A stretch of 64,000 nt of DNA. Source: Streptomyces stelliscabiei. Its GTDB lineage: Bacteria; Actinomycetota; Actinomycetes; Streptomycetales; Streptomycetaceae. Shown in pieces: positions 1 through 64,000 of this stretch. Made by a program: the position numbers and the translations under genes. The notes below the pieces were generated by a model. The model searched no databases and had not been told where the DNA came from. It worked only from the letters and a program-made list of their open reading frames with translations. How positions within the stretch are numbered: position 1 is the stretch's first letter; each line of letters starts with the position of its first letter. The stretch is from contig NZ_JADBGF010000001.1 in the NCBI RefSeq assembly GCF_014873495.1, positions 3,410,001 through 3,474,000 of the forward strand. The letters are read 5' to 3'.

Positions 1-1346
1 CCGGGGCCCTCAGCCCCGCGGCCTTCTTCGGTGAGCTGTACATCTCGTTCTGGATCCCCACGGCCGTACTGACCGCAGCCCTGGTGATCAAGCTGCCCAG
101 CATCGTGAAGCTGTGGCGGGACTCGCTGCTGCGGGCGGTGGGCGGGCTGCTGCTCCTCGCCTGCTCCGTCTTCGTGTTCGCGGTGCCGTCGGTCATCGCG
201 TGGACCAACCGGACCGTGGGCGTCCCGAACGTCGCTGCGCCCTGGGTGTATTCGCTGATCACCGCGTTCTGCGCGTGCTGTCTGCTGCTGATCGTCGCCT
301 GGCGCAACGGCCCGGCCGACCGGTCCCCGGCGACCCGCCGCCTCATGCGGTGGGTCGTCGCCGTGTACGTGGCGGTGATCGTCGTGCTGTGGGTGCTGTT
401 CGCGCTCGCGGACGTCCCCCGGGAGCGGCTGCGCGACCTCGACACGTACTACGCGACCACGCCCTTCATGCGCGAGGAGATCCTGCTCTACCTCGGCGCG
501 CACACGGCGGCCTGCGTGGTCACCTACCGGCTGATCCGCAACTGGGTCCGCGCGGACGGCCTCGACCGGTGGCTGCGCGGCGGCCTGCGGGCGCTGGGCC
601 TGGGCTGCGCGCTCAATCTGGCGTTCGACGCCGCGAAGCTCACGGCCGTGGTCGCCCGCTGGACGGGACACGACCTGGACTGGCTGAGCACGCATGTGGC
701 GCCGCCGGTCGCCGCCCTGGCGGCCATCTGCATCGCGGTGGGCTTCATCCTTCCGCACGGCGGCCAGTATCTGCGGGACCGCTGGAGGGTGCGGGCACGC
801 CACATACGGCTGCGGCCCCTGTATCTGCTGACCCGGACCGTCGACGACTCCCGCGTCCCCTTCGCCCTGCGCGCCACCCCGGAGCTGCGCCTCACCCGCC
901 GGGAGACGTTCATCCGCGACGCCCTGCTCCGGCTGACCCGCCACCTCGACGAGGACCTGCGACGCCGCGCGTACGACATCGCGCTGGGCCTCGGGCACGA
1001 GCCCGGCCGGGCCAAGGCCCTGGCCGCCGCCGTCACGATCGAGGACGCCGTGGCCGCGCGGAGGCGGTCGCCCGACAGCGGGACGACGGCCACGCTCACC
1101 TCGGGCCCGCTCGTCTTTCCGGGGCTCGCGGTGGGTGTGCACGGCCTGCCGGTGACGGGGGACGCCGAGGGCGCGCCCGGTCGGGCGGCCTTCCCCGCGT
1201 TCGCGGTCGCGACGGACTTCACCGATCTGCTCCAGGACATCGAGGCCGTGTCCCTGGTCCTGCGTGAGCCCGACGAGATCGAGGCCGTACGGGCGCTCGC
1301 CGACGCCGACGCTGACGCCGAGCGCGGTGTGCCCGCGCACGAGTGA
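1..1346 (+). CDS. MAB_1171c-type putative transporter (DUF6545), 5' truncated
   Basis: The frame is open from the window edge, so the start lies upstream. The visible protein has about seven hydrophobic segments in its first 230 residues, the first being cut by the edge (ELYISFWIPTAVLTAALVIKL region). A soluble, Arg-rich tail follows, with the pattern LRLTRRETFIRDALLRLTRHLDEDLRRRA-like helices. This layout of an N-terminal membrane domain plus a conserved cytosolic C-terminal helical domain is that of the MAB_1171c putative transporter family, common in Streptomyces next to XRE/ImmA-type regulators. The substrate is unknown. It is convergent with the lipoprotein gene downstream. An internal ATG at 84 is not the true start, because the membrane segment continues upstream in frame. 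Confidence 0.75.
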   Translation, partial: GALSPAAFFGELYISFWIPTAVLTAALVIKLPSIVKLWRDSLLRAVGGLLLLACSVFVFAVPSVIAWTNRTVGVPNVAAPWVYSLITAFCACCLLLIVAWRNGPADRSPATRRLMRWVVAVYVAVIVVLWVLFALADVPRERLRDLDTYYATTPFMREEILLYLGAHTAACVVTYRLIRNWVRADGLDRWLRGGLRALGLGCALNLAFDAAKLTAVVARWTGHDLDWLSTHVAPPVAALAAICIAVGFILPHGGQYLRDRWRVRARHIRLRPLYLLTRTVDDSRVPFALRATPELRLTRRETFIRDALLRLTRHLDEDLRRRAYDIALGLGHEPGRAKALAAAVTIEDAVAARRRSPDSGTTATLTSGPLVFPGLAVGVHGLPVTGDAEGAPGRAAFPAFAVATDFTDLLQDIEAVSLVLREPDEIEAVRALADADADAERGVPAHE

Positions 1347-1447
1347 ACGTCCCCCGACGAGCGGTCTGCCCTCCCGTCACGCGACCCGGTGAACTCCTTC
1401 TCGCCGTCCGAGACGTCCTCAGCCCCGCCGCGGGCCCACGCGCGCGA

Positions 1448-2560
1448 TCACCCGGCGACGTCCCGCCACGTCCTGTCGAGTGCGATCCGCCTGAGTTGCC
1501 GGAGGGTGAGGGCGGGTTCGGTACGACTCGCGCTCACTCCGTAGCCTCTGGCGTTGACCGCCATGACCACCACCCGTAAGCCGTCGTCACGAAGGATGTC
1601 GACGGACCATTCGACGGCGCCCTTCCCGCCGTGGGCAGAAGGCTCCTTGGCGCTTCTGACGCGGGTGCCGTCGGGCAGGGTGGTCGACTTCTCGAAGACC
1701 TTCGCCATCCGGTCGTCGCCGGGCTTCCAGCGTTGCACGTTGGCCGCGACGAGGCTCTCGCCACGGCCGTCGTCGACGACGACATGTCCGAAGCCCTCCG
1801 CGCCTGCGGGCCGACGGGCTCGCAGGCCGGCCGGGAGCAACACGGCGAGGGTGCGGGCGATCTCCTTTCCGGCCACCCCTGGACTCGATTCGGTCCGCTC
1901 CGTGTCGGGCGGCTTCGGCATCCTCGAGAGAACGGGCTTCCACCGCGGTGAGGTCGCCACGGCCGAAAGCTGTTCGCCGGCCAGCGGAAGGGACGCGTCT
2001 TCATCCGCGGCCCACTGGCCGGGCCGCGTCTCGGTCTGTTTCACCACGACCTGTTCGCCACCGCCGTAGGTGAACTGGGCGGTGAGAACCTCGACACCGG
2101 ACGGTTCGGAACCGTCCTCGGGCGACCGGTCCATGGTCAGCCTTCCGCCGTCGGGCAACCTTGTCTCCGTACACCGGCTGAACGGCGCGTACGCGGTGTC
2201 GGGGCACTGCAGGACCAGCGAGGGAACGGGAAGGCCCCATCGGTACAGGGAAACCGACACCTTGGCCTGGTTCCCGTCCCGTCCGTAGACGAGCGCGGCG
2301 GAGGGCGCCGCCGAACCGCTGCCCAGCCCCTGCCCCCGCTGCCCCGAAAGCCTCCCTTCGGGGAGCAGCGCTTCCAGGACGTGCACCATCTGCTGTGCCG
2401 ACGGCGAACCGGAACCCGGGGAGCCGGACCCGTGTGCAGGCTTCGCAGGACTGCAGCCGGAGAGCACGGCGGCGCTCAGGCAGAGGGACACGGCCGATGC
2501 CCGGGCGAGGCGGTGGTGCTTTCCGGCAAAGGTGTCGGGGAGAACGGTATTCGTGGACAC
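1448..2560 (-). CDS. Predicted lipoprotein, function unknown
   Basis: About 370 residues. The N-terminus has a basic region (KHHRLAR), a hydrophobic stretch and a lipobox LSGC with the acceptor Cys near residue 36, so it is a predicted membrane-anchored extracytoplasmic lipoprotein. The rest is rich in Gly, Pro and Ser near the anchor, then beta-rich with two similar halves around LPDGGRLTMDR and LPDGTRVRSAK, suggesting a duplicated domain. I do not recognise a family. I chose GTG at 2560 over GTG at 2593: the former has GAGGA about 8 nt upstream, while the latter lies inside the end of the upstream inhibitor gene. It sits directly downstream of the two secreted I36-like genes and is probably co-transcribed with them. 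Confidence 0.7.
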   Translation of the reverse strand: MSTNTVLPDTFAGKHHRLARASAVSLCLSAAVLSGCSPAKPAHGSGSPGSGSPSAQQMVHVLEALLPEGRLSGQRGQGLGSGSAAPSAALVYGRDGNQAKVSVSLYRWGLPVPSLVLQCPDTAYAPFSRCTETRLPDGGRLTMDRSPEDGSEPSGVEVLTAQFTYGGGEQVVVKQTETRPGQWAADEDASLPLAGEQLSAVATSPRWKPVLSRMPKPPDTERTESSPGVAGKEIARTLAVLLPAGLRARRPAGAEGFGHVVVDDGRGESLVAANVQRWKPGDDRMAKVFEKSTTLPDGTRVRSAKEPSAHGGKGAVEWSVDILRDDGLRVVVMAVNARGYGVSASRTEPALTLRQLRRIALDRTWRDVAG

Positions 2561-2571
2561 AGGGCCGGTCC

Positions 2572-2973
2572 TCAGCAATTTCCCGGGCGCCACACGCTGA
2601 TTTTGTCCTGCATGTAGGCGTTGATGTTCGGCCAGTTCTCATGACCGCCGATCCCGAAGGTCAGCCCCGCGAAGTAGTAGTGCTGGTAGAAGCAGTACCC
2701 GCTGCTCGAATTGTTGACGATCGCCGAGGTCCTGTTGTCCATGTAGTGCCCGGGGAGGCTGAAGGACTGGCCGTCGCCGAGTTGAGCGAGCAACCGGCCG
2801 TTGTAGGTCGTGTGCTCGTAGACGCAGAGCGTGTACCCGTCACACGTGCGCGGCGTCCCGTTTCCCGTCAGGTTGTACCACGCCTGTGCGGACGCCTGCG
2901 TCGGAACGGCGGCCACCGCGATGGCCGCCGCGACGACCGCCACCCGCTTCATCCGCTCAGAGAAATTGAACAT
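2572..2973 (-). CDS. Secreted peptidase inhibitor I36-like (beta/gamma-crystallin fold) protein
   Basis: 133 residues with a cleavable signal peptide (basic SERMKR, hydrophobic AVVAAAIAVAAVP, likely cut after ASA near residue 29). The mature part has four Cys and the repeated patterns CVYEHTTYNG and CFYQHYYFAG, each followed by an NxxSSxVNN- or DKIS-type segment. That is the two-motif crystallin-like fold of MEROPS I36, whose founder is the Streptomyces metalloproteinase inhibitor SMI. The family role is inhibition of secreted metalloproteases; the actual target here is unknown. The ATG has GGAAGGAG about 12 nt upstream. It is a paralogue of the next gene (3022-3453) and probably in the same operon. 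Confidence 0.85.
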   Translation of the reverse strand: MFNFSERMKRVAVVAAAIAVAAVPTQASAQAWYNLTGNGTPRTCDGYTLCVYEHTTYNGRLLAQLGDGQSFSLPGHYMDNRTSAIVNNSSSGYCFYQHYYFAGLTFGIGGHENWPNINAYMQDKISVWRPGNC

Positions 2974-3021
2974 CTCGAAGAACTCCTTCCGTCCGGTGGA
3001 ACCGTGGCTCGATGTCGGCGA

Positions 3022-3453
3022 TCAGTAGCAGTTTCCGGGGTGGAAGGCGCTGATCTTGTCCACGATGTAGCTGTTGAGGTGAGGCCAGTCCTCGTTGCCG
3101 TGGATCAAGAAAGTCAGACCCTTGAGGTCCCAGTGCTCGTAGAAACAGAAGGCGCTGCTCGAATTGTTGACCATGGACGAGATCTTGTCGTTCATGTAGG
3201 TGTCCGTCCAGGAATTACCACTGACCGGAGAGACCCACTTGAAGGACGCGCCCTCCACGCCGGTGAATCCGGCCATATCGCCGTTGTAGACCGTGTGCTG
3301 GTACAGGCACAGCTGGAAGTTGGCACACGTACCGGTGGTCCCGTTCCCTGTTCTCTGGAGGTATGCGGATGCGTCCGTCACCGCCGCACCGAGAGCCAGG
3401 GTCGCCGTCGCAGCGACTATCGCCGTCCGCGTCCGCTTGGAAGTCCAGGACAT
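3022..3453 (-). CDS. Secreted peptidase inhibitor I36-like protein, second copy
   Basis: About 143 residues from ATG 3453, preceded by AGGAGAG at 6-7 nt; the longer frame to 3501 lacks a better site. The signal peptide is MSWTSKRTRTAIVAAT plus a hydrophobic core, cut near ASA. The mature region shares four Cys, the CLYQHTVYNG and CFYEHWDLKG motifs, the SSMVNNSSSAFCFYEHW block and the final FHPGNC with the 2572-2973 product. The two are therefore tandem duplicates that have diverged mainly in the central loop, where this copy has an insertion (KWVSPVSGNSWTDT). It is first in a leftward three-gene operon divergent from the SARP gene at 3656. Confidence 0.85.
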   Translation of the reverse strand: MSWTSKRTRTAIVAATATLALGAAVTDASAYLQRTGNGTTGTCANFQLCLYQHTVYNGDMAGFTGVEGASFKWVSPVSGNSWTDTYMNDKISSMVNNSSSAFCFYEHWDLKGLTFLIHGNEDWPHLNSYIVDKISAFHPGNCY

Positions 3454-3655
3454 GAGAACTCTCCTCTTCTCGTCGATTTCCTTTCGATGAGTCGCAGTCA
3501 ACTACACGCGAAACGAGGTGTATTGAACCTGGGCGTCACGCATGGGATTGTGGTGCCACATTGCCGCGCGGGATGTCGCGGCTGTCTCTGCACGGGTGAC
3601 CAGACAACGGACCTGCTCGCCGGTACCGGACGGGCATTCCGCGAGGAGGATGCGG

Positions 3656-6547
3656 GTGGAAGGGCGATTACGGTTCTCGGTGCTGGGGCCGGTCAGGGCG
3701 TGGCGCGACGGAACCGAGATCGAGTTGGGGCCGCCCCAGCAGCGCGCGGTGCTGGCCGTGCTGCTGCTGGCGGAGGGTGCGCAGGTGCCGACGAGCGGCC
3801 TGGTCGACGCCGTGTGGGGAGCCAGGGCACCCGCTTCCGTCCTCGGCATCCTGCGGACGTACGTCCACCGGCTGCGCAAGGCACTGGAGCCCGGCGGGGA
3901 CACCGCGGCGTCCGTGATCCGTTTCACGGGGGACGGTTACCGACTCCAGGTCGCGCCGGACGAGTTCGACCTCGCCGCCTTCCGCCAGGGGCTGGCCCGG
4001 GCGGAGCGGGAGCGACGAGCGGGAGACATCGAGGGTGCGGTGCACCAGCTGCGGGACGCGCTCGCCCTGTGGCGGGGGACGGCGCTGGCCGGTGTCCGCG
4101 GCGAGTTCGCGCGGAACCGGCGGCAGCGGCTCGCCGAGCTGCGGCTGTCCACGGAAGCGGCCCGCCTCACGGCGGAACTCGACCTGGGCGCCGCCGCACA
4201 GGCTGCCGCGGAGCTGACCGGGCTGGTCGCCGAGCACCCGCTGGACGAGCGGTTCCGGGAGCTGCTGATGCTCGCCCTCTACCGGTCGGGGCGGCAGGCG
4301 GCGGCCCTGGCCACCTACCGCGAGGCGCGGACCCTGCTCGTGGAGGAGCTGGGGGTCGACCCCGGCCCGGCCCTCCAGACGATGTACCAGCGGGTGCTAC
4401 GGGCGGACACAGCGCTCCTCGCTCCGCCGAACCCGCCCTCGCCCTCGCCCGCACCCGCACCCGCACCCGCACCCGCACCCGCCCAACTACCGGCCGGGCT
4501 GCCGGTCTTCGTCGGACGCGATGCCGAACTGGCCGAGGTGGCCGGACTGACGCCGGGCACCACGGTGGTGGTCAGCGCCATCGCGGGTATGGCCGGTGTC
4601 GGCAAGACCACCTTCGCGGTGCACTGGGCACGGCAGGTCGCCGACCGCTTCCCGGACGGCCAGCTGTACCTGAATCTTCGGGGCTTCGACCCCGTCGGTC
4701 TTCCGGTCACTCCGGAACACGCCCTGCGCACCCTGCTGATGTCCCTGGGCGCCGACGCGCGCACCCTGCCGCAGGACGACGTCGACGCACTCGCCGCCCT
4801 GTACCGCACCCTGCTCACCGGCAAGCGCGTACTGGTGCTGCTGGACAACGCCCGGGACGCCGCGCAGGTCCGGCCGCTGCTGCCCGGTGCGTCCGACTGC
4901 CTGGTCATCGTCACCAGCCGCAACCGGATGACCGGGCTGGTCGCCCTGGACGGCGCCCATCCCCTCCATCTCGACGTGCTCTCCGTGGCGGAGGCCCGCA
5001 GGCTGCTCGCCCGGCGCCTCGGGCCCGACCGGGTCGCGGCCGAACCGGACGCGGTGGAGGAGATCATCGGCCGCTGCGCGCGCCTCCCGCTCGCCCTGGC
5101 GGTCACCGCCGCCCGGGCCGCGACCCGGTCCGCCCTCCCGTTGAGCGCGATCGCGACCGAACTGCGCGAGAGCGCCAACGGCCTCGACGCGTTCCGGGAC
5201 GGGGACACCGCGGCGGACGTGCGCGCCGTCTTCTCCTGGTCGTACCACTCCCTCACCCCCGGCGCCGCCCGCCTGCTCCGGCTGCTCGGCCTTCACCCCG
5301 GCCCCGACATCTCCCTGCCCGCCGCGGCCGACCTGGCCGGGCTCACCGTCCCGCACACGAGGCAACTGCTGGCCGAGCTGCTGCAGGCCCACCTCGTCGA
5401 CGAGCCCGCCCCCGGCCGCCACACCTTGCACGACCTGCTGCGCTCCTACGCCATCGAGTTGGGCGAGGCCGACGAACCCCGCGACGAGGTGCGGGCGGCC
5501 CGGCGCCGTATGTTCGACCACTATCTGCACACCGCCTGCGCGGCGACCGCGTTGACCACCCGTGCGCGGGCACCGATCCTCCTGGCTCCCGCGGTCGAGA
5601 ACGTGCGTGCCGAGAGGTTCGGCGACGACACGGCGAAGGCGACGGCCTGGTTCACCGCCGAGCACCCGGTGCTGATCGCGGTCGTCGAGAACGCCGCCGT
5701 CCACCGGTACGACGTCCACGCCTGGCAACTCGCCTGGGCCGTGTCCAACCATCTGCACCTGCGTGGTCTGTGGCGGGAGCATGAGGCCCTGCACCTCACC
5801 GCCCTGGACTCGGCTCACCGACTGGGCGACCGGGCCGCCCAGGCTCATGCCCACCACGGTCTCGCCGTCGCCCTGACGGGTCAGGACCGTAATGGCGAGG
5901 CACGGGTTCACGGAGAACAGGCCGTCGAACTGTTCACCGAATCGGGCGACACGAGGTACTGCGCCGAGGCATATCGCACGCTGGCCTGGCTGGCGGAGCA
6001 GCAGGGCGAGTTGGAAGCCGCGCTCAGCGCCGCTCAACGAGCCCTCGTGCTGAACCGGGCTCATGGCGGCCCCGCCGCGGACGACACCCGCGGCCGGTCG
6101 GCGACAGCGTCCGCGCTCAACTCGGTCGGCTGGTGCCACATACTGCTCGGCCAGTACGAACAGGCCCTCGCCCCCTGCCGGGAGGCGCTCGCCCTGCAGC
6201 GGGAACTCGGCGACGACACCAACGCGGCACACAGCTGCGACAGCATCGGCCACGCCCACCATCATCTCGGGCAGTACGGCGAGGCAGTCACCGGTTTCCG
6301 CGACGCCCTCGCCCTCTACCGCCGGCACGGCGGCGTCCCCTGGTTCATAGCCGGAACCCTCAAGCGGCTCGGGGACACCCATGTCAGCGCGGGCCACCCG
6401 GAACAGGCCCGCGCCGCGTGGACCGAGGCGCTGGAGATCCTTGAGCGGCTCGGCCATCCGGACGCCGAGTCCCTGCGCACGCGGCTCCGTCGGCTCGCCG
6501 AGTCGAGTGGCTCCGCCGAGGCGGGCGTGGTGCTCACCGACTCGTAG
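3656..6547 (+). CDS. SARP/AfsR-type regulator: OmpR-like HTH, BTAD, NB-ARC, TPR
   Basis: About 963 residues. Residues 1-95 form the OmpR-like winged helix (LRFSVLGPVRAW, LRTYVHRLRKAL, GDGYRL), and about 96-245 the bacterial transcriptional activation domain (FDLAAFRQGLARA, EHPLDERFRELLMLALYRSGRQAAALATYREAR, ELGVDPGPALQ). After a Pro-Ala linker comes an NB-ARC ATPase with Walker A GMAGVGKTT near residue 310, LVLLDNARDA as Walker B, and LPLALAVTAARAA. TPR-like helices follow to the C-terminus. This is the full AfsR-like architecture, an ATP-dependent activator. GTG 3656 is chosen because GAGGAGG sits 5 nt upstream; an ATG at 3650 directly abuts that site. It may control the divergent inhibitor operon and the downstream AraC gene. 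Confidence 0.92.
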   Translation: MEGRLRFSVLGPVRAWRDGTEIELGPPQQRAVLAVLLLAEGAQVPTSGLVDAVWGARAPASVLGILRTYVHRLRKALEPGGDTAASVIRFTGDGYRLQVAPDEFDLAAFRQGLARAERERRAGDIEGAVHQLRDALALWRGTALAGVRGEFARNRRQRLAELRLSTEAARLTAELDLGAAAQAAAELTGLVAEHPLDERFRELLMLALYRSGRQAAALATYREARTLLVEELGVDPGPALQTMYQRVLRADTALLAPPNPPSPSPAPAPAPAPAPAQLPAGLPVFVGRDAELAEVAGLTPGTTVVVSAIAGMAGVGKTTFAVHWARQVADRFPDGQLYLNLRGFDPVGLPVTPEHALRTLLMSLGADARTLPQDDVDALAALYRTLLTGKRVLVLLDNARDAAQVRPLLPGASDCLVIVTSRNRMTGLVALDGAHPLHLDVLSVAEARRLLARRLGPDRVAAEPDAVEEIIGRCARLPLALAVTAARAATRSALPLSAIATELRESANGLDAFRDGDTAADVRAVFSWSYHSLTPGAARLLRLLGLHPGPDISLPAAADLAGLTVPHTRQLLAELLQAHLVDEPAPGRHTLHDLLRSYAIELGEADEPRDEVRAARRRMFDHYLHTACAATALTTRARAPILLAPAVENVRAERFGDDTAKATAWFTAEHPVLIAVVENAAVHRYDVHAWQLAWAVSNHLHLRGLWREHEALHLTALDSAHRLGDRAAQAHAHHGLAVALTGQDRNGEARVHGEQAVELFTESGDTRYCAEAYRTLAWLAEQQGELEAALSAAQRALVLNRAHGGPAADDTRGRSATASALNSVGWCHILLGQYEQALAPCREALALQRELGDDTNAAHSCDSIGHAHHHLGQYGEAVTGFRDALALYRRHGGVPWFIAGTLKRLGDTHVSAGHPEQARAAWTEALEILERLGHPDAESLRTRLRRLAESSGSAEAGVVLTDS
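4451..4480 (+). repeat. GCACCC hexamer microsatellite inside the SARP linker
   Basis: Five perfect GCACCC units in tandem, with flanking near-copies, encode the alternating Pro-Ala linker between the activation domain and the NB-ARC domain. Slippage would change linker length by two residues without breaking the frame. Confidence 0.85.
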
Positions 6548-6560
6548 TCGGCTCTCGCTT

Positions 6561-6596
6561 CGGGCCCGGCCGGCCGGATGCCGGCGGCCGGGCCCG
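6561..6596 (+). terminator. Strong hairpin after the SARP gene
   Basis: Arms CGGGCCCGGCCG and CGGCCGGGCCCG are exact complements, extended inward by CCGG/CCGG with one bulged G and a tiny loop. It begins 14 nt past the SARP stop. There is no U-tract, as is usual for GC-rich actinobacterial terminators. Confidence 0.75.
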
Positions 6597-6625
6597 GTCG
6601 ACGTGTGGTCCGGGACGAAAACGGA

Positions 6626-6654
6626 CGTCAACGCTCCGTGGAGCGGGCGTCAAC
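6626..6654 (+). promoter_or_regulatory. Candidate SARP binding site: three 11-bp-spaced direct repeats
   Basis: Heptamers CGTCAAC (6626), CGTGGAG (6637) and CGTCAAC (6648) start exactly 11 bp apart, on one face of the helix. The outer two are extended to identical octamers CGTCAACG. SARP proteins bind direct heptamer repeats with 11-bp spacing upstream of the -10 region. The site lies about 95 bp before the AraC start and about 80 bp after the SARP stop. No convincing -10 was found at the expected distance. Confidence 0.55.
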
Positions 6655-6749
6655 GGGTCGTGGACACCGGGCTGGTTTCTTGATCGGACGACGGGTGGGT
6701 GTGCAGCCTGCTCGACGCATCCGATCGAGCGGCCGAGAGGAGACGCATC

Positions 6750-7790
6750 ATGAGTGACCGGGCGTCGGACCTTTACCCCACCGGTTCACCGAGATGTGGT
6801 CGAGCCATAGAATTCGAGATCGAATCGGATATCACTGATCCGGAGATCCGAGATTCGACCCGATTGTTCCGCGAGTGGAAGATCGGCCCGTTACAGCATC
6901 TCACTCAACTGCACATCATCGAGCCCGCTCCCCACGGCTTCCGCTTGTCCGCGCGTGGTCACGACTTCGGCGGTCTGATCTCGATCGATTTTCATTCCGA
7001 TGCGCTGACCGGTGTTTCCGGGAGACATCTGGACCAGGATCCGATCGTGGCGGATCTGGTGGTCTCCGGGAGGCTTGACTTCAGTAGGGAGGGAAGAAAA
7101 TACCCGGTCCTGCCGGGGCAGATCTGCATTCGGGACACCAGGTCCCCATGGCGCTTCTCCTGTGCACCGGCCACGCGTGTTCGCGTGGTCTCGATACCCC
7201 GTCATGCGCTGACCGCACGCATCGGATCGCTGAAGAAGCTCGACCATGCCCACATCAAGGACGCCGGATCCCCGGAGGTCGGCCTCTTCGTCAATTTCCT
7301 GGAGGCGCTGGAGAAGTCCTGCGACGGTCTGGATCGGTCTGCGGGGGCGCGGAGCATCGCCCTTGATTCCTGCGCCACCCTACTGGCGGGAATACTGGCC
7401 ACGTCCCATGAAGCCGAATCCGGCTCGAACGATCATCGGGAGACCACGCTCCGGGCCGCGATGCATGCCATAGAGACACATCTCGACAGGCCCGACCTCT
7501 CTCCCGCACTGATCGCCCGGGCCCTCGGCATCTCGCTCCGGACGCTGCATCGCTCCTTCTCCGGTTCGAGTGATTCCGTCATGTCGTTCGCTCGTCGCCT
7601 CCGGCTCCAGGGAGCGCACGACGACCTCATGCGGGCGGGTGGCGCTGCCGGGGTCTCCGAGATCGCGGCCCGCTGGAATTTCGCGGACGCAAGTCATTTC
7701 ATCAGAAACTTCAAGGAGTTCTACGGGACGACTCCGGCCGCCTATGTGCTCGCACGGGGGCACCGGGACCGTCATCGGCGTCGTGGGTGA
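6750..7790 (+). CDS. AraC family transcriptional regulator
   Basis: About 346 residues from ATG 6750, which has GAGAGGAG 7-8 nt upstream. The N-terminal about 200 residues match the AraC-binding-domain-like region of AraC regulators (SPWRFSCAPATRVRVVSIPRH). The C-terminal about 100 residues carry the double HTH: LSPALIARALGISLRTLHRSFSG as the first and VSEIAARWNFADASHFIRNFKEFYGTTPAAY as the second, with the hallmark FADASHFIRNFKEFYG. The 5' half is clearly less GC-rich than its neighbours (gaattcgag, gatatcactgat), hinting at acquisition by transfer. The promoter region carries 11-bp direct repeats typical of a SARP target, so it may act downstream of the SARP gene. The ligand and target genes are unknown. 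Confidence 0.9.
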   Translation: MSDRASDLYPTGSPRCGRAIEFEIESDITDPEIRDSTRLFREWKIGPLQHLTQLHIIEPAPHGFRLSARGHDFGGLISIDFHSDALTGVSGRHLDQDPIVADLVVSGRLDFSREGRKYPVLPGQICIRDTRSPWRFSCAPATRVRVVSIPRHALTARIGSLKKLDHAHIKDAGSPEVGLFVNFLEALEKSCDGLDRSAGARSIALDSCATLLAGILATSHEAESGSNDHRETTLRAAMHAIETHLDRPDLSPALIARALGISLRTLHRSFSGSSDSVMSFARRLRLQGAHDDLMRAGGAAGVSEIAARWNFADASHFIRNFKEFYGTTPAAYVLARGHRDRHRRRG

Positions 7791-7794
7791 GGGC

Positions 7795-7820
7795 GGTCGC
7801 CCACCTCGCGGCGGGCGACC
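7795..7820. terminator. Bidirectional hairpin between convergent genes
   Basis: Perfect 8-bp arms GGTCGCCC (7795-7802) and GGGCGACC (7813-7820) around a 10-nt loop. They lie just after the AraC stop and before the end of the convergent lactonase gene, so the hairpin could stop transcription from both sides. Confidence 0.65.
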
Positions 7821-7842
7821 ACGGCGATGCCGTTCCTCCGGA

Positions 7843-8742
7843 TCAGCCCGCGAACGCCGGCTGGGCCAGGCCCTTGCCCGCGCCCGGTACGACGAGCAGG
7901 GAGCCGGACAGGGGGTGCGGGGTGTCCGTGCCCGTGCGGGCCGTCGTGATGTAGAGGTCGGTGAGGTCGGGGCCGCCGAACGCGCAGGCCGTGGGACGGG
8001 GGGTGGGCAGGGGGACGACGCGGTCCAGGGTGCCGTCCGGGGTGTAGCGGCGGACGGCGCTCCCCTCCCAGAGGGCGACCCAGACACAGCCCTCGGCGTC
8101 GACGGTGAGGCCGTCGGGGAAACCGCCGCCGTCCTCGATGGTCACGAAGGGGCGCCGGTTCACGGGCAGACGGCCGTCCGCCGCGCCTCCGCCCGTGGCC
8201 GCACCCGGGTCCGTGTGGTCGAAGACGTCGATCCGGCGGGTCGGCGAGTCGATGTAGTACATCAGCCGTCCGTCCGGGCTCCAGCCGGTGCCGTTGCTGA
8301 CGGCGACGTCGTCGAGGACGGTGGTGGCGAGCCCGTCGGCGGTGAAGCGGGCCAGGGTGCCGCCGCCCGGGGCCTCGTCGTAGCGCATGGTGCCGGCGAA
8401 GAGGGAGCCGTCGGGTGCGACGGCGGCGTCGTTGGCGCGGCGGCCCGGGACGGGCTCGTGGTGCAGCCACCGGAAGCCGCCGTCGGGGTCGGTCAGGGCG
8501 ACGCCGTCACGGAGGTTCAGCACGAGGCCGCCGCCGGCGCGGGGCTTGACCGCGCCGACGTGCTGCTCGGTGACGAACACCGTGCGGCGGCCCGAGGCGG
8601 GGTCGTAGGTGTGGACGCGGGAGCCGAGGATGTCGATCCAGATCAGGCGCTGGGCGTCGGCGTCCCAGGTGGGGCCCTCACCGAGGGCCGCGTACTCCCG
8701 GACCGCGACCTCGTAGCCCGGGTGACTCGTGCGGGCGCTCAT
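7843..8742 (-). CDS. SMP-30/gluconolactonase/LRE family protein
   Basis: 299 residues, the normal length for this six-bladed beta-propeller family. Metal and catalytic positions of SMP-30 lactonases are visible: GEGPTWD near the N-terminus (Glu ligand), NDAAVAPDGSLFAGTM, the VSNGTGWSPDGRLMYYIDSPTRRI block (Asn and Asp ligands) and DGLTVDAEGCVWVALWEGSAVRRYTPDG. The expected reaction is hydrolysis of a sugar lactone or related ester in a sugar-acid pathway; the substrate is not determined. It overlaps the IclR gene by 4 bases (ATGA), so the two are translationally coupled and the regulator probably controls this enzyme. Confidence 0.9.
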   Translation of the reverse strand: MSARTSHPGYEVAVREYAALGEGPTWDADAQRLIWIDILGSRVHTYDPASGRRTVFVTEQHVGAVKPRAGGGLVLNLRDGVALTDPDGGFRWLHHEPVPGRRANDAAVAPDGSLFAGTMRYDEAPGGGTLARFTADGLATTVLDDVAVSNGTGWSPDGRLMYYIDSPTRRIDVFDHTDPGAATGGGAADGRLPVNRRPFVTIEDGGGFPDGLTVDAEGCVWVALWEGSAVRRYTPDGTLDRVVPLPTPRPTACAFGGPDLTDLYITTARTGTDTPHPLSGSLLVVPGAGKGLAQPAFAG

Positions 8743-9512
8743 GCCACGATCCGGTGGCCGAGGCGCTCGGACAGCTCCGCGGCACCCTTGGCGGCGAGCT
8801 GCTCCAGCTCGATCCGGCGCTCGTCGCTCCAGCGGATCATGGGGACGGAGATGGAGATCGCGGCGACGACCCTGCCGGTGCGGTCGCGGACCGGCGCGGC
8901 GACGCAGGAGACGTCCGGGTTGGACTCGCGGTTCTCCACGGCGAGACCCCGCTCACGGATCCGGGCCAGGGTCTCGCGCAGGGCGGCCGGGTCGGTGATG
9001 CTGTTGGGGGTCATGGCGAGCAGGTCGGCGTCGTCCGGGATGCGGGCGTTCAGCTCGGCCTCGGGAAGGGAGGCGAGGAGCATCTTGCCGACGGAGGTGC
9101 AGTGCGCCGGGAGGCGGCGGCCCGCGGCGGAGACCATGCGCACGGCGTGCGTGGAGTCGACCTTGGCGATGTAGATGACGTCCGTGTACTCCAGGATCGC
9201 CACGTGCACCGTCTCGTCACAGGTCTCGGCGACGGACCTGGCCACCTGCTGGCCCTCGGCGGCGAGGTCCAGCTGCTCGGCGTAACGGCTGCCGAGCTGG
9301 TACGGGCGGACTCCGAGGCGGTAACGTCCCGGCTGTCCCTGTACCTGGACGATGTATCCCCTGGCGGCGAGCGTGGTGACCAGCTCGTGCACGGTGGTGC
9401 GGGGCAGTTGGAGTCTGCGCACGATGTCGGGGGCGGACAGCGTGCCGTCCCCGTCCAGGAAGAGCTCCAATATGTCGAGCGCCCGGGTCACGGCAGGTAC
9501 TAGGCGTCCCAT
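8739..9512 (-). CDS. IclR family transcriptional regulator
   Basis: About 257 residues. The N-terminal winged HTH (VTRALDILELFLDGDGTLSAPDIVRRLQLPRTTVHELVTTLAARGYI) is followed by the IclR effector-binding domain (LPAHCTSVGKMLLASLPEAELNARIPDD; SNPDVSCVAAPVRDRTGRVVAAISIS), which contains the conserved Cys-rich effector site. ATG 9512 is preceded by GGAGGGG at about 7 nt; the longer frame to 9605 has no such site. The gene ends in an ATGA overlap with the lactonase gene, so it likely responds to that enzyme's substrate or product and autoregulates the pair. Confidence 0.92.
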   Translation of the reverse strand: MGRLVPAVTRALDILELFLDGDGTLSAPDIVRRLQLPRTTVHELVTTLAARGYIVQVQGQPGRYRLGVRPYQLGSRYAEQLDLAAEGQQVARSVAETCDETVHVAILEYTDVIYIAKVDSTHAVRMVSAAGRRLPAHCTSVGKMLLASLPEAELNARIPDDADLLAMTPNSITDPAALRETLARIRERGLAVENRESNPDVSCVAAPVRDRTGRVVAAISISVPMIRWSDERRIELEQLAAKGAAELSERLGHRIVA

Positions 9513-9691
9513 GGTCGGCCCCCTCCCTTGAGTCTGTCTGCGGCGAGTGTTCGAGATTTCAACTGTCGATCGGCATAACGAACACAGGCTAGTCATAGTG
9601 CCCATGACCGGGCAATGGCCGGGGCAACCGGGGTTTGCGTGGGGGCGGCCCGATCCGGGGGTCGGTGGTCGGGTGCGGGCGCGGTGGGGCT

Positions 9692-9716
9692 TCTCGCGCA
9701 GTTCCCCGCGCCCCTG
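9692..9716 (-). repeat. REP-like element, copy 1 (inverted)
   Basis: This 25-bp copy is the exact reverse complement of 9843-9867. Its core on the minus strand reads GGGGCGCGGGGAACTGCGCG. The two copies are 126 bp apart and could form a long hairpin. The core is a recurrent intergenic motif in Streptomyces genomes. Confidence 0.8.
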
Positions 9717-9842
9717 GAAAGCAGGGGCTACGCCCCATGCTTTTCACCCCCACAGAACCGCCACGCCCCAGACTCACAAGAGTCTCGCCATACCGGCCCA
9801 GGGAGCCTGGTGCCGCCGAAAGCCGCCGAGTCCGGGGCCCTT

Positions 9843-9867
9843 CAGGGGCGCGGGGAACTGCGCGAGA
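9843..9867 (+). repeat. REP-like element, copy 2
   Basis: Exact inverted partner of 9692-9716. Similarity extends beyond the 25 bp on the GCGCGAGAA side with one mismatch. The same core recurs in direct orientation at 37876-37898, inside a coding sequence. Confidence 0.8.
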
Positions 9868-9967
9868 ACCCCCTCCGAAGCCGCACCCGCCACCCCTCGC
9901 GCACCCCCACTCACCCGGCGCGCGCACCCCCGCCCCCGGCACGCACCCCCCACCCACCCGGTGCCGC

Positions 9968-11212
9968 TCACCGTCGGGGGCGCGGATCTCCCAGTTCCCC
10001 CCGCAGGCGTTGCGCCCTCAGCACCAGTTCCAGCTCGAAGCGGCGGTCGGGGTCGTCGATCTCGTCGCCCCAGAGTTCTCGGATCTGCCGGAGGCGATAG
10101 CGAACGGTTTGCGGGTGCACACCAAGGCGCGCGGCGATCTCGGGCGCTCCGCCGCGGGTCTCCAGCCAGGCGAGGAGGGTCTCGGCGAGGCGGCGCCCAT
10201 GGGTGGGGCCGCAGTGGGCCAGGGGCGCGAGGCAGCGCAGGGCGAGGTCGTCGATCAGCTCCTCGGGCTGGAGGAGGACAAGGGCCTCGGTGTGCTCGGT
10301 GCAGTGCAGGACCTCGCCGCCGGGCAGCAGCCGGCGCTCCATGAGACGGACGGCGGCCTCCGCCCAGCGCAGCGACTTCGCCGCGTCGGCCAGCGGCACC
10401 GGCGGGCCGATCGCGCCCGACCAGCCGGTCAGGGCCCGGTGGAGGAGTTCGGGACGGCCGGCCGCGTCCGGTTCGGGGACGACCATGCGGGGCTGCTCGT
10501 ACTCCATGTCCAGCAAAACGCCCTGGCCGACGGCGGGGGCCATGGCCTCGCGGGCGGGCCGTAACAGAACCCCGACCGCGACCTTCTCCGGCAGGGTCCA
10601 GCCGATCCGGGCCGCGCGTTCGGTGAGCGCGTCCGCCGGGTCGCCCCGATGGTGCTCGGCGAGGAGGAGTTCCATCAACCGGCGTTGCAGTCGCAGCCGT
10701 TCGCCGGCCTGCCGGGCCGCCGCCTCCGCGTAGCCGCGCACCGACTGGTCCACCAGACCGTCCAGGTATTCGTATCCCGCGTCGACCAGCTCGTACATGG
10801 CGGGCGGCGGGATCTCCACACGCTGGCCGATCTCCGCGAAACGGCGCCAGGCCAGGCGTACGCCGAGCCGGTAGATCGCCTGCAACGAGTCGAGGCTGCG
10901 GCCGTTCAGCCCCTCGCCGCGGCCGAACTCCTGGAAGACGCCGGGAGGAACGCGCGGCCGGCCCTCGGCGGTCTCCAGATGCTGGACGAAGACCTCGATC
11001 GCGCGGCGGATGCCGATGAGGGCCATCGGCTCGCCGGAGTCGTCGAGGACGACGGGAAGGTGGGGGTACTCGCGGCGGATCTCGCGCAGGATCTCCTCGG
11101 CGAGGGCGGGGGCCTCGGCCATGGCGATCGCGGCGAACTCGCGCACCTGCAGACGCGGCACGTCGTGCCAGGCGGAGCGGACGGTGACGGTTCCCGGGCC
11201 TCCGGTCGTCAC
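9968..11212 (-). CDS. PucR/CdaR-type helix-turn-helix regulator
   Basis: 414 residues. The C-terminal PucR HTH is clear: AETLLAWLETRGGAPEIAARLGVHPQTVRYRLRQIRELWGDEIDDPDRRFELELVLRA. The middle is a degenerate GGDEF/CdaR-like region (AAKSLRWAEAAVRLMERRLLPGGEVLHCTEH), and the N-terminal about 180 residues are an all-helical sensor-like part common to a Streptomyces subfamily. GTG 11212 starts just after the DUF2613 stop, with GGAG about 10 nt upstream, so the two genes form an operon. It is probably a local regulator, possibly of the divergent envelope locus. Confidence 0.85.
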   Translation of the reverse strand: MTTGGPGTVTVRSAWHDVPRLQVREFAAIAMAEAPALAEEILREIRREYPHLPVVLDDSGEPMALIGIRRAIEVFVQHLETAEGRPRVPPGVFQEFGRGEGLNGRSLDSLQAIYRLGVRLAWRRFAEIGQRVEIPPPAMYELVDAGYEYLDGLVDQSVRGYAEAAARQAGERLRLQRRLMELLLAEHHRGDPADALTERAARIGWTLPEKVAVGVLLRPAREAMAPAVGQGVLLDMEYEQPRMVVPEPDAAGRPELLHRALTGWSGAIGPPVPLADAAKSLRWAEAAVRLMERRLLPGGEVLHCTEHTEALVLLQPEELIDDLALRCLAPLAHCGPTHGRRLAETLLAWLETRGGAPEIAARLGVHPQTVRYRLRQIRELWGDEIDDPDRRFELELVLRAQRLRGELGDPRPRR

Positions 11213-11215
11213 CCC

Positions 11216-11368
11216 TCAGCGCTCCTGACCGGCGTTCTCGTAGGTGATGAGCGGGGTGTTCGGCTGGTCCGGGGTGGCGTCGAGCAGGGCGACGGCGCCG
11301 AACGCGGCCCCCACGGCGAGAGCGGCGGCGACCGCCGTGGTCAACGCGGCGGCGAGCAGTCTGGACAT
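11216..11368 (-). CDS. DUF2613-type small membrane protein
   Basis: 50 residues from ATG 11368 (MSRLLAAALTTAVAAALAVG). One N-terminal hydrophobic helix is followed by a short polar tail ending LITYENAGQER, which fits DUF2613. A small protein of this family (Rv0236A) lies beside aftD in M. tuberculosis, and here too it sits near a DUF3367/AftD-like gene. It is read divergently from the DUF3068 gene, and its stop is 3 bases from the PucR start. Function is unknown; it could be an accessory subunit of the envelope glycosyltransferase. Confidence 0.75.
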   Translation of the reverse strand: MSRLLAAALTTAVAAALAVGAAFGAVALLDATPDQPNTPLITYENAGQER

Positions 11369-11590
11369 CGCAGGGGCAGCCTCTCGGTCGACAGGTCGTC
11401 CCCACCCAGGGCACCCCGCGGACTCAGTGTCAGCAATGCATTGACACTGCGTCAAGACTCCGCCTACGGTTCCCGGCCCATACACAGCCCCCACACCCAG
11501 CCCCCGTCCGCACGCGCACATTCCCCCAGGCGTCGCACTTTCCGCACGCCTACCCGAGTCGCACCTCCCAACGCCCCCTGGAGTGCCCGG

Positions 11591-12568
11591 ATGCGCCGTA
11601 CAGCTTCACCACTCTCGCTGGTCCTGCTGGGCCTCGGCACGTTTCTGCTGGTCCTCGCGCCCTTGCTCGCCTGGTACGTGGAGCCGAGAGCCGCCGTGAA
11701 TCCGATCGACATCGACACGACCGCCGTCTACTCCGGCACCGGCAGCGTCTTCGACGTCGAGCAGGTGAAGACCGTGCCGGACCAGGAGATCACCGTGACC
11801 CAGCGGGTACGCGGCGATGTGGCCGAAAGTGAGCGCAGCGGGGCCGCGGTGTGGGACGTGATCACCTCGGTCGACACCGACAAGTCACTGCCGGCGGCCG
11901 ATCCGCACGACGCGCTGGACTTCTCCCCGCACCGCTGGGTCAGCGACCGGAAGACCAACCGGCCCGTGCACTGCTGCGACGAGAAGCCGTACATCGAGGG
12001 CGAGGCGTACCTGAAGTTCCCCTTCGACGTGCAGAAGCGTTCCTACCGCTGGTGGGACAACACGCTCGGCGCGACGGTGACGCTCCACTACGAGGGCCGG
12101 AAGAAGATCCGGGGCTACGAGGGGCTGCGCTTCACGGCGAAGGTTCCGGCCACGAAGACCGGCACCCGGCTGGTCCCCGGCGCCCTCGTCGACGAGCCGG
12201 GCCGGCCGCAGGTGCTCGCCGAGGAGTGGTACGCCAACCACGGTCTCGAACTGGTCGTCGACCAGAGCACGGGGCGCGTGCTCTACGCGCAGACCGGCCC
12301 GCGCCGGACGCTGCGGGCACCGGGCGGCACCGAGGACGCGGCGGTGCTGCTCGACAGCCGGAAGCTCGCCTTCACCCCGGCGACGCAGAAGTTCGCGGTG
12401 GACCAGGCGGAGAAGGACAGCGGACTGTTGCGCCTGGTGGGGCAGACGGTGCCGATCGGTGCCACTGTGGTCGGTTTCGTCCTCGCCGTGGCCGGTGGCG
12501 TTCTGGTCGCACGTGGCAGGCGGCGCCCCGATACGCCCGAGTCGTCCCAGGAAGAGATCACGATGTGA
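11591..12568 (+). CDS. DUF3068 membrane-anchored protein
   Basis: About 325 residues. It has an N-terminal membrane helix (LSLVLLGLGTFLLVLAPLLAWY), a large extracytoplasmic domain (PIDIDTTAVYSGTGSVFD, VTQRVRGD, DPHDALDFSPHRWVSDR, YLKFPFDVQKRSYRWWDN), and a C-terminal membrane helix near residue 285-305 followed by a short basic tail. This is the DUF3068 family, typical of mycolate and other actinobacteria (M. tuberculosis Rv0227c is a member). The role is not established. Its place next to a glycosyltransferase and the AftD-like gene argues for envelope assembly. The ATG at 11591 has only a weak upstream site. Confidence 0.85.
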   Translation: MRRTASPLSLVLLGLGTFLLVLAPLLAWYVEPRAAVNPIDIDTTAVYSGTGSVFDVEQVKTVPDQEITVTQRVRGDVAESERSGAAVWDVITSVDTDKSLPAADPHDALDFSPHRWVSDRKTNRPVHCCDEKPYIEGEAYLKFPFDVQKRSYRWWDNTLGATVTLHYEGRKKIRGYEGLRFTAKVPATKTGTRLVPGALVDEPGRPQVLAEEWYANHGLELVVDQSTGRVLYAQTGPRRTLRAPGGTEDAAVLLDSRKLAFTPATQKFAVDQAEKDSGLLRLVGQTVPIGATVVGFVLAVAGGVLVARGRRRPDTPESSQEEITM

Positions 12569-12877
12569 CAGGGCGTCAGTTGAACAAACCCCGGAAATTG
12601 TCACGCCGGTGAGTAGCAGCTTCGTACCGCTGGGCGAAAACTGTCCACCCCACCTGAGCACAGCCCACCCACACCTCGCCCACAGCGACTCCCGGCACTC
12701 CCCCGCAACTCCGAGCACCTGCAAGCAACTTTCAGCACCTTCCAGCACCTTCCAGCACCTTCGAGGAACGAGAGAGCCGAACGACCCCACCCGGACCCCC
12801 CGCCCACCGGAACATCCCCCACGGCGAACGTCCTTCTCCCCGCTGAGTTCCGCACCCCGAGACGAGTTGGAGCACCC
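12569..12877. other. Gene-free region with a 10-bp tandem repeat
   Basis: No gene seen. At 12731-12760 the decamer TTCCAGCACC occurs three times in tandem (first copy with one mismatch). The region presumably holds the promoter of the glycosyltransferase operon, but no clear -35/-10 pair was found. Confidence 0.6.
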
Positions 12878-14029
12878 ATGCCCCAGCACGTGCCGTTCTC
12901 GCTGGTCGAGGTGTTTCCGCGCCTTGATCAGCACCGGTCCGCAGGCCCCCCGCAGCCCCGCCGGATCGTCTTTCTCGCCCGCCGTGACCTCGGTAATCCG
13001 GCGGCGGGGGGCTCCGAGCTCCTCGTCGACCGGCTCGCCGACGGCCTGACCCGGCTCGGCCACCAGGTCACCCTGCTGTGCGGCGGCCCCGCCGCCTACC
13101 GCGACTACCGGGTCGTGTCGGCGGGCGGCGACCTGAGCCACCATCTGCGCGCCAGATCGGCCTTGGCCCGGCAGGTCGGCGACTGCGACCTCCTGGTCGA
13201 GGTGTGCAACGGCATGCCCTACCTCGCCCCGCTCTGGCACCAGGGCCCGACGCTGTGCCTGGTCAACCATGTGCACACGGATCTGTGGCAGTTGCGGTTC
13301 GGCGGCGCGCTGGCGCCGGCCGCGCGGCTCGGCCGCAGACTCGAACACTGGTCGCTAACCGCCGCGCAGCGCCGCAATCTCGTGGTCGCCGTCTCCTCCT
13401 CCACGGCCGGCGCGCTCCGCGACATCGGGGTGGAGCGGGAGCGCATACGCGTCGTGCACAACGGGGTCGAGGAGCCGGGGCCGCGTGCCGAGCGGTCGGC
13501 CGAGCCGCTGTTCGTGGCCGTGGGCCGACTGGTCGAGTACAAGCGGATCGATCTGCTGCTGCGACTGTGGGAACGGGTGCGGCCGGTGACGGGCGGGAGG
13601 CTCGTGATCGTCGGGGACGGGCCCGAGCGGGCGCGGCTGCAGGCGATGGCCGGGCCCGGGGTCGAGTTCGCCGGGCACGTGTCCGAGGAGGAGAAGCACC
13701 GGCTGCTGTGCGCGGCCTGGCTGCTGCTCCATCCCTCCGCCGTGGAGGGCTGGGGGCTCGTCGTCACGGAGGCCGCCGTGCGGGAGACGCCCTCGATCGC
13801 CTTCGACGTGCCCGGCCTGCGGGACTCCGTCGTGGACGGGGAGACCGGGGTGCTGGCCCGGGGCGAGTCCTCCTTCGCCGCCGCGTGGGGTGCGCTGGCC
13901 CTGTCGACCGATCGGCGGGTGCTGATGGGGAAGGCCGCCCGGGAGCGGGCCGCGCACTACCGGTGGGGGCACACGGTCCGGCAGTTCCGGGCGGTGGCCG
14001 CGGAGGCGGTGCGGGGTTGGTCGCCGTGA
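12878..14029 (+). CDS. GT4 family glycosyltransferase
   Basis: 383 residues with the GT-B fold signature. The N-terminal half has ARRDLGNPAAGGSELLVDRLADGLTRLGHQVTLLCGG and the acceptor-side region. The C-terminal half has LFVAVGRLVEYKRIDLLLRLWERV, VIVGDGPERARL and the nucleotide-sugar motif HPSAVEGWGLVVTEAAV (E-x7-E). It is a retaining, cytosolic glycosyltransferase adding a sugar to an envelope precursor; donor and acceptor are unknown. M. tuberculosis Rv0225 is a similar enzyme in a comparable neighbourhood. It starts at ATG 12878 with TTGGAG upstream and overlaps the next gene by GTGA. Confidence 0.92.
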   Translation: MPQHVPFSLVEVFPRLDQHRSAGPPQPRRIVFLARRDLGNPAAGGSELLVDRLADGLTRLGHQVTLLCGGPAAYRDYRVVSAGGDLSHHLRARSALARQVGDCDLLVEVCNGMPYLAPLWHQGPTLCLVNHVHTDLWQLRFGGALAPAARLGRRLEHWSLTAAQRRNLVVAVSSSTAGALRDIGVERERIRVVHNGVEEPGPRAERSAEPLFVAVGRLVEYKRIDLLLRLWERVRPVTGGRLVIVGDGPERARLQAMAGPGVEFAGHVSEEEKHRLLCAAWLLLHPSAVEGWGLVVTEAAVRETPSIAFDVPGLRDSVVDGETGVLARGESSFAAAWGALALSTDRRVLMGKAARERAAHYRWGHTVRQFRAVAAEAVRGWSP

Positions 14030-14862
14030 GCGCGAGACGGGGTGCCGCGACAGCGCGTTGGCGAGCGCGGGTGCGTGGTGGCTGGTCGCTCCCCCATCGC
14101 GGCGGAGCCGCACAGGTCACAGCCCCGCGCCCCGTTCGGGACCCCTCTGTGAAACGCTCCGTGTCCCTCTTCCGGGCGTTCATGCGGGAGCAGGACGACC
14201 CGGAGTACTGCTACACGCTGCTCGCGCGTGACGCCGTCGACCAGGTCGAGGCGTACGGCGGCCGGCCCGTGGACGGGCTGACCGTCGTCGATGTCGGCGG
14301 TGGCAGCGGGTACTTCACCGAGGAGTTCCGGCGCCGGGGTGCCCAGGCGTACCTCTTCGAGCCGGACCTACGGGAGTTGGGGACCAAGCCGCCGGACGGG
14401 TCCGTCGTCGCCGACGGGTATCTCCTCCCCCTGGCCGACGGGGTCGCGGACGTCACCTTCACCTCCAACGTGCTGGAGCACGTGGCCGATCCGCCGACCT
14501 TCCTCAGCGAACTCGCGCGGGTCACCCGGCCCGGCGGGCTGATCTACGTGTCGTTCACGAACTGGCTGTCCCCCTGGGGCGGGCACGAGTGGGCACCCTG
14601 GCACTACCTGGGGGCCGACCGGGCGCGGGCCCGCTATCGGCGCCGTACGGGCAAGGACGCCAAGCACACCCTCGGCGAGAACCTCTTCGCCGTGCACATC
14701 GGACGCACTCTGCGGCAGGTGCGCGGCCGGGACGACGTGACGGTCGTGTCGGCGCGCTCCCGCTACTGGCCGTTTCTCGCGGAGACCGTCGTGAAGGCGC
14801 CGGGACTGCGTGAGTTCGCCACCTGGAACCTCCTCCTCATCCTCCGGCGGTGTCCACCATGA
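14026..14862 (+). CDS. Class I SAM-dependent methyltransferase
   Basis: About 278 residues if translation begins at GTG 14026, overlapping the glycosyltransferase stop (GTGA). The conserved part begins only at VKRSVSLFRAFMREQDDPEYCY, so GTG 14149 is an alternative start. The SAM site motif VVDVGGGSGYF, the acidic LFEPD strand end, and TSNVLEHVADPPTFLSELARVTRPGGLIYVSF are standard class I features. Rv0224c of M. tuberculosis is a comparable methyltransferase beside a GT4 gene. The likely role is methylation of a glycan or lipid intermediate. It couples by ATGA to the DUF3367 gene. Confidence 0.88.
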   Translation: MSARRGAATARWRARVRGGWSLPHRGGAAQVTAPRPVRDPSVKRSVSLFRAFMREQDDPEYCYTLLARDAVDQVEAYGGRPVDGLTVVDVGGGSGYFTEEFRRRGAQAYLFEPDLRELGTKPPDGSVVADGYLLPLADGVADVTFTSNVLEHVADPPTFLSELARVTRPGGLIYVSFTNWLSPWGGHEWAPWHYLGADRARARYRRRTGKDAKHTLGENLFAVHIGRTLRQVRGRDDVTVVSARSRYWPFLAETVVKAPGLREFATWNLLLILRRCPP

Positions 14863-17800
14863 CGAGCACGGTCCAGGCTCCACCCCCCGCGCCGGTACGG
14901 CCCGCGGGCACGACCGAGGGACCTCCCGAGGGCCCTCGGTCGCGGCGCTGGCTGCTGGGATTCTGGGCCGTGGTGTTCGTCCTGCTGGTCGCCGCCCAAC
15001 CGGGCAGGCAGACCTTCGACACCAAGCTCGGCGTCACCACCGACCCCTGGCAGTTCGTCTCCGACCTCGGTCAGCTGTGGCACGACCGGGGCGGGTTCGG
15101 CGGCATCCAGGACCAGTACGTCGGATACCTGTGGCCGATGCTGCCGTACTACGGGCTGACCGATCTGGTCGGGCTGCCGGTGTGGCTGGCGGAGCGGCTG
15201 TGGCTGTCGCTGATCGTGTCGGTGGCCTTCTGGGGCGCGCTGCGGCTGGCGGAGCGGCTGGGCGTGGGAAGTTCGGCGTCGAGGCTGCTCGCCGCCTCGG
15301 CCTACGCGCTGTGGCCCGTGTTCACCACCGTCGTCGGGTCGACCTCGGCCGCCGCGCTGCCGGGGGCGTTCCTGCCGTGGGTGCTGCTGCCGCTGACGAA
15401 CGAGCGGTACAGCGCGCGGGTGGCCGCCCTGCGTTCGGCGCTCGTCATCCCGTTCATGGGCGGGGTCAACGCCTCCGCGACCCTGGCCTCGCTGCTGCCC
15501 GTCGGGCTGTATCTGCTCACCCGCAGGCCGGGACCCCGGCAGCGCGGGCTGATCGCCTGGTGGGTGCCGGGGGTGCTCCTGGCGACCGCGTGGTGGGTGG
15601 TCCCGCTGCTGCTGCTCGGCTTCTACGGCGAGAACTTCCTTCCCTACGTGGAGAGTTCGCAGACGACGACGGCCACGATGTCCGCCACCGAGGCACTGCG
15701 CGGCGCCGGGAACTGGGTGGGCTATCTGAACTTCGGTGAGCCCTGGCTGCCGGCCGGCTGGTCCGTCGCCGCGTCCGTGGTCGTCATCCTGGCGTCGACG
15801 GTGGCCGCGGGGCTGGGCCTGGCCGGGCTGGCCCGGCGGGACATGCCCGAGCGCCGGTGGCTGGTGCTGACCGTGCTGGTGGTCGCGCTGTTCACCCTGG
15901 CCGGGTACGGCGGCGCGTTCGGGGCGCCCTTCCACGGGGTGGTCCAGGACTGGCTGAACGGGGGCCTCGTGCCCTTCCGGAACATCTACAAGTTCCAGAC
16001 GGGGCTGGCACTCGCGCTCGTCCTCGGGCTGGCGCACCTGGTGGGCGTGGCCGCTTCGGCGCAGGGGGCCCGGCGGGTGCGGGGGCGGCGGTTCGCGCCG
16101 CTGGTCGCGGCCGTCCTGGTCGTACCGGGGCTGCTGTGGCCGTACCTCAACGGATCGGTGCTGCAGCCGGGTTCGTTCCAGGAGCTGCCCAAGTACTGGC
16201 AGGCGACGGCGAACTGGCTGGAGAAGTACTCCCCGGACTCCCGCGCACTGGTCGTACCGGCCACCGCGCACGGCATCTACACCTGGGGCACCACCGTCGA
16301 CCAGCCCCTCGACGTCCTCGCCGACTCCCGCTGGGCACAGCGCGACTACGTCCCCTTCGGCACCCCCGGCAACCGGCGCGCGATGGACGCCGTCGAGCAG
16401 GCACTGCTGACCGGGGGCGAAGTCCCCGGTCTGGGCGACTACTTGAGCCGTGCGGGCCTGTACTACGTCGTCGTACGCAACGATCTGGACCCCGACCAGA
16501 TCGGCGCGGTGCCGACGGCGACCGTGAAGCGGACCCTGGAGCAGTCCGGGTACGAGCGGGTGACCGGGCTCGGGCCGGTGATGACCGGCGGACGGATCGC
16601 CGAGGGCACCCCGATGCAGGTCGAGGGCCTGTACGCGCGACAGCGGGCCGTGGAGATCTACCGCCCGGCCGAGGACGTGCCGCGCCCCGGCCAGGCCGGG
16701 CTGAAGGCCATCGCCGACACGGCCGTCGTCTCCGGCGGCCCCGAGTCGCTGCTGCCGCTGGCCGCCGACCCGGAACTGCGCGACCGTGCCACCGTGCTGA
16801 CCGGCGACAACCACCCCGGGCTCGGTACGCCGGCCGTGCAGGTGGTCGGTGACGGGCTGCGCCGCGCGGACACCCGCTTCGGCCTGGTCAACGCCAACAC
16901 GTCGTACACGTACACGGCGAACGAGCGGAACCCGAGCGGGAGCGTGCAGGACCCCGGTGCGCGGCCGAAGCAGATCCTGCCGGTGTCGGGCCTCGACCAC
17001 CAGACGGTGGCCGAGCTGCGGGGCGCCAAGTCGGTGACCGCGTCGACCAGCGGCAACTGGCTGTTCCATCTGCCGCAGTACGACCCGGTGAACGCCTTCG
17101 ACGGCGACCGGGGCACCGCCTGGGCGGAGGGCGCGGCCGGTTCGGCGGACGGGCAGTGGCTGCGGATCGACTTCGACGGCAGCCAGGACCTCCCGGCGGC
17201 CTTCGAGGTCACACCGCTGCCGCAGGACGGGGTGCGGTCGGCGCCGACCCGGATCAAGGTGGAGACCGAGCGGGGCTCACGCTCCACGAACCTCCAGGCG
17301 GACGGATCCACCCAGAAGGTCGATGCCGCTCCCGGCGACACGAGTTGGCTGAAGATCACGATCCTCGACTCGGCGGAGCGGCACACCGGACTCGTCGGCG
17401 CCGGCTTCTCCGAGATCGACCTGCCCGGCGTCAGGGTCACCCGGATGCTGCGGCTGCCCACGGACGCCCAGGACCCCGACGGCACGGCCGCCTCCGCCGA
17501 GGTGGTCTCGCTGCGGCGGGCCGCCGACCCGACCGGCCTCTCCCCCACGGGCACGGAACCGGGGCTGCACCGCACCTTCGGCACCAGCACGGCGGGGACG
17601 TACGAGGTGAAGGCGACGGCCGTCCCCGTGCCGGGCGACGAACTCGACAAGCTGCTCTACAAGGCCGCCCCCGAGCAGCAGAGCCAGATCAAGGCGAGCG
17701 CGGAGTCCACGGCCTCCCTCGGGGCCGGGCTCTCGCCGCGCAACCTGACCGACGGCGACCTGACCACGGCGTGGATCGCGGGCGACGACCCCACGATCCA

Positions 17801-19283
17801 CCTCGCCTGGGGCGACAAGTGGCCGGTCGGCTCGCTCGTCCTGGCCCCGGCGGGCGGCCTGTCGGCCCGGCCGACCCAGGTCGAGATCAGCTCCCCGGAC
17901 GGTGCCGCCGTCGCCGGTGTCGACGAGAACGGCTGGGTCCGCTTCGACCCGATCACCACCGACCGGCTCGACATCACCGTCACCGAGACGGCCCCGCTGA
18001 CCGTCCACAACCCCGTCGCCGACGACGACCTGCAGCTCCCGGTCGGCCTCACGGAGGCCTACGTCCCGGCCCTGGACCAGTTCCGCACCCCGCAGCCCGC
18101 CCCGACCCGTGAGTTCGAGCTGGGTTGCGGCGAGGGTCCGGCGGTCGAGGTCGACGGGACGCTGTACGAGACGAGCGCACGGGGGACGGTACGGGACCTG
18201 ACGGAGCGACGGCCGGTCGACCTGACGCTCTGCCGGGACGGAAAGGCCCAGGGCGCGCTGGAACTCGGCGCGGACGACCGGCACACCTTCGAGTCCGAGG
18301 ACACCGGCGCGCTGGCCGTCACCACCGTGACCCTCACCCGGGGCACGATCGCCGAACCCGCCGTCAGTGGACGGGAGTTGGACATCCGTGACTGGCTCGG
18401 CGACCGCCGCGAGGTCACCGTCGGCGACGGCGCGGCCTCCTACCTGACGACGTACGAGAACTTCAACGACGGCTGGAGGGCCACGCTGGGCGGCCGTGAG
18501 CTGACCCCCGTGCGGCTCGACGGGTGGCAGCAGGGCTGGCGCGTCCCCGGCGGCGCGGGCGGCACCGTCAGGCTGTCGTTCGAGCCGTCCGTGACGTACG
18601 AGGCCGGGCTGATCGGCGCCGGTGTGGGCCTCGCGGCCCTGATCGGGCTGGCCCTGTGGCGCCGCCAGGAGCCCAACCCGGACGCGCCCCAGCAGGCGCC
18701 ACCGGGGCCCGGCCTCTGGCTCGGCACGGTCGCCCTCACCCTGGTCGGCATCGTCGTCGCGGGCTTCCTCGGCCTCCTCGTCCCGCTCCTGGCCCTGCTG
18801 GCCTGGAAGCGGCACACCCTGCTCGTCCCGATCGCCCTCCTCGCTCTGGTCGGCGCCGGTGTCGCCGCCGCGTTCGGAGCGGGTGAGCCGGTCGCGGCGG
18901 GCGAGGGAGCGTTCGGTCACCTCGCCCAACTCCTCGCGCTGACCGGCCTGTTCGCGGCGCTGGTGAGCGTGGGGACCGGGGTGGAGGCCGGACCCGGACG
19001 GCCCGGCACGACACGGCGGTTCGCGGTACCGCCGGGGGCACAGGCGCCGACGGAGCCGTTGCCGCAGCGCAGGCGGGTGGACCGGACGCTGAACGGCGGG
19101 CCGGGAGGCGCGGGCGACGGGTCCGTGGCCGGTCCGACGGTCTCGGCGCGCGGGCCGGGCTCCCCGCAGGGCGACCCGGACACCCCGACCCGGCGGATCG
19201 CGTTCACCAAGCCGAAGCCCCGGGCGCCGGAGGACGGCGGCCCCGCGGGAGGCGGCGGTACCGGTAAGGGGGAGCCCGGATGA
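14859..19283 (+). CDS. DUF3367 / AftD-like arabinofuranosyltransferase family protein
   Basis: About 1474 residues, close to the length of mycobacterial AftD. The N-terminal about 450 residues form a multi-helix GT-C membrane domain with the DUF3367 start (DTKLGVTTDPWQFVSDLGQLWHDRG, then YVGYLWPMLPYYGL). A large extracytoplasmic part follows, containing two discoidin/CBM-like modules: YDPVNAFDGDRGTAWAEG near residue 750 and RNLTDGDLTTAWIAGDDP near 970. The end has several more membrane helices and a charged Gly/Pro-rich cytosolic tail. Polyprenyl-phosphate-sugar-dependent transfer to an outer glycan is the family role. Streptomyces lacks mycolyl-arabinogalactan, so the acceptor here is open. 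I take ATG 14859 (ATGA overlap) rather than GTG 14850. Confidence 0.9.
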   Translation: MTSTVQAPPPAPVRPAGTTEGPPEGPRSRRWLLGFWAVVFVLLVAAQPGRQTFDTKLGVTTDPWQFVSDLGQLWHDRGGFGGIQDQYVGYLWPMLPYYGLTDLVGLPVWLAERLWLSLIVSVAFWGALRLAERLGVGSSASRLLAASAYALWPVFTTVVGSTSAAALPGAFLPWVLLPLTNERYSARVAALRSALVIPFMGGVNASATLASLLPVGLYLLTRRPGPRQRGLIAWWVPGVLLATAWWVVPLLLLGFYGENFLPYVESSQTTTATMSATEALRGAGNWVGYLNFGEPWLPAGWSVAASVVVILASTVAAGLGLAGLARRDMPERRWLVLTVLVVALFTLAGYGGAFGAPFHGVVQDWLNGGLVPFRNIYKFQTGLALALVLGLAHLVGVAASAQGARRVRGRRFAPLVAAVLVVPGLLWPYLNGSVLQPGSFQELPKYWQATANWLEKYSPDSRALVVPATAHGIYTWGTTVDQPLDVLADSRWAQRDYVPFGTPGNRRAMDAVEQALLTGGEVPGLGDYLSRAGLYYVVVRNDLDPDQIGAVPTATVKRTLEQSGYERVTGLGPVMTGGRIAEGTPMQVEGLYARQRAVEIYRPAEDVPRPGQAGLKAIADTAVVSGGPESLLPLAADPELRDRATVLTGDNHPGLGTPAVQVVGDGLRRADTRFGLVNANTSYTYTANERNPSGSVQDPGARPKQILPVSGLDHQTVAELRGAKSVTASTSGNWLFHLPQYDPVNAFDGDRGTAWAEGAAGSADGQWLRIDFDGSQDLPAAFEVTPLPQDGVRSAPTRIKVETERGSRSTNLQADGSTQKVDAAPGDTSWLKITILDSAERHTGLVGAGFSEIDLPGVRVTRMLRLPTDAQDPDGTAASAEVVSLRRAADPTGLSPTGTEPGLHRTFGTSTAGTYEVKATAVPVPGDELDKLLYKAAPEQQSQIKASAESTASLGAGLSPRNLTDGDLTTAWIAGDDPTIHLAWGDKWPVGSLVLAPAGGLSARPTQVEISSPDGAAVAGVDENGWVRFDPITTDRLDITVTETAPLTVHNPVADDDLQLPVGLTEAYVPALDQFRTPQPAPTREFELGCGEGPAVEVDGTLYETSARGTVRDLTERRPVDLTLCRDGKAQGALELGADDRHTFESEDTGALAVTTVTLTRGTIAEPAVSGRELDIRDWLGDRREVTVGDGAASYLTTYENFNDGWRATLGGRELTPVRLDGWQQGWRVPGGAGGTVRLSFEPSVTYEAGLIGAGVGLAALIGLALWRRQEPNPDAPQQAPPGPGLWLGTVALTLVGIVVAGFLGLLVPLLALLAWKRHTLLVPIALLALVGAGVAAAFGAGEPVAAGEGAFGHLAQLLALTGLFAALVSVGTGVEAGPGRPGTTRRFAVPPGAQAPTEPLPQRRRVDRTLNGGPGGAGDGSVAGPTVSARGPGSPQGDPDTPTRRIAFTKPKPRAPEDGGPAGGGGTGKGEPG

Positions 19284-20728
19284 CGACGCTGGACCACCCC
19301 GCGCGGGACGACGCCGCCCCCGGCCCCGTGCGCATCCCCTTCCCGGTGGTCGACGAGGTGTCCCGGCACTGCGCCCAGGAGGAGGAACCCGAGACCGTCC
19401 ACATCGAGGTCCACCTTCCCGGCCGGCTCGACCCCGACCGACTGCGCACGGCCTTCGTCACCGCCCTGCGGGCCCACCCCCGCATCCTCATGCGGGAGGC
19501 GCCGGGGCGCTGGTACAGGCGCCGCTACGAGTGGGAGCTGACCGCGGGGCCGGACGTCGAAGTGGTGGCCTTCCCGCCGGCCGGCCCGCACGCGCTGCGG
19601 GACGCGCGGACCAGGGCCCTGGTCGAGGCGCCCCCGCTGACGCTGTCGCCGCCGATCCGCCTGGAGGTGGTGGAGGGAGCGGGCCCCGCGGTGGGAAGCG
19701 AGGCGACCGACGCCGTCGGCCTCACCGCGGGCGGTCGGGCCGGCGGGGCGACGGCGCCGCGGCCCGCCGAGCGGCGGAACCCTCCTCCGGCCTCCCCCGG
19801 CCCCGGACGCCCGAAGGGCACGGTCCTCTTCCTCACCGTCAACCACACCGCACTCGACGGCCCGGCCTGCCTCCGCATCCTCGCCACCGCCGCCCAGCTC
19901 TATGGCGGCGAGGACAACGCCCCCACGGCCCCGCCCGTCCGCCCCACCCCCGCCCCCGCCGAACCGGCCCCGCCCGAGGCGGACACCCCCTCCCCCTGGG
20001 CCCGGCCCGCCCGCGTCGCGGCCGGCAGCCCCGAACCCTCGCCCGGCAACGGCCTGCTCGTCACCGAACTGCCCGTGCCCCGCCGCCCCAAGGGCGCCCC
20101 CTACACCGTGAACGACCAGCTCATGGTCACCACCGCCCTGACGCTCGCCCACTGGAACCGGGAACACGGCGCCCACCCCCGCCCCCTGCGCATCACCATG
20201 CCCGTGGACGACCGGCCGAGGGACACGGACATGGCGATCGGCAACGGCACCCGTCTGGTCGAAGTCGCCTTCCACCCCGCCGAGTTGCGCACCGATCACA
20301 CCCCGCTGCCCGCGCTCCTGCGCCGCACGGCCGAACGCACCCGCGCCCTGAAGTCGCTCCCCCGGCCCCAACTCGGCCACGGAGCCTCCCTGTTGACGGC
20401 TCCGGTGGTCCCCGTCTCCTGGCGGGCGGCCGTCACCCGGGGCCTGCGCAGAGCCGCGGCCCCCTGGACGTCGACCACCCTGCTCAGCAACATCGGCCGC
20501 ATCCCCTACGCGCTGGACTTCGGTGAGGAGGCCGGACGCGCCCACGCCGTGTGGTTCTCGGCCCCGGCCCGCATGCCGCGCGGCCTCACCGTCACGACCG
20601 CCTCCACGGCGGGCCGCCTGCACGTGGCCCTGCGCTGGTCCCGCGCCCTGCTCAGCCACGGTGACGGAGCCCACCTCCGGGACCTCTTCGAGCACTATCT
20701 GCACACGACGGAAGAGGAGACCCGTTGA
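19280..20728 (+). CDS. Condensation-fold acyltransferase-like protein
   Basis: 482 residues. The chloramphenicol-acetyltransferase-like/condensation fold is indicated by VNHTALDGPACLRIL, which aligns with the HHxxxDG catalytic motif but with Asn for the first His, and by LRITMPVDDRPRD and the late LLSNIGRIPYALDFG region resembling DFGWG-type closing motifs. It is a stand-alone protein with no adenylation or carrier domain, so not an NRPS module. PapA-type members esterify lipids or sugars; here it could acylate an envelope glycan. It starts by ATGA overlap with the DUF3367 gene and ends in a TTGA overlap with the next methyltransferase. A Pro/Ala-rich insertion follows the catalytic motif. 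Confidence 0.75.
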   Translation: MTTLDHPARDDAAPGPVRIPFPVVDEVSRHCAQEEEPETVHIEVHLPGRLDPDRLRTAFVTALRAHPRILMREAPGRWYRRRYEWELTAGPDVEVVAFPPAGPHALRDARTRALVEAPPLTLSPPIRLEVVEGAGPAVGSEATDAVGLTAGGRAGGATAPRPAERRNPPPASPGPGRPKGTVLFLTVNHTALDGPACLRILATAAQLYGGEDNAPTAPPVRPTPAPAEPAPPEADTPSPWARPARVAAGSPEPSPGNGLLVTELPVPRRPKGAPYTVNDQLMVTTALTLAHWNREHGAHPRPLRITMPVDDRPRDTDMAIGNGTRLVEVAFHPAELRTDHTPLPALLRRTAERTRALKSLPRPQLGHGASLLTAPVVPVSWRAAVTRGLRRAAAPWTSTTLLSNIGRIPYALDFGEEAGRAHAVWFSAPARMPRGLTVTTASTAGRLHVALRWSRALLSHGDGAHLRDLFEHYLHTTEEETR

Positions 20729-21486
20729 CGCCGGCCACCTCGCCCACCCCCACGTCGACCGAGCCGCCCGCGCGGGGCCTGCGGGACTTCTACGAGGACC
20801 CCTCCGTCCCCGTCGCCTCCGGCACCCCCCGCAGCCTCGCCCAGGCCCGCATGCTGGCCGCCGCCCTCGGCCCGGCGGCCACGACGGGCCCCCGTACCGT
20901 CCTCGACATCGGCTGTGGCGACGGCACCGCCGCCGCCACAGCCGCCCCCCTCCTCGCCGGCCACCGCGTCATCGGCGTCGACTGGTCCCAGGACGCCCTC
21001 AGGCGGGCCCGCACCCGCATCCCGTACGCGATCCGCGGCGAACTCACCGACGGCGGGCTGCCGTTGCGGGCGGAGTCCGCCGACGCCGTCCTGTTCAGCG
21101 AGGTCATCGAGCACCTGGTCGACCCGGACGCGGCCCTCGACGAGATCCGCCGCGTCCTGCGCCCCGGCGGCCATCTGATGCTGTCGACCCCCAATCTCGC
21201 CGCCTGGTACAACCGCGCCCTGCTGTTGGCGGGCGTCCAGCCGGTGTTCTCGGAGGTGAGCCTGCGCGGCATCCACGGCCGCCCGGGGAAGGAGGTCGTG
21301 GGCCATCTGCGGCTCTACACCGCCCGCGCGCTGCGGGAGTTCGTGGCCGCGTCCGGCTTCGAGGTCGTCCGGCTGCGCGGGGCGCCCTTCCACGACGTAC
21401 CGCGCCCGCTGCGGCCACTGGACCGCCTGGCCTGCGCCGCCCCCTCGGTGGCGTCGATCCTGCTGCTGCACGCCCGGAGGACGTAG
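20725..21486 (+). CDS. Class I SAM-dependent methyltransferase
   Basis: 253 residues from TTG 20725, supported by GAGGAG 5 nt upstream and a TTGA overlap with the preceding stop. Motifs: TVLDIGCGDGTAA (SAM loop), VIGVDWSQDALRRAR, SADAVLFSEVIEHLVDPDAALDEIRRVLRPGGHLMLSTPN. It resembles methyltransferases acting on polyprenyl or glycan intermediates (UbiE/Coq5-like fold), but the substrate cannot be read from sequence. It is tightly embedded in the envelope operon. The leader (TSPTPTSTEPPARG) is low-complexity. Confidence 0.88.
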   Translation: MTPATSPTPTSTEPPARGLRDFYEDPSVPVASGTPRSLAQARMLAAALGPAATTGPRTVLDIGCGDGTAAATAAPLLAGHRVIGVDWSQDALRRARTRIPYAIRGELTDGGLPLRAESADAVLFSEVIEHLVDPDAALDEIRRVLRPGGHLMLSTPNLAAWYNRALLLAGVQPVFSEVSLRGIHGRPGKEVVGHLRLYTARALREFVAASGFEVVRLRGAPFHDVPRPLRPLDRLACAAPSVASILLLHARRT

Positions 21487-21489
21487 GCG

Positions 21490-22539
21490 ATGTGGTGGGG
21501 AGTGGCCGCGGCCCTGTTGGCGAACGCGCTGTACAGCACCGGGTTCGTCCTGGAGAAACGGGCGCTCACCGCCATGCCGCCGGTGTCGGTCCGCGCACCG
21601 GTGAAGCTGCTGCGGCAGGTCGTCGGCAGTCCGCTGTGGATCGCCGGCTCGCTGTCGCTGGCCGCCGGGTTCGCCGCCCAGCTCGCCGTGTACCGGACCC
21701 TGCCGATCGCCGCCGCCCAGGGCATCTTCGTGTCGGGGCTGGTCCTGCTGGTCCTGCTCTCGGCGCGGCTGCTCGGCGAGCGGACCACGGGCCGGGAGCG
21801 GTACGCCCTCGGCGCCATCCTCGCCGCGCTGCTGATGGTGGTGCTGTCGCTGGACGAGGGCTCCGACACGGTCGGCCGGGGGGCGCCGTACGCGCTGGTC
21901 CTGACGATCTGCCTGCCCGCCCTCGCGGCCGGGGTGGGGCTGTACCGGTCCGCCGAACGGCGCGCCCGGCACCGGCACCGGCTGCCCACCACGGGCGTCG
22001 AGTACGGCGTGGCCGTGGGCCTGCTGTACGGCGTCAGCTCGCTCGCGATCAAGGGCGTGTCGAGCCGTCTGACCACCGGCGGGGCCGGGGACGCGGTGGT
22101 CGGCCTGCTGCGCTCCCCGTACCCGTATCTCCTGCTCGTCACCGGCGCGTTCGGTCTGGTGATGTCGCAGGCGGCGCTGCAGCGCTGCCGGGCCTCGCTG
22201 ATCGTGCCGGTCTGTACGACGGTGACCTCGCTGTTCACGGCGGTGCTCGGCACGCTGTCGTTCGGCGAGTCGCTGCCCGACGATCCACTGCGGCTGACCC
22301 TGCGCCTGTCCGGCACGGTGCTGGCGGTCGCCGTACTGCTGAGCATGCCCAAGCACGACACCCCGGCGCCCCCGGCGCCCCCACCCCCGGTACCGGCCAA
22401 GGAGCTGACCTCCCATGAACCCCGACGACCCGTTGCTCCGGATCCTGGCGTGCCCGCTGGACAAGGGGCCGCTGCACCTGGTGGTCCACGAGGAGGAGAT
22501 GCGGCCCGGGACCACGACCGCCGAGGCCCCGGGGTCTGA
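21490..22539 (+). CDS. EamA/DMT-like membrane transporter
   Basis: 349 residues with about ten hydrophobic segments, starting WWGVAAALLANALYSTGFVLEKRAL, the typical DMT/EamA opening. A second half repeats the pattern (YGVAVGLLYGVSSLAIKGVSSR; LLLVTGAFGLVMSQAALQRCRASLIVPVCTTVTSLFTAVLGTL). The probable role is export or flipping of a small metabolite or lipid-linked intermediate. The last about 42 residues (Pro/Gly/Arg-rich) are encoded in a 125-bp overlap with the Trm112-like gene and are unlikely to fold. The ATG is 3 nt after the previous stop. Confidence 0.85.
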   Translation: MWWGVAAALLANALYSTGFVLEKRALTAMPPVSVRAPVKLLRQVVGSPLWIAGSLSLAAGFAAQLAVYRTLPIAAAQGIFVSGLVLLVLLSARLLGERTTGRERYALGAILAALLMVVLSLDEGSDTVGRGAPYALVLTICLPALAAGVGLYRSAERRARHRHRLPTTGVEYGVAVGLLYGVSSLAIKGVSSRLTTGGAGDAVVGLLRSPYPYLLLVTGAFGLVMSQAALQRCRASLIVPVCTTVTSLFTAVLGTLSFGESLPDDPLRLTLRLSGTVLAVAVLLSMPKHDTPAPPAPPPPVPAKELTSHEPRRPVAPDPGVPAGQGAAAPGGPRGGDAARDHDRRGPGV

Positions 22540-22678
22540 GTCGCTCTACAACCCCCGGCTGCACCGCCGCTACCCGATCGTCGACGGCATTCCGCAGCTG
22601 CTTCCGTCGTCGGGCGAGCAGGTGACCGAGGACGAGCACGAGAAGCTCTCCGCACTGCTGAGGAGGACGGGCTCATGA
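22415..22678 (+). CDS. Trm112-like zinc-ribbon-type protein
   Basis: 87 residues with the family pattern LLRILACPLDKGPLHLV near the start and YNPRLHRRYPIVDGIPQLLP in the second half. Trm112 proteins are small partners that stabilise and activate methyltransferases. AAGGAG lies 10 nt before ATG 22415, so this start is firm even though it is 125 bp inside the transporter gene. It ends in an ATGA overlap with the FkbM methyltransferase, one plausible partner. Only one Cys of the usual zinc site is obvious, as in many bacterial members. Confidence 0.88.
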   Translation: MNPDDPLLRILACPLDKGPLHLVVHEEEMRPGTTTAEAPGSESLYNPRLHRRYPIVDGIPQLLPSSGEQVTEDEHEKLSALLRRTGS

Positions 22679-23523
22679 CCACACTCGCCGCACGGCTGGC
22701 GCCGCTCCTGCCGGACCGGCTGGTCGCCGCGACCGCACGGCTGCTCTACCCGCGCTTCGAACCGGAACTGTCCCGGCTCGACGAGCTGTGCCCGCCGGAC
22801 TGCGGGACGGCGGTGGACGTCGGCGGCTGGTACGGCCCCTGGACCCACCGGCTGGCGGGACGGGCCGCGCGCGTGGTGACCGTGGAGCCCGCGCCCCGGC
22901 TGGCCCGGCTGCTCGCCGCGTCGGCCCCCGCCAACGTCCGCGTCGTCCAGGCCGCCGCCTCGGACGCCCCGGGCACGGCCCGCCTGTGGCTGCCGTCCGG
23001 CGACGACGGCGGCCGCGGGGTGTCCTCCCTGGTCCGCCGGGACATCCACGCCCGCGCGCTGGACGTCGACTGCGTCACCCTGGACGGGCTCGGCCTGACG
23101 GACGTCGGCTTCGTCAAGATCGACGTCGACGGCAACGAACTGGCCGTGCTGCGCGGCGCGTCGGACCTGCTGGCCCGGGACCGCCCCGCCCTCTTCGTCG
23201 AGCTGGAGGCCCGTATCCAGCCGATCGCGCCGGTCGTCGACCTCCTGACCGGCCTCGGCTACACCGGCTGGGTCCTGCCCGCCGGCACCTGGCTCCCCCT
23301 CGTCCCGGCCACCCTGGAGGCGCACCAGGCGCGCACGTCGCACCGGGCGTCCAAGGGGCTGCTCCGGCGTGTCCTGCCGTTCGCCGGGCGGTACGTCAAC
23401 TCGGTGCTGTTCCTGCCGGACGGGCGCCGCCCGGGTGAGCGGGCCGGTGGCCGCCGGGCCGCGTCCGGTGCCGTACGCCACGATGGACCCCATGCCCTCC
23501 GCGAAGCGCCCCGGCCCCGATAG
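22675..23523 (+). CDS. FkbM family methyltransferase
   Basis: 282 residues. FkbM-type features: TAVDVGGWYGPWTHRLAG (SAM loop), VVTVEPAPRLARLLAAS, VVQAAASDAPGTARLWLPSG, the CVTLDGLGLTDVGFVKIDVDGNELAVLRGA block and ALFVELEAR. These enzymes usually O-methylate sugars or polyketides. Together with the two other methyltransferases of the operon, it suggests a multiply methylated glycan or glycolipid product. ATGA overlap with the Trm112-like gene. Its 3' end overlaps the next gene by about 40 bp, and the last 30 residues are a low-complexity Arg/Gly tail. Confidence 0.88.
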   Translation: MTTLAARLAPLLPDRLVAATARLLYPRFEPELSRLDELCPPDCGTAVDVGGWYGPWTHRLAGRAARVVTVEPAPRLARLLAASAPANVRVVQAAASDAPGTARLWLPSGDDGGRGVSSLVRRDIHARALDVDCVTLDGLGLTDVGFVKIDVDGNELAVLRGASDLLARDRPALFVELEARIQPIAPVVDLLTGLGYTGWVLPAGTWLPLVPATLEAHQARTSHRASKGLLRRVLPFAGRYVNSVLFLPDGRRPGERAGGRRAASGAVRHDGPHALREAPRPR

Positions 23524-24106
23524 GCCCTCCGGTCCGTTCACCCCCCTGGACTTCCAGCTCGTGATGCTGCGCCGGATGGCCGACCACAATCCGGGACTCG
23601 TCGAGGACGCCCGCCGTGCGCTGGGCGTCTCCGTCGCGGACATGCGGGAGGCCAACCGGCGGTGGCAGGCGATGGTGCGCTCGCCCCGGTCGCGCGGCTC
23701 GGCGTCGCGGTACCGGTCGGTGCTGGGGGCGCCGGAGTCCGTCACGGTCCAGAAGATCGGCGACCTGGACTGCGAGGCCTGGCTGTGGCCGGTGCCGCTG
23801 TGGGCCGACCTCCGCTTCGAGGTGCTGCTCGCGCCGAACGGGGCGGTGTGGAACGAGTGGCTGGTGCGGGCCCCGGGAGTGGCGGGGCCCGCGTTGCGCG
23901 CGCTGGAGGATCTGGCGCCGTGGTCCTGCACGGTGGACGAGGTGGCGCGGGCCTTCGCGCCGGCGCGGCCGCTGGAGGGGACCGCGCCGACGCGGTGGGG
24001 GCTCAGGTTCTCCGCGCCCGATGCGGAGGGCGTGCGGCGGGAGTGTGTCGCGGAGTTCACGTGGGGGCTGTTGCAGCGGATCGCCACGGTGGACGCGCGG
24101 CCCTGA
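23483..24106 (+). CDS. Conserved hypothetical protein
   Basis: About 207 residues from ATG 23483 (ATG 23492 is also possible). I do not recognise a family. The N-terminal third looks helical and could be a DNA-binding-type fold (FQLVMLRRMADHNPGLVEDARRALGVSVADMREANRRWQ). The rest is a compact alpha/beta region with many Trp (WLWPVPLWADLRFEVLLAPNGAVWNEWLVRAPGV). No signal peptide or membrane helix. The start lies within the end of the FkbM gene, which suggests it closes the envelope operon. Confidence 0.6.
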   Translation: MDPMPSAKRPGPDRPSGPFTPLDFQLVMLRRMADHNPGLVEDARRALGVSVADMREANRRWQAMVRSPRSRGSASRYRSVLGAPESVTVQKIGDLDCEAWLWPVPLWADLRFEVLLAPNGAVWNEWLVRAPGVAGPALRALEDLAPWSCTVDEVARAFAPARPLEGTAPTRWGLRFSAPDAEGVRRECVAEFTWGLLQRIATVDARP

Positions 24107-24294
24107 CAGCGCCGGATCGCACCTGATCGCACCTCGTCAGTTCACGCACACCGCCGATCACCTTCTTCCCCAACCGCTCGCAAGAGCACCCCAAGCGGAA
24201 GATTGACGATCATCGAGCCGTGCGGGACACCGCTGGGCCTACTGTCCGTGAAGAGTTCCGATCTCACGTTGCGATCCCACGGAGAGGCAGCCCC

Positions 24295-25215
24295 ATGACG
24301 ACCCGGCACCCCGCGGAGCGAACCGTGCCCGTCGAACGGCTGCGACTGGGGGATCACGCGTGCATGGGGCCGGGGGACCTGGAGGACGCCGGGGAGTCCC
24401 CGTGGAAGGTGTTCACCGCCTACACCCGGACCAGTCTGGCGCGCGGGGAGAAGGTCCTGCTGGTCATGGACCCGGACGACCTGAGCGACGACGAGGTGGT
24501 CGCCCTGCTGGACCGGGGCAGCGGGCAGGTCGTGGCGGCGCGGGCCGGCGGTCAGCTGTCGCTCAGGCGCAACACCGAGATCTACGCCCCCGACGGCCGC
24601 TTCCGGGAGCGGCGCACGATCGACACCTACGCCTCCGAGGTCGACCGCGCCCGCGACGAGGGCTGGACGGGGCTGCGGGTCACCGCCGACATGAGCTGGG
24701 CGCCCCGGATGAACGTCGGCCACGACCGGCTGCTCGACTACGAGGCGTCCGTGGCGCCGCTGTTCGCGGATCCGCTGTTCACCGCGATCTGCTGGTACGA
24801 CCGCCGGCGCTTCGACGACGACCTGACGGCCCGCGTCGGCAAGGTCCACCCGCTGCGGGTCACGGACCGCCTCGACGCCCTGGAGGTCACCGAGACCCCG
24901 GACGGCGGGCGGATCGCCGGCACCGCCGAGCTGAGCACCCGCACCGAGTTCGTCGAGGCCCTGCGCGAAGCGCTGGAACGCCGTGACGAGGCCGGCCCCA
25001 GCCACCTCGTCCTCGACCTGCGTGACCTGTGCTTCATGGAGGCCCACTGCGCCTGGCAGCTGATCAGCCTCGCCGCGTCGCTCCCGGCCGGCAGCGAGGT
25101 CACCGTGCGCTGCGGCGAGCTGCTGGGGCTGGTGCTGGAGCAGCTGGGCGCCGACGAGGTGCCCCAGCTGCTGGTCAGCGTCGAGGCGGAAGGGGACGGG
25201 GGAGACGCCGGGTGA
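24295..25215 (+). CDS. MEDS sensory domain plus STAS domain protein
   Basis: About 306 residues. Residues 1-200 match the MEDS (DcmR-type) sensory domain, a RecA-like fold (LRLGDHACMGPGD, TRTSLARGEKVLLVMDPDDL, TGLRVTADMSW, LFADPLFTAICWYDRRRF). About 205-300 is a STAS anti-anti-sigma domain (GTAELSTRTEFVEALREALE, HLVLDLRDLCFMEAHCAWQLISLA). The phospho-acceptor Ser/Thr of canonical STAS (DSSG-like) is missing: the loop reads FMEAHCAW. ATG 24295 has GGAGAGG 7 nt upstream. It overlaps by GTGA a small HATPase gene, giving a partner-switch pair. Confidence 0.85.
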   Translation: MTTRHPAERTVPVERLRLGDHACMGPGDLEDAGESPWKVFTAYTRTSLARGEKVLLVMDPDDLSDDEVVALLDRGSGQVVAARAGGQLSLRRNTEIYAPDGRFRERRTIDTYASEVDRARDEGWTGLRVTADMSWAPRMNVGHDRLLDYEASVAPLFADPLFTAICWYDRRRFDDDLTARVGKVHPLRVTDRLDALEVTETPDGGRIAGTAELSTRTEFVEALREALERRDEAGPSHLVLDLRDLCFMEAHCAWQLISLAASLPAGSEVTVRCGELLGLVLEQLGADEVPQLLVSVEAEGDGGDAG

Positions 25216-25619
25216 GCGGGGCTGCGCTGCTGCGGACGGAGTTCGGCGCGGCCGATCTCCCGCTGCTGCGCTCGCTCGTCGAGGAGACCTGCGTCCGGGC
25301 CGGTCTCGCCGCCGCAGTCCGAGGGGTTCTCGTGCAGGCCGTGGCGGAGATCGCGACGGACGCCGTGGAGCACGGAAGCGGCGCCGGTCTCGTCGAACTC
25401 CGCGTGGACGAGGGCGAGTTGCGCTGCGAGGTGACGGGGTACGGGGCCGGCCCCGCGGCGGGGCGGCCCACGGGGCTCGGGCCGCGGCTCGCCGGGGCGC
25501 TGCTCGCGGGCGCGGTGCCGGGCACCGGTGCCCTCCGGGTGCGCGGCACCGAGCAGGGCACCCTCGTCACCCTGTCCGCGCCCCTGCCGGGCTCCGCTAC
25601 AGCCCCGCCCGCGCGCTGA
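25212..25619 (+). CDS. Small HATPase (RsbW/anti-sigma-like) protein, degenerate site
   Basis: About 135 residues from GTG 25212, overlapping the STAS gene stop. The GHKL fold is recognisable (LVQAVAEIATDAVEHGSGAGLVELRVDEGELRCEVTGYGAGP, then LAGALLAG and GTLVTLSAPL). Two ATP-site residues look altered: the N-box Asn is Asp (EIATDAVEH) and the G1-box Asp is Gly (VTGYGAG in place of VTDxGxG). With a STAS partner that lacks the phospho-acceptor, this pair may switch without phosphorylation. Its end overlaps the convergent LuxR gene by about 23 bp. Confidence 0.75.
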   Translation: MSGAALLRTEFGAADLPLLRSLVEETCVRAGLAAAVRGVLVQAVAEIATDAVEHGSGAGLVELRVDEGELRCEVTGYGAGPAAGRPTGLGPRLAGALLAGAVPGTGALRVRGTEQGTLVTLSAPLPGSATAPPAR

Positions 25620-27990
25620 ACCAGGCCGCGACCTGACTGCGGTTGTGGAAGCCGAGCTTCACGAGGATCCGTTCGACGTGGCCCTCGGCGGTGCGGCGGG
25701 CGATGACCAGGTGATCGGCGATCTGTCGGTTGGTACGGCCCTGGGCGACGAGGGCGGCGACCTGGAGTTCACGGGGGGTGAGGGGGACCGGGTCGGCGCT
25801 CACGTGATCGGCACCCGGTTCCGGGGCCGCGCCCGCGGGTCTCCCGGCCGGGGCGGCCCCCGCGCACCCGGTGGAGGCGGCCCGCGTCCGGGGAGCCGGG
25901 GCGGGACTCTCCGCCGCGCGCACGCCGGGCGCCTGACGCCGGGCCGGCTCGCCGAGAGCGTACGCCACCGCCTGCTCCGGGGTCAGGCGGCCGCCCCGGC
26001 GGTGGGCCAGGGTGTAGGCGTGGTCGCCGAGAGCGCGGCGGGCGTGCTGTTCGGCGGCGCGGGGGCGGCCGGGCCCCAGGGCGTCCATGGGGTTGCCGCC
26101 GATGTCGTGCCAGATGCGGTCGACGGCGCCGCGCAGGACGCCCGCCCGCTCGGTGTCGCCCGCGAGGGCCTCGGCGGCGGCGAGCAGGTCGAGGGTGCGG
26201 GCGAGGCTCTGGTGCTGGCGCACGGTGTACGGCAGCCGCAGACAGGCACGGGCCTGCTCGGCGGCCCGGTCGTACTGCCCGGCCGACCAGTGCGCGAGGG
26301 CGAGGGTGCGCAACGCCCAGGAGCGGGCCCACTGTTCGCCGTGCGCCTCGCAGAGGGCGACGGCCTCGGCGCACAGCGGGATGGCCTGCGCGGCGCGGCC
26401 CCGGCTGACGAGGGTGCAGGCCAGTTCGACGCGGGTGAGGACGACGAAGGCGGTGGAGGCGCGGGCCCGGCCCGGGGCGAGGGCACCGGCGGGCACGGGC
26501 GGGGGCGCGGGCATCGGGAGTTCCCCGTCGTCGGCGGCGGCCGCCGCCCGCACCGGGGCGAGGCCGGCCAGGACGGCGGCGGAACGGCTGTGGACCAGCG
26601 AGGTCAGGGCGCCCGCCCACATGGCGCGGGTCAGCGCCACGTCCGGCCGGGCCCCGGCCCGCAGGGCGCCGTCCATCCAGTGCCGGCCCTCGCCCCAGAT
26701 GCCGCCCGCGACCCAGTGGAACCACAGGCGGGCGGCGAGCCGCAGGCCGTGCTGGGCCTCGCCCGGGGTGGTGAGGCAGAAGTCGAGGGCGGCCCGGTAG
26801 TTGTCCTGGTCGATGCGGAGGCGTTCGGTGATCTCCGCCTGGTCGGGGCCGAACCATGCCTGCTCGTACCCGGCGCCGAGACGGGCGAAGTGGTCGCGGT
26901 GGCGCCGCCGGGTGCCGGTCGCCTCACCGAGGCCGTGCAGCTTCTCCAGTCCGTAGTCGCGCAGGGAGACCAGCAGCCGGTAGCGAACCTGTCCGGCGTG
27001 GTCCTCCCGGACGAGCACCGACTTGTCGACGAGCCCGGCGACGGCGTCCAGGACGGCGCCCGCGGTCATCTCCTCCCCGGCGCAGACGGCCTCGGCGGCG
27101 GCGAGGTCGAAGCCGCCGACGAACACCGACAGCCGCGCCCACACCAACTGCTCCTGCGGGGTGCACAGTTCATGGCTCCAGTCGACGGCGGAGCGCAGGG
27201 TGCGGTGGCGGGGCGCGGAGGTCGGGCTGCCGCAGGTGAGGAGCTGGTAGCGGTCGTCGAGGCGTTCGACGAGCTGGTCCACGCCGAGGGCGCGCACCCG
27301 GACCGCCGCCAGTTCGATGGCGAGCGGCAGTCCGTCGAGGCGACGGCAGAGGCGGGCCACCGCCCGCTGGTTCGCCTCGCCGACGGTGAAGCCGGGGACC
27401 ACGGCCGCGGCCCGGTCGGCGAACAGCCTGAGCGCGGGGAAGGAGTCGACCGCCGACGGGGTCAGCTCCTCCGGCTCGGGCGCGGGCAGCGGCGGCACCT
27501 CGAAGAGCTGTTCCCCGGCCAGACCGAGCCGGTGCCTGCTGGTGGCGAGGATCCGTACGCCCTCCGTGGCCGCCAGTACGGCCTGGGCGAGGACCGCGCA
27601 ACTGCGCCGCAGATGCTCGCAGTTGTCGAGCACGATGAGGAGGCGCCGCTCGCGCAGGTGGTCGACGAGGATCTCCAGCGGGGGCCGTACGGTCTCGTTG
27701 CGCACGCCGAGCGCGTCGTTCACCGCGTGCGGGACGAACGCCTCGTCGCTCAGGGCGGCCAGGGGCACGAGCCAGACGCCGTCCGGGAAGGCCCGGGCGA
27801 CCTGGCCCGCCACATGTCCGGCTAGCCGGGTCTTGCCCACCCCGCCGGGTCCGGTCAGGGTCAGCAGTCTGCCCGCCGCCAACAGCCTTCTGACATCGGC
27901 GGCCTCGTCCCGTCGCCCCACGAAGCTCGTCAGCTCCGCCGGGAAACCGGACGGGCGCCGCGACTCCGATCCGCCCACGATGCCGTTCAC
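25597..27990 (-). CDS. LuxR-type STAND regulator (NB-ARC ATPase, TPR-like, LuxR HTH)
   Basis: About 797 residues from GTG 27990. AAA/NB-ARC part: ELTSFVGRRDEAADVRRLLA, Walker A TGPGGVGKTRLA near residue 45, RLLIVLDNCEHL as Walker B, ILATSRHRLGLAGEQ, and LDGLPLAIELAAVRVRAL. A helical-repeat middle follows. The C-terminal LuxR HTH is PLTPRELQVAALVAQGRTNRQIADHLVIARRTAEGHVERILVKLGFHNRSQVAAW. It is an ATP-dependent transcriptional regulator with unknown inducer. The leftward upstream extension to 28236 in the same frame is Arg/Pro-rich and unlikely to be coding. No obvious operon partner. Confidence 0.9.
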   Translation of the reverse strand: MNGIVGGSESRRPSGFPAELTSFVGRRDEAADVRRLLAAGRLLTLTGPGGVGKTRLAGHVAGQVARAFPDGVWLVPLAALSDEAFVPHAVNDALGVRNETVRPPLEILVDHLRERRLLIVLDNCEHLRRSCAVLAQAVLAATEGVRILATSRHRLGLAGEQLFEVPPLPAPEPEELTPSAVDSFPALRLFADRAAAVVPGFTVGEANQRAVARLCRRLDGLPLAIELAAVRVRALGVDQLVERLDDRYQLLTCGSPTSAPRHRTLRSAVDWSHELCTPQEQLVWARLSVFVGGFDLAAAEAVCAGEEMTAGAVLDAVAGLVDKSVLVREDHAGQVRYRLLVSLRDYGLEKLHGLGEATGTRRRHRDHFARLGAGYEQAWFGPDQAEITERLRIDQDNYRAALDFCLTTPGEAQHGLRLAARLWFHWVAGGIWGEGRHWMDGALRAGARPDVALTRAMWAGALTSLVHSRSAAVLAGLAPVRAAAAADDGELPMPAPPPVPAGALAPGRARASTAFVVLTRVELACTLVSRGRAAQAIPLCAEAVALCEAHGEQWARSWALRTLALAHWSAGQYDRAAEQARACLRLPYTVRQHQSLARTLDLLAAAEALAGDTERAGVLRGAVDRIWHDIGGNPMDALGPGRPRAAEQHARRALGDHAYTLAHRRGGRLTPEQAVAYALGEPARRQAPGVRAAESPAPAPRTRAASTGCAGAAPAGRPAGAAPEPGADHVSADPVPLTPRELQVAALVAQGRTNRQIADHLVIARRTAEGHVERILVKLGFHNRSQVAAWFSARAGL

Positions 27991-28127
27991 GCCCTCAGTT
28001 GTGGTTCCCGTACGCGCTGTTGTAACCGCGAAGGGCGGGCAGCGGGCACGGGCGGGACGCGCGCTTCGTGGATTTCCCGCCTCTTCGGGTGAGGAGGGCT
28101 CGCGGGGCCGGGAGCGGGTGCCGCGGG

Positions 28128-29018
28128 TCAGCCGCTGGTCGCCGCCGCCATGATCGCCTCGACGACACGGGGCAGCGAGTCGGGGTGGAGCCACAGGAAC
28201 AGGTTGGGCTCGACCAGCTCCAACTCCATCACGCACGGCCGCCCGTCCTCCCCGGTGACGAGGTCGACGCGGGCGTACAGCAGCTCGGGCTCTCCGGGTA
28301 CGGCCGCCAACGCCCGCTCGGCGACGGCGAGTTCGGCCTCGCTCGGGGTCCAGGGCTCCAGGTCCGGGTGGGCGATCTTGTCGGCGTCGTAGGCGGTGCC
28401 CGGCGCGAGCACCGCCCCCTTGCGGCTGGCGTGCAGCAGCCGGCCGCCGAAGAACTGCAGGGCCCGCTCCCCCTCGGTGTCGATGCTGGTCACGAACGGC
28501 TGCACCATCGCGGTGAGCCCCTCGGCGTGCATCCGCTCGACATGCCCCGCGGCGGTGTCCCGCTGGTCGGGCGTGTAGCGGGCGGCGAAGCGGGCGCCCG
28601 CGCCGGAGGTGGGCTTCACGACGTACTCGTGGGTCCGCGGAAGCTCCACGGGCTCGCCCGGCGCGAGGTAGGCCGTCGGCACGACGGGCACCCCGGCTGC
28701 GGCGAGGTCACCGACGTACCGCTTGTCGGTGTTCCAGCGCACGACCCCGGCCGGGTTGGCGAGCCGGGTGGCCGCGCCCGCCTTCTCCGCCCAGGCCACG
28801 AACTCGGCCGCGCGCCAGCTGTAGTCCCAGGTGGACCGGATGACGACGAGGTCGTACCCGGCCCAGTCGGCCGCCGGGTCGTCCCAGTGCACGGCCGCCG
28901 CCTCGGCCCCTGCCTCCCCCAGCGCCCGCACCAGCACCGGCAGGTCCCGGTCGTGGCTCGTCCCCGGACCGGGGTCGTAGGTGGCGACGGCGATTCGGGG
29001 GGCGGCTGTGCGGGCCAC
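28128..29018 (-). CDS. ATP-grasp domain protein
   Basis: 296 residues with ATP-grasp features: an N-terminal pre-ATP domain (RIAVATYDPGPGTSHDRDLPVLVRALGEAGAEAAAVHWDD, VVIRSTWDYSWRAAEFVAWAEKA), then NTDKRYVGDLAAAGVPVVPTAYL, YVVKPTSGAGARFAARY, MVQPFVTSIDTEGERALQFFGGRLLHASRKG, and a metal site in CVMELELVEPNLFLWLHPDSL. It is a carboxylate-amine (or thiol) ligase of a RimK/glutathione-synthetase-like type. Substrates are unknown; such genes often stand alone in actinobacteria, as here. It may share a leader with the LuxR gene downstream (137 bp gap). Confidence 0.85.
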   Translation of the reverse strand: MARTAAPRIAVATYDPGPGTSHDRDLPVLVRALGEAGAEAAAVHWDDPAADWAGYDLVVIRSTWDYSWRAAEFVAWAEKAGAATRLANPAGVVRWNTDKRYVGDLAAAGVPVVPTAYLAPGEPVELPRTHEYVVKPTSGAGARFAARYTPDQRDTAAGHVERMHAEGLTAMVQPFVTSIDTEGERALQFFGGRLLHASRKGAVLAPGTAYDADKIAHPDLEPWTPSEAELAVAERALAAVPGEPELLYARVDLVTGEDGRPCVMELELVEPNLFLWLHPDSLPRVVEAIMAAATSG

Positions 29019-29139
29019 GGGGGCTCCATTCTCGGACGGCTGCGGGTGACCCCCGGGCGGGTGTCCAGGGGGTCCTGGGCGCAGGCTAACAACCGCGCGT
29101 GCCGGGAAGGGAAGGGGTTTTCCGCGAGCGCGGTCCCGC

Positions 29140-30180
29140 TCACGGCACGGCGGGGCCCGTGAGGAAGCGGCCGTCGCCGTCGTACGGCCAGACGTTGGGG
29201 ACGCAGCCGTTCATGCCCTTGATCTGCTGCATCATCGCCGGGGCTGGCTCGCCCTCGCCGGGGCAGCCGACATGGCCCTGGCCGAGGAAGTGGCCGACCT
29301 CGTGGTTGATGATCAGGGCGCGGTAGGCCTCGACGTCCTTGGCGTAGACGGGGGTCGCCAGTTCCCAGCGTTCGAGGTTGACCATGACCTTGTCGTTCAC
29401 GTTGCAGTTGAACTCGCCGCCGGTGTCCAGCCCGCCCTCGCCGCAGACGTCGTCGACGGTGCCGGGGGTCGCCACCTTGACGACGAAGTCGAAGGTGCCG
29501 CCGGAGACCCGCTGGAAGGCGTGGTCGCCGCCGGCCGTCCAGCCGCGCGGGTCGGCCAGGACCCGTTCCACCTCCTCGGCGACGTCGGCGGGGGAGAGCG
29601 ACAGCCCCTTCTCGACCTCGACCCGGTAGCGCAGGGGCGTGCCCTTGCCCACCTTGCCGCTGCCGCCGGAGGCCGTGCCGAACGTCCCGGGCCCGGTTCT
29701 CGGGATGGTCACCGGCTTGCGGCTCGGGGACGGGGCCTTCGACTCGTCCGGAGACGTGTCGGGCGAGGCGGCCGCGGAGGAGGAAGGGGAGGAGGAGGGG
29801 CTGCGGGGGGCGTCGGCGCCGGAACTCCTGCCGCCCGTGGAACCCTTGCCGCCCCCGGGGCCGGGGTCGGGGTCGGCCGAGCGCCGGGACCGCTCGGACG
29901 AGGGCTCCGCCGACGCGGTGGGCTCCGCCTCGGCCGCCACCTCCCGCGCGCCGCCGTTCATCCAGCTCACCGCCGCGAACCCGGCGACGCCGAGGACCGC
30001 CACGACCCCGAGACCACCCCACAGGGGCCCTTTCCCGCGCCGCTCGGGGGCTCTGCGTCTGCGCCCCGGCCCCTTCCCCCTGCCCGTGGCCGTCGCCTTG
30101 GCGGAATCCTGCGCGGTGACACGCGGCGGGCCGCCGCGGCGGGTACGCCTGCCGGAAGGTGTTGCGTGGTGGGCGGTCAT
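29140..30180 (-). CDS. DUF3152 putative membrane-anchored metalloprotease
   Basis: 346 residues. A basic cytosolic N-terminus (RRRRAPERRGKG) is followed by one membrane helix (LWGGLGVVAVLGVAGFAAVSW), a Ser/Pro-rich spacer of about 90 residues and an extracellular DUF3152 domain. The domain contains NHEVGHFLGQGH, an HExxHxxGxxH metzincin-type zinc motif, followed by an MMQQIKGMNG segment reminiscent of a Met-turn. Several Cys (VCGEGG, FNCNVN, VGCPG, NGCVPN) suggest disulfides. Predicted role: zinc-dependent peptidase at the outer face of the membrane. The promoter region carries paired GTGATCG repeats and lies opposite the MerR-PP2C gene. Confidence 0.85.
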   Translation of the reverse strand: MTAHHATPSGRRTRRGGPPRVTAQDSAKATATGRGKGPGRRRRAPERRGKGPLWGGLGVVAVLGVAGFAAVSWMNGGAREVAAEAEPTASAEPSSERSRRSADPDPGPGGGKGSTGGRSSGADAPRSPSSSPSSSAAASPDTSPDESKAPSPSRKPVTIPRTGPGTFGTASGGSGKVGKGTPLRYRVEVEKGLSLSPADVAEEVERVLADPRGWTAGGDHAFQRVSGGTFDFVVKVATPGTVDDVCGEGGLDTGGEFNCNVNDKVMVNLERWELATPVYAKDVEAYRALIINHEVGHFLGQGHVGCPGEGEPAPAMMQQIKGMNGCVPNVWPYDGDGRFLTGPAVP

Positions 30181-30193
30181 GTTCCTTCAGAGT

Positions 30194-30211
30194 GTGATCG
30201 ATATGTGATCG
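30194..30211. promoter_or_regulatory. Direct repeat GTGATCG x2, 11-bp period, divergent promoter region
   Basis: GTGATCG at 30194-30200 and 30205-30211 lie on the same helix face, just upstream of the DUF3152 start and 160 bp before the MerR-PP2C gene. A candidate operator only. Confidence 0.35.
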
Positions 30212-30371
30212 GATGTGGCCGAGTCAGTCACGAAAAGATAACGGATGATCGGCACGGCTCCGCACCACCGCTTGACCTTCCCCTTCGGTGAAGCCCCAGC
30301 ATCGATCGCGGAACGAGGAGCGGTCAGGGCCGAAGGAGCCGAGAGCCGGCCGGTGAGAGCCAGGGGGAGTC

Positions 30372-31448
30372 ATGGAGATGCTGACGATCGGGGCCTTCGC
30401 GAAGGCGTGCCGGCTGTCGCCGAAGGCGCTGCGGCTCTACGACGAGCTGGAGCTGCTCCGGCCCGCCCACGTCGACCCCGACACCGGCTACCGCTACTAC
30501 GCCACCGCGCAGTTGGAACAGGCCCGGCTGGTGGCCTGGCTGCGCCGGCTCGGCATGCCGCTGGCCCGTATCCGTACGGTGTGCGCGCTGGAGCCGGGCC
30601 CGGCGGCCCGGGAGATCCGGGCGTACTGGGCCGGGGTCGAGGGCGAGACGGCGACCCGTCGCGATCTGGCGGCCTTCCTCGTGCACCACCTCACCCACCC
30701 GTCCGAGGAGGACACCACGATGCTGGAACTCCGTTACGCCGCCCTCTCCGACACCGGCCTGGTCCGCGCCGCCAACCAGGACACCGCCTACGCCGGGTCC
30801 CGCGTCCTCGCCGTCGCCGACGGCTTCGGCCCGGCGGGCGCCCCCGCGAGCACGGCCGCCGTGGAGGCGCTGAAGACCCTGGACCGCGACACCCTGCCGG
30901 CGGGCGGCGTGCTGAACCTGCTGGAGGACGCGGTGCGGGGCGCGAGCGCCGCCGTCCGGGACGTCGCGGGGACCGGGGACGACGGGACGACCCTGACCGC
31001 GATGCTCTGGACCGGCTCCCAGCTCGCCCTCGTCCACATCGGCGACTCCCGCGCCTATCTGCTGCGCGAGGGCGAGCTGTTCCGGATCACCCACGACCAC
31101 ACCGTCGTCCAGTCGATGATCGACGAGGGCCGGCTGACCCCGGAGGAGGCGACCACCCACCCCCAACCCGCCCTGCTGCTCAAGGCGTTGACCAACAGCG
31201 ACACCGTCGCCACCCCCGACCTGCGCCTGCACGACGCCCACGCCGGCGACCGCTACCTCCTGTGCTCCGACGGCCTGTCGACGGTCGTGCCCGACCCGGA
31301 GATCCGGCGCGTCCTGTCCACCGCCCAGGACCCTGAGGCCGCCGCGCACGCCCTCGTCCGCGAGGCGAACGGGGCGGGCGGCCCGGACAACGTGAGCTGC
31401 GTGGTGGCGGACGTGGTGCGGGAGGGGGCCGGGACGCCCCGGGGGTGA
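30372..31448 (+). CDS. MerR HTH fused to a PP2C-type Ser/Thr phosphatase
   Basis: 358 residues. Residues 4-110 are a MerR domain (LTIGAFAKACRLSPKALRLYDELELLRPAHVDPDTGYRYY, QLEQARLVAWLRRLGMPLARI). After a short linker, residues 118-350 are a PP2C phosphatase (YAALSDTGLVRAANQDTAYAG; VADGFGPAG; DDGTTLTAMLWTGSQLALVHIGDSRAYLLREG; LLCSDGLSTVV; GPDNVSCVVAD). The metal-binding Asp residues at about 150, 300 and 339 are present, although DGFGPAG departs from the usual DGxGG. The fusion implies that phosphatase and DNA binding are linked. A natural target could be a Ser/Thr-kinase-controlled promoter, possibly its own divergent region. Confidence 0.9.
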   Translation: MEMLTIGAFAKACRLSPKALRLYDELELLRPAHVDPDTGYRYYATAQLEQARLVAWLRRLGMPLARIRTVCALEPGPAAREIRAYWAGVEGETATRRDLAAFLVHHLTHPSEEDTTMLELRYAALSDTGLVRAANQDTAYAGSRVLAVADGFGPAGAPASTAAVEALKTLDRDTLPAGGVLNLLEDAVRGASAAVRDVAGTGDDGTTLTAMLWTGSQLALVHIGDSRAYLLREGELFRITHDHTVVQSMIDEGRLTPEEATTHPQPALLLKALTNSDTVATPDLRLHDAHAGDRYLLCSDGLSTVVPDPEIRRVLSTAQDPEAAAHALVREANGAGGPDNVSCVVADVVREGAGTPRG

Positions 31449-31466
31449 CGGGGACGGCTGGGGCCC

Positions 31467-32465
31467 CTACGGTCCGGCCCGCCGGGCGGCACGCCGCGGC
31501 ATCGCCTCCAGTGCCCCGTTCAGGCGTTCGAGCCACTCCTCGGCCGTGCCCCGCACCTGCGGATGGGCGGCGCGGAAGTCCGTCCAGTCGGCGGGGTCCA
31601 GTACGACGGCGTCCAGGCGCGGGGCGTCCGCGACCGCCGGGTCGCCGGGACCGTGGCGGAAGACCTCGCGCAGCAGCCGCGGGGACAGTTCGGTGACGTC
31701 CGCCTCCGCGAGGAGGACGGCGTCGTGGAGGTCCTTGGCCCGGCCACGGCCCTCGGTGGCGCAGTCGGTGTGCAGCCACAGGAGTTTCCAGGCGAGGGAC
31801 AGGCCGGGGCCGGGGGTGCGGACGACGGTGCGGCCGGAGCCGTCGCCGCGGGGTACCGCCGTCCACACGGGCGGCTCGGGGAGCCTCTCTTCGCGGGCGA
31901 AGTCCAGCCGCGCCTCGCCGGGCGGGAGGCCCTCCACCGCCCAGGGGATGGTCAGGCGGGTGCCGGGAGTCTCGTACTCCGTGTAGGTCCAGGTGCCGTC
32001 GGGGCGGGCGGCGGACGCGTCGAGCACCACCCCCGGCGCGGCCACCGGTCGCTCCCGCACCAGGTCGAGCACCGCCAGGTGCGGCGGGTGTTCCTCCGGC
32101 TCCGCCTCGACCACCCAGTGCAGCCCCTCGGGCGGGACCGCCGGCCGCAGGCCCTGGGTGTCGAACTCCTCGAACTTCCACATCTCGTACCGCCCGGCGC
32201 CGTCGGCCGCCTCCGGCCACTGCTGTACGGCCTCCAGCCCCTCCACGTACGGATAGGGGTGCGCGGCGTCCACCGGGACCAGCAGCGGCCGGGGAACGAT
32301 CCAGTCGAGGTCGGCGGGCTCCCGTGCCCCGGCCCCCACCCACGCCGGCATGACCATGCTCCCGCGCAGCACCAGATCGTCCCCCAGGGGCGAGTCGGCG
32401 ACGAGCCGGACCAGGTGGTCGAGCACCGCCCGATGGGCGGCCCGCCACCGCCCGGACGAGGTCAT
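31467..32465 (-). CDS. AbiEii/AbiGii-like nucleotidyltransferase
   Basis: About 332 residues from ATG 32465 (GGAG at 6 nt, ATGA overlap with the upstream gene). The N-terminal nucleotidyltransferase motif is visible as LRGSMVMPAWVGAGAREPADLDWIV (GS followed by DxD), and the later KLLWLHTDCATEGRGRAKDLHDAVLLAE matches the R-x-KD-x2-D helix of the AbiEii family, the toxin half of type IV toxin-antitoxin systems. The usual AbiEi antitoxin is absent; instead it is coupled to an unrelated 250-residue protein. It may therefore be a non-canonical pair or a domesticated nucleotidyltransferase. Confidence 0.75.
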   Translation of the reverse strand: MTSSGRWRAAHRAVLDHLVRLVADSPLGDDLVLRGSMVMPAWVGAGAREPADLDWIVPRPLLVPVDAAHPYPYVEGLEAVQQWPEAADGAGRYEMWKFEEFDTQGLRPAVPPEGLHWVVEAEPEEHPPHLAVLDLVRERPVAAPGVVLDASAARPDGTWTYTEYETPGTRLTIPWAVEGLPPGEARLDFAREERLPEPPVWTAVPRGDGSGRTVVRTPGPGLSLAWKLLWLHTDCATEGRGRAKDLHDAVLLAEADVTELSPRLLREVFRHGPGDPAVADAPRLDAVVLDPADWTDFRAAHPQVRGTAEEWLERLNGALEAMPRRAARRAGP

Positions 32466-33214
32466 GAGGTCTCCGCCCGCAGGTCCCTCCGCGCCCCCGC
32501 CCGCACGTCCGCCCGCCCTGCCGCCCCCTCGTCGATCCACCCGCTGTCCAGGTCCGGGCGGTCGTCGTGCACGACGAACTCCTCCTCCACCTCGACAGCC
32601 TTGAAACCCGCCTCTGCGAGCGCGTCGAGGAGGGCGTCCAGCCGGCGGCGGGCCTCGGGGCGGCCCACGTCACGGCAGCGCTGGGTGACGAACCGCTCGT
32701 GCCCGCCCCCGCCACAACCACCCACCGCACGGCGGGCGTTGCGCGACACATGGGCCGCGTGCCGCTCGGCGAGGGCGCGCACCGGCCCGACCTCGGTGTC
32801 GTCGGCGAGGGCGAGCTTGACATGGTGTTCGAAGTAGCAGCCGGGAGGCAGGGCGCGGGCCTCGGCGGCCGTCAGCGGCACGTCCTCGTTCCACGGTGCC
32901 GCCTCGATCTTCACCCGCGCCACCCCGAACCCCTCGGTGCCCAGCCGCTCGGCCCACTCGGACGCGGCCGCGCGCTGCGCCGACAGGGAGCCCTCGCCGC
33001 GCACCGTCAGCATCGGCTGGTCGGGCGTCGCGCCCCGGTCGAGCACGATCCGTGTGTACTTGACCCGGTGCCGCTGTGCCCACCGACGTACGCGCCCCTC
33101 GCCCTCGCCCCAAGACTCGCCCCCGCCCCGGGACTCGTCCCCGATCACCACCGTCAGGTGGATCTCGAACTCCCCCGCGAACTCCCGCACCCCAGCCCCG
33201 CATGTCCCGTGCAC
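32462..33214 (-). CDS. Conserved hypothetical protein coupled to the AbiEii-like gene
   Basis: About 250 residues from GTG 33214 (GGCAGG upstream; GTG 33190 is an alternative). I do not recognise a named family. The sequence has a regular alpha/beta pattern: FEIHLTVVIGD, HRVKYTRIVLDRGATPDQPMLTVRGEGSL, WAERLGTEGFGVARVKIEAAPWNEDVPL, YFEHHVKLALAD, HAAHVSRNARRA, HERFVTQRCRDVGRPEARRRLDALLDAL, VEVEEEFVVHDDRPDLDSGW. Two His-rich positions (HxT at the start, HHVK in the middle) suggest a phosphoesterase-like or ligand-binding fold, but this is only inference. The ATGA overlap implies it works with the nucleotidyltransferase. Confidence 0.65.
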   Translation of the reverse strand: MHGTCGAGVREFAGEFEIHLTVVIGDESRGGGESWGEGEGRVRRWAQRHRVKYTRIVLDRGATPDQPMLTVRGEGSLSAQRAAASEWAERLGTEGFGVARVKIEAAPWNEDVPLTAAEARALPPGCYFEHHVKLALADDTEVGPVRALAERHAAHVSRNARRAVGGCGGGGHERFVTQRCRDVGRPEARRRLDALLDALAEAGFKAVEVEEEFVVHDDRPDLDSGWIDEGAAGRADVRAGARRDLRAETS

Positions 33215-33281
33215 ATCCGCCTGCCCGCTTCTCGGCGGCCGACTGTACCGACCACCACCGACAGTGGCGCGGGAGCCGGGC

Positions 33282-33992
33282 TCAGGGCGCCGAGTCCCCC
33301 GGGTCCCAGTCCAGCAGACGGACCTTGGCGACCGTACGCACATGGCGACGCATCGCCGCGGCCGCCTGTGTGGGCTGCTCGGCGGCGATGGCGTCGAGGA
33401 TGGCCCGGTGCTGGGCGAGGGAACGGTCGGGGCGGCCGGGCTGGCGCAGGGACTCGGTGCGGCTCTCGGCGATCTGGTCGGCGATGGACCGCATGAACTC
33501 GGCGAGCAGACTGCTGTGCGCGGCCGCCGTGACCGCCGCGTGGAACAGCCGGTCGCCCTCGATGCCGTGCCCCTCCCGCTCGATCTCCCCGGCCATGTGG
33601 GTGAGCGCGTCCCGCATCGCGGCGAGGTCGTCCTCCGTACGGCGTTCGGCGGCCAGTTCGGCGAGCTTCGTCTCCAGCGCCTCGCGGGCCTCCAGCACAT
33701 CGGGCAGCCGTCGGCGCCGTTCGACCATGTCCTCCACGGGCTCGACGTCGAGGCTGTCGCGGACGAGATACGTGCCCCCGCCGTGCCGCGCCTCCACCAG
33801 GCCCTGGACCTCCAGCACCACGATGGCCTGCTTGACCGAGGCCCGGCTCACCCCCAGCCGTTGGGCGAGGTCCCGCTCGGGCGGCAGCCGGTCCCCCGCC
33901 CGCAGACCGCCCTCGGCGACGTACTGACGCAACCGGTCCAGGACCTGCTCGTAGAGCCGCTGTTTGGCCATGGGGCGCAGGGCGTCGCTCAC
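33282..33992 (-). CDS. matR: GntR/FadR-type repressor, probable MatR
   Basis: About 236 residues from GTG 33992 with GAGGGGG 5 nt upstream. N-terminal GntR HTH (EQVLDRLRQYVAEGGLRAGDRLPPERDLAQRLGVSRASVKQAIVVLEVQGLVEARHGGGTYLV) and C-terminal FCD domain (LPDVLEAREALETKLAELAAERR, DRLFHAAVTAAAHSSLLAEFMRSI, HRAILDAIAAEQPTQAAAAMRRHV) with the metal-coordinating His residues. It is divergent from the malonate transporter and ligase genes, the same layout as the Rhizobium mat operon, where GntR-type MatR responds to malonate. The shared control region holds two matching palindromes. The symbol rests on context. Confidence 0.88.
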   Translation of the reverse strand: MSDALRPMAKQRLYEQVLDRLRQYVAEGGLRAGDRLPPERDLAQRLGVSRASVKQAIVVLEVQGLVEARHGGGTYLVRDSLDVEPVEDMVERRRRLPDVLEAREALETKLAELAAERRTEDDLAAMRDALTHMAGEIEREGHGIEGDRLFHAAVTAAAHSSLLAEFMRSIADQIAESRTESLRQPGRPDRSLAQHRAILDAIAAEQPTQAAAAMRRHVRTVAKVRLLDWDPGDSAP

Positions 33993-34060
33993 GGTTCCCC
34001 CTCTGGTCCGGCACCGCTCGCCGGGAGCGTAACACCGGCGGGCACCAGTGGCCCGGTGGC

Positions 34061-34149
34061 CGAGTGGCTGAGCCAATTTCCGCGCGACCTCTTGACGCCA
34101 CCGCCCTACGCCCCCACGCTGGCCCAACCGCGAGTGGCTCAGCCACTCG
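34061..34149. promoter_or_regulatory. Two palindromic operators in the matR-matC control region
   Basis: Site 2 at 34131-34149 is a perfect 9-1-9 palindrome, CGAGTGGCT-C-AGCCACTCG. Site 1 at 34061-34075 reads CGAGTGGCTGAGCCA, the same left arm with a partial right arm. Centres are about 70 bp apart between the divergent genes, with a possible -35 TTGACG at 34092 between them. This arrangement fits dimeric repressor binding to both sites. Confidence 0.65.
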
Positions 34150-34215
34150 TCCACTCACCTCACTCGCCCGCCTGCTCAGCCCTCTCTGTCCCGGGACCCA
34201 ACGACGGGAGCCCGC

Positions 34216-35607
34216 ATGTCCCCCGAACTCATCTCGATCCTCGTCCTCGCCGTGGTGTTCGTCATCGCCACGACCCGTTCCGTGAACATGGGCGCGCTCG
34301 CCTTCGCCGCCGCCTTCGGGGTGGGCGAACTGGTCGCCGACCTCGACGCGGACGGCATCTTCGCCGGCTTCCCCGGAGACCTGTTCGTCGTCCTCGTCGG
34401 CGTCACCTACCTCTTCGCGATCGCGCGCTCCAACGGCACCACCGACTGGCTCGTGCACGCCTCGATCCGGCTCGTGCGGGGCCGGGTGGCGCTGATCCCC
34501 TGGGTGATGTTCTTCGTCACCGGCGCGCTCACGGCGATCGGCGCGGTCAGCCCGGCCGCGGTCGCGATCGTCGCCCCCATCGCGCTCAGCTTCGCCTCGC
34601 GGTACGGCATCAGCCCCCTGCTGATGGGCGCGATGGTCGTCCACGGGGCCCAGGGCGGCGGCTTCTCCCCGATCAGCATCTACGGCACGATCGTCAACGG
34701 CATCGTCGAACGCGAGAACCTCCCGGGCAACGCGACAGCCCTCTTCCTGATCTCCCTGATCGCCAACCTGGTCATCGCGGGCGTGGTGTTCGTGCTGTTC
34801 GGCGGCCTGAAGCTGTGGAAGCGGCCCCCCGCCGCCGATCCCGACACCAAGCACCCCGAGGCCGCCCCCGCGGCGGACGCACAGGTCGCCCCCACGACCG
34901 GCCCGGCGGCGGGCACGCGGCCCGGCCCCGCGACCGGCCTCGCCGTGGGCACGCAGACCGGCCCCGCGGTGGGCACCCGGCCAGCCCCCACGGTGGGCAC
35001 CGAGGCAGTCCTCACCCCCGCCCGCATCGCCACGCTCTCCTCCCTCGCCGTCCTGGTCGTCGCGGTCCTCGCCTTCGACCTGGACGCGGGCCTCACCGCG
35101 GTGACCCTCGCCGCCGTCCTCAGCGCGGTCTGGCCGGACGACAGCCGCAAGGCGGTGGGCCAGATCGCCTGGTCCACGGTCCTCCTCATCTGCGGCGTCC
35201 TGACCTATGTGGGCGTCCTCGACGAGATGGGCACCATCACCTGGGCCGGCGAGGGCGTCGGCGGCATCGGCATCCCTCTGCTCGCCGCCCTGCTGCTCTG
35301 CTACATCGGCGCGATCGTGTCCGCCTTCGCCTCCTCCGTGGGCATCATGGGCGCCCTGATCCCCCTGGCCGTACCGTTCCTGGCGCAGGGCGAGATCGGC
35401 GCGGTCGGCATGATCGCGGCACTCGCCGTGTCCGCGACGGTCGTGGACGTGAGCCCCTTCTCCACGAACGGCGCGCTGGTCCTGGCCGCGGCACCGGACC
35501 TGGACCGCGAGCGTTTCTTCCGCCAGTTGATGGTCTACGGAGGGATCGTGGTGGCGGTGGTACCCGCGGTGATGTGGCTGGTGCTGGTGGTCCCGGGGTT
35601 CGGGTAG
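34216..35607 (+). CDS. matC: MatC-like malonate (dicarboxylate) transporter
   Basis: 463 residues, about 12 hydrophobic segments. The N-terminus (LISILVLAVVFVIATTRSVNMGALAFAAAFGVG, then GFPGDLFVVLVGVTYLFAIARSNGTTDWLV) corresponds to the MatC N-terminal domain. The two-half design with AVSPAAVAIVAPIALSF and GGFSPISIYGTIVNGIV, matched later by DVSPFSTNGALVLAAAPD, is that of DASS/SLC13-like carriers. Predicted import of malonate, which the next gene activates. The central cytosolic loop is unusually long and internally repetitive (GPAAGTRPGPATGLAVGTQ and so on). It is first gene of the rightward mat operon. Confidence 0.87.
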   Translation: MSPELISILVLAVVFVIATTRSVNMGALAFAAAFGVGELVADLDADGIFAGFPGDLFVVLVGVTYLFAIARSNGTTDWLVHASIRLVRGRVALIPWVMFFVTGALTAIGAVSPAAVAIVAPIALSFASRYGISPLLMGAMVVHGAQGGGFSPISIYGTIVNGIVERENLPGNATALFLISLIANLVIAGVVFVLFGGLKLWKRPPAADPDTKHPEAAPAADAQVAPTTGPAAGTRPGPATGLAVGTQTGPAVGTRPAPTVGTEAVLTPARIATLSSLAVLVVAVLAFDLDAGLTAVTLAAVLSAVWPDDSRKAVGQIAWSTVLLICGVLTYVGVLDEMGTITWAGEGVGGIGIPLLAALLLCYIGAIVSAFASSVGIMGALIPLAVPFLAQGEIGAVGMIAALAVSATVVDVSPFSTNGALVLAAAPDLDRERFFRQLMVYGGIVVAVVPAVMWLVLVVPGFG

Positions 35608-35658
35608 TCACCTGCGCGGTAGCGGTACCCGGACGACGACAACCAAGGAGTACGAGAC

Positions 35659-37155
35659 GTGTCCCCTCTCTTCCCGGCACTCACCGGCGAAGCCCGGACC
35701 CCCGGACGCCCCGCCCTGCGCTTCGGCGACCGGTCCCTGACGTACGCGGAACTCGCGGCCGTCACCGACACCCTGGCGGAGCGCCTGCGGGGCGCCGGCC
35801 GGGTCGCCGTCTGGGCGACTCCCACACTGGAGACCGCCGTGGCCGTGGTGGCGGCGCTACGGGCCGGTGTACCCGCCGTACCCCTGAACCCGAAGTCCGG
35901 GGAGAAGGAACTCGGCCACATCCTCGGCGACAGCGCACCGTCACTCGTCCTCGCCGCACCGAACGACGAACTCCCGTCCCCGCTGGGCAAGTTGTCACGC
36001 ATCGATGTAGAGGTCGAGGCCGAGGCCGACGCGCACGGTGCCGGAGGCCGGGCCGCCCCGGCCGGGACGGCCGCCGCCGAGGAGACGGCCACCGAGGAGG
36101 ACGCGGCCCTCGTCGTCTACACCTCCGGCACCACCGGCCCGCCCAAGGGCGCCGTCATCCCCCGCCGGGCGGTCACGACCACCCTGGACGCGCTGGCCGA
36201 CGCCTGGCAGTGGACCGCCGACGACGTACTGGTCCACGCCCTCCCCCTCTTCCACGTCCACGGCCTGATCCTGGGCGTCCTGGGCCCGCTGCGGCGCGGC
36301 GGCGCGGTCCGCCACCTCGGCAGGTTCGACACGGCCGCGGTGGCCCGGGAGCTGTCGGCCGGCGCGACGATGCTGTTCGGCGTCCCCACGATGTACCACC
36401 GCATCGCGGAGACCCTGCCCACCGACCCGGAGCTGGCGAAGGCGCTCGGCGGCGCCCGCCTCCTCGTCTCCGGCTCGGCCGCGCTGCCGGTGCACGACCA
36501 CGAACGGATCACGGCGGCCACCGGACGCCGGGTGATCGAGCGGTACGGCATGACGGAGACCCTCATGAACACGAGCGTCCGCACGGACGGCGAGGCGCGC
36601 GCGGGCACGGTCGGACTCCCGCTGCCGGGCGTGGAGCTGCGGCTGGTCGAGGAGGACGGCACGCCGCTCACCGCGTACGACGGCGAGTCGGTCGGCGAGA
36701 TCCAGGTGCGCGGCCCCAACCTCTTCACCGAGTACCTCAACCGTCCCGACGCGACCGCCGCCGCGTTCGCCCCCGACGGCTGGTTCCGCACCGGCGACAT
36801 GGCCGTCCGCGACCCCGACGGCTATGTACGGATCGTCGGCCGCAAGGCCACCGACCTCATCAAGAGCGGCGGTTACAAGATCGGCGCGGGCGAGATCGAG
36901 AACGCCCTCCTGGAACACCCCGGGGTACGGGAAGCCGCCGTCACCGGCGAACCGGACCCCGACCTCGGCGAGCGCGTCGTCGCCTGGATCGTCCCGGCGG
37001 ATCCCCAGTCCCCGCCCCCGGCGGGCGAGTTGGCGACCCATGTGGCCACCCACCTGTCGCCCCACAAGCGCCCCCGACGGGTCCACTACCTCTCCACCCT
37101 GCCCCGCAACGACATGGGCAAGATCATGAAGCGGGCGCTGAAGACGGATGAGTGA
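35659..37155 (+). CDS. matB: Malonyl-CoA synthetase (malonate-CoA ligase)
   Basis: 498 residues, start GTG 35659 with AAGGAG 8 nt upstream. Adenylate-forming enzyme motifs: YTSGTTGPPKGAV near residue 153, LPLFHVHGLILG, RYGMTETLMNTS near 295, GWFRTGDMAVRDPDGYVRIVGRKATDLIKSGGYKIGAGEIE, and the C-terminal lysine region GKIMKRAL. MatB converts malonate, ATP and CoA to malonyl-CoA, feeding fatty acid and polyketide synthesis. It is close to the well-studied S. coelicolor MatB (SCO2444, from memory). It sits between the transporter and a carboxyltransferase gene, overlapping the latter by 8 bp. Confidence 0.93.
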   Translation: MSPLFPALTGEARTPGRPALRFGDRSLTYAELAAVTDTLAERLRGAGRVAVWATPTLETAVAVVAALRAGVPAVPLNPKSGEKELGHILGDSAPSLVLAAPNDELPSPLGKLSRIDVEVEAEADAHGAGGRAAPAGTAAAEETATEEDAALVVYTSGTTGPPKGAVIPRRAVTTTLDALADAWQWTADDVLVHALPLFHVHGLILGVLGPLRRGGAVRHLGRFDTAAVARELSAGATMLFGVPTMYHRIAETLPTDPELAKALGGARLLVSGSAALPVHDHERITAATGRRVIERYGMTETLMNTSVRTDGEARAGTVGLPLPGVELRLVEEDGTPLTAYDGESVGEIQVRGPNLFTEYLNRPDATAAAFAPDGWFRTGDMAVRDPDGYVRIVGRKATDLIKSGGYKIGAGEIENALLEHPGVREAAVTGEPDPDLGERVVAWIVPADPQSPPPAGELATHVATHLSPHKRPRRVHYLSTLPRNDMGKIMKRALKTDE

Positions 37156-38614
37156 GCGGCGCGTGACGGCCCGCGAGGCCCTCGCCTCCCTGACCGACGA
37201 CTTCACCGAACTCCCCACGCCCGAACGGGACCACGCCCCCGACGGCCCGCTCGCCTGGCACGGCTACGACACCTCCCGCGCCCGCGCCGCCGAGCGCACC
37301 GGCGAGGAGGAGTCGGTGGTGTGGGGGCGGGCGGTGATCGGCGGTACGGCGGCCGTGCTGATCTCCTTCGAGTTCGGCTTCCTCGGCGGCTCGCTCGGCG
37401 AACGGACCGGCGACCGTCTTCAGGCGGCGTACGGCCACGCCCGCGCGCACCGCCTCCCGGTCGTCTCCCTGGTCGCCACCGGCGGCAGCCGTATGCAGGA
37501 GGGCATGCGCGCCCTCAGCCAACTCCAGCGCGTGGCACGCGAGTCGGCGCTGACGGCGGCGGCCGGGCTGCCCCGGATCGCGGTGCTCCGCGACCCCACG
37601 ACGGGTGGCGGCTGGGCCACGCTCGGTGCGGGCGCCGACATCGCCCTCGCCCTCCCCGACGCCCAGGTCGGTTTCGCGGGCTCCCGGGTACGCCCGCCCG
37701 ACGCGGACCCGGCGGCGTACACGGCGGAGTCCCAGCTCGCGGCGGGTTCGATCGACGCGGTGGTCCCCGCGCCGGCCCTGCGCCGCGTCCTCGCCCTCTA
37801 CCTGACCCTCCTGACCACCCCCTCCACCACCCCGGCACCTCCGCCCCACGCCCTCCCCGAGGGCCCCAGGCCCTCCAGGGGCGCGGGGAACTGCGCGACC
37901 GGCCCCCACCCACCCGTAGCCGCCGTCCAACCGAACCCCCCACCTCAGAAGGCGCCCCTGCCCACCACAGGCTGGGAAGCCGTACAACGCGCCCGCTCTC
38001 CCCGACGCCCCCGCGCCGAGACCTACTTGGACGCCTACTTCACCCGCCGAGCCCCCCTGCAGGGGGACCGCGCCGGCGGCACCGACCCCGGCGTGCTGTG
38101 CGGCTTCGGCGAGCACGAGGGCCGTACCGTCGCCTACGCGGCCCAGTGCGGCACGGCGACGCGCCCGGCGGGCTACCGCACCGCCGCCCGTCTGATCCGT
38201 CTCGCCGACCGCCTCGGCATCCCCGTCCTGACCCTCGTCGACACCCCCGGCGCGGCGAACGACGCCGCGGCGGAACGCGAGGCCGCGGGCCCCGCCATCG
38301 CCGACCTCTTCACCGCCGTCGCCACCGCCCGCACCCCCCTCACCACCCTCCTGATCGGCGAGGGCGGCTCCGGCGGCGCCCTCGCGCTCGCCGCCCCCGG
38401 CAACACCTGGGCCACCCCGGACAGCTATTTCTCGGTGATCGCGCCGGAACTGGCGGCCGCCATCCTCAAGCGGCCCGAGGAGCTGGTGCGGGCGACGGCG
38501 GACGAACTGCGCGTGCGCCCCCAGGACCTGGTGGAGCTGGGGGTGGTGCGGGGGGTCGTGGGGGAGCTAGCACGGCAGGGAGCCGAACCCGCGACGACGC
38601 GCCCACCCGACTGA
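37148..38614 (+). CDS. Fused carboxyltransferase (beta-alpha) protein
   Basis: 488 residues containing both crotonase-like halves of an acyl-CoA carboxyltransferase. The beta-like half is residues about 1-225 (VVWGRAVIGGTAAVLISFEFGFLGGSLGERTGDRLQAAYGHA, VATGGSRMQEGMRALSQLQRV, DPTTGGGWATLGAGADIALALPDAQVGFAG). The alpha-like half is about 290-480 (YRTAARLIRLADRLGIPVLTLVDTPGAA, LIGEGGSGGALALAAPGNTWATPDSYFSVIAPELAAAIL). Possible roles are a malonate decarboxylase-like or acetyl-CoA carboxyltransferase-like step on malonyl-CoA. The linker contains a REP-like DNA element translated as SRGAGNCATG. Overlaps matB by 8 bp. Confidence 0.85.
   Translation: MSERRVTAREALASLTDDFTELPTPERDHAPDGPLAWHGYDTSRARAAERTGEEESVVWGRAVIGGTAAVLISFEFGFLGGSLGERTGDRLQAAYGHARAHRLPVVSLVATGGSRMQEGMRALSQLQRVARESALTAAAGLPRIAVLRDPTTGGGWATLGAGADIALALPDAQVGFAGSRVRPPDADPAAYTAESQLAAGSIDAVVPAPALRRVLALYLTLLTTPSTTPAPPPHALPEGPRPSRGAGNCATGPHPPVAAVQPNPPPQKAPLPTTGWEAVQRARSPRRPRAETYLDAYFTRRAPLQGDRAGGTDPGVLCGFGEHEGRTVAYAAQCGTATRPAGYRTAARLIRLADRLGIPVLTLVDTPGAANDAAAEREAAGPAIADLFTAVATARTPLTTLLIGEGGSGGALALAAPGNTWATPDSYFSVIAPELAAAILKRPEELVRATADELRVRPQDLVELGVVRGVVGELARQGAEPATTRPPD
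37876..37898 (+). repeat. REP-like element inside the carboxyltransferase gene
   Basis: 23 bases identical to the core of the 9843-9867 repeat (GGGGCGCGGGGAACTGCGCG plus flanks), located in frame at about residues 243-251 between the two catalytic halves. Its C-rich flanks resemble those of intergenic copies. Confidence 0.8.
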
Positions 38615-38846
38615 CGGGCCGTCCCCGGCCGACACCCACCCGCTCACGCCCCTTTCCGGCCCGTCCTCCCGCTCCTGCCGGGCCGTCGCCGCCTGACCTG
38701 CCGTCACCCGAACCACCCGTCCAGCGGCACCCCACCCGGCCCACCCCAGCGGGCAGCCCGGCGCCGGCCCGCGCACGATGCAAGGGAACCAGGGACCCGC
38801 CGACCGGCGGCGGCCCGCTCGGTCCGTGCTCTCGGGAGGATCCGCA

Positions 38847-39893
38847 ATGACCGCGATGACCGCCAGTCTGGAGCAGCTGCGCCGCTGCCACTTCGGCGTC
38901 GACCTGGGAGCCGCGCGGACCCGCGTGTACGTGAAGGGCGCGGGCCTGGTGGTGGACCAGCCGAGCGTGGCCGCCGTGAACACCCGGACGGGCGCGCTGA
39001 TCGCCGTCGGGGAGTTCGCCGAGAAGATGATGGGCCGTACGCCCGACTACATCAGGGTGGTCCGGCCCGTCTCCAGCGGCACGGTGGTCGACATCGAGAT
39101 GGCCCAGCGGATGCTGCGTCAGCTGCTGGGCGACCGGGTCCGCCGCAACCTGCGCCGCAAGCCCGTCCTGCGCGCGGCCGCCTGCACCCCGCACGACGCG
39201 GACCCGCTCGCCCAGCGCGCCACGATCGAGACCCTGGTGGGCCTCGGCGCCCGGCGCGTGGAACTGGTCGACACGCTGATCGCGGCGGCCGTGGGCTGCG
39301 GGCTGCCCGTCGAGCAGCCCGAGGCCACGATGATCATGGTCTGCGGTGCGGGGGCCACCGAGCTGGCCGTCCTCTCCCTCGGCTCGGTCGTCAGCGCCGT
39401 ACGCATCCCCGTCGGCGGTGAGGCCATCGACCACGCGATCGTGCAGCACCTGCGGCTGCGTCACGAACTGACGCTGCCCAGCCAGTCCGTACGGCCGCTC
39501 CAGCTCGCCCTCTCCGGCAACGGCCTCACCCCGCACGGCCCCGCCTCCACCGAGATCCACGGCCTCGACGTGGCGACCGGGCTCGCACGCTCCGTCCAGG
39601 TGGACACCGCGGCCGTTCGCGACGCCATCCAGACCCCGCTCACCGCAGTGGTCGACGGCATCGGCAAGGTGCTGCGCGACTGCCCGCCCGACCTGGTGGC
39701 CGACCTCGCCGACCGCGGCATCATGATGGTCGGCGGCAGCGCCCTCCTCCCCGGCTTCGACCAGATGCTCCGGCACGCCACCGGCATGCCGGTCCACATC
39801 GCCGAACGCCCCGACGTCTGCGCCGCCCTCGGCATCGGTGCCATGCTGGACGGCCGTATCGCCCCCATCAGCCTGGACCCGGTGGGCGACTGA
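38847..39893 (+). CDS. mbl: MreB-like actin homologue (Mbl type)
   Basis: About 348 residues from ATG 38847 with GGGAGGA 7-8 nt upstream. Actin-fold motifs: FGVDLGAARTRVYVKGAGLVVDQPSVAAV, YIRVVRPVSSGTVVDIEMAQRMLRQLL, ATIETLVGLGARRVELVDTLIAAAVG, and RGIMMVGGSALLPGFDQMLRHATGMPVHIAE. The phosphate-2 loop reads MVCGAGATELAVLSLG in place of the usual VDIGGGTTE, losing the Asp. This divergent short form matches Streptomyces Mbl, which cooperates with MreB in spore wall synthesis. It lies downstream of the mat genes but has its own leader. Confidence 0.88.
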   Translation: MTAMTASLEQLRRCHFGVDLGAARTRVYVKGAGLVVDQPSVAAVNTRTGALIAVGEFAEKMMGRTPDYIRVVRPVSSGTVVDIEMAQRMLRQLLGDRVRRNLRRKPVLRAAACTPHDADPLAQRATIETLVGLGARRVELVDTLIAAAVGCGLPVEQPEATMIMVCGAGATELAVLSLGSVVSAVRIPVGGEAIDHAIVQHLRLRHELTLPSQSVRPLQLALSGNGLTPHGPASTEIHGLDVATGLARSVQVDTAAVRDAIQTPLTAVVDGIGKVLRDCPPDLVADLADRGIMMVGGSALLPGFDQMLRHATGMPVHIAERPDVCAALGIGAMLDGRIAPISLDPVGD

Positions 39894-40191
39894 CGGCGGG
39901 CAGGCGCGGCCGGAGCACGGCCGACCCGCCGTGCCACCGTGCACCGCACGGCCGCCCCACCGTGCCGCCACCACTCGGCACCCGGCGAACACGTCTACGG
40001 CCACCCCGTCGGCATTCCTGCCAGCCGCAGCACGCGGAGCGCGTGAGGGCGGTCGGCGCCACGGCGGTCGCCCGGCGGTCGCCCCCGTGAGCCCGTGACG
40101 CCCCACCGAACGCCCGTACGTGTCGTTCTCGCGGACGTCGTCCGACGCTAGGGTTACTCGGAGGAACGCGGCCACGGAGGTGAGCGCTCGG
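39894..40191. other. Gene-free region between mbl and the SLOG gene
   Basis: About 298 bp without a supportable gene. A possible -10-like TAGGGT and a GGAGG lie near the right edge, before the SLOG gene. Nothing else recognised. Confidence 0.5.
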
Positions 40192-40683
40192 ATGCCAGGC
40201 CACGTGACCCGGATCGGTATCACCGGACACCGCGAGATCCCGGACGCCGCCCTCCCCGCCGTCCGCGCCGGCCTCCGGGCGGAGTTGGGGGGCCGTCCCG
40301 CCGCCACCCGGGCCCTCAGCAGCCTCGCCGCCGGCGCCGACCAGCTCTTCGCGGAGATCGCCCTGGAGAGCGGTCTGCAACTGACCGCCGTCATTCCCGG
40401 CATGGACTATGAGGCCCACCTCGGCGACGACGAGGTCAGGGCCGCCTACCGCCGGCTCCTGAAGTGCTGCGGCGAACGCGTGGAACTGCCGCGCGAACGC
40501 ACCCACGAGGAGGCGTACCACGCGGCCGGCCGCTACATCGTCGACCACGCCGACCGCCTGATCGCCGTCTGGGACGGCGACCCGCCCCGCGGCCTCGGCG
40601 GGACGGCCGACATCGTCGACTACGCCCGCCTCACGTGCGTCCCGGTGACCGTGCTGTGGAGCCCGGGCGTACGCCGCGCCTGA
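40192..40683 (+). CDS. SLOG (DprA/LOG-like Rossmann) domain protein
   Basis: About 163 residues from ATG 40192 (GGAGG at 12 nt; GTG 40180 possible). The whole protein is one Rossmann-like domain: RIGITGHREIPDAALPAVRAGL, TRALSSLAAGADQLFAEIALESGLQLTAVIPGMDYEAHL, EEAYHAAGRYIVDHADRLIAVWDGDPPRGLGGTADIVDYAR. The GHR start, the AGAD turn and the GGT near the end match SLOG proteins, predicted to bind or make nucleotide-derived signals. It is tail-to-tail with a SLATT/DUF4231 membrane protein, the effector class named for association with SLOG. No enzymatic activity is proven. Confidence 0.72.
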   Translation: MPGHVTRIGITGHREIPDAALPAVRAGLRAELGGRPAATRALSSLAAGADQLFAEIALESGLQLTAVIPGMDYEAHLGDDEVRAAYRRLLKCCGERVELPRERTHEEAYHAAGRYIVDHADRLIAVWDGDPPRGLGGTADIVDYARLTCVPVTVLWSPGVRRA

Positions 40684-40736
40684 CGTCCCGTTCTCCCGTC
40701 CCGCCTCCCGTACCGTTCGCCGTCTCGCCGTGGCGG

Positions 40737-41651
40737 TCAGGACCCGAACCGCACCAGCCAGTCCGTGTGCTGGGGCGAGACGACCCGCTCCGCCTCCGCG
40801 ACCGCGTCGGCCCAGCCGTCCTCACCGACGGTGGTGCTCATGGCGACGCGCAGGGTGTCCAGGTCCTGTTCGACGAGCTTGTGCGCGTACGTCAGCGGCC
40901 GGTGCCGCCGGACCTCCTGCCAGGCGACGCCCGCGGCGGCCGCGGCGCTCAGCACCCCGGTGGGGTCCCAGCGGCCGTCGATCGTCCCCAGGGCCCGCAA
41001 CACGGCGGTGACCAGCGCCAGCAGCGTCAGAAAGGTCGTCATGCCCGACCATCGCACGGACGAGCGATGCGCCTCCCCGGCGCTGTTGCCGTACCAGGAG
41101 AGCTGTTCCAGGACGCGGTCGCGGAGATAGATGTCGCGCCGCGCCGCGAACGGCTTGGCGCGGACCGCGCGCATCATGGGCGTGATCTGCCCGAGCCCGA
41201 GTTCGGTGACGGCCTCCCGGGGGTCGTCCCACCCGACCTTGCGCAGCTCGCTGAGCCGTTCCTCCAGCCGCTCCGCGAACAGCGCCTCGGGATTGACGAG
41301 CCGTGAGGGGAACGGCCCGCCATGCACCATGAACTGCCAGGCCAGCGACTTGACCACCTCGGCCGCCGCCCGATGCGCCTGCCACTGCACCCGGGCACGA
41401 CGACGGGACGCGTAGACCCCGATCCCCATCGTCAGGGCGTACAGCACGGCCGCCACGGCCGACGGCACCCGGCTGCCCATCCGCTCGGCCAGGGAAGCGG
41501 TCGCGGTGGCGAGCAGCAGCACGACCAGCTGCGTACGGACGACCTTGAAGGATTCCCCCTGATGGGTCACCGCCTTCTCGTCGCACACGTGGAACAACGG
41601 GGACAGATCTCGATCACTCACCGTGGTGCTGGGGCCGGGCGTCGCAGCCAT
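40737..41651 (-). CDS. SLATT/DUF4231 two-TM effector-like protein
   Basis: About 304 residues from ATG 41651 (GAGGTG 6 nt upstream). Two pairs of membrane helices are visible: LVVLLLATATASLAERMGS with VAAVLYALTMGIGVYAS, and MTTFLTLLALVTAVLRALG with VLSAAAAAGVAW. Between and after them are conserved soluble segments, WQAHRAAAEVVKSLAWQFMVHGGPF and YLRDRVLEQLSWYGNSAGEAHRSSVRWSG. This fits DUF4231/SLATT (SMODS and SLOG-associating 2TM effector), thought to act as a membrane effector in nucleotide-signalled conflict systems. It is convergent with the SLOG gene and divergent from fxsA. Confidence 0.8.
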   Translation of the reverse strand: MAATPGPSTTVSDRDLSPLFHVCDEKAVTHQGESFKVVRTQLVVLLLATATASLAERMGSRVPSAVAAVLYALTMGIGVYASRRRARVQWQAHRAAAEVVKSLAWQFMVHGGPFPSRLVNPEALFAERLEERLSELRKVGWDDPREAVTELGLGQITPMMRAVRAKPFAARRDIYLRDRVLEQLSWYGNSAGEAHRSSVRWSGMTTFLTLLALVTAVLRALGTIDGRWDPTGVLSAAAAAGVAWQEVRRHRPLTYAHKLVEQDLDTLRVAMSTTVGEDGWADAVAEAERVVSPQHTDWLVRFGS

Positions 41652-41879
41652 GCACACCTCGTACGGATGCCGAAGTCGACGGAATGGTCATGCTCTCGTC
41701 AATCTTGAATTCGCGCCAGGCCGCCTCCCGCTCATATCGCGCAGCGAACACCTGTCGGCGCATGATAGAAACGCGCACGTCTGTAGTCTGTCGTCCCCCC
41801 TCATGTCCGAGCCTCGACCAAAAGGATCTCGTCAGCAAGGGACCGATGACAGCGTCCCTTTTTTCGAACTGGAGCGACG
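41652..41879. promoter_or_regulatory. Divergent promoter region of the SLATT gene and the fxs operon
   Basis: 228 bp with visibly lower GC (aatcttgaattcgc, catgatagaaacg, cccttttttcgaac). No fixed -35/-10 spacing could be assigned confidently. GGAG precedes fxsA by 6 nt. Confidence 0.45.
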
Positions 41880-42059
41880 ATGAACCTTTCCCTCACGAAG
41901 ACGACACGTGGATCGGACACCACCCGGTCGGCCCACAGGAGGCTCGCCCCGCTCGCGACGGTCGCCGCACACGAGCCCCGCACCCAGCGTTCCACCGGAC
42001 GGGTGACGGACGCTCGCGACCTGGACCTCGCCAGGCAGGGCTTCACCTCCAGCATCTGA
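41880..42059 (+). CDS. fxsA: FxsA, FxSxx-COOH RiPP precursor peptide
   Basis: A 59-residue protein too short for most gene finders: it starts MNLSLTKTTRGSDTTRSAHR and ends exactly in FTSSI before TGA, matching the F-x-S-x-x-COOH signature of this precursor family. GGAG lies 6 nt before the ATG. The N-terminal 50 residues act as leader, with a DARDLDLARQG helix just before the core. In the family, the radical SAM enzyme FxsB links the Phe ring to the Ser beta-carbon, forming a three-residue cyclophane; here that would be Phe55-Thr-Ser57. The fxsB gene begins 58 bp downstream. The final bioactivity is unknown. Confidence 0.9.
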   Translation: MNLSLTKTTRGSDTTRSAHRRLAPLATVAAHEPRTQRSTGRVTDARDLDLARQGFTSSI

Positions 42060-42117
42060 CACGGGTCGGCCGGGGCCTCAACCTCCTTGTTGATCAAGGA
42101 AGTTGGGCCCCGTCGTC

Positions 42118-44316
42118 ATGTCTTCCCCGGATGACGTGAGGGCTTACACTGCCGAAGTGAGGGACCCCGCGATCCAGCAACTGGTACTCAAGATCCACAG
42201 TCGGTGCGACCTGGCGTGCGACCACTGTTACGTGTATGAGGCCTCCGACCAGTCGTGGCGTTCGCGGCCGACCGTCATCTCCGAGGAAACCGTCGTCCAA
42301 GTGGCCCGACGCCTCACCGAGTACGTGCTGGCGAGAAATCTGGATTCCGTCACCGTCATTCTGCACGGCGGTGAACCGCTCCTCGCCGGACCGGCCCGGC
42401 TCCGGCGAATCTGCGCGGAACTCACCCTTGCCCTCGCCCCGGTCACCGCCCTCGATCTGCGTATTCACACCAACGCCGTACGGTTGAACAGAGATCATTT
42501 GCAGATCTTCGACGAATTCCGGGTAAAGGTGGGGGTCTCGCTCGACGGCGACCGTGTCGCCAACGACCGCCACCGGCTCGACCGTCGGGGCCGCAGCAGC
42601 TACGACCGGGTCCTGCGGGCGATCGAACTCCTCCGCCTCCCCGAACACCGGCATCTCTACCAGGGCCTTCTGTGCACGGTGGACGTGGCCAACGACCCGG
42701 TCGCCGTGCACGACGCGCTGACCTCGCTCGATCCGCCCCGGATCGACTACCTGCTCCCCCACTCCACCTGGGACTTCCCGCCCCCCGGTCAGCAAGCCGG
42801 GGGACCGCCGACGCCCTACGCCGACTGGCTGCTGAGGGTCTTCGACCGGTGGGAGGAACAGGGGCGCCCCATGCCGGTGCGCACCTTCGAGTCGGTGCTC
42901 AGCACGCTGCGCGGCGGCCCCAGTCTCACCGAGGCACTGGGGCTCGCGCCGTCCGACCTGGCCGTGATCGAGACCGACGGCACCTTCGAGCAGGCGGACT
43001 CGCTCAAGACGGCGTACGAGGGTGCCCCGGCGACCGGCTACGACGTCTTCCGGCACGGTTTCGCGGAGTTCGCCGAGCATCCCGGTGTCCGGGCCCGCCA
43101 GCTGGGCATCGCGGGCATCAGCGACACCTGCCGCCGCTGCCCGGTCGTGGAGTCCTGCGGCGGCGGCCTCTACGCCCATCGCCACAGCAAGGAGAAGGGC
43201 TTCGACAACCCGTCGGTGTTCTGCGCCGACCTGCGGGGCCTGGTGGAGGGCATCGCTGAGCGGATCACCGACCACGCGCTCCACCCGGCGGTCACCGACG
43301 CCGAGGAACTGCGGCTGGCGCAACTGCGGTTGGACCGGGACCTGCTGGCCCGGGTCAACGCGCGGCTGGCGGGCGACCCCGACTGGGACGCGGCCTGGCG
43401 GGTGCTGGTCCGGCTGGACGCCGACGGCGCCACCGCCGCGCACCTCAACACCGTCCTCGCCCACCCGTATCTGCGGACCGTGCTGCGCCGCTCCCTGGAC
43501 GGCCCCGCGGACCTCCCCCGACTGCTGGCGGCGGTCACGGCGGCCGCCGTGTCGGCGGGCGCGGAGGCCACCCTCACCTGGCGGCAGCCCGGCCCGGACC
43601 TCCACCTGCCGACCCTCGGCACCGTGCGGCTGTCGGGCCCCGGGCGGGTGGAGTGCGTGAGCACGGCGAACGGTCTCCAGGTACACGGCACGGGGGACGA
43701 CGGCACGGAACTCACCGCCGGGTGGCGGCCGTCGCAGACGGTGGAACTCCTCGACGGACCGGCGCTGCTCCTCGACGACGCCGATCCCTCCCGCGACCGC
43801 TTCGAGGCGCCGGTCGCGGACCCCCTGCCTCCGAGCGACCTGGCCCTCTTCGTGAAGCGGCTGCAGGCGGCCCACGAGGCGCTGGACGCGCGGGAGCCCG
43901 GCTGGCGCAAGGCCGCCGACGCACTCGTCGTGACCACGATCACCCCGCTCGCCCCGGGCTGCGGACTACGGCTCGGCACCCACGCGTTCGGCGCGCTCGG
44001 TGTGGCCGTCGACTTCGAACCGGACGCGTTCGTACGGGAACTGCCGCTCCTGGGGCGCAGATCCAGGCTCGCGGCCCTGCGGGAGGTCACGGATCTGTGC
44101 GTGCCGGGCAGCGACGCCGGGCGGTTGCTCGACGAGGCGAGTGCGTGCGTGGGAGGCCTGGCCTCGGCCCCCCACGACACCGCCGCGTCGCTGCGCCGAC
44201 GGGCGGAGGACGCCCTGGACAGGCTCGTCTCCACCTCCTCGGGCCGTCGCCTCACGTCGAGCGGGCTGCACCTGGTCGACGAGCTGCGTGCGGAACTGGC
44301 GGTGGTGCATGGCTGA
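42118..44316 (+). CDS. fxsB: FxsB, cyclophane-forming radical SAM/SPASM maturase
   Basis: About 732 residues from ATG 42118 (TTG 42103 is in frame but directly abuts the AAGGAAG site). Residues 20-260 are the radical SAM core with Cys30, Cys34 and Cys37 (CDLACDHCYVYE) and LHGGEPLLAG. A SPASM-type cluster region follows: Cys338, Cys341, Cys347 (CRRCPVVESCGGGLYAHRH) and Cys369 (FCADL). The C-terminal about 250 residues resemble the HExxH-type domain often fused to FxsB, but where HExxH is expected the sequence reads LLGRRSRLAALREV, so that site looks inactive. It should crosslink the FTS core of FxsA. Overlaps the AAC(3) gene. Confidence 0.93.
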   Translation: MSSPDDVRAYTAEVRDPAIQQLVLKIHSRCDLACDHCYVYEASDQSWRSRPTVISEETVVQVARRLTEYVLARNLDSVTVILHGGEPLLAGPARLRRICAELTLALAPVTALDLRIHTNAVRLNRDHLQIFDEFRVKVGVSLDGDRVANDRHRLDRRGRSSYDRVLRAIELLRLPEHRHLYQGLLCTVDVANDPVAVHDALTSLDPPRIDYLLPHSTWDFPPPGQQAGGPPTPYADWLLRVFDRWEEQGRPMPVRTFESVLSTLRGGPSLTEALGLAPSDLAVIETDGTFEQADSLKTAYEGAPATGYDVFRHGFAEFAEHPGVRARQLGIAGISDTCRRCPVVESCGGGLYAHRHSKEKGFDNPSVFCADLRGLVEGIAERITDHALHPAVTDAEELRLAQLRLDRDLLARVNARLAGDPDWDAAWRVLVRLDADGATAAHLNTVLAHPYLRTVLRRSLDGPADLPRLLAAVTAAAVSAGAEATLTWRQPGPDLHLPTLGTVRLSGPGRVECVSTANGLQVHGTGDDGTELTAGWRPSQTVELLDGPALLLDDADPSRDRFEAPVADPLPPSDLALFVKRLQAAHEALDAREPGWRKAADALVVTTITPLAPGCGLRLGTHAFGALGVAVDFEPDAFVRELPLLGRRSRLAALREVTDLCVPGSDAGRLLDEASACVGGLASAPHDTAASLRRRAEDALDRLVSTSSGRRLTSSGLHLVDELRAELAVVHG

Positions 44317-45082
44317 TACGACTCGGCCGCGCGACGCGCTCGCCGGCATCGGTGTCCGGCCCGGTGGTGTCCTCATGGTCCACTCCTCGTTGCGCGGCAC
44401 CGGATGGAGCCCCACCGAGGTACGCAACGCCCTGCTGGACACCCTCGGCCCCGACGGGACACTCGTCGTCCCCGCCTTCACCCCGGAGAACTCCGACACC
44501 TCCCCCGCCCATCACCGCCGTACCGAGGGGATGACCGAGCGGGAGAAGGCCGAGTTCCGCGCGTCGATGCCCCCGTTCGAACCGAACGCCACCCCCTGTC
44601 CCACCATGGGCGCGCTCGCCGAGTGTGTGCGGACCACTCCCGGGGCGGTGCGCAGCGCGCATCCGCAGACCTCGTTCGCCGCGATCGGACGCCGCGCCGA
44701 GGAGCTTCTCGCCGGCCACGACCCGTACTGTCACCTCGGTGAGCGGTCCCCGTTGGCGGCGCTGTACGAGGCGGGCGCGCAGGTGCTGCTGCTGCGGGTC
44801 GGGTTCGAGGTGTGCACCGCCTTCCATCTCGCCGAGTACCGGATGACCCCGCCGCCGCCCACCCGCACGTATCGCTGTGTGGTGGAGGACAAGGGCAATT
44901 GGATCGAGTATCCGGATCTCTCTTTGTTCGACGGCGACTTCGCGGCGATCGGCGCTCGACTACCGCATGCTTTGTTCACGGAAAGGGAGTTCGCGGGAAA
45001 ACCGACGTTTCTGTTCGAGATACGCGATGCTGTCGACGCGGCCCGGCATCTGATGTCCGGATATCGCTCTGAAATGACGTGA
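44309..45082 (+). CDS. AAC(3)-family N-acetyltransferase in the fxs operon
   Basis: 257 residues from ATG 44309, overlapping fxsB by 8 bp. Family features: VRPGGVLMVHSSLRGTGWSPTEVRNALLDTLGPDGTLVVPAFTPENSD, CPTMGALAECVRTTPGAVRSAHPQTSFAAIGRRAEELLAGHDPYCHLGERSPLAALYEAGAQVLLLRVGFEVCTAFHLAEYR. Classical members acetylate aminoglycosides at N3 using acetyl-CoA. Position between maturase and fxsC argues instead for acetylation of the FxsA-derived peptide or a related amine. Not evidence of drug resistance by itself. GC falls towards the 3' end. Confidence 0.87.
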   Translation: MADTTRPRDALAGIGVRPGGVLMVHSSLRGTGWSPTEVRNALLDTLGPDGTLVVPAFTPENSDTSPAHHRRTEGMTEREKAEFRASMPPFEPNATPCPTMGALAECVRTTPGAVRSAHPQTSFAAIGRRAEELLAGHDPYCHLGERSPLAALYEAGAQVLLLRVGFEVCTAFHLAEYRMTPPPPTRTYRCVVEDKGNWIEYPDLSLFDGDFAAIGARLPHALFTEREFAGKPTFLFEIRDAVDAARHLMSGYRSEMT

Positions 45083-45178
45083 AACGAGCCATGTGCCCGG
45101 GGGTTGATCGGGCACATTGTTGGTTCCGGCTGGAGGGCGCCTGGGCGGGGGGCACGAGGCATCGAAAGGCGGGGGCGT

Positions 45179-48100
45179 GTGGACACATCTGCGCGGGGGC
45201 GGGCTCCGGACAATCGGCCGTACTTCTTTCTCAGTTACGCGCACACACCGCCTTCGGGACCCGACAGCGGCGATCCCGACCACTGGGTGCACCTGCTCTA
45301 CAAGGATCTGTGCGCGGACGTCCTGGCCCTCACCGCTCATCCGCGGGGGACGCCCGCGGGATTCCTGGACCGGGAGATGCGGTCCGGGGAGGGCTGGCCC
45401 GACCGGCTCAGTGAGAACCTCGCGCACTGCCGGGTGTTCGTCCCGCTGTACTCGCCCCGCTATTTCTCCAGCGACAACTGCGGCCGTGAGTGGTTCGCCT
45501 TCGACGAGCGCATACGCGAGGCCCGCAACGCGGGCCTCGGCGACATCCCGGCCATCGTCCCGGCCCTGTGGACGAGCATGGACCTCGAAAACCTCCCCGA
45601 GTCCGTACGACAGATCCAGGTCGAGCGCTCCCAGTACGGCGAGCGCTACACGTCGTACGGGATCTACGGGCTGATCAAACTCAAACGGCTGCGGGACGAG
45701 TACGAGGAGATCGTGTTCGGTCTCGCCCAGCGGATCGTGCAGGTCGCCGAGAACACCCCGCTGCCGTCGAGCCGGCCCCGGCCCTACGAGTCCACGCACA
45801 GCGCGTTCCGGCCGCACGGCGAGGGGCCACGCCGTATCCACCTCACCGTGGCCGCGCCCAGCCGCAGTTCGGTCCCGGAAGGCCGCGACGCCGTCCCCTA
45901 CGGCGAGGACGCCACGGAGTGGAACCCTTACCACAGCGAGTCGAGGCGACCGCTGTCCGCACTGGCCGAGGAACTGATCCGGTCACTGGACTACCGGATC
46001 ACCGTGTCGGACTTCGATCTGCCGGACCCCGGCACCGACGGTCTCACCCCGGGCGACACCGAGGCCGACGGCACCGGGCAGCCGCTCGAACCCCATCCGG
46101 GCATCCTGCTGCTCGACCGCTGGGCCCTGCTCGACCGGGACCGGCGCCACCGGCTCAAGACGTTCGACTCGGCCGCTCACCCGTGGGTCGGGGTGATCGT
46201 CCCCTGGAACCGCCTCGACCTCCAGTGCCGCGGTGAACAGGGCGAGCGGCTGAAGGAGCAGCTGGAGGACACCCTGCCGGTGATCCTGGAGCGGGGGCGC
46301 CGCGCCAAGTGCTGGGCGGCGGTCAACGGCGTACCCACGCTGAAGCAGTTCACCGAGATCCTGCCGGTGGTCGTGGCCCAGGCGACCCGGCAGTTCCTCA
46401 GACACGCCAAGGCCCACCCGCCCCCCCGGCCCGGTCACCCCGAGGCCCCGGCTGAGTCTCGCCGATCCGACCTACCCCGATGCGGATTCCGACCACGGAG
46501 GAGAAGCATGACGGCCCGTAAGGACGGACGCATCATCACCTTCTACTCGTACAAGGGCGGTACGGGCCGCACGATGGCCCTGGCCAACGCGGCCTGGATC
46601 CTGGCCGCCAACGGCAAGCGGGTGCTCGCCGTCGACTGGGATCTGGAGGCACCGGGCCTGGACCGCTTCTTCCAGCCGTTCCTCGATCCGAGCGTCCTCG
46701 CGTCCACCACCGGCGTCCTGGACATGATCACCGAGTACTGCTGGGCCGCGACCACCGGAGGCCCGCGCAGCGGACCCTGGCACCGGGACTACGCCCGGGT
46801 CGAGCAGCACGCCGTGTCCCTCGGCCCCGAGCGGCTCGGGCTGTCCTTCCCCGAGGGCGGCTCGCTCGACTTCCTGTCGGCCGGCCGGCGGAACCGGGAG
46901 TACTCGGCGACCGTGTCGTCGTTCGAATGGGACAACTTCTACGAGCGGCTGGGCGGCGGCCAGTTCCTGGACGCGCTGCGCGAGGACATGAAGGGGTCCT
47001 ACGACTACGTCCTCATCGACAGCCGCACCGGCCTGTCGGACAGTGCGGACATCTGCACCATCCAGATGCCCGACGTGCTCGTCGACTGCTTCACGCTCAG
47101 CGGTCAGTCGCTGGACGGGGCCGCCGCCGTGGCCCGCAGCGTCGAGGGCGGCCAGCACAAGCGGCGGATCAGGGTGCTGCCGGTGCTGATGCGCATCGAC
47201 GAGGGCGAGAAGCGGAAGGTCGACGCGGGCCGGGCCCTGGCACGGCTGCGGTTCGAGGGGCTGCCCAGGGGCCTCGACGGCGAGGAGTTCGGCGCCGAGC
47301 AACAGGACGCCTACTGGGGCGCGATGGAGATTCCGTACGTCCCGTTCTACGCGTACGAGGAGACGCTCGCGACCGTCGGCGACAAGAGCAACATCGCCAA
47401 CTCCCTGCTGTCCGCCTTCGAACGGCTGACGAAGGTGATCTCCGACGGTGAGGTCACCGCGCTGCCACCGATCCCCGAACCGGTGCGCCAGCGCTGTCTG
47501 GAGGCGTTCACCCGGCGGCAGCCGATGACGGACATCCTCATCGTGTACGCGGCGGAGAACCGGATGTGGGCGGACTGGGTGGAGGCCGTCCTCAGACAGG
47601 CCGGGTGCAACGTCACCCTGCACGACGTGTCCACCGGCCCCCCGGAGCGCCTGGACACCGCCACGCGCGCCCTGCTGTTGGTGTCCCACGCCTTCCAGAA
47701 GTCCCGGCACGCCCTGTCGGTCTGGCGCTCCCTGGCCGACACCGCCCTGGCGATGCCACGCGCCGCCACGGTGCCGCTGCGCGTGGACGAGGTCCGTTTC
47801 CCCGACGCGTACGTCGACCACGAGCCGGTGGACCTCTACCGGTTCGACGCCGGCCAGTGCGTCTCCGCCCTGCTCGGCGCGCTGAAGCTGCCCGAGCGGC
47901 CCGACGACCTCGTGGTCGTGGAACCACGCTTCCCGGGCAGCGCGCCGACCGTGTGGAACGCGCCGCAGCGCAACACCACGTTCACCGGCCGCAGCCGCAT
48001 CCTGGACGAGCTGCGGGAACAGCTGCGGGGCGGGGTGTCGGCCGTGGGGAGCCAGCCCAAGACCCTGTTCGGTCTCGGTGGCGTCGGCAAGACCCAGGTC

Positions 48101-50458
48101 GCGCTGGAGTACGTGCACCGGTTCATGGCCGACTACGACCTGGTGTGGTGGATCTCCGCCGAGCACGGCGACGGCGTCACCTCCGCCCTCGCCGAACTCG
48201 GCGCGCGCATCCACGCGCCCGGCGGCGACGACATGACACTGGTCAGCCAGGAGACCGTACGGATGCTCGCCGAGGGGGTGCCGACCAAGCGCTGGATCCT
48301 GGTCTTCGACAACGCCGACAACCCCGAGGAACTGACCAGGTTCTTTCCGCAGGGCGGCGGCGGTCACATCCTCGTCACCTCCCGCAACCAGACCTGGGAG
48401 CAACGGGGCACCTCGCTGCCCGTCGACGTCTTCCCCCGGCACGAGAGCGTCGAGCACCTGTCGCGGCGGGCCCCCGGGCTGAGCGCCGACGAGGCGGACC
48501 GGGTGGCGGAGGCGGTCGGCGACCTGCCGCTGGCGGTGGAGCAGGCGGCCGCCTGGCTCGCCGAGACGGCCACTCCCATCGAGGAGTACCTGCGCCAGCT
48601 GAACGAACAGACCACCGGTGTTCTGGACCTCAACCAGCCCGCCGACTACCCGCAGACGGTGGCGGCGACCTGGAACATCTCCATCACCCGGCTGCGGGAT
48701 CGCTCGCCCGCCTCGGTGCGGCTGCTGCAGCTGTGCGCCTTCATGGCCCCCGAGCCGATCTCCTCGCACCTGCTGTACAGCCGGGAGATGCTCGACGAGC
48801 TGAAGAAGGTCGACCCGAGTCTGCAGGAGAGCCTGATGCTGGGCCGGGTCATCCGGGAGATCGGCCGCTTCGCCCTCGCCAAGGTCGACCAGGCCAGCAC
48901 CAGCATCCAGGTCCACCGTCTGGTGCAGGCCGTGATCCGCTCCCGGCTCACCGAGGAGGAGCAGCGGCAGGCCCGGCACGTGGTCCACACGATGCTCGTC
49001 GGTGCCCGTCCGCCCGGGGACGAACCCATCGACGATGCCGAGACCTGGCCCCGCTTCGCCATCATCTGGCCGCATCTGAACGCCTCCGAGCTGCGCGACT
49101 GCCACGAGGTCGAACCCCGCCGGCTGCTCATCGACCGGGTCCGCTACCTGTGGAAGCGCGGCGACTTCCCCGGTGCGCGCAGACTCGCCGAGGACCTGCT
49201 GGCGTACTGGAAGGAGACGCTCGGCGAGGACGACATGCAGTACATGTACCTGCACGGCCAGCTCGCCAACGTGCTGCGCACCCAGGGGCGTTTCGTGGAG
49301 GCACGCGACATCGACGAGGAGGTGCGCGAGCGGCAGCTGAGGGTGCTGGGCCCCACCCATCCCCACACCTACGTCACCACCTCCAGCCTCGCCAGCGACC
49401 TCGCCGCCCTCGGCGAGTACACCAAGGCGGTGAAGCTGGCCCGCGAGGCCCACCAGGGGTTCAGCCAGATCTTCCACGAGTCGCACGGCCGGACGCTCAA
49501 CGCCGCGAACAACCTCGCGCTCGCGTTGCGCATGGTCGGTCACTACGACGAGGCCCGCGACGTCGACCAGGACACCTACACCCGTCGCCGGGAGGTACTC
49601 GGGCCCGACCATCCCTACACGCTGATCTCGGCCCAGGGACTCGGCCGCGATCTGCGCGAGGTCGGCCGCTACACCGACTCGGTGGCGGTCCTGTCCGAGG
49701 CGTACGAGATCCACAAGCGGATTCTCGGCAAGGACTTCCCCGGCACGCTCAGCTGCGCCAAGTCGCTCGCGGTGTCGCTGAGGCGGGCGGGCCAGTTCGT
49801 GGACGCGCATCGGCTGACCCGGGCGACACTCACCCAGTACCGGACCCAGTACACGAGGGACAAGTACCCGGAGCCGATTCCCGACTCGCTCGCCTGTGAG
49901 CTGAACCTGGCGGCCGACCTGTACGCCGCCGACGAGCCGGACCGGGCGCGCGAGACGGTCCGGAGCGTGCTGGAGCACTATGTGCAGGTGCCGGGCAGGG
50001 AGCATCCCTACACCCAGGCCGCGCTCAACAACCTCGGCATCTACCTGTGGGCCTGCGGGGACGCGGAGGAGGCCGAGGAGGTGTTCCAGCAGGTCACGGA
50101 GCGCATGGCGGCGGGACTCGGCGAGGAGCACCCCCACACCCTCTTCGCCCGCGCGAACCACGCCAACGTACTGGCGGAGAAGGGCCGTCCGGAGGAGGCC
50201 TGGGCCCTGGAGGAGCCGTCCCGCAACGTCCTGAAGTCCCTCCTCGGCCCCCAGCACCCCGAGACCCTCGCCGTCGTCAGCAACTCCGCGTTGACGCTGC
50301 GTGCCCTGGGCCGTGAGGAGGAGGCCCAGCGCCTGCGCGAGGCGACCCTCGCGGAGCTGCGCCGGCTCGGCCAGAAGCTGGGCGAGGGCAACGGGATCAC
50401 CCGTCTGGTGGGTCAGCGGCGGCGGGTGTACCGGGACCTGGAGCCGCTGGCCGTGTGA
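45179..50458 (+). CDS. fxsC: FxsC (TIR-like) continuous in frame with FxsT
   Basis: From GTG 45179 there is no stop until 50458, giving a potential 1759-residue protein. The first about 440 residues are FxsC: a TIR-like domain (PYFFLSYAHTPPSGPDSGDPDHWVHLLYKDLCADV, LDREMRSGEGWPDRLSENLAHCRVFVPLYSPRYFSSDNCGREWFAF) and a C-terminal region ending near HAKAHPPPRPGHPEAP. FxsC and FxsT are normally separate proteins. Here a run of seven C at 46421-46427 lies just before the junction; one additional C would bring TGA into frame at about 46453. Either a true fusion or an indel. The FxsC family role in peptide-linked signalling is unproven. Confidence 0.75.
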   Translation: MDTSARGRAPDNRPYFFLSYAHTPPSGPDSGDPDHWVHLLYKDLCADVLALTAHPRGTPAGFLDREMRSGEGWPDRLSENLAHCRVFVPLYSPRYFSSDNCGREWFAFDERIREARNAGLGDIPAIVPALWTSMDLENLPESVRQIQVERSQYGERYTSYGIYGLIKLKRLRDEYEEIVFGLAQRIVQVAENTPLPSSRPRPYESTHSAFRPHGEGPRRIHLTVAAPSRSSVPEGRDAVPYGEDATEWNPYHSESRRPLSALAEELIRSLDYRITVSDFDLPDPGTDGLTPGDTEADGTGQPLEPHPGILLLDRWALLDRDRRHRLKTFDSAAHPWVGVIVPWNRLDLQCRGEQGERLKEQLEDTLPVILERGRRAKCWAAVNGVPTLKQFTEILPVVVAQATRQFLRHAKAHPPPRPGHPEAPAESRRSDLPRCGFRPRRRSMTARKDGRIITFYSYKGGTGRTMALANAAWILAANGKRVLAVDWDLEAPGLDRFFQPFLDPSVLASTTGVLDMITEYCWAATTGGPRSGPWHRDYARVEQHAVSLGPERLGLSFPEGGSLDFLSAGRRNREYSATVSSFEWDNFYERLGGGQFLDALREDMKGSYDYVLIDSRTGLSDSADICTIQMPDVLVDCFTLSGQSLDGAAAVARSVEGGQHKRRIRVLPVLMRIDEGEKRKVDAGRALARLRFEGLPRGLDGEEFGAEQQDAYWGAMEIPYVPFYAYEETLATVGDKSNIANSLLSAFERLTKVISDGEVTALPPIPEPVRQRCLEAFTRRQPMTDILIVYAAENRMWADWVEAVLRQAGCNVTLHDVSTGPPERLDTATRALLLVSHAFQKSRHALSVWRSLADTALAMPRAATVPLRVDEVRFPDAYVDHEPVDLYRFDAGQCVSALLGALKLPERPDDLVVVEPRFPGSAPTVWNAPQRNTTFTGRSRILDELREQLRGGVSAVGSQPKTLFGLGGVGKTQVALEYVHRFMADYDLVWWISAEHGDGVTSALAELGARIHAPGGDDMTLVSQETVRMLAEGVPTKRWILVFDNADNPEELTRFFPQGGGGHILVTSRNQTWEQRGTSLPVDVFPRHESVEHLSRRAPGLSADEADRVAEAVGDLPLAVEQAAAWLAETATPIEEYLRQLNEQTTGVLDLNQPADYPQTVAATWNISITRLRDRSPASVRLLQLCAFMAPEPISSHLLYSREMLDELKKVDPSLQESLMLGRVIREIGRFALAKVDQASTSIQVHRLVQAVIRSRLTEEEQRQARHVVHTMLVGARPPGDEPIDDAETWPRFAIIWPHLNASELRDCHEVEPRRLLIDRVRYLWKRGDFPGARRLAEDLLAYWKETLGEDDMQYMYLHGQLANVLRTQGRFVEARDIDEEVRERQLRVLGPTHPHTYVTTSSLASDLAALGEYTKAVKLAREAHQGFSQIFHESHGRTLNAANNLALALRMVGHYDEARDVDQDTYTRRREVLGPDHPYTLISAQGLGRDLREVGRYTDSVAVLSEAYEIHKRILGKDFPGTLSCAKSLAVSLRRAGQFVDAHRLTRATLTQYRTQYTRDKYPEPIPDSLACELNLAADLYAADEPDRARETVRSVLEHYVQVPGREHPYTQAALNNLGIYLWACGDAEEAEEVFQQVTERMAAGLGEEHPHTLFARANHANVLAEKGRPEEAWALEEPSRNVLKSLLGPQHPETLAVVSNSALTLRALGREEEAQRLREATLAELRRLGQKLGEGNGITRLVGQRRRVYRDLEPLAV
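46508..50458 (+). CDS. fxsT: FxsT, FxSxx-COOH system ParA-like/TIR/NB-ARC/TPR protein
   Basis: About 1316 residues from ATG 46508, which has GGAGGAG 5 nt upstream, so it can be translated independently of the frame-fused FxsC. Order of domains: a MinD/ParA-like P-loop (IITFYSYKGGTGRTMALANAAW, residues 10-30; VLIDSRTGLSDSAD), a second TIR-like domain from about 340 (DILIVYAAENRMWADWVEAVLRQAG), an NB-ARC ATPase with GLGGVGKTQVALEYVHRF near 522 and LPLAVEQAAAWL, and a TPR array from about 900 to the end (repeated HPHTYVT/HPYTLIS/HPYTQAA/HPHTLFA/HPETLAV units). This STAND-like architecture suggests a ligand-gated sensor, plausibly of the Fxs peptide. Confidence 0.9.
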   Translation: MTARKDGRIITFYSYKGGTGRTMALANAAWILAANGKRVLAVDWDLEAPGLDRFFQPFLDPSVLASTTGVLDMITEYCWAATTGGPRSGPWHRDYARVEQHAVSLGPERLGLSFPEGGSLDFLSAGRRNREYSATVSSFEWDNFYERLGGGQFLDALREDMKGSYDYVLIDSRTGLSDSADICTIQMPDVLVDCFTLSGQSLDGAAAVARSVEGGQHKRRIRVLPVLMRIDEGEKRKVDAGRALARLRFEGLPRGLDGEEFGAEQQDAYWGAMEIPYVPFYAYEETLATVGDKSNIANSLLSAFERLTKVISDGEVTALPPIPEPVRQRCLEAFTRRQPMTDILIVYAAENRMWADWVEAVLRQAGCNVTLHDVSTGPPERLDTATRALLLVSHAFQKSRHALSVWRSLADTALAMPRAATVPLRVDEVRFPDAYVDHEPVDLYRFDAGQCVSALLGALKLPERPDDLVVVEPRFPGSAPTVWNAPQRNTTFTGRSRILDELREQLRGGVSAVGSQPKTLFGLGGVGKTQVALEYVHRFMADYDLVWWISAEHGDGVTSALAELGARIHAPGGDDMTLVSQETVRMLAEGVPTKRWILVFDNADNPEELTRFFPQGGGGHILVTSRNQTWEQRGTSLPVDVFPRHESVEHLSRRAPGLSADEADRVAEAVGDLPLAVEQAAAWLAETATPIEEYLRQLNEQTTGVLDLNQPADYPQTVAATWNISITRLRDRSPASVRLLQLCAFMAPEPISSHLLYSREMLDELKKVDPSLQESLMLGRVIREIGRFALAKVDQASTSIQVHRLVQAVIRSRLTEEEQRQARHVVHTMLVGARPPGDEPIDDAETWPRFAIIWPHLNASELRDCHEVEPRRLLIDRVRYLWKRGDFPGARRLAEDLLAYWKETLGEDDMQYMYLHGQLANVLRTQGRFVEARDIDEEVRERQLRVLGPTHPHTYVTTSSLASDLAALGEYTKAVKLAREAHQGFSQIFHESHGRTLNAANNLALALRMVGHYDEARDVDQDTYTRRREVLGPDHPYTLISAQGLGRDLREVGRYTDSVAVLSEAYEIHKRILGKDFPGTLSCAKSLAVSLRRAGQFVDAHRLTRATLTQYRTQYTRDKYPEPIPDSLACELNLAADLYAADEPDRARETVRSVLEHYVQVPGREHPYTQAALNNLGIYLWACGDAEEAEEVFQQVTERMAAGLGEEHPHTLFARANHANVLAEKGRPEEAWALEEPSRNVLKSLLGPQHPETLAVVSNSALTLRALGREEEAQRLREATLAELRRLGQKLGEGNGITRLVGQRRRVYRDLEPLAV

Positions 50459-50509
50459 GGGGGTGCGCCCGGTGTGTTCGGGGCACGGCGGCCCGCGCGA
50501 GCGGCCCGT

Positions 50510-51412
50510 TCACGCCGCGGCCGGCGCCGTGGCGGTGAGGAGCCAGCTCAGGACGCCCGGCAGGGCCCGGATCGCGGCGAAGTGGGCGGCGGCGGGTTCG
50601 TAGACGGTGACCGCGCCGGGGATGCGGTCGGCGAGCCAGGAGGAGTGGGCGGAGGGGGTGAAGACGTCCTTTCCGGCGTGCCAGAGCAGGACGGGGACCC
50701 TGATCTCCGCCGGGTCGAAACCCCAGGGGCCGGTCAGCGCGAGCGCGTCGTCGATCCAGCCGTACGGCGAGGTCCGCAGCGCCTCGTGGTAGTTGCGCAG
50801 CAGCATCGAGCGGATGCCGTTGTCCGAGACGATCGCCCGGTCCTCGTCGGTGAGATCGCCGCGCAGTTCGTCGAGCAGCCGGGCGGGGTCGGACCGGATG
50901 GCGGCCGACCGGGGAATGAGCTGGGCGACGAAGCCCCGGGGGTCGGTGAGGACCGAGCGGAACTCACGGACGTTGTGCGGGGCCATGCCGGCGAACCAGT
51001 CAAGGCCCTCCGCGTCCTGCGGCGCGAGCGTCACGAGTGCGGCGGCCCGGGTCACCCGGTGGGGCAGCAGAGCGGCACAGGCCAGCGCGTGCGGGGCCCC
51101 GCCGGACCGGCCCACGACGGCGAAGCGGTCCAGCCCCAGCGCGTCGGCGACCACCTCGACGTCCCCCACGACATCCACGACCCGTCGTCCCGGTCGCCGG
51201 TCCGAACCGCCGTACCCGGGGCGGTCGTAGCTGATCAGTCGAGCGCCGCGGTGGTAGAGGAAGATGGACCGGGGTCTCGGTCCCACCCTGCTCCCGGGCA
51301 TGCCGTGCAACAGGAACACCGGCCGTCCGCCCGGATCCCCCGCGCACTCGACCCGCAACCGCCGCCCGTCGGCCGTCCGGACGTGGTCCGGCGTCCGTAC
51401 GAGGTCATGCAC
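50510..51412 (-). CDS. Alpha/beta hydrolase
   Basis: About 300 residues from GTG 51412 with GGAGGGGG 7 nt upstream. Fold motifs: RPVFLLHGMPGSRVGPRPRS (oxyanion region), RLISYDRPGYGGSDRRPG, FAVVGRSGGAPHALACAALLPHRV with the nucleophile Ser in GRSGG, and VPVLLWHAGKDVFTPSAHSSWLADRIPG with the acid Asp, then a late AAAHFAAI with the His. A complete triad is likely. Similar to proline-iminopeptidase or epoxide-hydrolase-like enzymes; the substrate is unknown. It is convergent with the fxs operon and apparently monocistronic. Confidence 0.9.
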   Translation of the reverse strand: MHDLVRTPDHVRTADGRRLRVECAGDPGGRPVFLLHGMPGSRVGPRPRSIFLYHRGARLISYDRPGYGGSDRRPGRRVVDVVGDVEVVADALGLDRFAVVGRSGGAPHALACAALLPHRVTRAAALVTLAPQDAEGLDWFAGMAPHNVREFRSVLTDPRGFVAQLIPRSAAIRSDPARLLDELRGDLTDEDRAIVSDNGIRSMLLRNYHEALRTSPYGWIDDALALTGPWGFDPAEIRVPVLLWHAGKDVFTPSAHSSWLADRIPGAVTVYEPAAAHFAAIRALPGVLSWLLTATAPAAA

Positions 51413-51688
51413 AGCGTCCCCCTCCCTCGGTCCGCAGACCGGGACCACGCTGCCCGAACATTTCCCGCGCGCCCACCCCGCGAAACGAACACGCAGGTCA
51501 AATGGGGCCCACGCAGGGCCTGAGCAGGGCCTGAGCAGCGGAATCTGATGAAGCGTCAGTACACGTCTTGACTTCACCACCCCTTCCCGTCAGATTCGAG
51601 GCTCCGCACACCGCCCGGCGCGAACGGGACCGTCGCCGCCGGGGCGGCAGCACGGCCACCATCCCTTCGTGAGGCTGGAGCGTCCGGC

Positions 51689-53488
51689 ATGTCCAAGAGC
51701 GCGGATCCTGAGAGACGTACGGGGGCGGAGGCCGGCCCCAGTCGGCGGCGGGTGCTCGGTACGGCCGCGGGGGCGGGAGCCGCCGTGGCGGCCGGCGGGG
51801 TCGTGGGGAGTCCGGCCGTGGCCGCCGCCCCTCCGGTCCTCGGCACCTACGACGTGGTCGTCGTCGGCTCCGGCGCGGCCGGGATGACCGCCGCGCTCAC
51901 GGCGGCGAAGCAGGGGCTGAGTTGTGTCGTCGTGGAGAAGGCGCCGACGTTCGGGGGGTCGGCGGCGCGGTCGGGGGCCGGGATCTGGCTGCCCAACAAC
52001 AGTGTGATCAAGGCGGCGGGGGTGCCGGACACTCCCGCCAAGGCGGCGCAGTACCTCGCGGCCGTGGTCGGGCCCGAGGTACCCGCCGACCGGCAGAAGG
52101 CGTTCCTCGACCACGGGCCCGCGATGCTGTCGTTCGTCATGGCCAACAGCCCGCTGAGGTTCCGGTGGATGGAGGGGTACAGCGACTACTACCCGGAGCT
52201 GCCGGGCGGACTGCCGAACGGGCGGTCCGTCGAACCGGACCAGTTCGACGGGAACCTGCTGGGCGAGGAGCTGGCCCGGCTCAATCCCGCCTATCTGGCA
52301 ACTCCGGCCGGGATGGTGGTGTTCAGCGCCGACTACAAGTGGCTCGCGCTGACCACCGTGAGCGCGAAAGGCCTGGCCGTCGCGACCGAGTGCCTGGCCC
52401 GGGGGACGAAGGCCGCGCTGCTCGGGCAGAAGCCGCTCACCATGGGGCAGGCGCTGGCGGGCGGGTTGCGGGCAGGACTGCTCGGCGCCGGTGTGCCGGT
52501 GTGGCTGAACACCCCGCTGACGGACCTGTACCTGGAGAACGGGGCCGTGGCGGGGGCGGTCGTGACCAGGAACGGCTCCACCGGGCTGGTCCGCGCCCGC
52601 AAGGGTGTCGTCGTCGGCTCCGGCGGCTTCGAGCACAACGCGGCCATGCGGGCGCAGTACCAGGAGCAGCCGGTCGGGACGCGGTGGACGGTGGGGGCGA
52701 AGGAGAACACCGGGGACGGGATCCGGGCCGGTCAGCGGGCCGGCGCCGATCTCGCGCTGATGGACGACGCCTGGTGGGGGCCCGCGATCGACACCCCGGG
52801 GCAGGCCTGGTTCTGTCTCGCCGAACGCACCCTGCCCGGTGGGCTGTTGGTCAACGGCGCCGGTGCGCGGTTCGTCAACGAGGCGGGGCCGTACAGCGAC
52901 GTCGTCCACACGATGTACGAGAAGGACACGTCGTCCGCCTCGCACATCCCGGCCTGGCTGATCGTCGACCAGAACTACCGCAACCGGTACCTGTTCAAGG
53001 ACATCGTGCCGACCTTCCCGTTCCCGGACGAGTGGTACGACGCCGGGGCCGCCCACAAGGCGTGGACGATCGACGCGCTGGCCGGTGCGATCGGTGTCCC
53101 CGCCGCCGCCCTGCGTTCCACCGTCGACCGCTTCAACTCCCTTGCCCGGCAAGGGGACGACACGGACTTCGGGCGGGGCGACAGCGCGTACGACCACTAC
53201 TACACGGACCCGTCCGTGCGCCCCGACTCCTGCCTCGCGCCCCTGTGGCTGCCGCCCTACTACGCCCTGCGCATCGTCCCGGGCGACCTCGGCACCAAGG
53301 GCGGCCTCCTCACCGACGCCCGCGCCCGGGTCCTGCGCCCGGACGGCACGGTGATCGCCGGACTGTACGCGGCGGGCAACGCCAGCGCCGCCGTGATGGG
53401 CCGCAGTTACGCGGGCGCCGGCTCGACGATCGGGCCCGCGATGACGTTCGGCTACGTGGCCGCGCTGGACATCGCGGGGAAGCTCTAG
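51689..53488 (+). CDS. Tat-exported FAD-binding dehydrogenase, 3-ketosteroid-dehydrogenase-like
   Basis: 599 residues. The N-terminus has a twin-arginine signal (SRRRVLGTAAGAGAAVAAGG). Then comes the FAD-binding motif YDVVVVGSGAAGMTAALTAAKQGLSCVVVEKAPTFGGSAARSGAGIWLPNN, the FAD region KGVVVGSGGFEHNAAMRAQY, and a C-terminal DLGTKGGLLTDARARVLRPDGTVIAGLYAAGNASAAVMGRSYAGAGSTIGPAMTFGY block. This pattern is that of flavoproteins such as 3-ketosteroid delta-1-dehydrogenases, with Tyr-rich PYYALRI near the expected substrate residues. The Tat signal places it outside the membrane, unusual for steroid dehydrogenases. No steroid catabolic genes are nearby, so the substrate is open. Confidence 0.85.
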   Translation: MSKSADPERRTGAEAGPSRRRVLGTAAGAGAAVAAGGVVGSPAVAAAPPVLGTYDVVVVGSGAAGMTAALTAAKQGLSCVVVEKAPTFGGSAARSGAGIWLPNNSVIKAAGVPDTPAKAAQYLAAVVGPEVPADRQKAFLDHGPAMLSFVMANSPLRFRWMEGYSDYYPELPGGLPNGRSVEPDQFDGNLLGEELARLNPAYLATPAGMVVFSADYKWLALTTVSAKGLAVATECLARGTKAALLGQKPLTMGQALAGGLRAGLLGAGVPVWLNTPLTDLYLENGAVAGAVVTRNGSTGLVRARKGVVVGSGGFEHNAAMRAQYQEQPVGTRWTVGAKENTGDGIRAGQRAGADLALMDDAWWGPAIDTPGQAWFCLAERTLPGGLLVNGAGARFVNEAGPYSDVVHTMYEKDTSSASHIPAWLIVDQNYRNRYLFKDIVPTFPFPDEWYDAGAAHKAWTIDALAGAIGVPAAALRSTVDRFNSLARQGDDTDFGRGDSAYDHYYTDPSVRPDSCLAPLWLPPYYALRIVPGDLGTKGGLLTDARARVLRPDGTVIAGLYAAGNASAAVMGRSYAGAGSTIGPAMTFGYVAALDIAGKL

Positions 53489-53495
53489 GGGCGCG

Positions 53496-53969
53496 CTAGG
53501 GAGTGTCGCCCGGCACCGTCTCCTGGAGCCTGAGGTCGATGTACGGGATCGTGTCCCCGTCCAGCAGGTAGCGCTCGGTCTCGACGAATCCGTGGCCGAG
53601 CGCGAACCGCAGGCCGTCCTCGTTGGACGCGAGGACACAGGTCTCGATCACCCGGGCGTCCAGCTCCCGCGCCCGCCGCACCGCCCGCTCGTACAGCCGC
53701 TCGCCGAATCCGCGCCGGCGGTGTTCGGCGAGCACGCGCGCGATGACCATGGCCGTCGCCGTGTCCGGGCCGGGAGGGCGGACCGTGGAGTTGCCCACGA
53801 GAACGCCGTCGGCGTACGCGAGTTCCAGGTCGTTGCGCGCGGCCCGCTGCCGCACGTCGTCGAGCGAGAGCTGATGCGGGGGGATGATCGTGTTGTGGAC
53901 GTACCGCCAGGCTTCGAGGTCCTCGTCGCTCGCGGTGGCGTCCAGGCGCCTGATGTCGAGATCGGTCAT
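53496..53969 (-). CDS. GNAT family N-acetyltransferase
   Basis: 157 residues. GNAT core: VLVGNSTVRPPGPDTATAMVIARVLAEHRRRGFGERLYERAVRRARELDARVIETCVLASNEDGLRFALGHGFVETERYLL, with the acetyl-CoA site R-R-x-G-F-G and the closing GFVE strand. Acceptor unknown. Its start is 9 bp after the end of the cyclase gene on the same strand, so the two are co-transcribed, and it is convergent with the flavoprotein gene. The ribosome site before ATG 53969 is weak. Confidence 0.88.
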   Translation of the reverse strand: MTDLDIRRLDATASDEDLEAWRYVHNTIIPPHQLSLDDVRQRAARNDLELAYADGVLVGNSTVRPPGPDTATAMVIARVLAEHRRRGFGERLYERAVRRARELDARVIETCVLASNEDGLRFALGHGFVETERYLLDGDTIPYIDLRLQETVPGDTP

Positions 53970-53978
53970 GGAGGCAGC

Positions 53979-55019
53979 CTAGGCAGGGTCCGCGCCGGGC
54001 TCGTGGTCGTCGTTGGTGTCGCCGTCGTCGTCGAGAAGGGCGTACGCCCGTACCGGGAACGTGCCCATGCCCTCGACGGCCGGGGGCGCGGCGTGGAACC
54101 GGAAGCCCCGCGGGGGCAGTCGGTCCAGGCCCCGCAGGTGTTCCACCACGGGGATGCCGGCGGCGAGCAGGCCGGTGTGGGCGGGGCGGGTGCCGTCGTC
54201 GGTGTCGTCGATGTTGAGGGAGTCGATGCCGACGAGGGCGGCTCCCCGCTCGACGAGCAGGGCGACGGCGCCGGCGGTGAGGTAGGGGTGGCCGTGCCCG
54301 TACCGGTCCGTGCCCCAGTGCCGGTCCCAGCCGGTGTGGATCAGCACGGCCCGCCCCGGGACGTCGTACGGCAGCAGCGCCTCCCGGTCCACCGCCCGGC
54401 CCCCGGTGTCCTGGACGCGTACGACGACGCCGTCGAGGTCGGTGAACCTGTCGATCGGCAGCGCGGCGAGGTCGTGTCCGGCGCCGAAGCGGTGGAAGGG
54501 GCTGTCGAGGTAGGTGCCGGTGTTGGACACCATCGAGATACGGCCGATGGCGAACTCGGTGCCGGGCGCGTAGACCTCCCGTGAGGCGTCGCGCGTGAGG
54601 TGCTCGCCGATCTCGGGGCCGGGGAGCCCGGGGTAGGTGGTCATGCCGTGCCGGATGGTGTGGCTCAGGTCGACGATCCGGCGGGCGCCCTGCCCCCGTA
54701 CGGACTCGCGCGGCCCGCCCGCGGTGTCCGTCACCCCGCGTGACCCCTTGTGCGGCTCCCGTACCGCTTCCCGGCTCCTGATGTGCACCTTGTCGACCAT
54801 GAGCAGCCCGAGGTGCCGGACGAAGAGCTCGGCCAGTTCGCCGTCACCGATCTCCGCGTCCGGTACGTCCAGCAGGAAGCCCCGGGTCTCCAGCCCGCCG
54901 CCGTTGCCGAAGACCACCTCGGCGTCGAACCGGATCCGCCACTGCCCGCCGGTGCCGCTCCGGTCGCCGTCGCCGCGCCGTACGGCGCTCCCGCCCTGGT
55001 CGTCGCTGTGCTCGCTCAT
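53979..55019 (-). CDS. Cyclase family (kynurenine-formamidase-like) hydrolase
   Basis: About 346 residues from ATG 55019 with GGGAGGA 7 nt upstream. The C-terminal about 240 residues form the cyclase domain: RIVDLSHTIRHGMTTYPGLPGPEI, ISMVSNTGTYLDSPFHRFGAG, RAVLIHTGWDRHWGTDRYGHGHPYLT, GIDSLNIDD, VVEHLRGLDRLP. The metal motif HxGTHxDxPxH is altered to NTGTYLDSPFH, as in a recognised subset of this family. The N-terminal about 100 residues (RIRFDAEVVFGNGGGLETRGFLLDV...VRHLGLLMVDKVHI) form an extra module of unknown role. It is divergent from a LysR gene that probably controls it. Confidence 0.87.
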   Translation of the reverse strand: MSEHSDDQGGSAVRRGDGDRSGTGGQWRIRFDAEVVFGNGGGLETRGFLLDVPDAEIGDGELAELFVRHLGLLMVDKVHIRSREAVREPHKGSRGVTDTAGGPRESVRGQGARRIVDLSHTIRHGMTTYPGLPGPEIGEHLTRDASREVYAPGTEFAIGRISMVSNTGTYLDSPFHRFGAGHDLAALPIDRFTDLDGVVVRVQDTGGRAVDREALLPYDVPGRAVLIHTGWDRHWGTDRYGHGHPYLTAGAVALLVERGAALVGIDSLNIDDTDDGTRPAHTGLLAAGIPVVEHLRGLDRLPPRGFRFHAAPPAVEGMGTFPVRAYALLDDDGDTNDDHEPGADPA

Positions 55020-55035
55020 GACCCGATCCTCCCTG

Positions 55036-55083
55036 CAGTACGACTTCACCACAAGCGAGATTTACTGAAGCGGCACTACAGTA
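55036..55083. promoter_or_regulatory. Candidate LysR operator: three CAGTA-type half-sites
   Basis: In the 70-bp gap between the cyclase and LysR genes, TACTG (55063-55067) and CAGTA (55079-55083) form an inverted repeat with an 11-bp spacer, the T-N11-A geometry of LysR boxes. A third CAGTA lies at 55036-55040. Confidence 0.5.
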
Positions 55084-55089
55084 CGGCTT

Positions 55090-56013
55090 ATGGAACTGGA
55101 TCCTCGCCGGCTGCGCGTCCTGCGTGCGGTGGCGTTGCGCGGCGGGGTGGTGGACGCGGCGAAGGTGCTGCATCTGACGCCCTCGGCCGTCTCGCAGCAT
55201 CTGGCGCAGCTGGAGCGGGAGGTGGGGCAGCCGCTGGTGGACCGTTCGCGGCGCCGGGCGGGACTGACCCCGGCGGGGCGGTTGCTGGCGGCGCGGGCCG
55301 AGCGCATCGAGCAGGAACTGGCCGAGGCCCGCCGGGAACTGGCCGAACTGACCGGCCGCTCGACGGGGCCGGTGACGGTCGCCGCGTTCTCCTCCGCGGT
55401 GTGCCATCTGCTCGTCCCCGCCCTCGGCGCCCTCGCCCGCACCCATCCGGGGCTGGAACCGCGGGTGGTGGAGGCCGAGGGGGCCGAGGCCCTGCGCGAT
55501 CTGCGCACCGGAGGGCTGGACCTGCTGGTCGTCGAGTACGACGGTGACGATCCCGACCCGGACGAGCAGTGGCGCGACCTGGCGTCCGCGCCGGTCGCCG
55601 ACGACGCGTACCGCGTGATCACCCCCGCCGACTGGTCGCCGCCGCCCCGTTCGGTCAGGGACCTCGCCGGGCGCCCCTGGGTCACCGCCCCGCCCGGCAC
55701 CGCCTGCGGTCGCGCGCTGGCCCGTATCTCCGCCCAGTACGCCTTCACCCCGCGCCGCGCGCACACGGCCCTGGAGTTCCCGACGGCCCTCGCCCTGGTC
55801 CGGGCGGGCCTCGGCGCGGCCGTCGTCCCCACGCTCGCCCTCACCGACGCCCCGCCGGAGACCGTGGCCCTCCCGACGGTCCCGGTCGCCGGTCATCGCC
55901 GTATCGCGGCGGTCTGGCCGGCCTCGCCGTCCGGCCCGCAGCCCCGGACGTCGGCCCTGGTCGAGGCGCTCCGGCTCGCCGCGGTGCGACGGGGGCTGCC
56001 ACCCGCGCCCTGA
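55090..56013 (+). CDS. LysR family transcriptional regulator
   Basis: 307 residues. N-terminal HTH (ELDPRRLRVLRAVALRGGVVDAAKVLHLTPSAVSQHLAQLEREVGQPLVDRSRRRAGLTPAGRLLA) and a two-lobed LysR substrate-binding domain (PVTVAAFSSAVCHLLVPALGALARTHPGLEPRVVEAEGAEAL, GRPWVTAPPGTACGRALARI, LVRAGLGAAVVPTLALTD). ATG 55090 lacks a good ribosome site, so the transcript may be leaderless or nearly so. It is divergent from the cyclase-GNAT pair, its likely target. The inducer is not evident. Confidence 0.92.
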   Translation: MELDPRRLRVLRAVALRGGVVDAAKVLHLTPSAVSQHLAQLEREVGQPLVDRSRRRAGLTPAGRLLAARAERIEQELAEARRELAELTGRSTGPVTVAAFSSAVCHLLVPALGALARTHPGLEPRVVEAEGAEALRDLRTGGLDLLVVEYDGDDPDPDEQWRDLASAPVADDAYRVITPADWSPPPRSVRDLAGRPWVTAPPGTACGRALARISAQYAFTPRRAHTALEFPTALALVRAGLGAAVVPTLALTDAPPETVALPTVPVAGHRRIAAVWPASPSGPQPRTSALVEALRLAAVRRGLPPAP

Positions 56014-56040
56014 CCGGGCGCGGGAGGCGGGCCGGCCGCT

Positions 56041-57666
56041 CTACCGCACGGCTTCGGCGTGCTCCGCCGCGCGCTTCTCGCCCGTCGCCGCCTCGGCCTC
56101 CTGCTCGGCCTTCCCGCCGAACGCGCGGCGGCCCGGCAGGACCGCGAGGACGATCACCGTGCCGGCGGCCATGATGATCCCGCCGACGAGGCTGGTCTGG
56201 GCGACGCCGTGGGCGAAGGCCTGGTGGACGGCGTCCACGATCGCCTGGGCCTGCCGGGGGCCGGCGGAGGGGTCCTGGGCGACGCGCTCGGCGACGGCCA
56301 GTCCGCCGCCCACCGAGTCCTGCGCGGTCTGCATCGCGGCCGCCGGCAGCCGGTCGCCGACCAGGTCGGTCAGCTCGTCCCGGTAGGCCGTGCCGAGCAG
56401 CGAGCCCAGCACCGCGATGCCCAGCGCCCCGCCCAGCTCCAGCGCGGTGTCGTTGGCACCGCCGCCGACACCCAGCTCGGACTCGGGGAAGGAGTCCATG
56501 ATCGTGTCGGTGGCCGGGGAGACGCTCAGCCCGATCGCGAAGCCCAGCATCGTCATCGGGGCCAGGAAGTCGCCGTACGTCGAGCCCTCGTCGATCCGGG
56601 TGAGCAGGAACACGCCCGCCGTGCCGACGACCATGCCGGCCACGACCATGGCCTTCACGCCCAGCTTCGGGGTGAGCTTCCCGGTCACCACGGCGCCGAG
56701 GAAGACCGCGCCGGCCAGGGGCAGCAGCCGTACACCCGTGTCCAGGGCGTCGTGGCCGAGGACGAACTGCAGGAACTGGGTGGAGTAGTAGATCGCGCCG
56801 AAGGTGCCGAAGAAGAAGAACAGCACCGCGAGCATCGAGCCGCCGAAGGGCCGCAGCGCGAACCTGCGGACGTCCAGCATCGGGTGCGGGTGGCGCAGCT
56901 CCCAGGCGACGAAGGCGAGCAGACCGGCACCGGCGACCACGGCCGCGGTGACGGGGCCGACGCCCCAGCCGAAGTGCGGGCCCTCGATGGCCGCGTACAC
57001 CAGGGAGCCGACGGAGACGATCGACAGCAGACCACCGACGTAGTCGATCCGGCCCATGCCCTCCGCCCTCGACGGCGGCACCAGGGCGAGCGCGCCGACG
57101 ACGGCGGCCACGGCGATGGGCACGTTGATCAGGAAGGTCGAGCCCCAGGCGTGGTCCTCCAGCAGCCAGCCGGCGACCAGCGGGCCGACGGCGATCGCCA
57201 GGCCGGAGGTGGCGGTCCAGGCGGTGATGGCCTTGACCCGCTCGCTCCGGGGGAAGGTCGCGACCAGCAGCGACAGCGTGGCCGGCATCACGACCGCGGC
57301 GCCGACGCCCATGATCGCGCGGGCGGCGATGACCAGAGAGGTCTCGTCGACCAGGCTGCCCATCACCGAACCGCCCGCGAAGATCACCAGACCGGTGACC
57401 AGCGCCCCGCGCCGGCTGTACTTGTCGCCGATCGAACCGAGGACCAGCATCAGCGCCGCGTACGGGACGGTGTAGCCGTCCACGACCCACTGCAGGTCAC
57501 TGCTGCTCAGGCCCAGGTCGGTGGTCATGTCGGGGGCGGCCACGATCAGTGACGTGTTCGCCATCACCACGATCAGCAGGCTCAGGCACAGCACGAGCAG
57601 CGCCCACCAGCGCCGCGCGTACGGCCCGGTCGTCTTCTCCACGGGGGTGGTCGCGAGGAAGGGCAT
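56041..57666 (-). CDS. MFS drug efflux transporter, DHA2 (14-TM) type
   Basis: 541 residues with about 14 hydrophobic segments. Motifs: LCLSLLIVVMANTSLIVAAPDMTTDLGLSSSDLQWVVDGYTVPYAALMLVLGSIGDKYSRRGALVTG (motifs D and A), ARAIMGVGAAVVMPATLSLLVATFPRSERVKAITAWTATSGLAIAVGPLVAGWLLE (motif C, antiporter), and a GGGANDTALELGGALGIAVLGSLLG segment. The C-terminus is charged and cytosolic. Proton-coupled export of toxic compounds is the family role. The start has GGAG 8 nt upstream. It is divergent from a TetR gene, with two operator-like sites between them. Confidence 0.92.
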   Translation of the reverse strand: MPFLATTPVEKTTGPYARRWWALLVLCLSLLIVVMANTSLIVAAPDMTTDLGLSSSDLQWVVDGYTVPYAALMLVLGSIGDKYSRRGALVTGLVIFAGGSVMGSLVDETSLVIAARAIMGVGAAVVMPATLSLLVATFPRSERVKAITAWTATSGLAIAVGPLVAGWLLEDHAWGSTFLINVPIAVAAVVGALALVPPSRAEGMGRIDYVGGLLSIVSVGSLVYAAIEGPHFGWGVGPVTAAVVAGAGLLAFVAWELRHPHPMLDVRRFALRPFGGSMLAVLFFFFGTFGAIYYSTQFLQFVLGHDALDTGVRLLPLAGAVFLGAVVTGKLTPKLGVKAMVVAGMVVGTAGVFLLTRIDEGSTYGDFLAPMTMLGFAIGLSVSPATDTIMDSFPESELGVGGGANDTALELGGALGIAVLGSLLGTAYRDELTDLVGDRLPAAAMQTAQDSVGGGLAVAERVAQDPSAGPRQAQAIVDAVHQAFAHGVAQTSLVGGIIMAAGTVIVLAVLPGRRAFGGKAEQEAEAATGEKRAAEHAEAVR

Positions 57667-57709
57667 CGAAAGCTCCTAGGGGGACGGGAGGACGGGCGGC
57701 ATCACTTAA

Positions 57710-57753
57710 TTGCCCATCGATGTGCAGGTTAGTTTATTGCCCATCAGTGTGCA
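57710..57753. promoter_or_regulatory. Two near-palindromic TetR operators
   Basis: TTGCCCATCGATGTGCA (57710-57726) and TTGCCCATCAGTGTGCA (57737-57753) are direct repeats differing at two bases, 27 bp centre to centre. The first is a near-perfect palindrome around CATCGATG. They sit between the divergent efflux and TetR genes and are AT-richer than their surroundings, so they probably cover both promoters. Confidence 0.72.
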
Positions 57754-57796
57754 ACTATCGCGGTGACTCCCTCCCCCGTCCCTTCCGAGGTGCCGT

Positions 57797-58441
57797 GTGA
57801 CCGCCCGGCCGGCTCAGCCTCCGCGCCCGACGCCCCTTCCGGCACGGCGCCGTGACGCACACGCCACCCGCGCCCGGATCCTGGAGGCGGCGCGGCGGGA
57901 GCTGACCCGGGACCCCGGCAGCCGTCTCGAAGACATCGCCCGGGCCGCCGGTGTCGCCCGGCGCACCGTCCACGCCCACTTCCCGGGCCGCGCCGCGCTG
58001 GTCGAGGGGCTGGCGGCGGAGGCCGCGGAGGCGGTCCGGCTCGCCGTCCTGGGCGTCCCGGCCGCGACCGGGGACGCCGCGGCCGACCTGGCGCGGCTCG
58101 TTCTCGCCGTGTGGCCGGTCGGCGACCGGTTCCGCTCTCTCGTCCGGCCGGTCCGCCAGGGGCTCGGCGCCGACCGCGTGGACGAACTGCTGGCCCCGCT
58201 GCGTGACTCGGTCACCCGCGTCCTCGCCGAGGGTCAGCGGCAGGGCACCTTCCCGACCACGGTCCCGCCCGGTCCGCTCGGCCGGGCCGTCGAGGCCCAG
58301 CTGTTCACCCTGCTCGACTGCGTCGACCGCGGTGTCTGGTCCGACGACGGCACGGGCGCCGCCCTCGCCGCCCTGGTCGCCGTCGGAGTGGCGCCCGACA
58401 CCGCCGCCGCGAAGGTCCGCGGTCCGACCTCGTGCGGGTGA
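57797..58441 (+). CDS. TetR family regulator of the efflux gene
   Basis: 214 residues from GTG 57797 (GAGG 7 nt upstream). The HTH is ATRARILEAARRELTRDPGSRLEDIARAAGVARRTVHAHFPGRAALVEGLAAEA. The ligand domain includes LAVWPVGDRFRSLVRPVRQGLGADRVDELLAPLRDSVTRVLAEGQRQGTFP. Its sequence parallels the 58585-59232 protein along the whole length, so the two are paralogues. It is divergent from the MFS gene with twin operators, so it very likely represses that exporter. Confidence 0.9.
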   Translation: MTARPAQPPRPTPLPARRRDAHATRARILEAARRELTRDPGSRLEDIARAAGVARRTVHAHFPGRAALVEGLAAEAAEAVRLAVLGVPAATGDAAADLARLVLAVWPVGDRFRSLVRPVRQGLGADRVDELLAPLRDSVTRVLAEGQRQGTFPTTVPPGPLGRAVEAQLFTLLDCVDRGVWSDDGTGAALAALVAVGVAPDTAAAKVRGPTSCG

Positions 58442-58584
58442 CCGGGGCGCGGGCGCCGAAACCCCTCGAACCCGCCGGCCGCCCCTGACGGGGACTCACA
58501 TCGGGGTGGGGGCAGCCCTGTCAGTCGTCGTGGGACGGGTACAGGGCGGGACGGGACAGGACAGGGCGGGACAGGGCCGCAGCC

Positions 58585-59232
58585 TCAGGCGTCCTCGGCC
58601 GGGACCGGGCGCGTCCGTGCCGCGACCTCCTCGACCACCGCGCTCGCCCGCCTCTCGGGGACGCCGGCCGCGATGAGGGTGGCGGTGGCGATCAGGCGCC
58701 CGTCGTCCTCCAGCGCGCCGGTGTTGACGGCCTCCAGGAGCGCGACGTGCATCGCCTCCAGGCCGGCGCTCTGCACGGCGGGCGGCAGGTGGGAGTGGAA
58801 GACCCCGTCCCGTTGCCCCCGCTCCAGGATGGTCGCGGCGGCCGCACGGGCCGGTGCCAGCACCTCGGCGACGCGCTCGGAGCCGAGGTCCCGCCGGGCC
58901 AGCGCCAGCAGCATGCGGTAGCGGTCCCCCACCGGCCACAGGGAGAACACGAACTGGGCGAGCGCCCGCTCCGCGGGTTCCGCCGGGTCCGGTCCGGCCG
59001 CCACCGTGGTCCGCAAGGTCTCGGCGGCCTCCTCGGCGAGGGCCTCCAACAGCGCCGCCCGCCCCGGGAAGTGACCGAAGAGGGTGCGCCGCACGACCCC
59101 GGCGGCCCGCGCCAGTTCCTCCAGCGTGATGTCGGGGTCGCGGCCCAGCTCCTCACGGGCCGTGGCCAGGATGCGCGCCCGGTTGGACCGCGAATTACGG
59201 CGCAGCGGCTCGCGGGCCACGGGCTTGGTCAC
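58585..59232 (-). CDS. TetR family regulator, paralogue of the 57797 gene
   Basis: About 215 residues from GTG 59232 with GAGGT 8 nt upstream. HTH: NRARILATAREELGRDPDITLEELARAAGVVRRTLFGHFPGRAALLEALAEEA. The ligand domain has SLWPVGDRYRMLLALARRDLGSERVAEVLAPARAAAATILERGQRDGVFH, matching the neighbour's WPVGDRFRSL...GADRVDELLAPLRDS...EGQRQGTF pattern. The two genes converge, with 143 bp between them containing short GGGACAGG repeats. This copy lies downstream of another TetR gene and the MMPL gene on the same strand and may belong to that operon. Confidence 0.88.
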   Translation of the reverse strand: MTKPVAREPLRRNSRSNRARILATAREELGRDPDITLEELARAAGVVRRTLFGHFPGRAALLEALAEEAAETLRTTVAAGPDPAEPAERALAQFVFSLWPVGDRYRMLLALARRDLGSERVAEVLAPARAAAATILERGQRDGVFHSHLPPAVQSAGLEAMHVALLEAVNTGALEDDGRLIATATLIAAGVPERRASAVVEEVAARTRPVPAEDA

Positions 59233-59325
59233 GGGACAACCTCGGAGGTACGGGGGCGGGGCGGGGACGTCGTACGGCCACCCCAGTTTGTCACGAGGGG
59301 TCCGGCTGGGGCCCCGCACCGGCCG

Positions 59326-59886
59326 TCAGGGCGTCTTGATGAGCGTGTGGATCGCCCGGCCGAACTCGTCGGGGTCGGCGTCGTCGCCCATGGCCAGGCG
59401 CAGGGTGTATCCGGTGAGGAGGGCCAGGAGCACGTTCGCCGCGCCGGTGGCGTGCGGGTCGTCGGAGAGTCCGTGCCCGGTGCGTTCGTCGCGGATGAGG
59501 TCGGCGGCCTTCGCGTGGGCGGTGGCCAGGTGGCGGCGGACCTGTTCCGCCAGGCTCGGGGAGACGGCCGCCTCGCCCCAGATCTGTGCCATGAGCCGCG
59601 CGTGCTCCCGCCCGTCACCCGTGCCGTGGACACGCTCCGGCGACGCGGACAGGTCCGGCGAGGTGACGTGGTCCAGCGCCCGGTGGATGGTGTCCTCGCA
59701 CACCGCCTGCACGAGGTGGTCCTTGCTCGGGAAGTAGCTGTAGATCGCCCCGCTCGACAGTCGGGACCGCGCGACGATGTCGCCGGTGGAGGCCCGCACG
59801 AACCCCTTCTCGGCGAACACGGAGCGGGCGGCGTCCAGGATCTGCCGGCGCCGGGCGTTTCGATGGGCCTCGGTGACCTTCGGCAT
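59326..59886 (-). CDS. TetR family regulator next to the MMPL transporter
   Basis: About 186 residues from ATG 59886. HTH: RRRQILDAARSVFAEKGFVRASTGDIVARSRLSSGAIYSYFPSKDHLVQAVCEDTI, the classic TetR signature with IYSYFPSKDHL. The C-terminal domain is helical (LAEQVRRHLATAHAKAADLIRDE, VLLALLTGYTLRLAMGDD). Unlike the other two TetR proteins here, it belongs to a different subgroup. It follows the MMPL gene by about 115 bp on the same strand and probably represses that transporter operon. Confidence 0.9.
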   Translation of the reverse strand: MPKVTEAHRNARRRQILDAARSVFAEKGFVRASTGDIVARSRLSSGAIYSYFPSKDHLVQAVCEDTIHRALDHVTSPDLSASPERVHGTGDGREHARLMAQIWGEAAVSPSLAEQVRRHLATAHAKAADLIRDERTGHGLSDDPHATGAANVLLALLTGYTLRLAMGDDADPDEFGRAIHTLIKTP

Positions 59887-60001
59887 GGGCGGGCGGCCTT
59901 TCGTCGTCGTGGACGCGTGGGTTCTTCGCTGATCACGAGGCGCTCGGGTCCGGGGCCTCCTACGGCCCCGGACCCGAGTCGCGCCGCCCGGCCGCGGACC
60001 G

Positions 60002-62218
60002 TCAGGCGACGGGTGCGGAGGTCTTGTCCGGAGCCTCCGGAGCCTGAGCGGGTGCGGGATCGGGGGCGGGGGCGGGGGCGGTGGAGTGTTCCATCCGGTC
60101 GAGGCGCAGCGCGCGGTGCAGGGCGCGCAGGGGGGACGGGGCCCACCAGTTGGCGGCGCCGAGGAGGGCCATGAGGGAGGGGACGAGGAAGGCGCGGACC
60201 ACGGTCGCGTCGACGAGGACGGCGAACGCCGCGCCCAGGCCCAGTTCCTGGATGAACACCAGCCGGGACATCGCCAGCGCGCCCACCGGCACACAGAACA
60301 GGACGGCCGCCGAGGTCACGATCCCCCCGGTGCGGGCCAGCCCCTGGGCCACCGCCTCACGGTTGTCCAGGCCCTGCGCCCGGGCCTCCTTGATCCGGCT
60401 CAGCAGGAAGACGTTGTAGTCCGTGGAGAGTCCGAAGGCGAGCGCGAAGACCAGGACGGGCGTGGTGGCCTCCAGCCCTGTCTGCGCGGAGAATCCGAGA
60501 TTGCCGTCCTGGAAGACCCACACCAGGAAGCCGAACGCGGCGCCGGTGGACAGCAGGTTCATCAGCAGGGCCTTCAGCGGCAGCACCACCGAGCCGGAGA
60601 AGGCGAAGAGCAGCAGCAGGGTGACACCGACCAGGATGCCGCCGGCCAGGGGCAGGCTGTCGCCGATGCTCTGACGCTGCGCCAGGAAGTCCGCCGTCCG
60701 GCCGGTGTAGCGGGCTGAGTAGGGGGCGGCCAGGTCCTGGACGGCGTCGACGGCGTCCAGGGACGTGTCGGCCAGGGGGTCCTCGGTGAGGACGGCGTCG
60801 ATCTCCCAGTGCCGGTCGTCCAGTTCGACGGGGGTGCCCACCGCCTCGACGCCGGGTACGGCGCCGATCCGTTCCGTGTAGTCACCGAGCCGGGAGGTGT
60901 CCGGGGCGCCGCCGGTCTCCAGGACGATCTGCAGGGGTGAGGTGGCCCGGGAGTCGTACTCCTCGTCGAGCACCGCGGCCACCTTGCCCGCGCTGGTCTC
61001 CTCGGGCAGGAGCGTGGGGTCCACGCCGGTGAAGCGGACGCCCAGCAGCGGCGAGGCGATCACCAGCAGCACGGCCGTGGCCAGCAGCGCGAACACCGCC
61101 GGGCGGCGCATCACGGTCTGCGCCAGGCGGTACCAGCGCCCTTCGGTGGCCCCCGCGGCACCGGCCGTACGCTGCCAGCCGCGCGGGGCGAGGGAGTTGA
61201 CCCGCCTGCCCAGGACGGCCAGCAGCGGGGGCAGCCCTAGCAGGGCGAACAGCGCGGCGGACACCACGGTGATGACGCCGGCCAGCCCCATGGACCGCAG
61301 ATACGGCTGCGGGAACGCGGTCAGCGCGGCGAGTGCCGCGGCCACCGTGAGGGCGCTGAACAGAACGGTGCGGCCCGCGGTGGCGACGGTGCGCAGCACC
61401 GCCTCCGCGCCCGGTCCCCGCTCCGCCAGTTCCTCGCGGTAGCGGGAGACGAGCAGCAGGCCGAAGTCGATGGACAGGCCGAGCCCCAGGGCGAAGGCGA
61501 GGCTCATGGCGCCGGTGGAGACGTTCATGAACTCGGTGGCGACGCGCAGGCCCGCCATGGTGAGCAGCAGCGAGACGATGCCGCCCAGCAGGGGGATCAG
61601 GGCGGCGACCAGCCCTCGGAAGACCAGGAAGAGGACCACCAGGATCACCGGGGTGGCGAGGAGTTCGGCCTGGGTCAGGTCGGTGTCCGAGACCTCGGCG
61701 ACCTGGACGTGGCCGGGAGTGGCGCCGCCGAGCCAGGTGCGGCCGCGCAGGGCGGGATCGTCCTCGATGGCCTTCTGCAGCTCCGCCTCGGCCCGTACGC
61801 TCTCGGCGTCCGTCAGGGACCCCACGGAGCCCACGACCACGGTGCTGCGCCCGTCACGGGCGATGAGCGCGGCGCCGTCGGGGGAGGTGTAGTCCACGAC
61901 CGACTCGACCTCGGGGCGGGAGCGCAGCAGCGCCACGGCGGCGGTGACCGCCTCCGGCGGGGCGGTGGTGGCCTCGACCCGCTCGTCGGTGCGTACCAGC
62001 AGGACGTGGCCCTGCTGGGGGTCGCTGCCCGTGGCCCGTTCGATGATCTCGCGGGCCGCGACGTTGCCGCCGCCCGGGTCGTCGTAGTCCGAGAGGCCGT
62101 TGGAGAGTTTCTCCGCCACGGTGCCGCCGTAGACCGTGGCCAGGGCGGTGACCAGGAGGGACAGGAGAAGTACGGCGATCCTTCGGCGGTGAAGGGCCGA
62201 GCCCAGAGCGGAGAACAT
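60002..62218 (-). CDS. MMPL family RND-type transporter
   Basis: About 738 residues from ATG 62218 with GGAAGGAA just upstream. Twelve membrane helices in two halves: first helix RRRIAVLLLSLLVTALATVYGG, a soluble loop (NVAAREIIERATGSDPQQGHVLLVRTDE), then TDLTQAELLATPVILVVLFLVFRGLVAALIPLLGGIVSLLLTM and the family motif ALGLGLSIDFGLLLVSRYREE. The second half repeats this, with VFALAFGLSTDYNVFLLSRIKEAR. The Asp residues in SIDF and STDY are the proton-relay positions. Family members export lipids or polyketide-type products. The C-terminal tail is Pro/Ala-rich. Divergent from a FAD monooxygenase gene. Confidence 0.93.
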   Translation of the reverse strand: MFSALGSALHRRRIAVLLLSLLVTALATVYGGTVAEKLSNGLSDYDDPGGGNVAAREIIERATGSDPQQGHVLLVRTDERVEATTAPPEAVTAAVALLRSRPEVESVVDYTSPDGAALIARDGRSTVVVGSVGSLTDAESVRAEAELQKAIEDDPALRGRTWLGGATPGHVQVAEVSDTDLTQAELLATPVILVVLFLVFRGLVAALIPLLGGIVSLLLTMAGLRVATEFMNVSTGAMSLAFALGLGLSIDFGLLLVSRYREELAERGPGAEAVLRTVATAGRTVLFSALTVAAALAALTAFPQPYLRSMGLAGVITVVSAALFALLGLPPLLAVLGRRVNSLAPRGWQRTAGAAGATEGRWYRLAQTVMRRPAVFALLATAVLLVIASPLLGVRFTGVDPTLLPEETSAGKVAAVLDEEYDSRATSPLQIVLETGGAPDTSRLGDYTERIGAVPGVEAVGTPVELDDRHWEIDAVLTEDPLADTSLDAVDAVQDLAAPYSARYTGRTADFLAQRQSIGDSLPLAGGILVGVTLLLLFAFSGSVVLPLKALLMNLLSTGAAFGFLVWVFQDGNLGFSAQTGLEATTPVLVFALAFGLSTDYNVFLLSRIKEARAQGLDNREAVAQGLARTGGIVTSAAVLFCVPVGALAMSRLVFIQELGLGAAFAVLVDATVVRAFLVPSLMALLGAANWWAPSPLRALHRALRLDRMEHSTAPAPAPDPAPAQAPEAPDKTSAPVA

Positions 62219-62907
62219 GTTTCCTTCCTTCTTCCTCCCGCCTGCGGGCCGTGATCCGCAGGGCCGTGGAGGATGCGCTGGCTGCCCGGGACGGGCTGGT
62301 GGGGGGCACGCGGGCGGGCGCGGTGTCCGCATCGGCCGGGACGCTCCCGCCGACCGTCACGCGCGACGGCCAGCATCGGGCACGGCGCTGTATTCCCACT
62401 GAAGCCCGGGCGCCAGGCCTCGTGGGCCACGTGCGGCAGCCCTGCGGGCCGGGTCCGGCAGTCCCGTGCGCCAGGGTCCGGCAGCCCTGTGGGCCGGGTC
62501 CGGCAGTCCCGTGCGCCAGGGTCCGGCAGCCCTGCGGGCCGGGTGCGGCAGTCCCGTGCGCCAAGGTCCGGCAGCCCTGCGGGCCGGGTGCGGCAGTCCC
62601 GTGCGCCAGGTGCGGCGGCCCTGTGCGCCAGGTGCGGCGGCCCCGTGGGCGCGCGCGGCGGCGAAGGACGCAAGACCGGCTTTAGGAGGCGCCCGAAGCA
62701 TGGCGGCGCCGCGTACGACGAGCCTCGGCCGGGACCGCCCCGTGTCCGGCCGGCCCGCACCACGGCGCGGTGCGGCTCCGCCCGGGAGTGCCCCGGGCGG
62801 AGCCGTCGGGGAGGCAGCCGACGGGGCGCGACACCGTCAGGGCTTCCCCCTGGGCCGTGAGGCCGACTTCTCCCCGACGAGGGGCCGACGTGCAGGAGGG
62901 ACAGCCC
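62219..62907. other. Gene-free 690-bp region containing tandem repeats
   Basis: No supportable gene. Open frames here are low-complexity products of the 45-bp repeat (for example RQPCGPGPAVPCAR units) with no ribosome sites. It must hold the divergent promoters of the MMPL and monooxygenase genes. Confidence 0.65.
62437..62650. repeat. 45-bp tandem repeat array, four units plus decayed copies
   Basis: CAGCCCTG begins at 62437, 62482, 62527 and 62572, exactly 45 bp apart. Each unit itself contains two similar 22-23 bp halves (cagccctgcgggccgg and cagtcccgtgcgccag). Units differ at a few bases, and degenerate copies continue to about 62650. There are no spacers, so it is not a CRISPR array. 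Confidence 0.88.
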
Positions 62908-64000
62908 GTGACGGGATCTGACAGGGCCAGGCCGGCCGGGAACGCGGCGGTGCACACCCAGGTGTGCATCATCGGCGGCGGACCGGCGGGGATGACACTC
63001 GGCCTCGAACTGGCCCGCCGCTCGGTCGAGGTCGTCGTCGTGGAACAGAGCGGCCACTTCGACCGCTCCTTCCGCGGTGAGTCGATCTCACCCGACTCGG
63101 TGTGGCTGCTGGAACGTCTGGGGATCCTGGACAAGGTCCGGGACCAGACCCTGGAAACCCGCCGGATGCAGATCATGGACGGCGGCCGGGTGGTGCTGGA
63201 CGCCGACTTCTCCGCGTTCGACCAGCCGTGCCGCTACCCGATGGAGCTTCCGCAGCCCCCGCTGCTGACGGCGCTGGCCGAGGAGGGTGCCTCGCTTCCG
63301 GGGTTCACCCTGCTGCGGCGGAGCACCGCGGTGGAACTGCTGCGGGACGGCGAGGCGGTGACCGGCGCCCGGGTCCGGGGCCCCGACGGGGAGGTCGAGG
63401 TGCGGGCCGCGCTGACGGTGGGCGCGGACGGCCGGTTCAGCAAGGTGCGCCAGATGGCGGGCCTGCCGTTCGAGAAGATCCCGCTGGAGCGGGACTTCGT
63501 CTGGTTCAAGGTGCCGGTGCCCGAGGCCTGGGACCCGCACACCTACCGGGTACGGATCCGGGGGAACCGCCACGGCCTGTTCATCCCCACCGTGCCCGAC
63601 CTGGTACGGGTCGGCTTCAACATCCCCAAGGGCGGCCTGCGGGAGATGCGGGGGCAGGGCCTGCCCGCGCTGTACGAGCGGATCGACGAGCTGGCCCCCG
63701 AGATCTCCCAGGAGGTGCGGGAGTCCGTCACCGGCTGGTCCGACACCTCCATGCTGGACATCTTCACCACGGTCGTGTCCCGCTGGTCCATGCCCGGCCT
63801 GGTGCTGATCGGCGACGCGGCGCACACGCTGACACCGGTGCTCGGGCAGGGCGTGAACCACGCCATCACCGACGCCGTGATGCTCGCACCCCTGGTGGCT
63901 CCCGTCCTGCGGGGCTCGGGTGACCACCGGTCGGCGCTGCTGAGGGCCACCGAGCGTTTCCAGCACGAGCGGGAGCAGGCCGTGGCCCGCTCCCGTGACC
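62908..64000 (+). CDS. FAD-dependent monooxygenase (PHBH-like), 3' truncated
   Basis: Starts at GTG 62908 with AGGAGGG 7 nt upstream, and the frame is open to the window end (364 codons). FAD motifs: VCIIGGGPAGMTLGLELARRSVEVVVVEQ (dinucleotide fold), FRGESISPDSVWLLERLGIL, LTVGADGRFSKVR (DG motif) and LVLIGDAAHTLTPVLGQGVNHAITDAVMLA (GD motif). These three together define class A flavoprotein hydroxylases, which hydroxylate aromatic or polyketide rings using NAD(P)H and oxygen. The position opposite an MMPL exporter and beside TetR genes fits the edge of a biosynthetic cluster continuing to the right. Confidence 0.88.
   Translation, partial: MTGSDRARPAGNAAVHTQVCIIGGGPAGMTLGLELARRSVEVVVVEQSGHFDRSFRGESISPDSVWLLERLGILDKVRDQTLETRRMQIMDGGRVVLDADFSAFDQPCRYPMELPQPPLLTALAEEGASLPGFTLLRRSTAVELLRDGEAVTGARVRGPDGEVEVRAALTVGADGRFSKVRQMAGLPFEKIPLERDFVWFKVPVPEAWDPHTYRVRIRGNRHGLFIPTVPDLVRVGFNIPKGGLREMRGQGLPALYERIDELAPEISQEVRESVTGWSDTSMLDIFTTVVSRWSMPGLVLIGDAAHTLTPVLGQGVNHAITDAVMLAPLVAPVLRGSGDHRSALLRATERFQHEREQAVARSRD

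Follow-up and report, generated by a model that had tools for sequence, protein, structure and literature searches.

The Streptomyces stelliscabiei genome (10.5 Mb) contains, within the 64,000 nucleotides analysed here (contig NZ_JADBGF010000001.1, positions 3410001-3474000, which we label G000:C1 and henceforth refer to as the window), genes for a modified peptide together with a large STAND-type protein, and the question this locus raises is whether these genes form a unit complete in itself and what such a unit might act upon. Passages of PMC7159879 describe peptide-processing systems of the FxSxx type, some of which stand alone and have AP-ATPase and inactive MinD/ParA parts. The original prediction placed a complete operon of this kind at 41880-50458, and reading frames and family models confirmed its five-gene order of fxsA, fxsB, a gene of AAC(3) fold, fxsC and fxsT, which is an FxSxx-COOH system with an FxsB of the ‘lost HExxH’ subtype (NF040587). 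The precursor C-terminus, the radical SAM/SPASM maturase FxsB, FxsC, and FxsT with its ParA-like, TIR, NB-ARC and TPR parts are all like those of described FxSxx-COOH systems, from which the locus differs in its lost-HExxH FxsB and in the internal AAC(3)-fold gene. From what those passages of PMC7159879 describe, the stand-alone form fits better than the VMAP ternary systems, which have vWA, MoxR and VMAP genes. The operon is, however, not complete as had been claimed, since conserved flanking genes for a SLOG-fold protein, a SLATT protein and an alpha/beta-hydrolase had been overlooked. PADLOC called no defence system, its matches being partial ones of candidate and viperin type.

We compared the window with 100 stretches, namely 96 relatives over the NF040587 cut-off, one locus just below it (L136) and three fxs loci from the same genome; counts out of 101 refer to the window and all 100 stretches, and counts out of 97 to profile searches of the window and the 96 relatives. 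The precursor gene fxsA (plus strand, ATG 41880 to TGA 42059) has the 59 codons and the exact RQGFTSSI C-terminus that had been predicted, the core codons F-T-S-S-I lying at 42042-42056, and its product scored 23.1 bits on TIGR04268, under the cut-off of 28. Conservation of this C-terminus had been set beforehand as a test on which the prediction could fail: for 94 of 98 loci (the window, the 96 relatives and L136; all except L114, L126, L127 and L131), the 1.2 kb preceding fxsB contained an open reading frame ending in F-x-S-x-x-stop, whereas random windows of the same size taken from those loci did so in 11 of 1893 cases. FNSAL was the commonest of the 97 ends tallied (49), followed by FSSAL (11), FDSAL (10) and FNSSL (8), and the FTSSI end was found in four loci (the window, L102, L107 and L110). 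An extra gene for a 218-aa protein lies between the SLATT gene and fxsA, ~1.3 kb upstream of fxsB, in 11 loci, including L037.

The maturase gene fxsB has a longest frame of 42103-44316 (plus strand), and its start is likely one of two in-frame GTG codons at 42136 and 42157. The radical SAM motif reported for its product, CDLACDHCYVYE, is present, and the protein scored 588 bits on TIGR04269 (cut-off 370), with its degenerate C-terminal extension reaching 382 bits on NF040587 (cut-off 225). The CxxxCxxC motif was kept in all 101 FxsB loci. HExxH is absent from the FxsB of the window and occurs as HEFQH and HEYQH in paralogues at two (L133 and L134) of the three other fxs loci compared from the same genome. 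The nearest named relative is FxsB of Streptomyces scabiei 87.22, with 86% identity. Five FxsB genes of the genome exceed the cut-off, the four further ones lying at 5182210, 8192854, 8940920 and 8948858 of G000:C1; at one locus (L135) two FxsB genes flank a single FxsC-FxsT pair. Within the genus, 98 of 392 genomes exceeded the NF040587 cut-off; the order and class samples gave 35 of 147 and 7 of 296, respectively, and the positive genomes listed from these two samples all belong to the genus of the window. A Streptacidiphilus relative (L169) came from another search and stands outside this scoring. As for the chemistry, the triceptide 3-CyFE enzyme MscB belongs to IPR026335, which we take to be the FxsB family. 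MscB is likewise a radical SAM/SPASM protein, and the parts of PMC11002830 that describe it report a link between C4 of Phe and C-beta of Ser, the link expected for F-x-S. FxsB would be predicted to join Phe to Ser within the C-terminus of FxsA, as is known for this class of enzyme.

Two further enzymes are encoded in or beside the operon. The ATG of the AAC(3)-like gene (44309-45082, plus strand, 257 aa) overlaps the fxsB stop codon, and its product matched Antibiotic_NAT with 237 bits; on the AAC_3 model it reached 119.9 bits against a cut-off of 270, with other AAC(3) models lower still, and we rejected an aminoglycoside-resistance label because the protein falls far under every AAC(3) cut-off. 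The gene was found in just 63 of 97 loci, so that the predicted five-gene order, present in the window, is not universal among relatives; Streptomyces griseus NCTC13033 (L216), for instance, has the cassette but no AAC3. More constant is the alpha/beta-hydrolase gene (50510-51574, minus strand, convergent with fxsT; Abhydrolase_1 72 bits, Hydrolase_4 (S33) 32.7 bits), which adjoins the operon in 95 of 97 loci; its start is probably internal to this frame, relatives being ~262 aa long.

The remaining two genes of the operon, fxsC (45179-46450, plus strand, likely GTG start) and fxsT (46508-50458, plus strand), encode the proteins that had been expected. FxsC, which had been called a TIR-like protein, scored 231 bits on NF040588 (cut-off 130) and 149 on TIGR04276 (cut-off 55). 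Its FxsC C-terminal domain is preceded by a domain for which a TIR fold was modelled: in a model of the S. scabiei orthologue (L168, pLDDT 73.6, a moderate value), residues 11-192 matched TIR structures, the best being AbTir with Z 10.7. TIR_2 matched 40 of 40 FxsC orthologues; a search of PDB sequences with the FxsC profile gave chance-level ribosomal matches at best. A CG[RK]E motif is kept with its Glu in 97 of 98 loci, and from TIR motifs we take this Glu to be the candidate catalytic one. FxsT bears out the ParA/TIR/NB-ARC/TPR architecture (NF040586 1022 bits, cut-off 300; AAA_KGGVGR, TIR_2, NB-ARC and TPR, including TPR_12). Of 99 loci, 96 keep an intact NB-ARC P-loop and all 99 have a ParA-like P-loop of the degenerate form KGGTGRT, and the FxsT TIR domain has no conserved Glu at the place corresponding to that of FxsC.

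In the window, fxsC and fxsT form a single open frame (45104-50458), and since this frame stays open across 1784 codons of the assembly we considered whether the strain makes a real, functional fusion protein. The two genes are, however, separate in every testable locus but the window (97 of 98; 101 examined) and in a genome of the same species (G485, L217), and the window stands alone with one frame among 190 loci, some assemblies being counted twice. Moreover, another frame of the window still codes for the C-terminus that FxsC usually has, and fxsT keeps its own ATG at 46508 behind a ribosome-binding-like GGAGGAG. A functional fusion is accordingly very improbable, and we attribute the joint frame to a frame shift where the sequence is rich in C, at ~46.42-46.45 kb, either at the strain level or in the assembly. 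A fusion was also rejected as a novelty, being confined to this assembly.

On the other side of the operon lie the two genes that give the locus its unexpected part. The first (40204-40683, plus strand) encodes a 159-aa protein with no match in Pfam (E 1), NCBIfam (E 0.1) or PDB sequences (E 1). Its AlphaFold2 model (pLDDT 94.7) matched YpsA best among known structures (Z 17.8, rmsd 3.0 over 152 residues), followed by DprA (Z 14.9) and LOG proteins (~11), and by this modelled structure it is a protein of SLOG (SMF/DprA-LOG) fold; the ThsA SLOG entries matched the model with Z 8.3, 7.4 and 7.0, a range also reached by merely similar arrangements. A conserved segment of the family reads GGTxDIV and presumably lacks the Glu of the LOG motif, for which reason a sensor fits better than a LOG-type hydrolase. 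In the passages of PMC9503650 that treat them, YpsA-like SLOG domains include sensors of cADPr. A second, remoter SLOG relative is encoded in the same genome (G000:C1, 5509684-5510172, 132 bits), and weaker relatives (no more than 152 bits) are more widespread among the 80 genomes chosen for the comparison described below. The second gene (40737-41657, minus strand, longest frame 306 aa, alternative start ~41588) is convergent with the SLOG gene and divergent from fxsA, and encodes a membrane protein of SLATT_3-SLATT_1 architecture (PF18184, 159 bits; PF18181, 129 bits; cut-offs 26.3) with three clear hydropathic segments and a fourth below threshold. SLATT domains are predicted in those same passages of PMC9503650 to be membrane effectors regulated by ADPr derivatives. 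The divergent region between the SLATT gene and fxsA (41658-41879) could be aligned among close relatives, and we draw no firm operator motif from this alignment.

Both SLOG and SLATT were present in 90 of 97 loci, and in 19 of 20 further loci and 72 of 80 named loci, which partly represent the same assemblies; FxsC was present in 94 of the 97 and FxsT in 95. At L084 the two genes have decayed together, leaving remnants of 42 and 65 bits, and L126 has SLATT without SLOG. Six of the 97 loci (L104, L114, L117, L119, L125 and L127) lack both, and five of these keep FxsC and FxsT intact. L114, L117, L119, L125 and L127 form one clade, their neighbour gene also adjoins SLATT in other loci, and the gene lists, which covered 15 loci, contained no recognisable replacement effector in these five. 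Losses also occur on the side of the operon: L123 keeps SLOG-SLATT, fxsA and fxsB and has lost FxsC and most of FxsT, and L104 keeps fxsA and fxsB without FxsC, FxsT, SLOG or SLATT. The conserved unit thus exceeds the operon, with SLOG and SLATT on one side and the alpha/beta-hydrolase on the other.

Such an association could reflect neighbourhood alone: FxSxx would then be an intracellular or exported triceptide signal regulated by FxsC and FxsT, and SLOG-SLATT a separate defence or stress module in a shared, stable neighbourhood. Consistent with this, SLOG-SLATT lies outside the operon with SLATT on the opposite strand, the parts occur apart in the six loci named above, and in 17 loci (e.g. 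L065, L067 and L068) the fxs operon has the opposite orientation with respect to its SLOG-SLATT and its hydrolase flank alike, as would be expected of mere neighbours. The wider gene contexts argue the other way. The left-hand neighbour of the unit was a DUF1684-like gene (named by eye) in 55 of 101 loci and an MreB-like gene in 25 (in the window at 38847-39893, MreB_Mbl 359 bits), never both, and gene calls placed SLATT in 52 of the 55, 20 of the 25 and 18 of the 21 loci with neither. In five genomes with the DUF1684-like context (G090, G107, G124, G242 and G371) the MreB-like orthologue is 0.7-0.9 Mb away from fxs, indicating that the unit has occupied different chromosomal sites and kept SLOG-SLATT. 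No orthologue of the DUF1684-like gene was found in the genome of the window, and the gene gave a 39% match in one of five genomes, which is uninformative on synteny.

For the distribution of the pair among genomes we chose 80, of which 21 have the subtype and 59 lack it; the 20 carriers other than the window were picked in the knowledge that some lack SLATT, so the set gives no carrier rate. A close SLOG (>250 bits) and a close SLATT (>230 bits) were found in exactly the same 16 of the 80 genomes. Just two of the 59 genomes without the subtype (G007 and G081) have a close SLATT, which speaks against a separate module, and four others of the 59 (G022, G088, G101 and G110) have weak SLATT relatives of 32-34% identity. 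FxsB over the cut-off occurred in at least 13 of the 59 genomes, a part of which was scored, and one of the 13, G007, has a close SLATT. In G007 (L237, G007:C1:5590000-5609900, at 6715-16758 of that stretch) the SLOG, SLATT and AAC3 genes adjoin fxsB, fxsC and fxsT of another lineage with its own precursor ending in FDSAL, so that the pair is linked to a different fxs lineage as well; the start of the L237 FxsT is almost like that of L135 in the genome of the window. In G081, on the other hand, a SLOG-SLATT pair (L238, 9168-10809) stands alone, the 20 kb read there being free of fxs genes, which is in keeping with separate modules. No SLOG-SLATT pair was found at the three other fxs loci of the window’s genome or at the Streptacidiphilus locus, and in the class search 57 genomes from outside the genus, a majority of them with FxsB-like matches, gave no match to SLATT. 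Taken together, the co-occurrence of the two genes, their place beside a second fxs lineage and the travel of the pair to different chromosomal sites make linkage of SLOG-SLATT to fxs well supported, and we consider a separate module in a shared neighbourhood possible and, on balance, somewhat unlikely.

What could a linked SLOG-SLATT pair do? Passages of PMC7159879 that mention SLATT concern other systems, and the linked SLOG and SLATT genes seen here go unmentioned in what they say of FxSxx systems; a search of the open-access literature found no paper joining SLATT with FxSxx. Two known systems offer comparisons. Phage TIR-SLATT gene pairs are described in part of PMC9503650, and they resemble the present locus in having TIR beside SLATT. 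The same SLATT_3-SLATT_1 architecture recurs in distant proteins that adjoin TIR-WD40 proteins (L239, 6032-9913, where the TIR-WD40 protein also matches ThsB_TIR, and L241, 9429-14135), which independently supports an association of TIR with this type of SLATT; at L240 no TIR was found in the part scanned. These pairs differ from the locus in that no RiPP genes accompany them in the stretch read and, at L239 and L241, in the fusion of TIR with WD40; these two loci possibly represent a separate TIR-SLATT system. The other comparison is Thoeris, as described in the portion of PMC11204291 that deals with it. Here too one locus brings together a TIR domain carrying a putative catalytic Glu, a protein of SLOG fold and a membrane effector. 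The likeness is incomplete: ThsA is a SIR2-SLOG or TM-macro fusion, whereas here a stand-alone SLOG protein of 159 aa is accompanied by a membrane protein with SLATT alone, and a RiPP pathway and a STAND protein lie upstream. The locus may therefore work like Thoeris, and having no such ThsA we do not class it as Thoeris.

The reading we prefer, at a rough probability of 0.4, is tentative: the peptide/STAND system would control a Thoeris-like relay from TIR through SLOG to a SLATT membrane effector. What is shown here extends to which parts are present, how well they are conserved and how they fold; each mechanistic arrow between them we infer. After FxsB has joined Phe and Ser at the FxsA C-terminus, the STAND protein FxsT would use its TPR and NB-ARC regions to read the cross-linked peptide, or a disturbance of it. 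FxsT has no conserved Glu in its own TIR and may then gather the Glu-bearing FxsC into an active, NAD+-cleaving assembly. The SLOG protein would bind a product of the ADP-ribose type and switch SLATT, which would permeabilise the membrane and lead to growth arrest or cell death; the SLOG and SLATT steps draw on the likeness to Thoeris TIR-SLOG signalling and on the published SLATT predictions. Trimming or capping of the peptide might conceivably fall to the hydrolase and the AAC(3)-like enzyme. That the SLOG and SLATT genes lie outside the fxs transcript we count against such a circuit, and if the circuit model is right, the fact that some intact fxs loci have lost SLOG-SLATT implies that this output is exchangeable or dispensable.

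The divergent orientation of the SLATT gene and fxsA also suggests another arrangement, in which modified FxsA is itself a toxic or amplifying effector and SLATT one of its membrane targets or an immunity factor; in the passages of PMC7159879 concerned, the FxSxx peptide is indeed proposed as a toxin or signal coupled to an AP-ATPase effector. Against this, the core is highly conserved, with FNSAL in 49 of the 97 ends, which resembles a ligand more than it does a diversifying toxin, and of those conserved neighbours that were scanned none was recognised as a transporter. The retention of FxsB at L104, without FxsC, FxsT, SLOG and SLATT, likewise does not favour it, and we regard a toxic peptide as distinctly unlikely.

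Returning to the peptide-controlled TIR-SLOG-SLATT circuit, a more specific form of it, which we offer as a rather unlikely proposal, holds that the cyclophane RiPP serves a bacterial STAND-TIR immune complex as its ligand, either guarded or activating: FxsT would read cross-linked FxsA and turn on the FxsC TIR, FxsC would make an NAD+-derived signal, a new SLOG family would sense it and a SLATT pore would execute the response. If this were true, the peptide would become the first known case of a RiPP gating nucleotide-signalled cell death, with a stand-alone SLOG protein between TIR and pore. Overall, the FxSxx system was already known and the linked SLOG-SLATT module is its new part, which brings to light a conserved SLOG family unmatched by Pfam and NCBIfam. 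The linkage appears to strengthen the signalling or defence role at which the original prediction had guessed. The cassette suggests a peptide-linked cell-suicide or alarm circuit, and with linked SLOG and SLATT as a plausible output for FxSxx systems, what was a question of peptide chemistry becomes a testable question of signalling.
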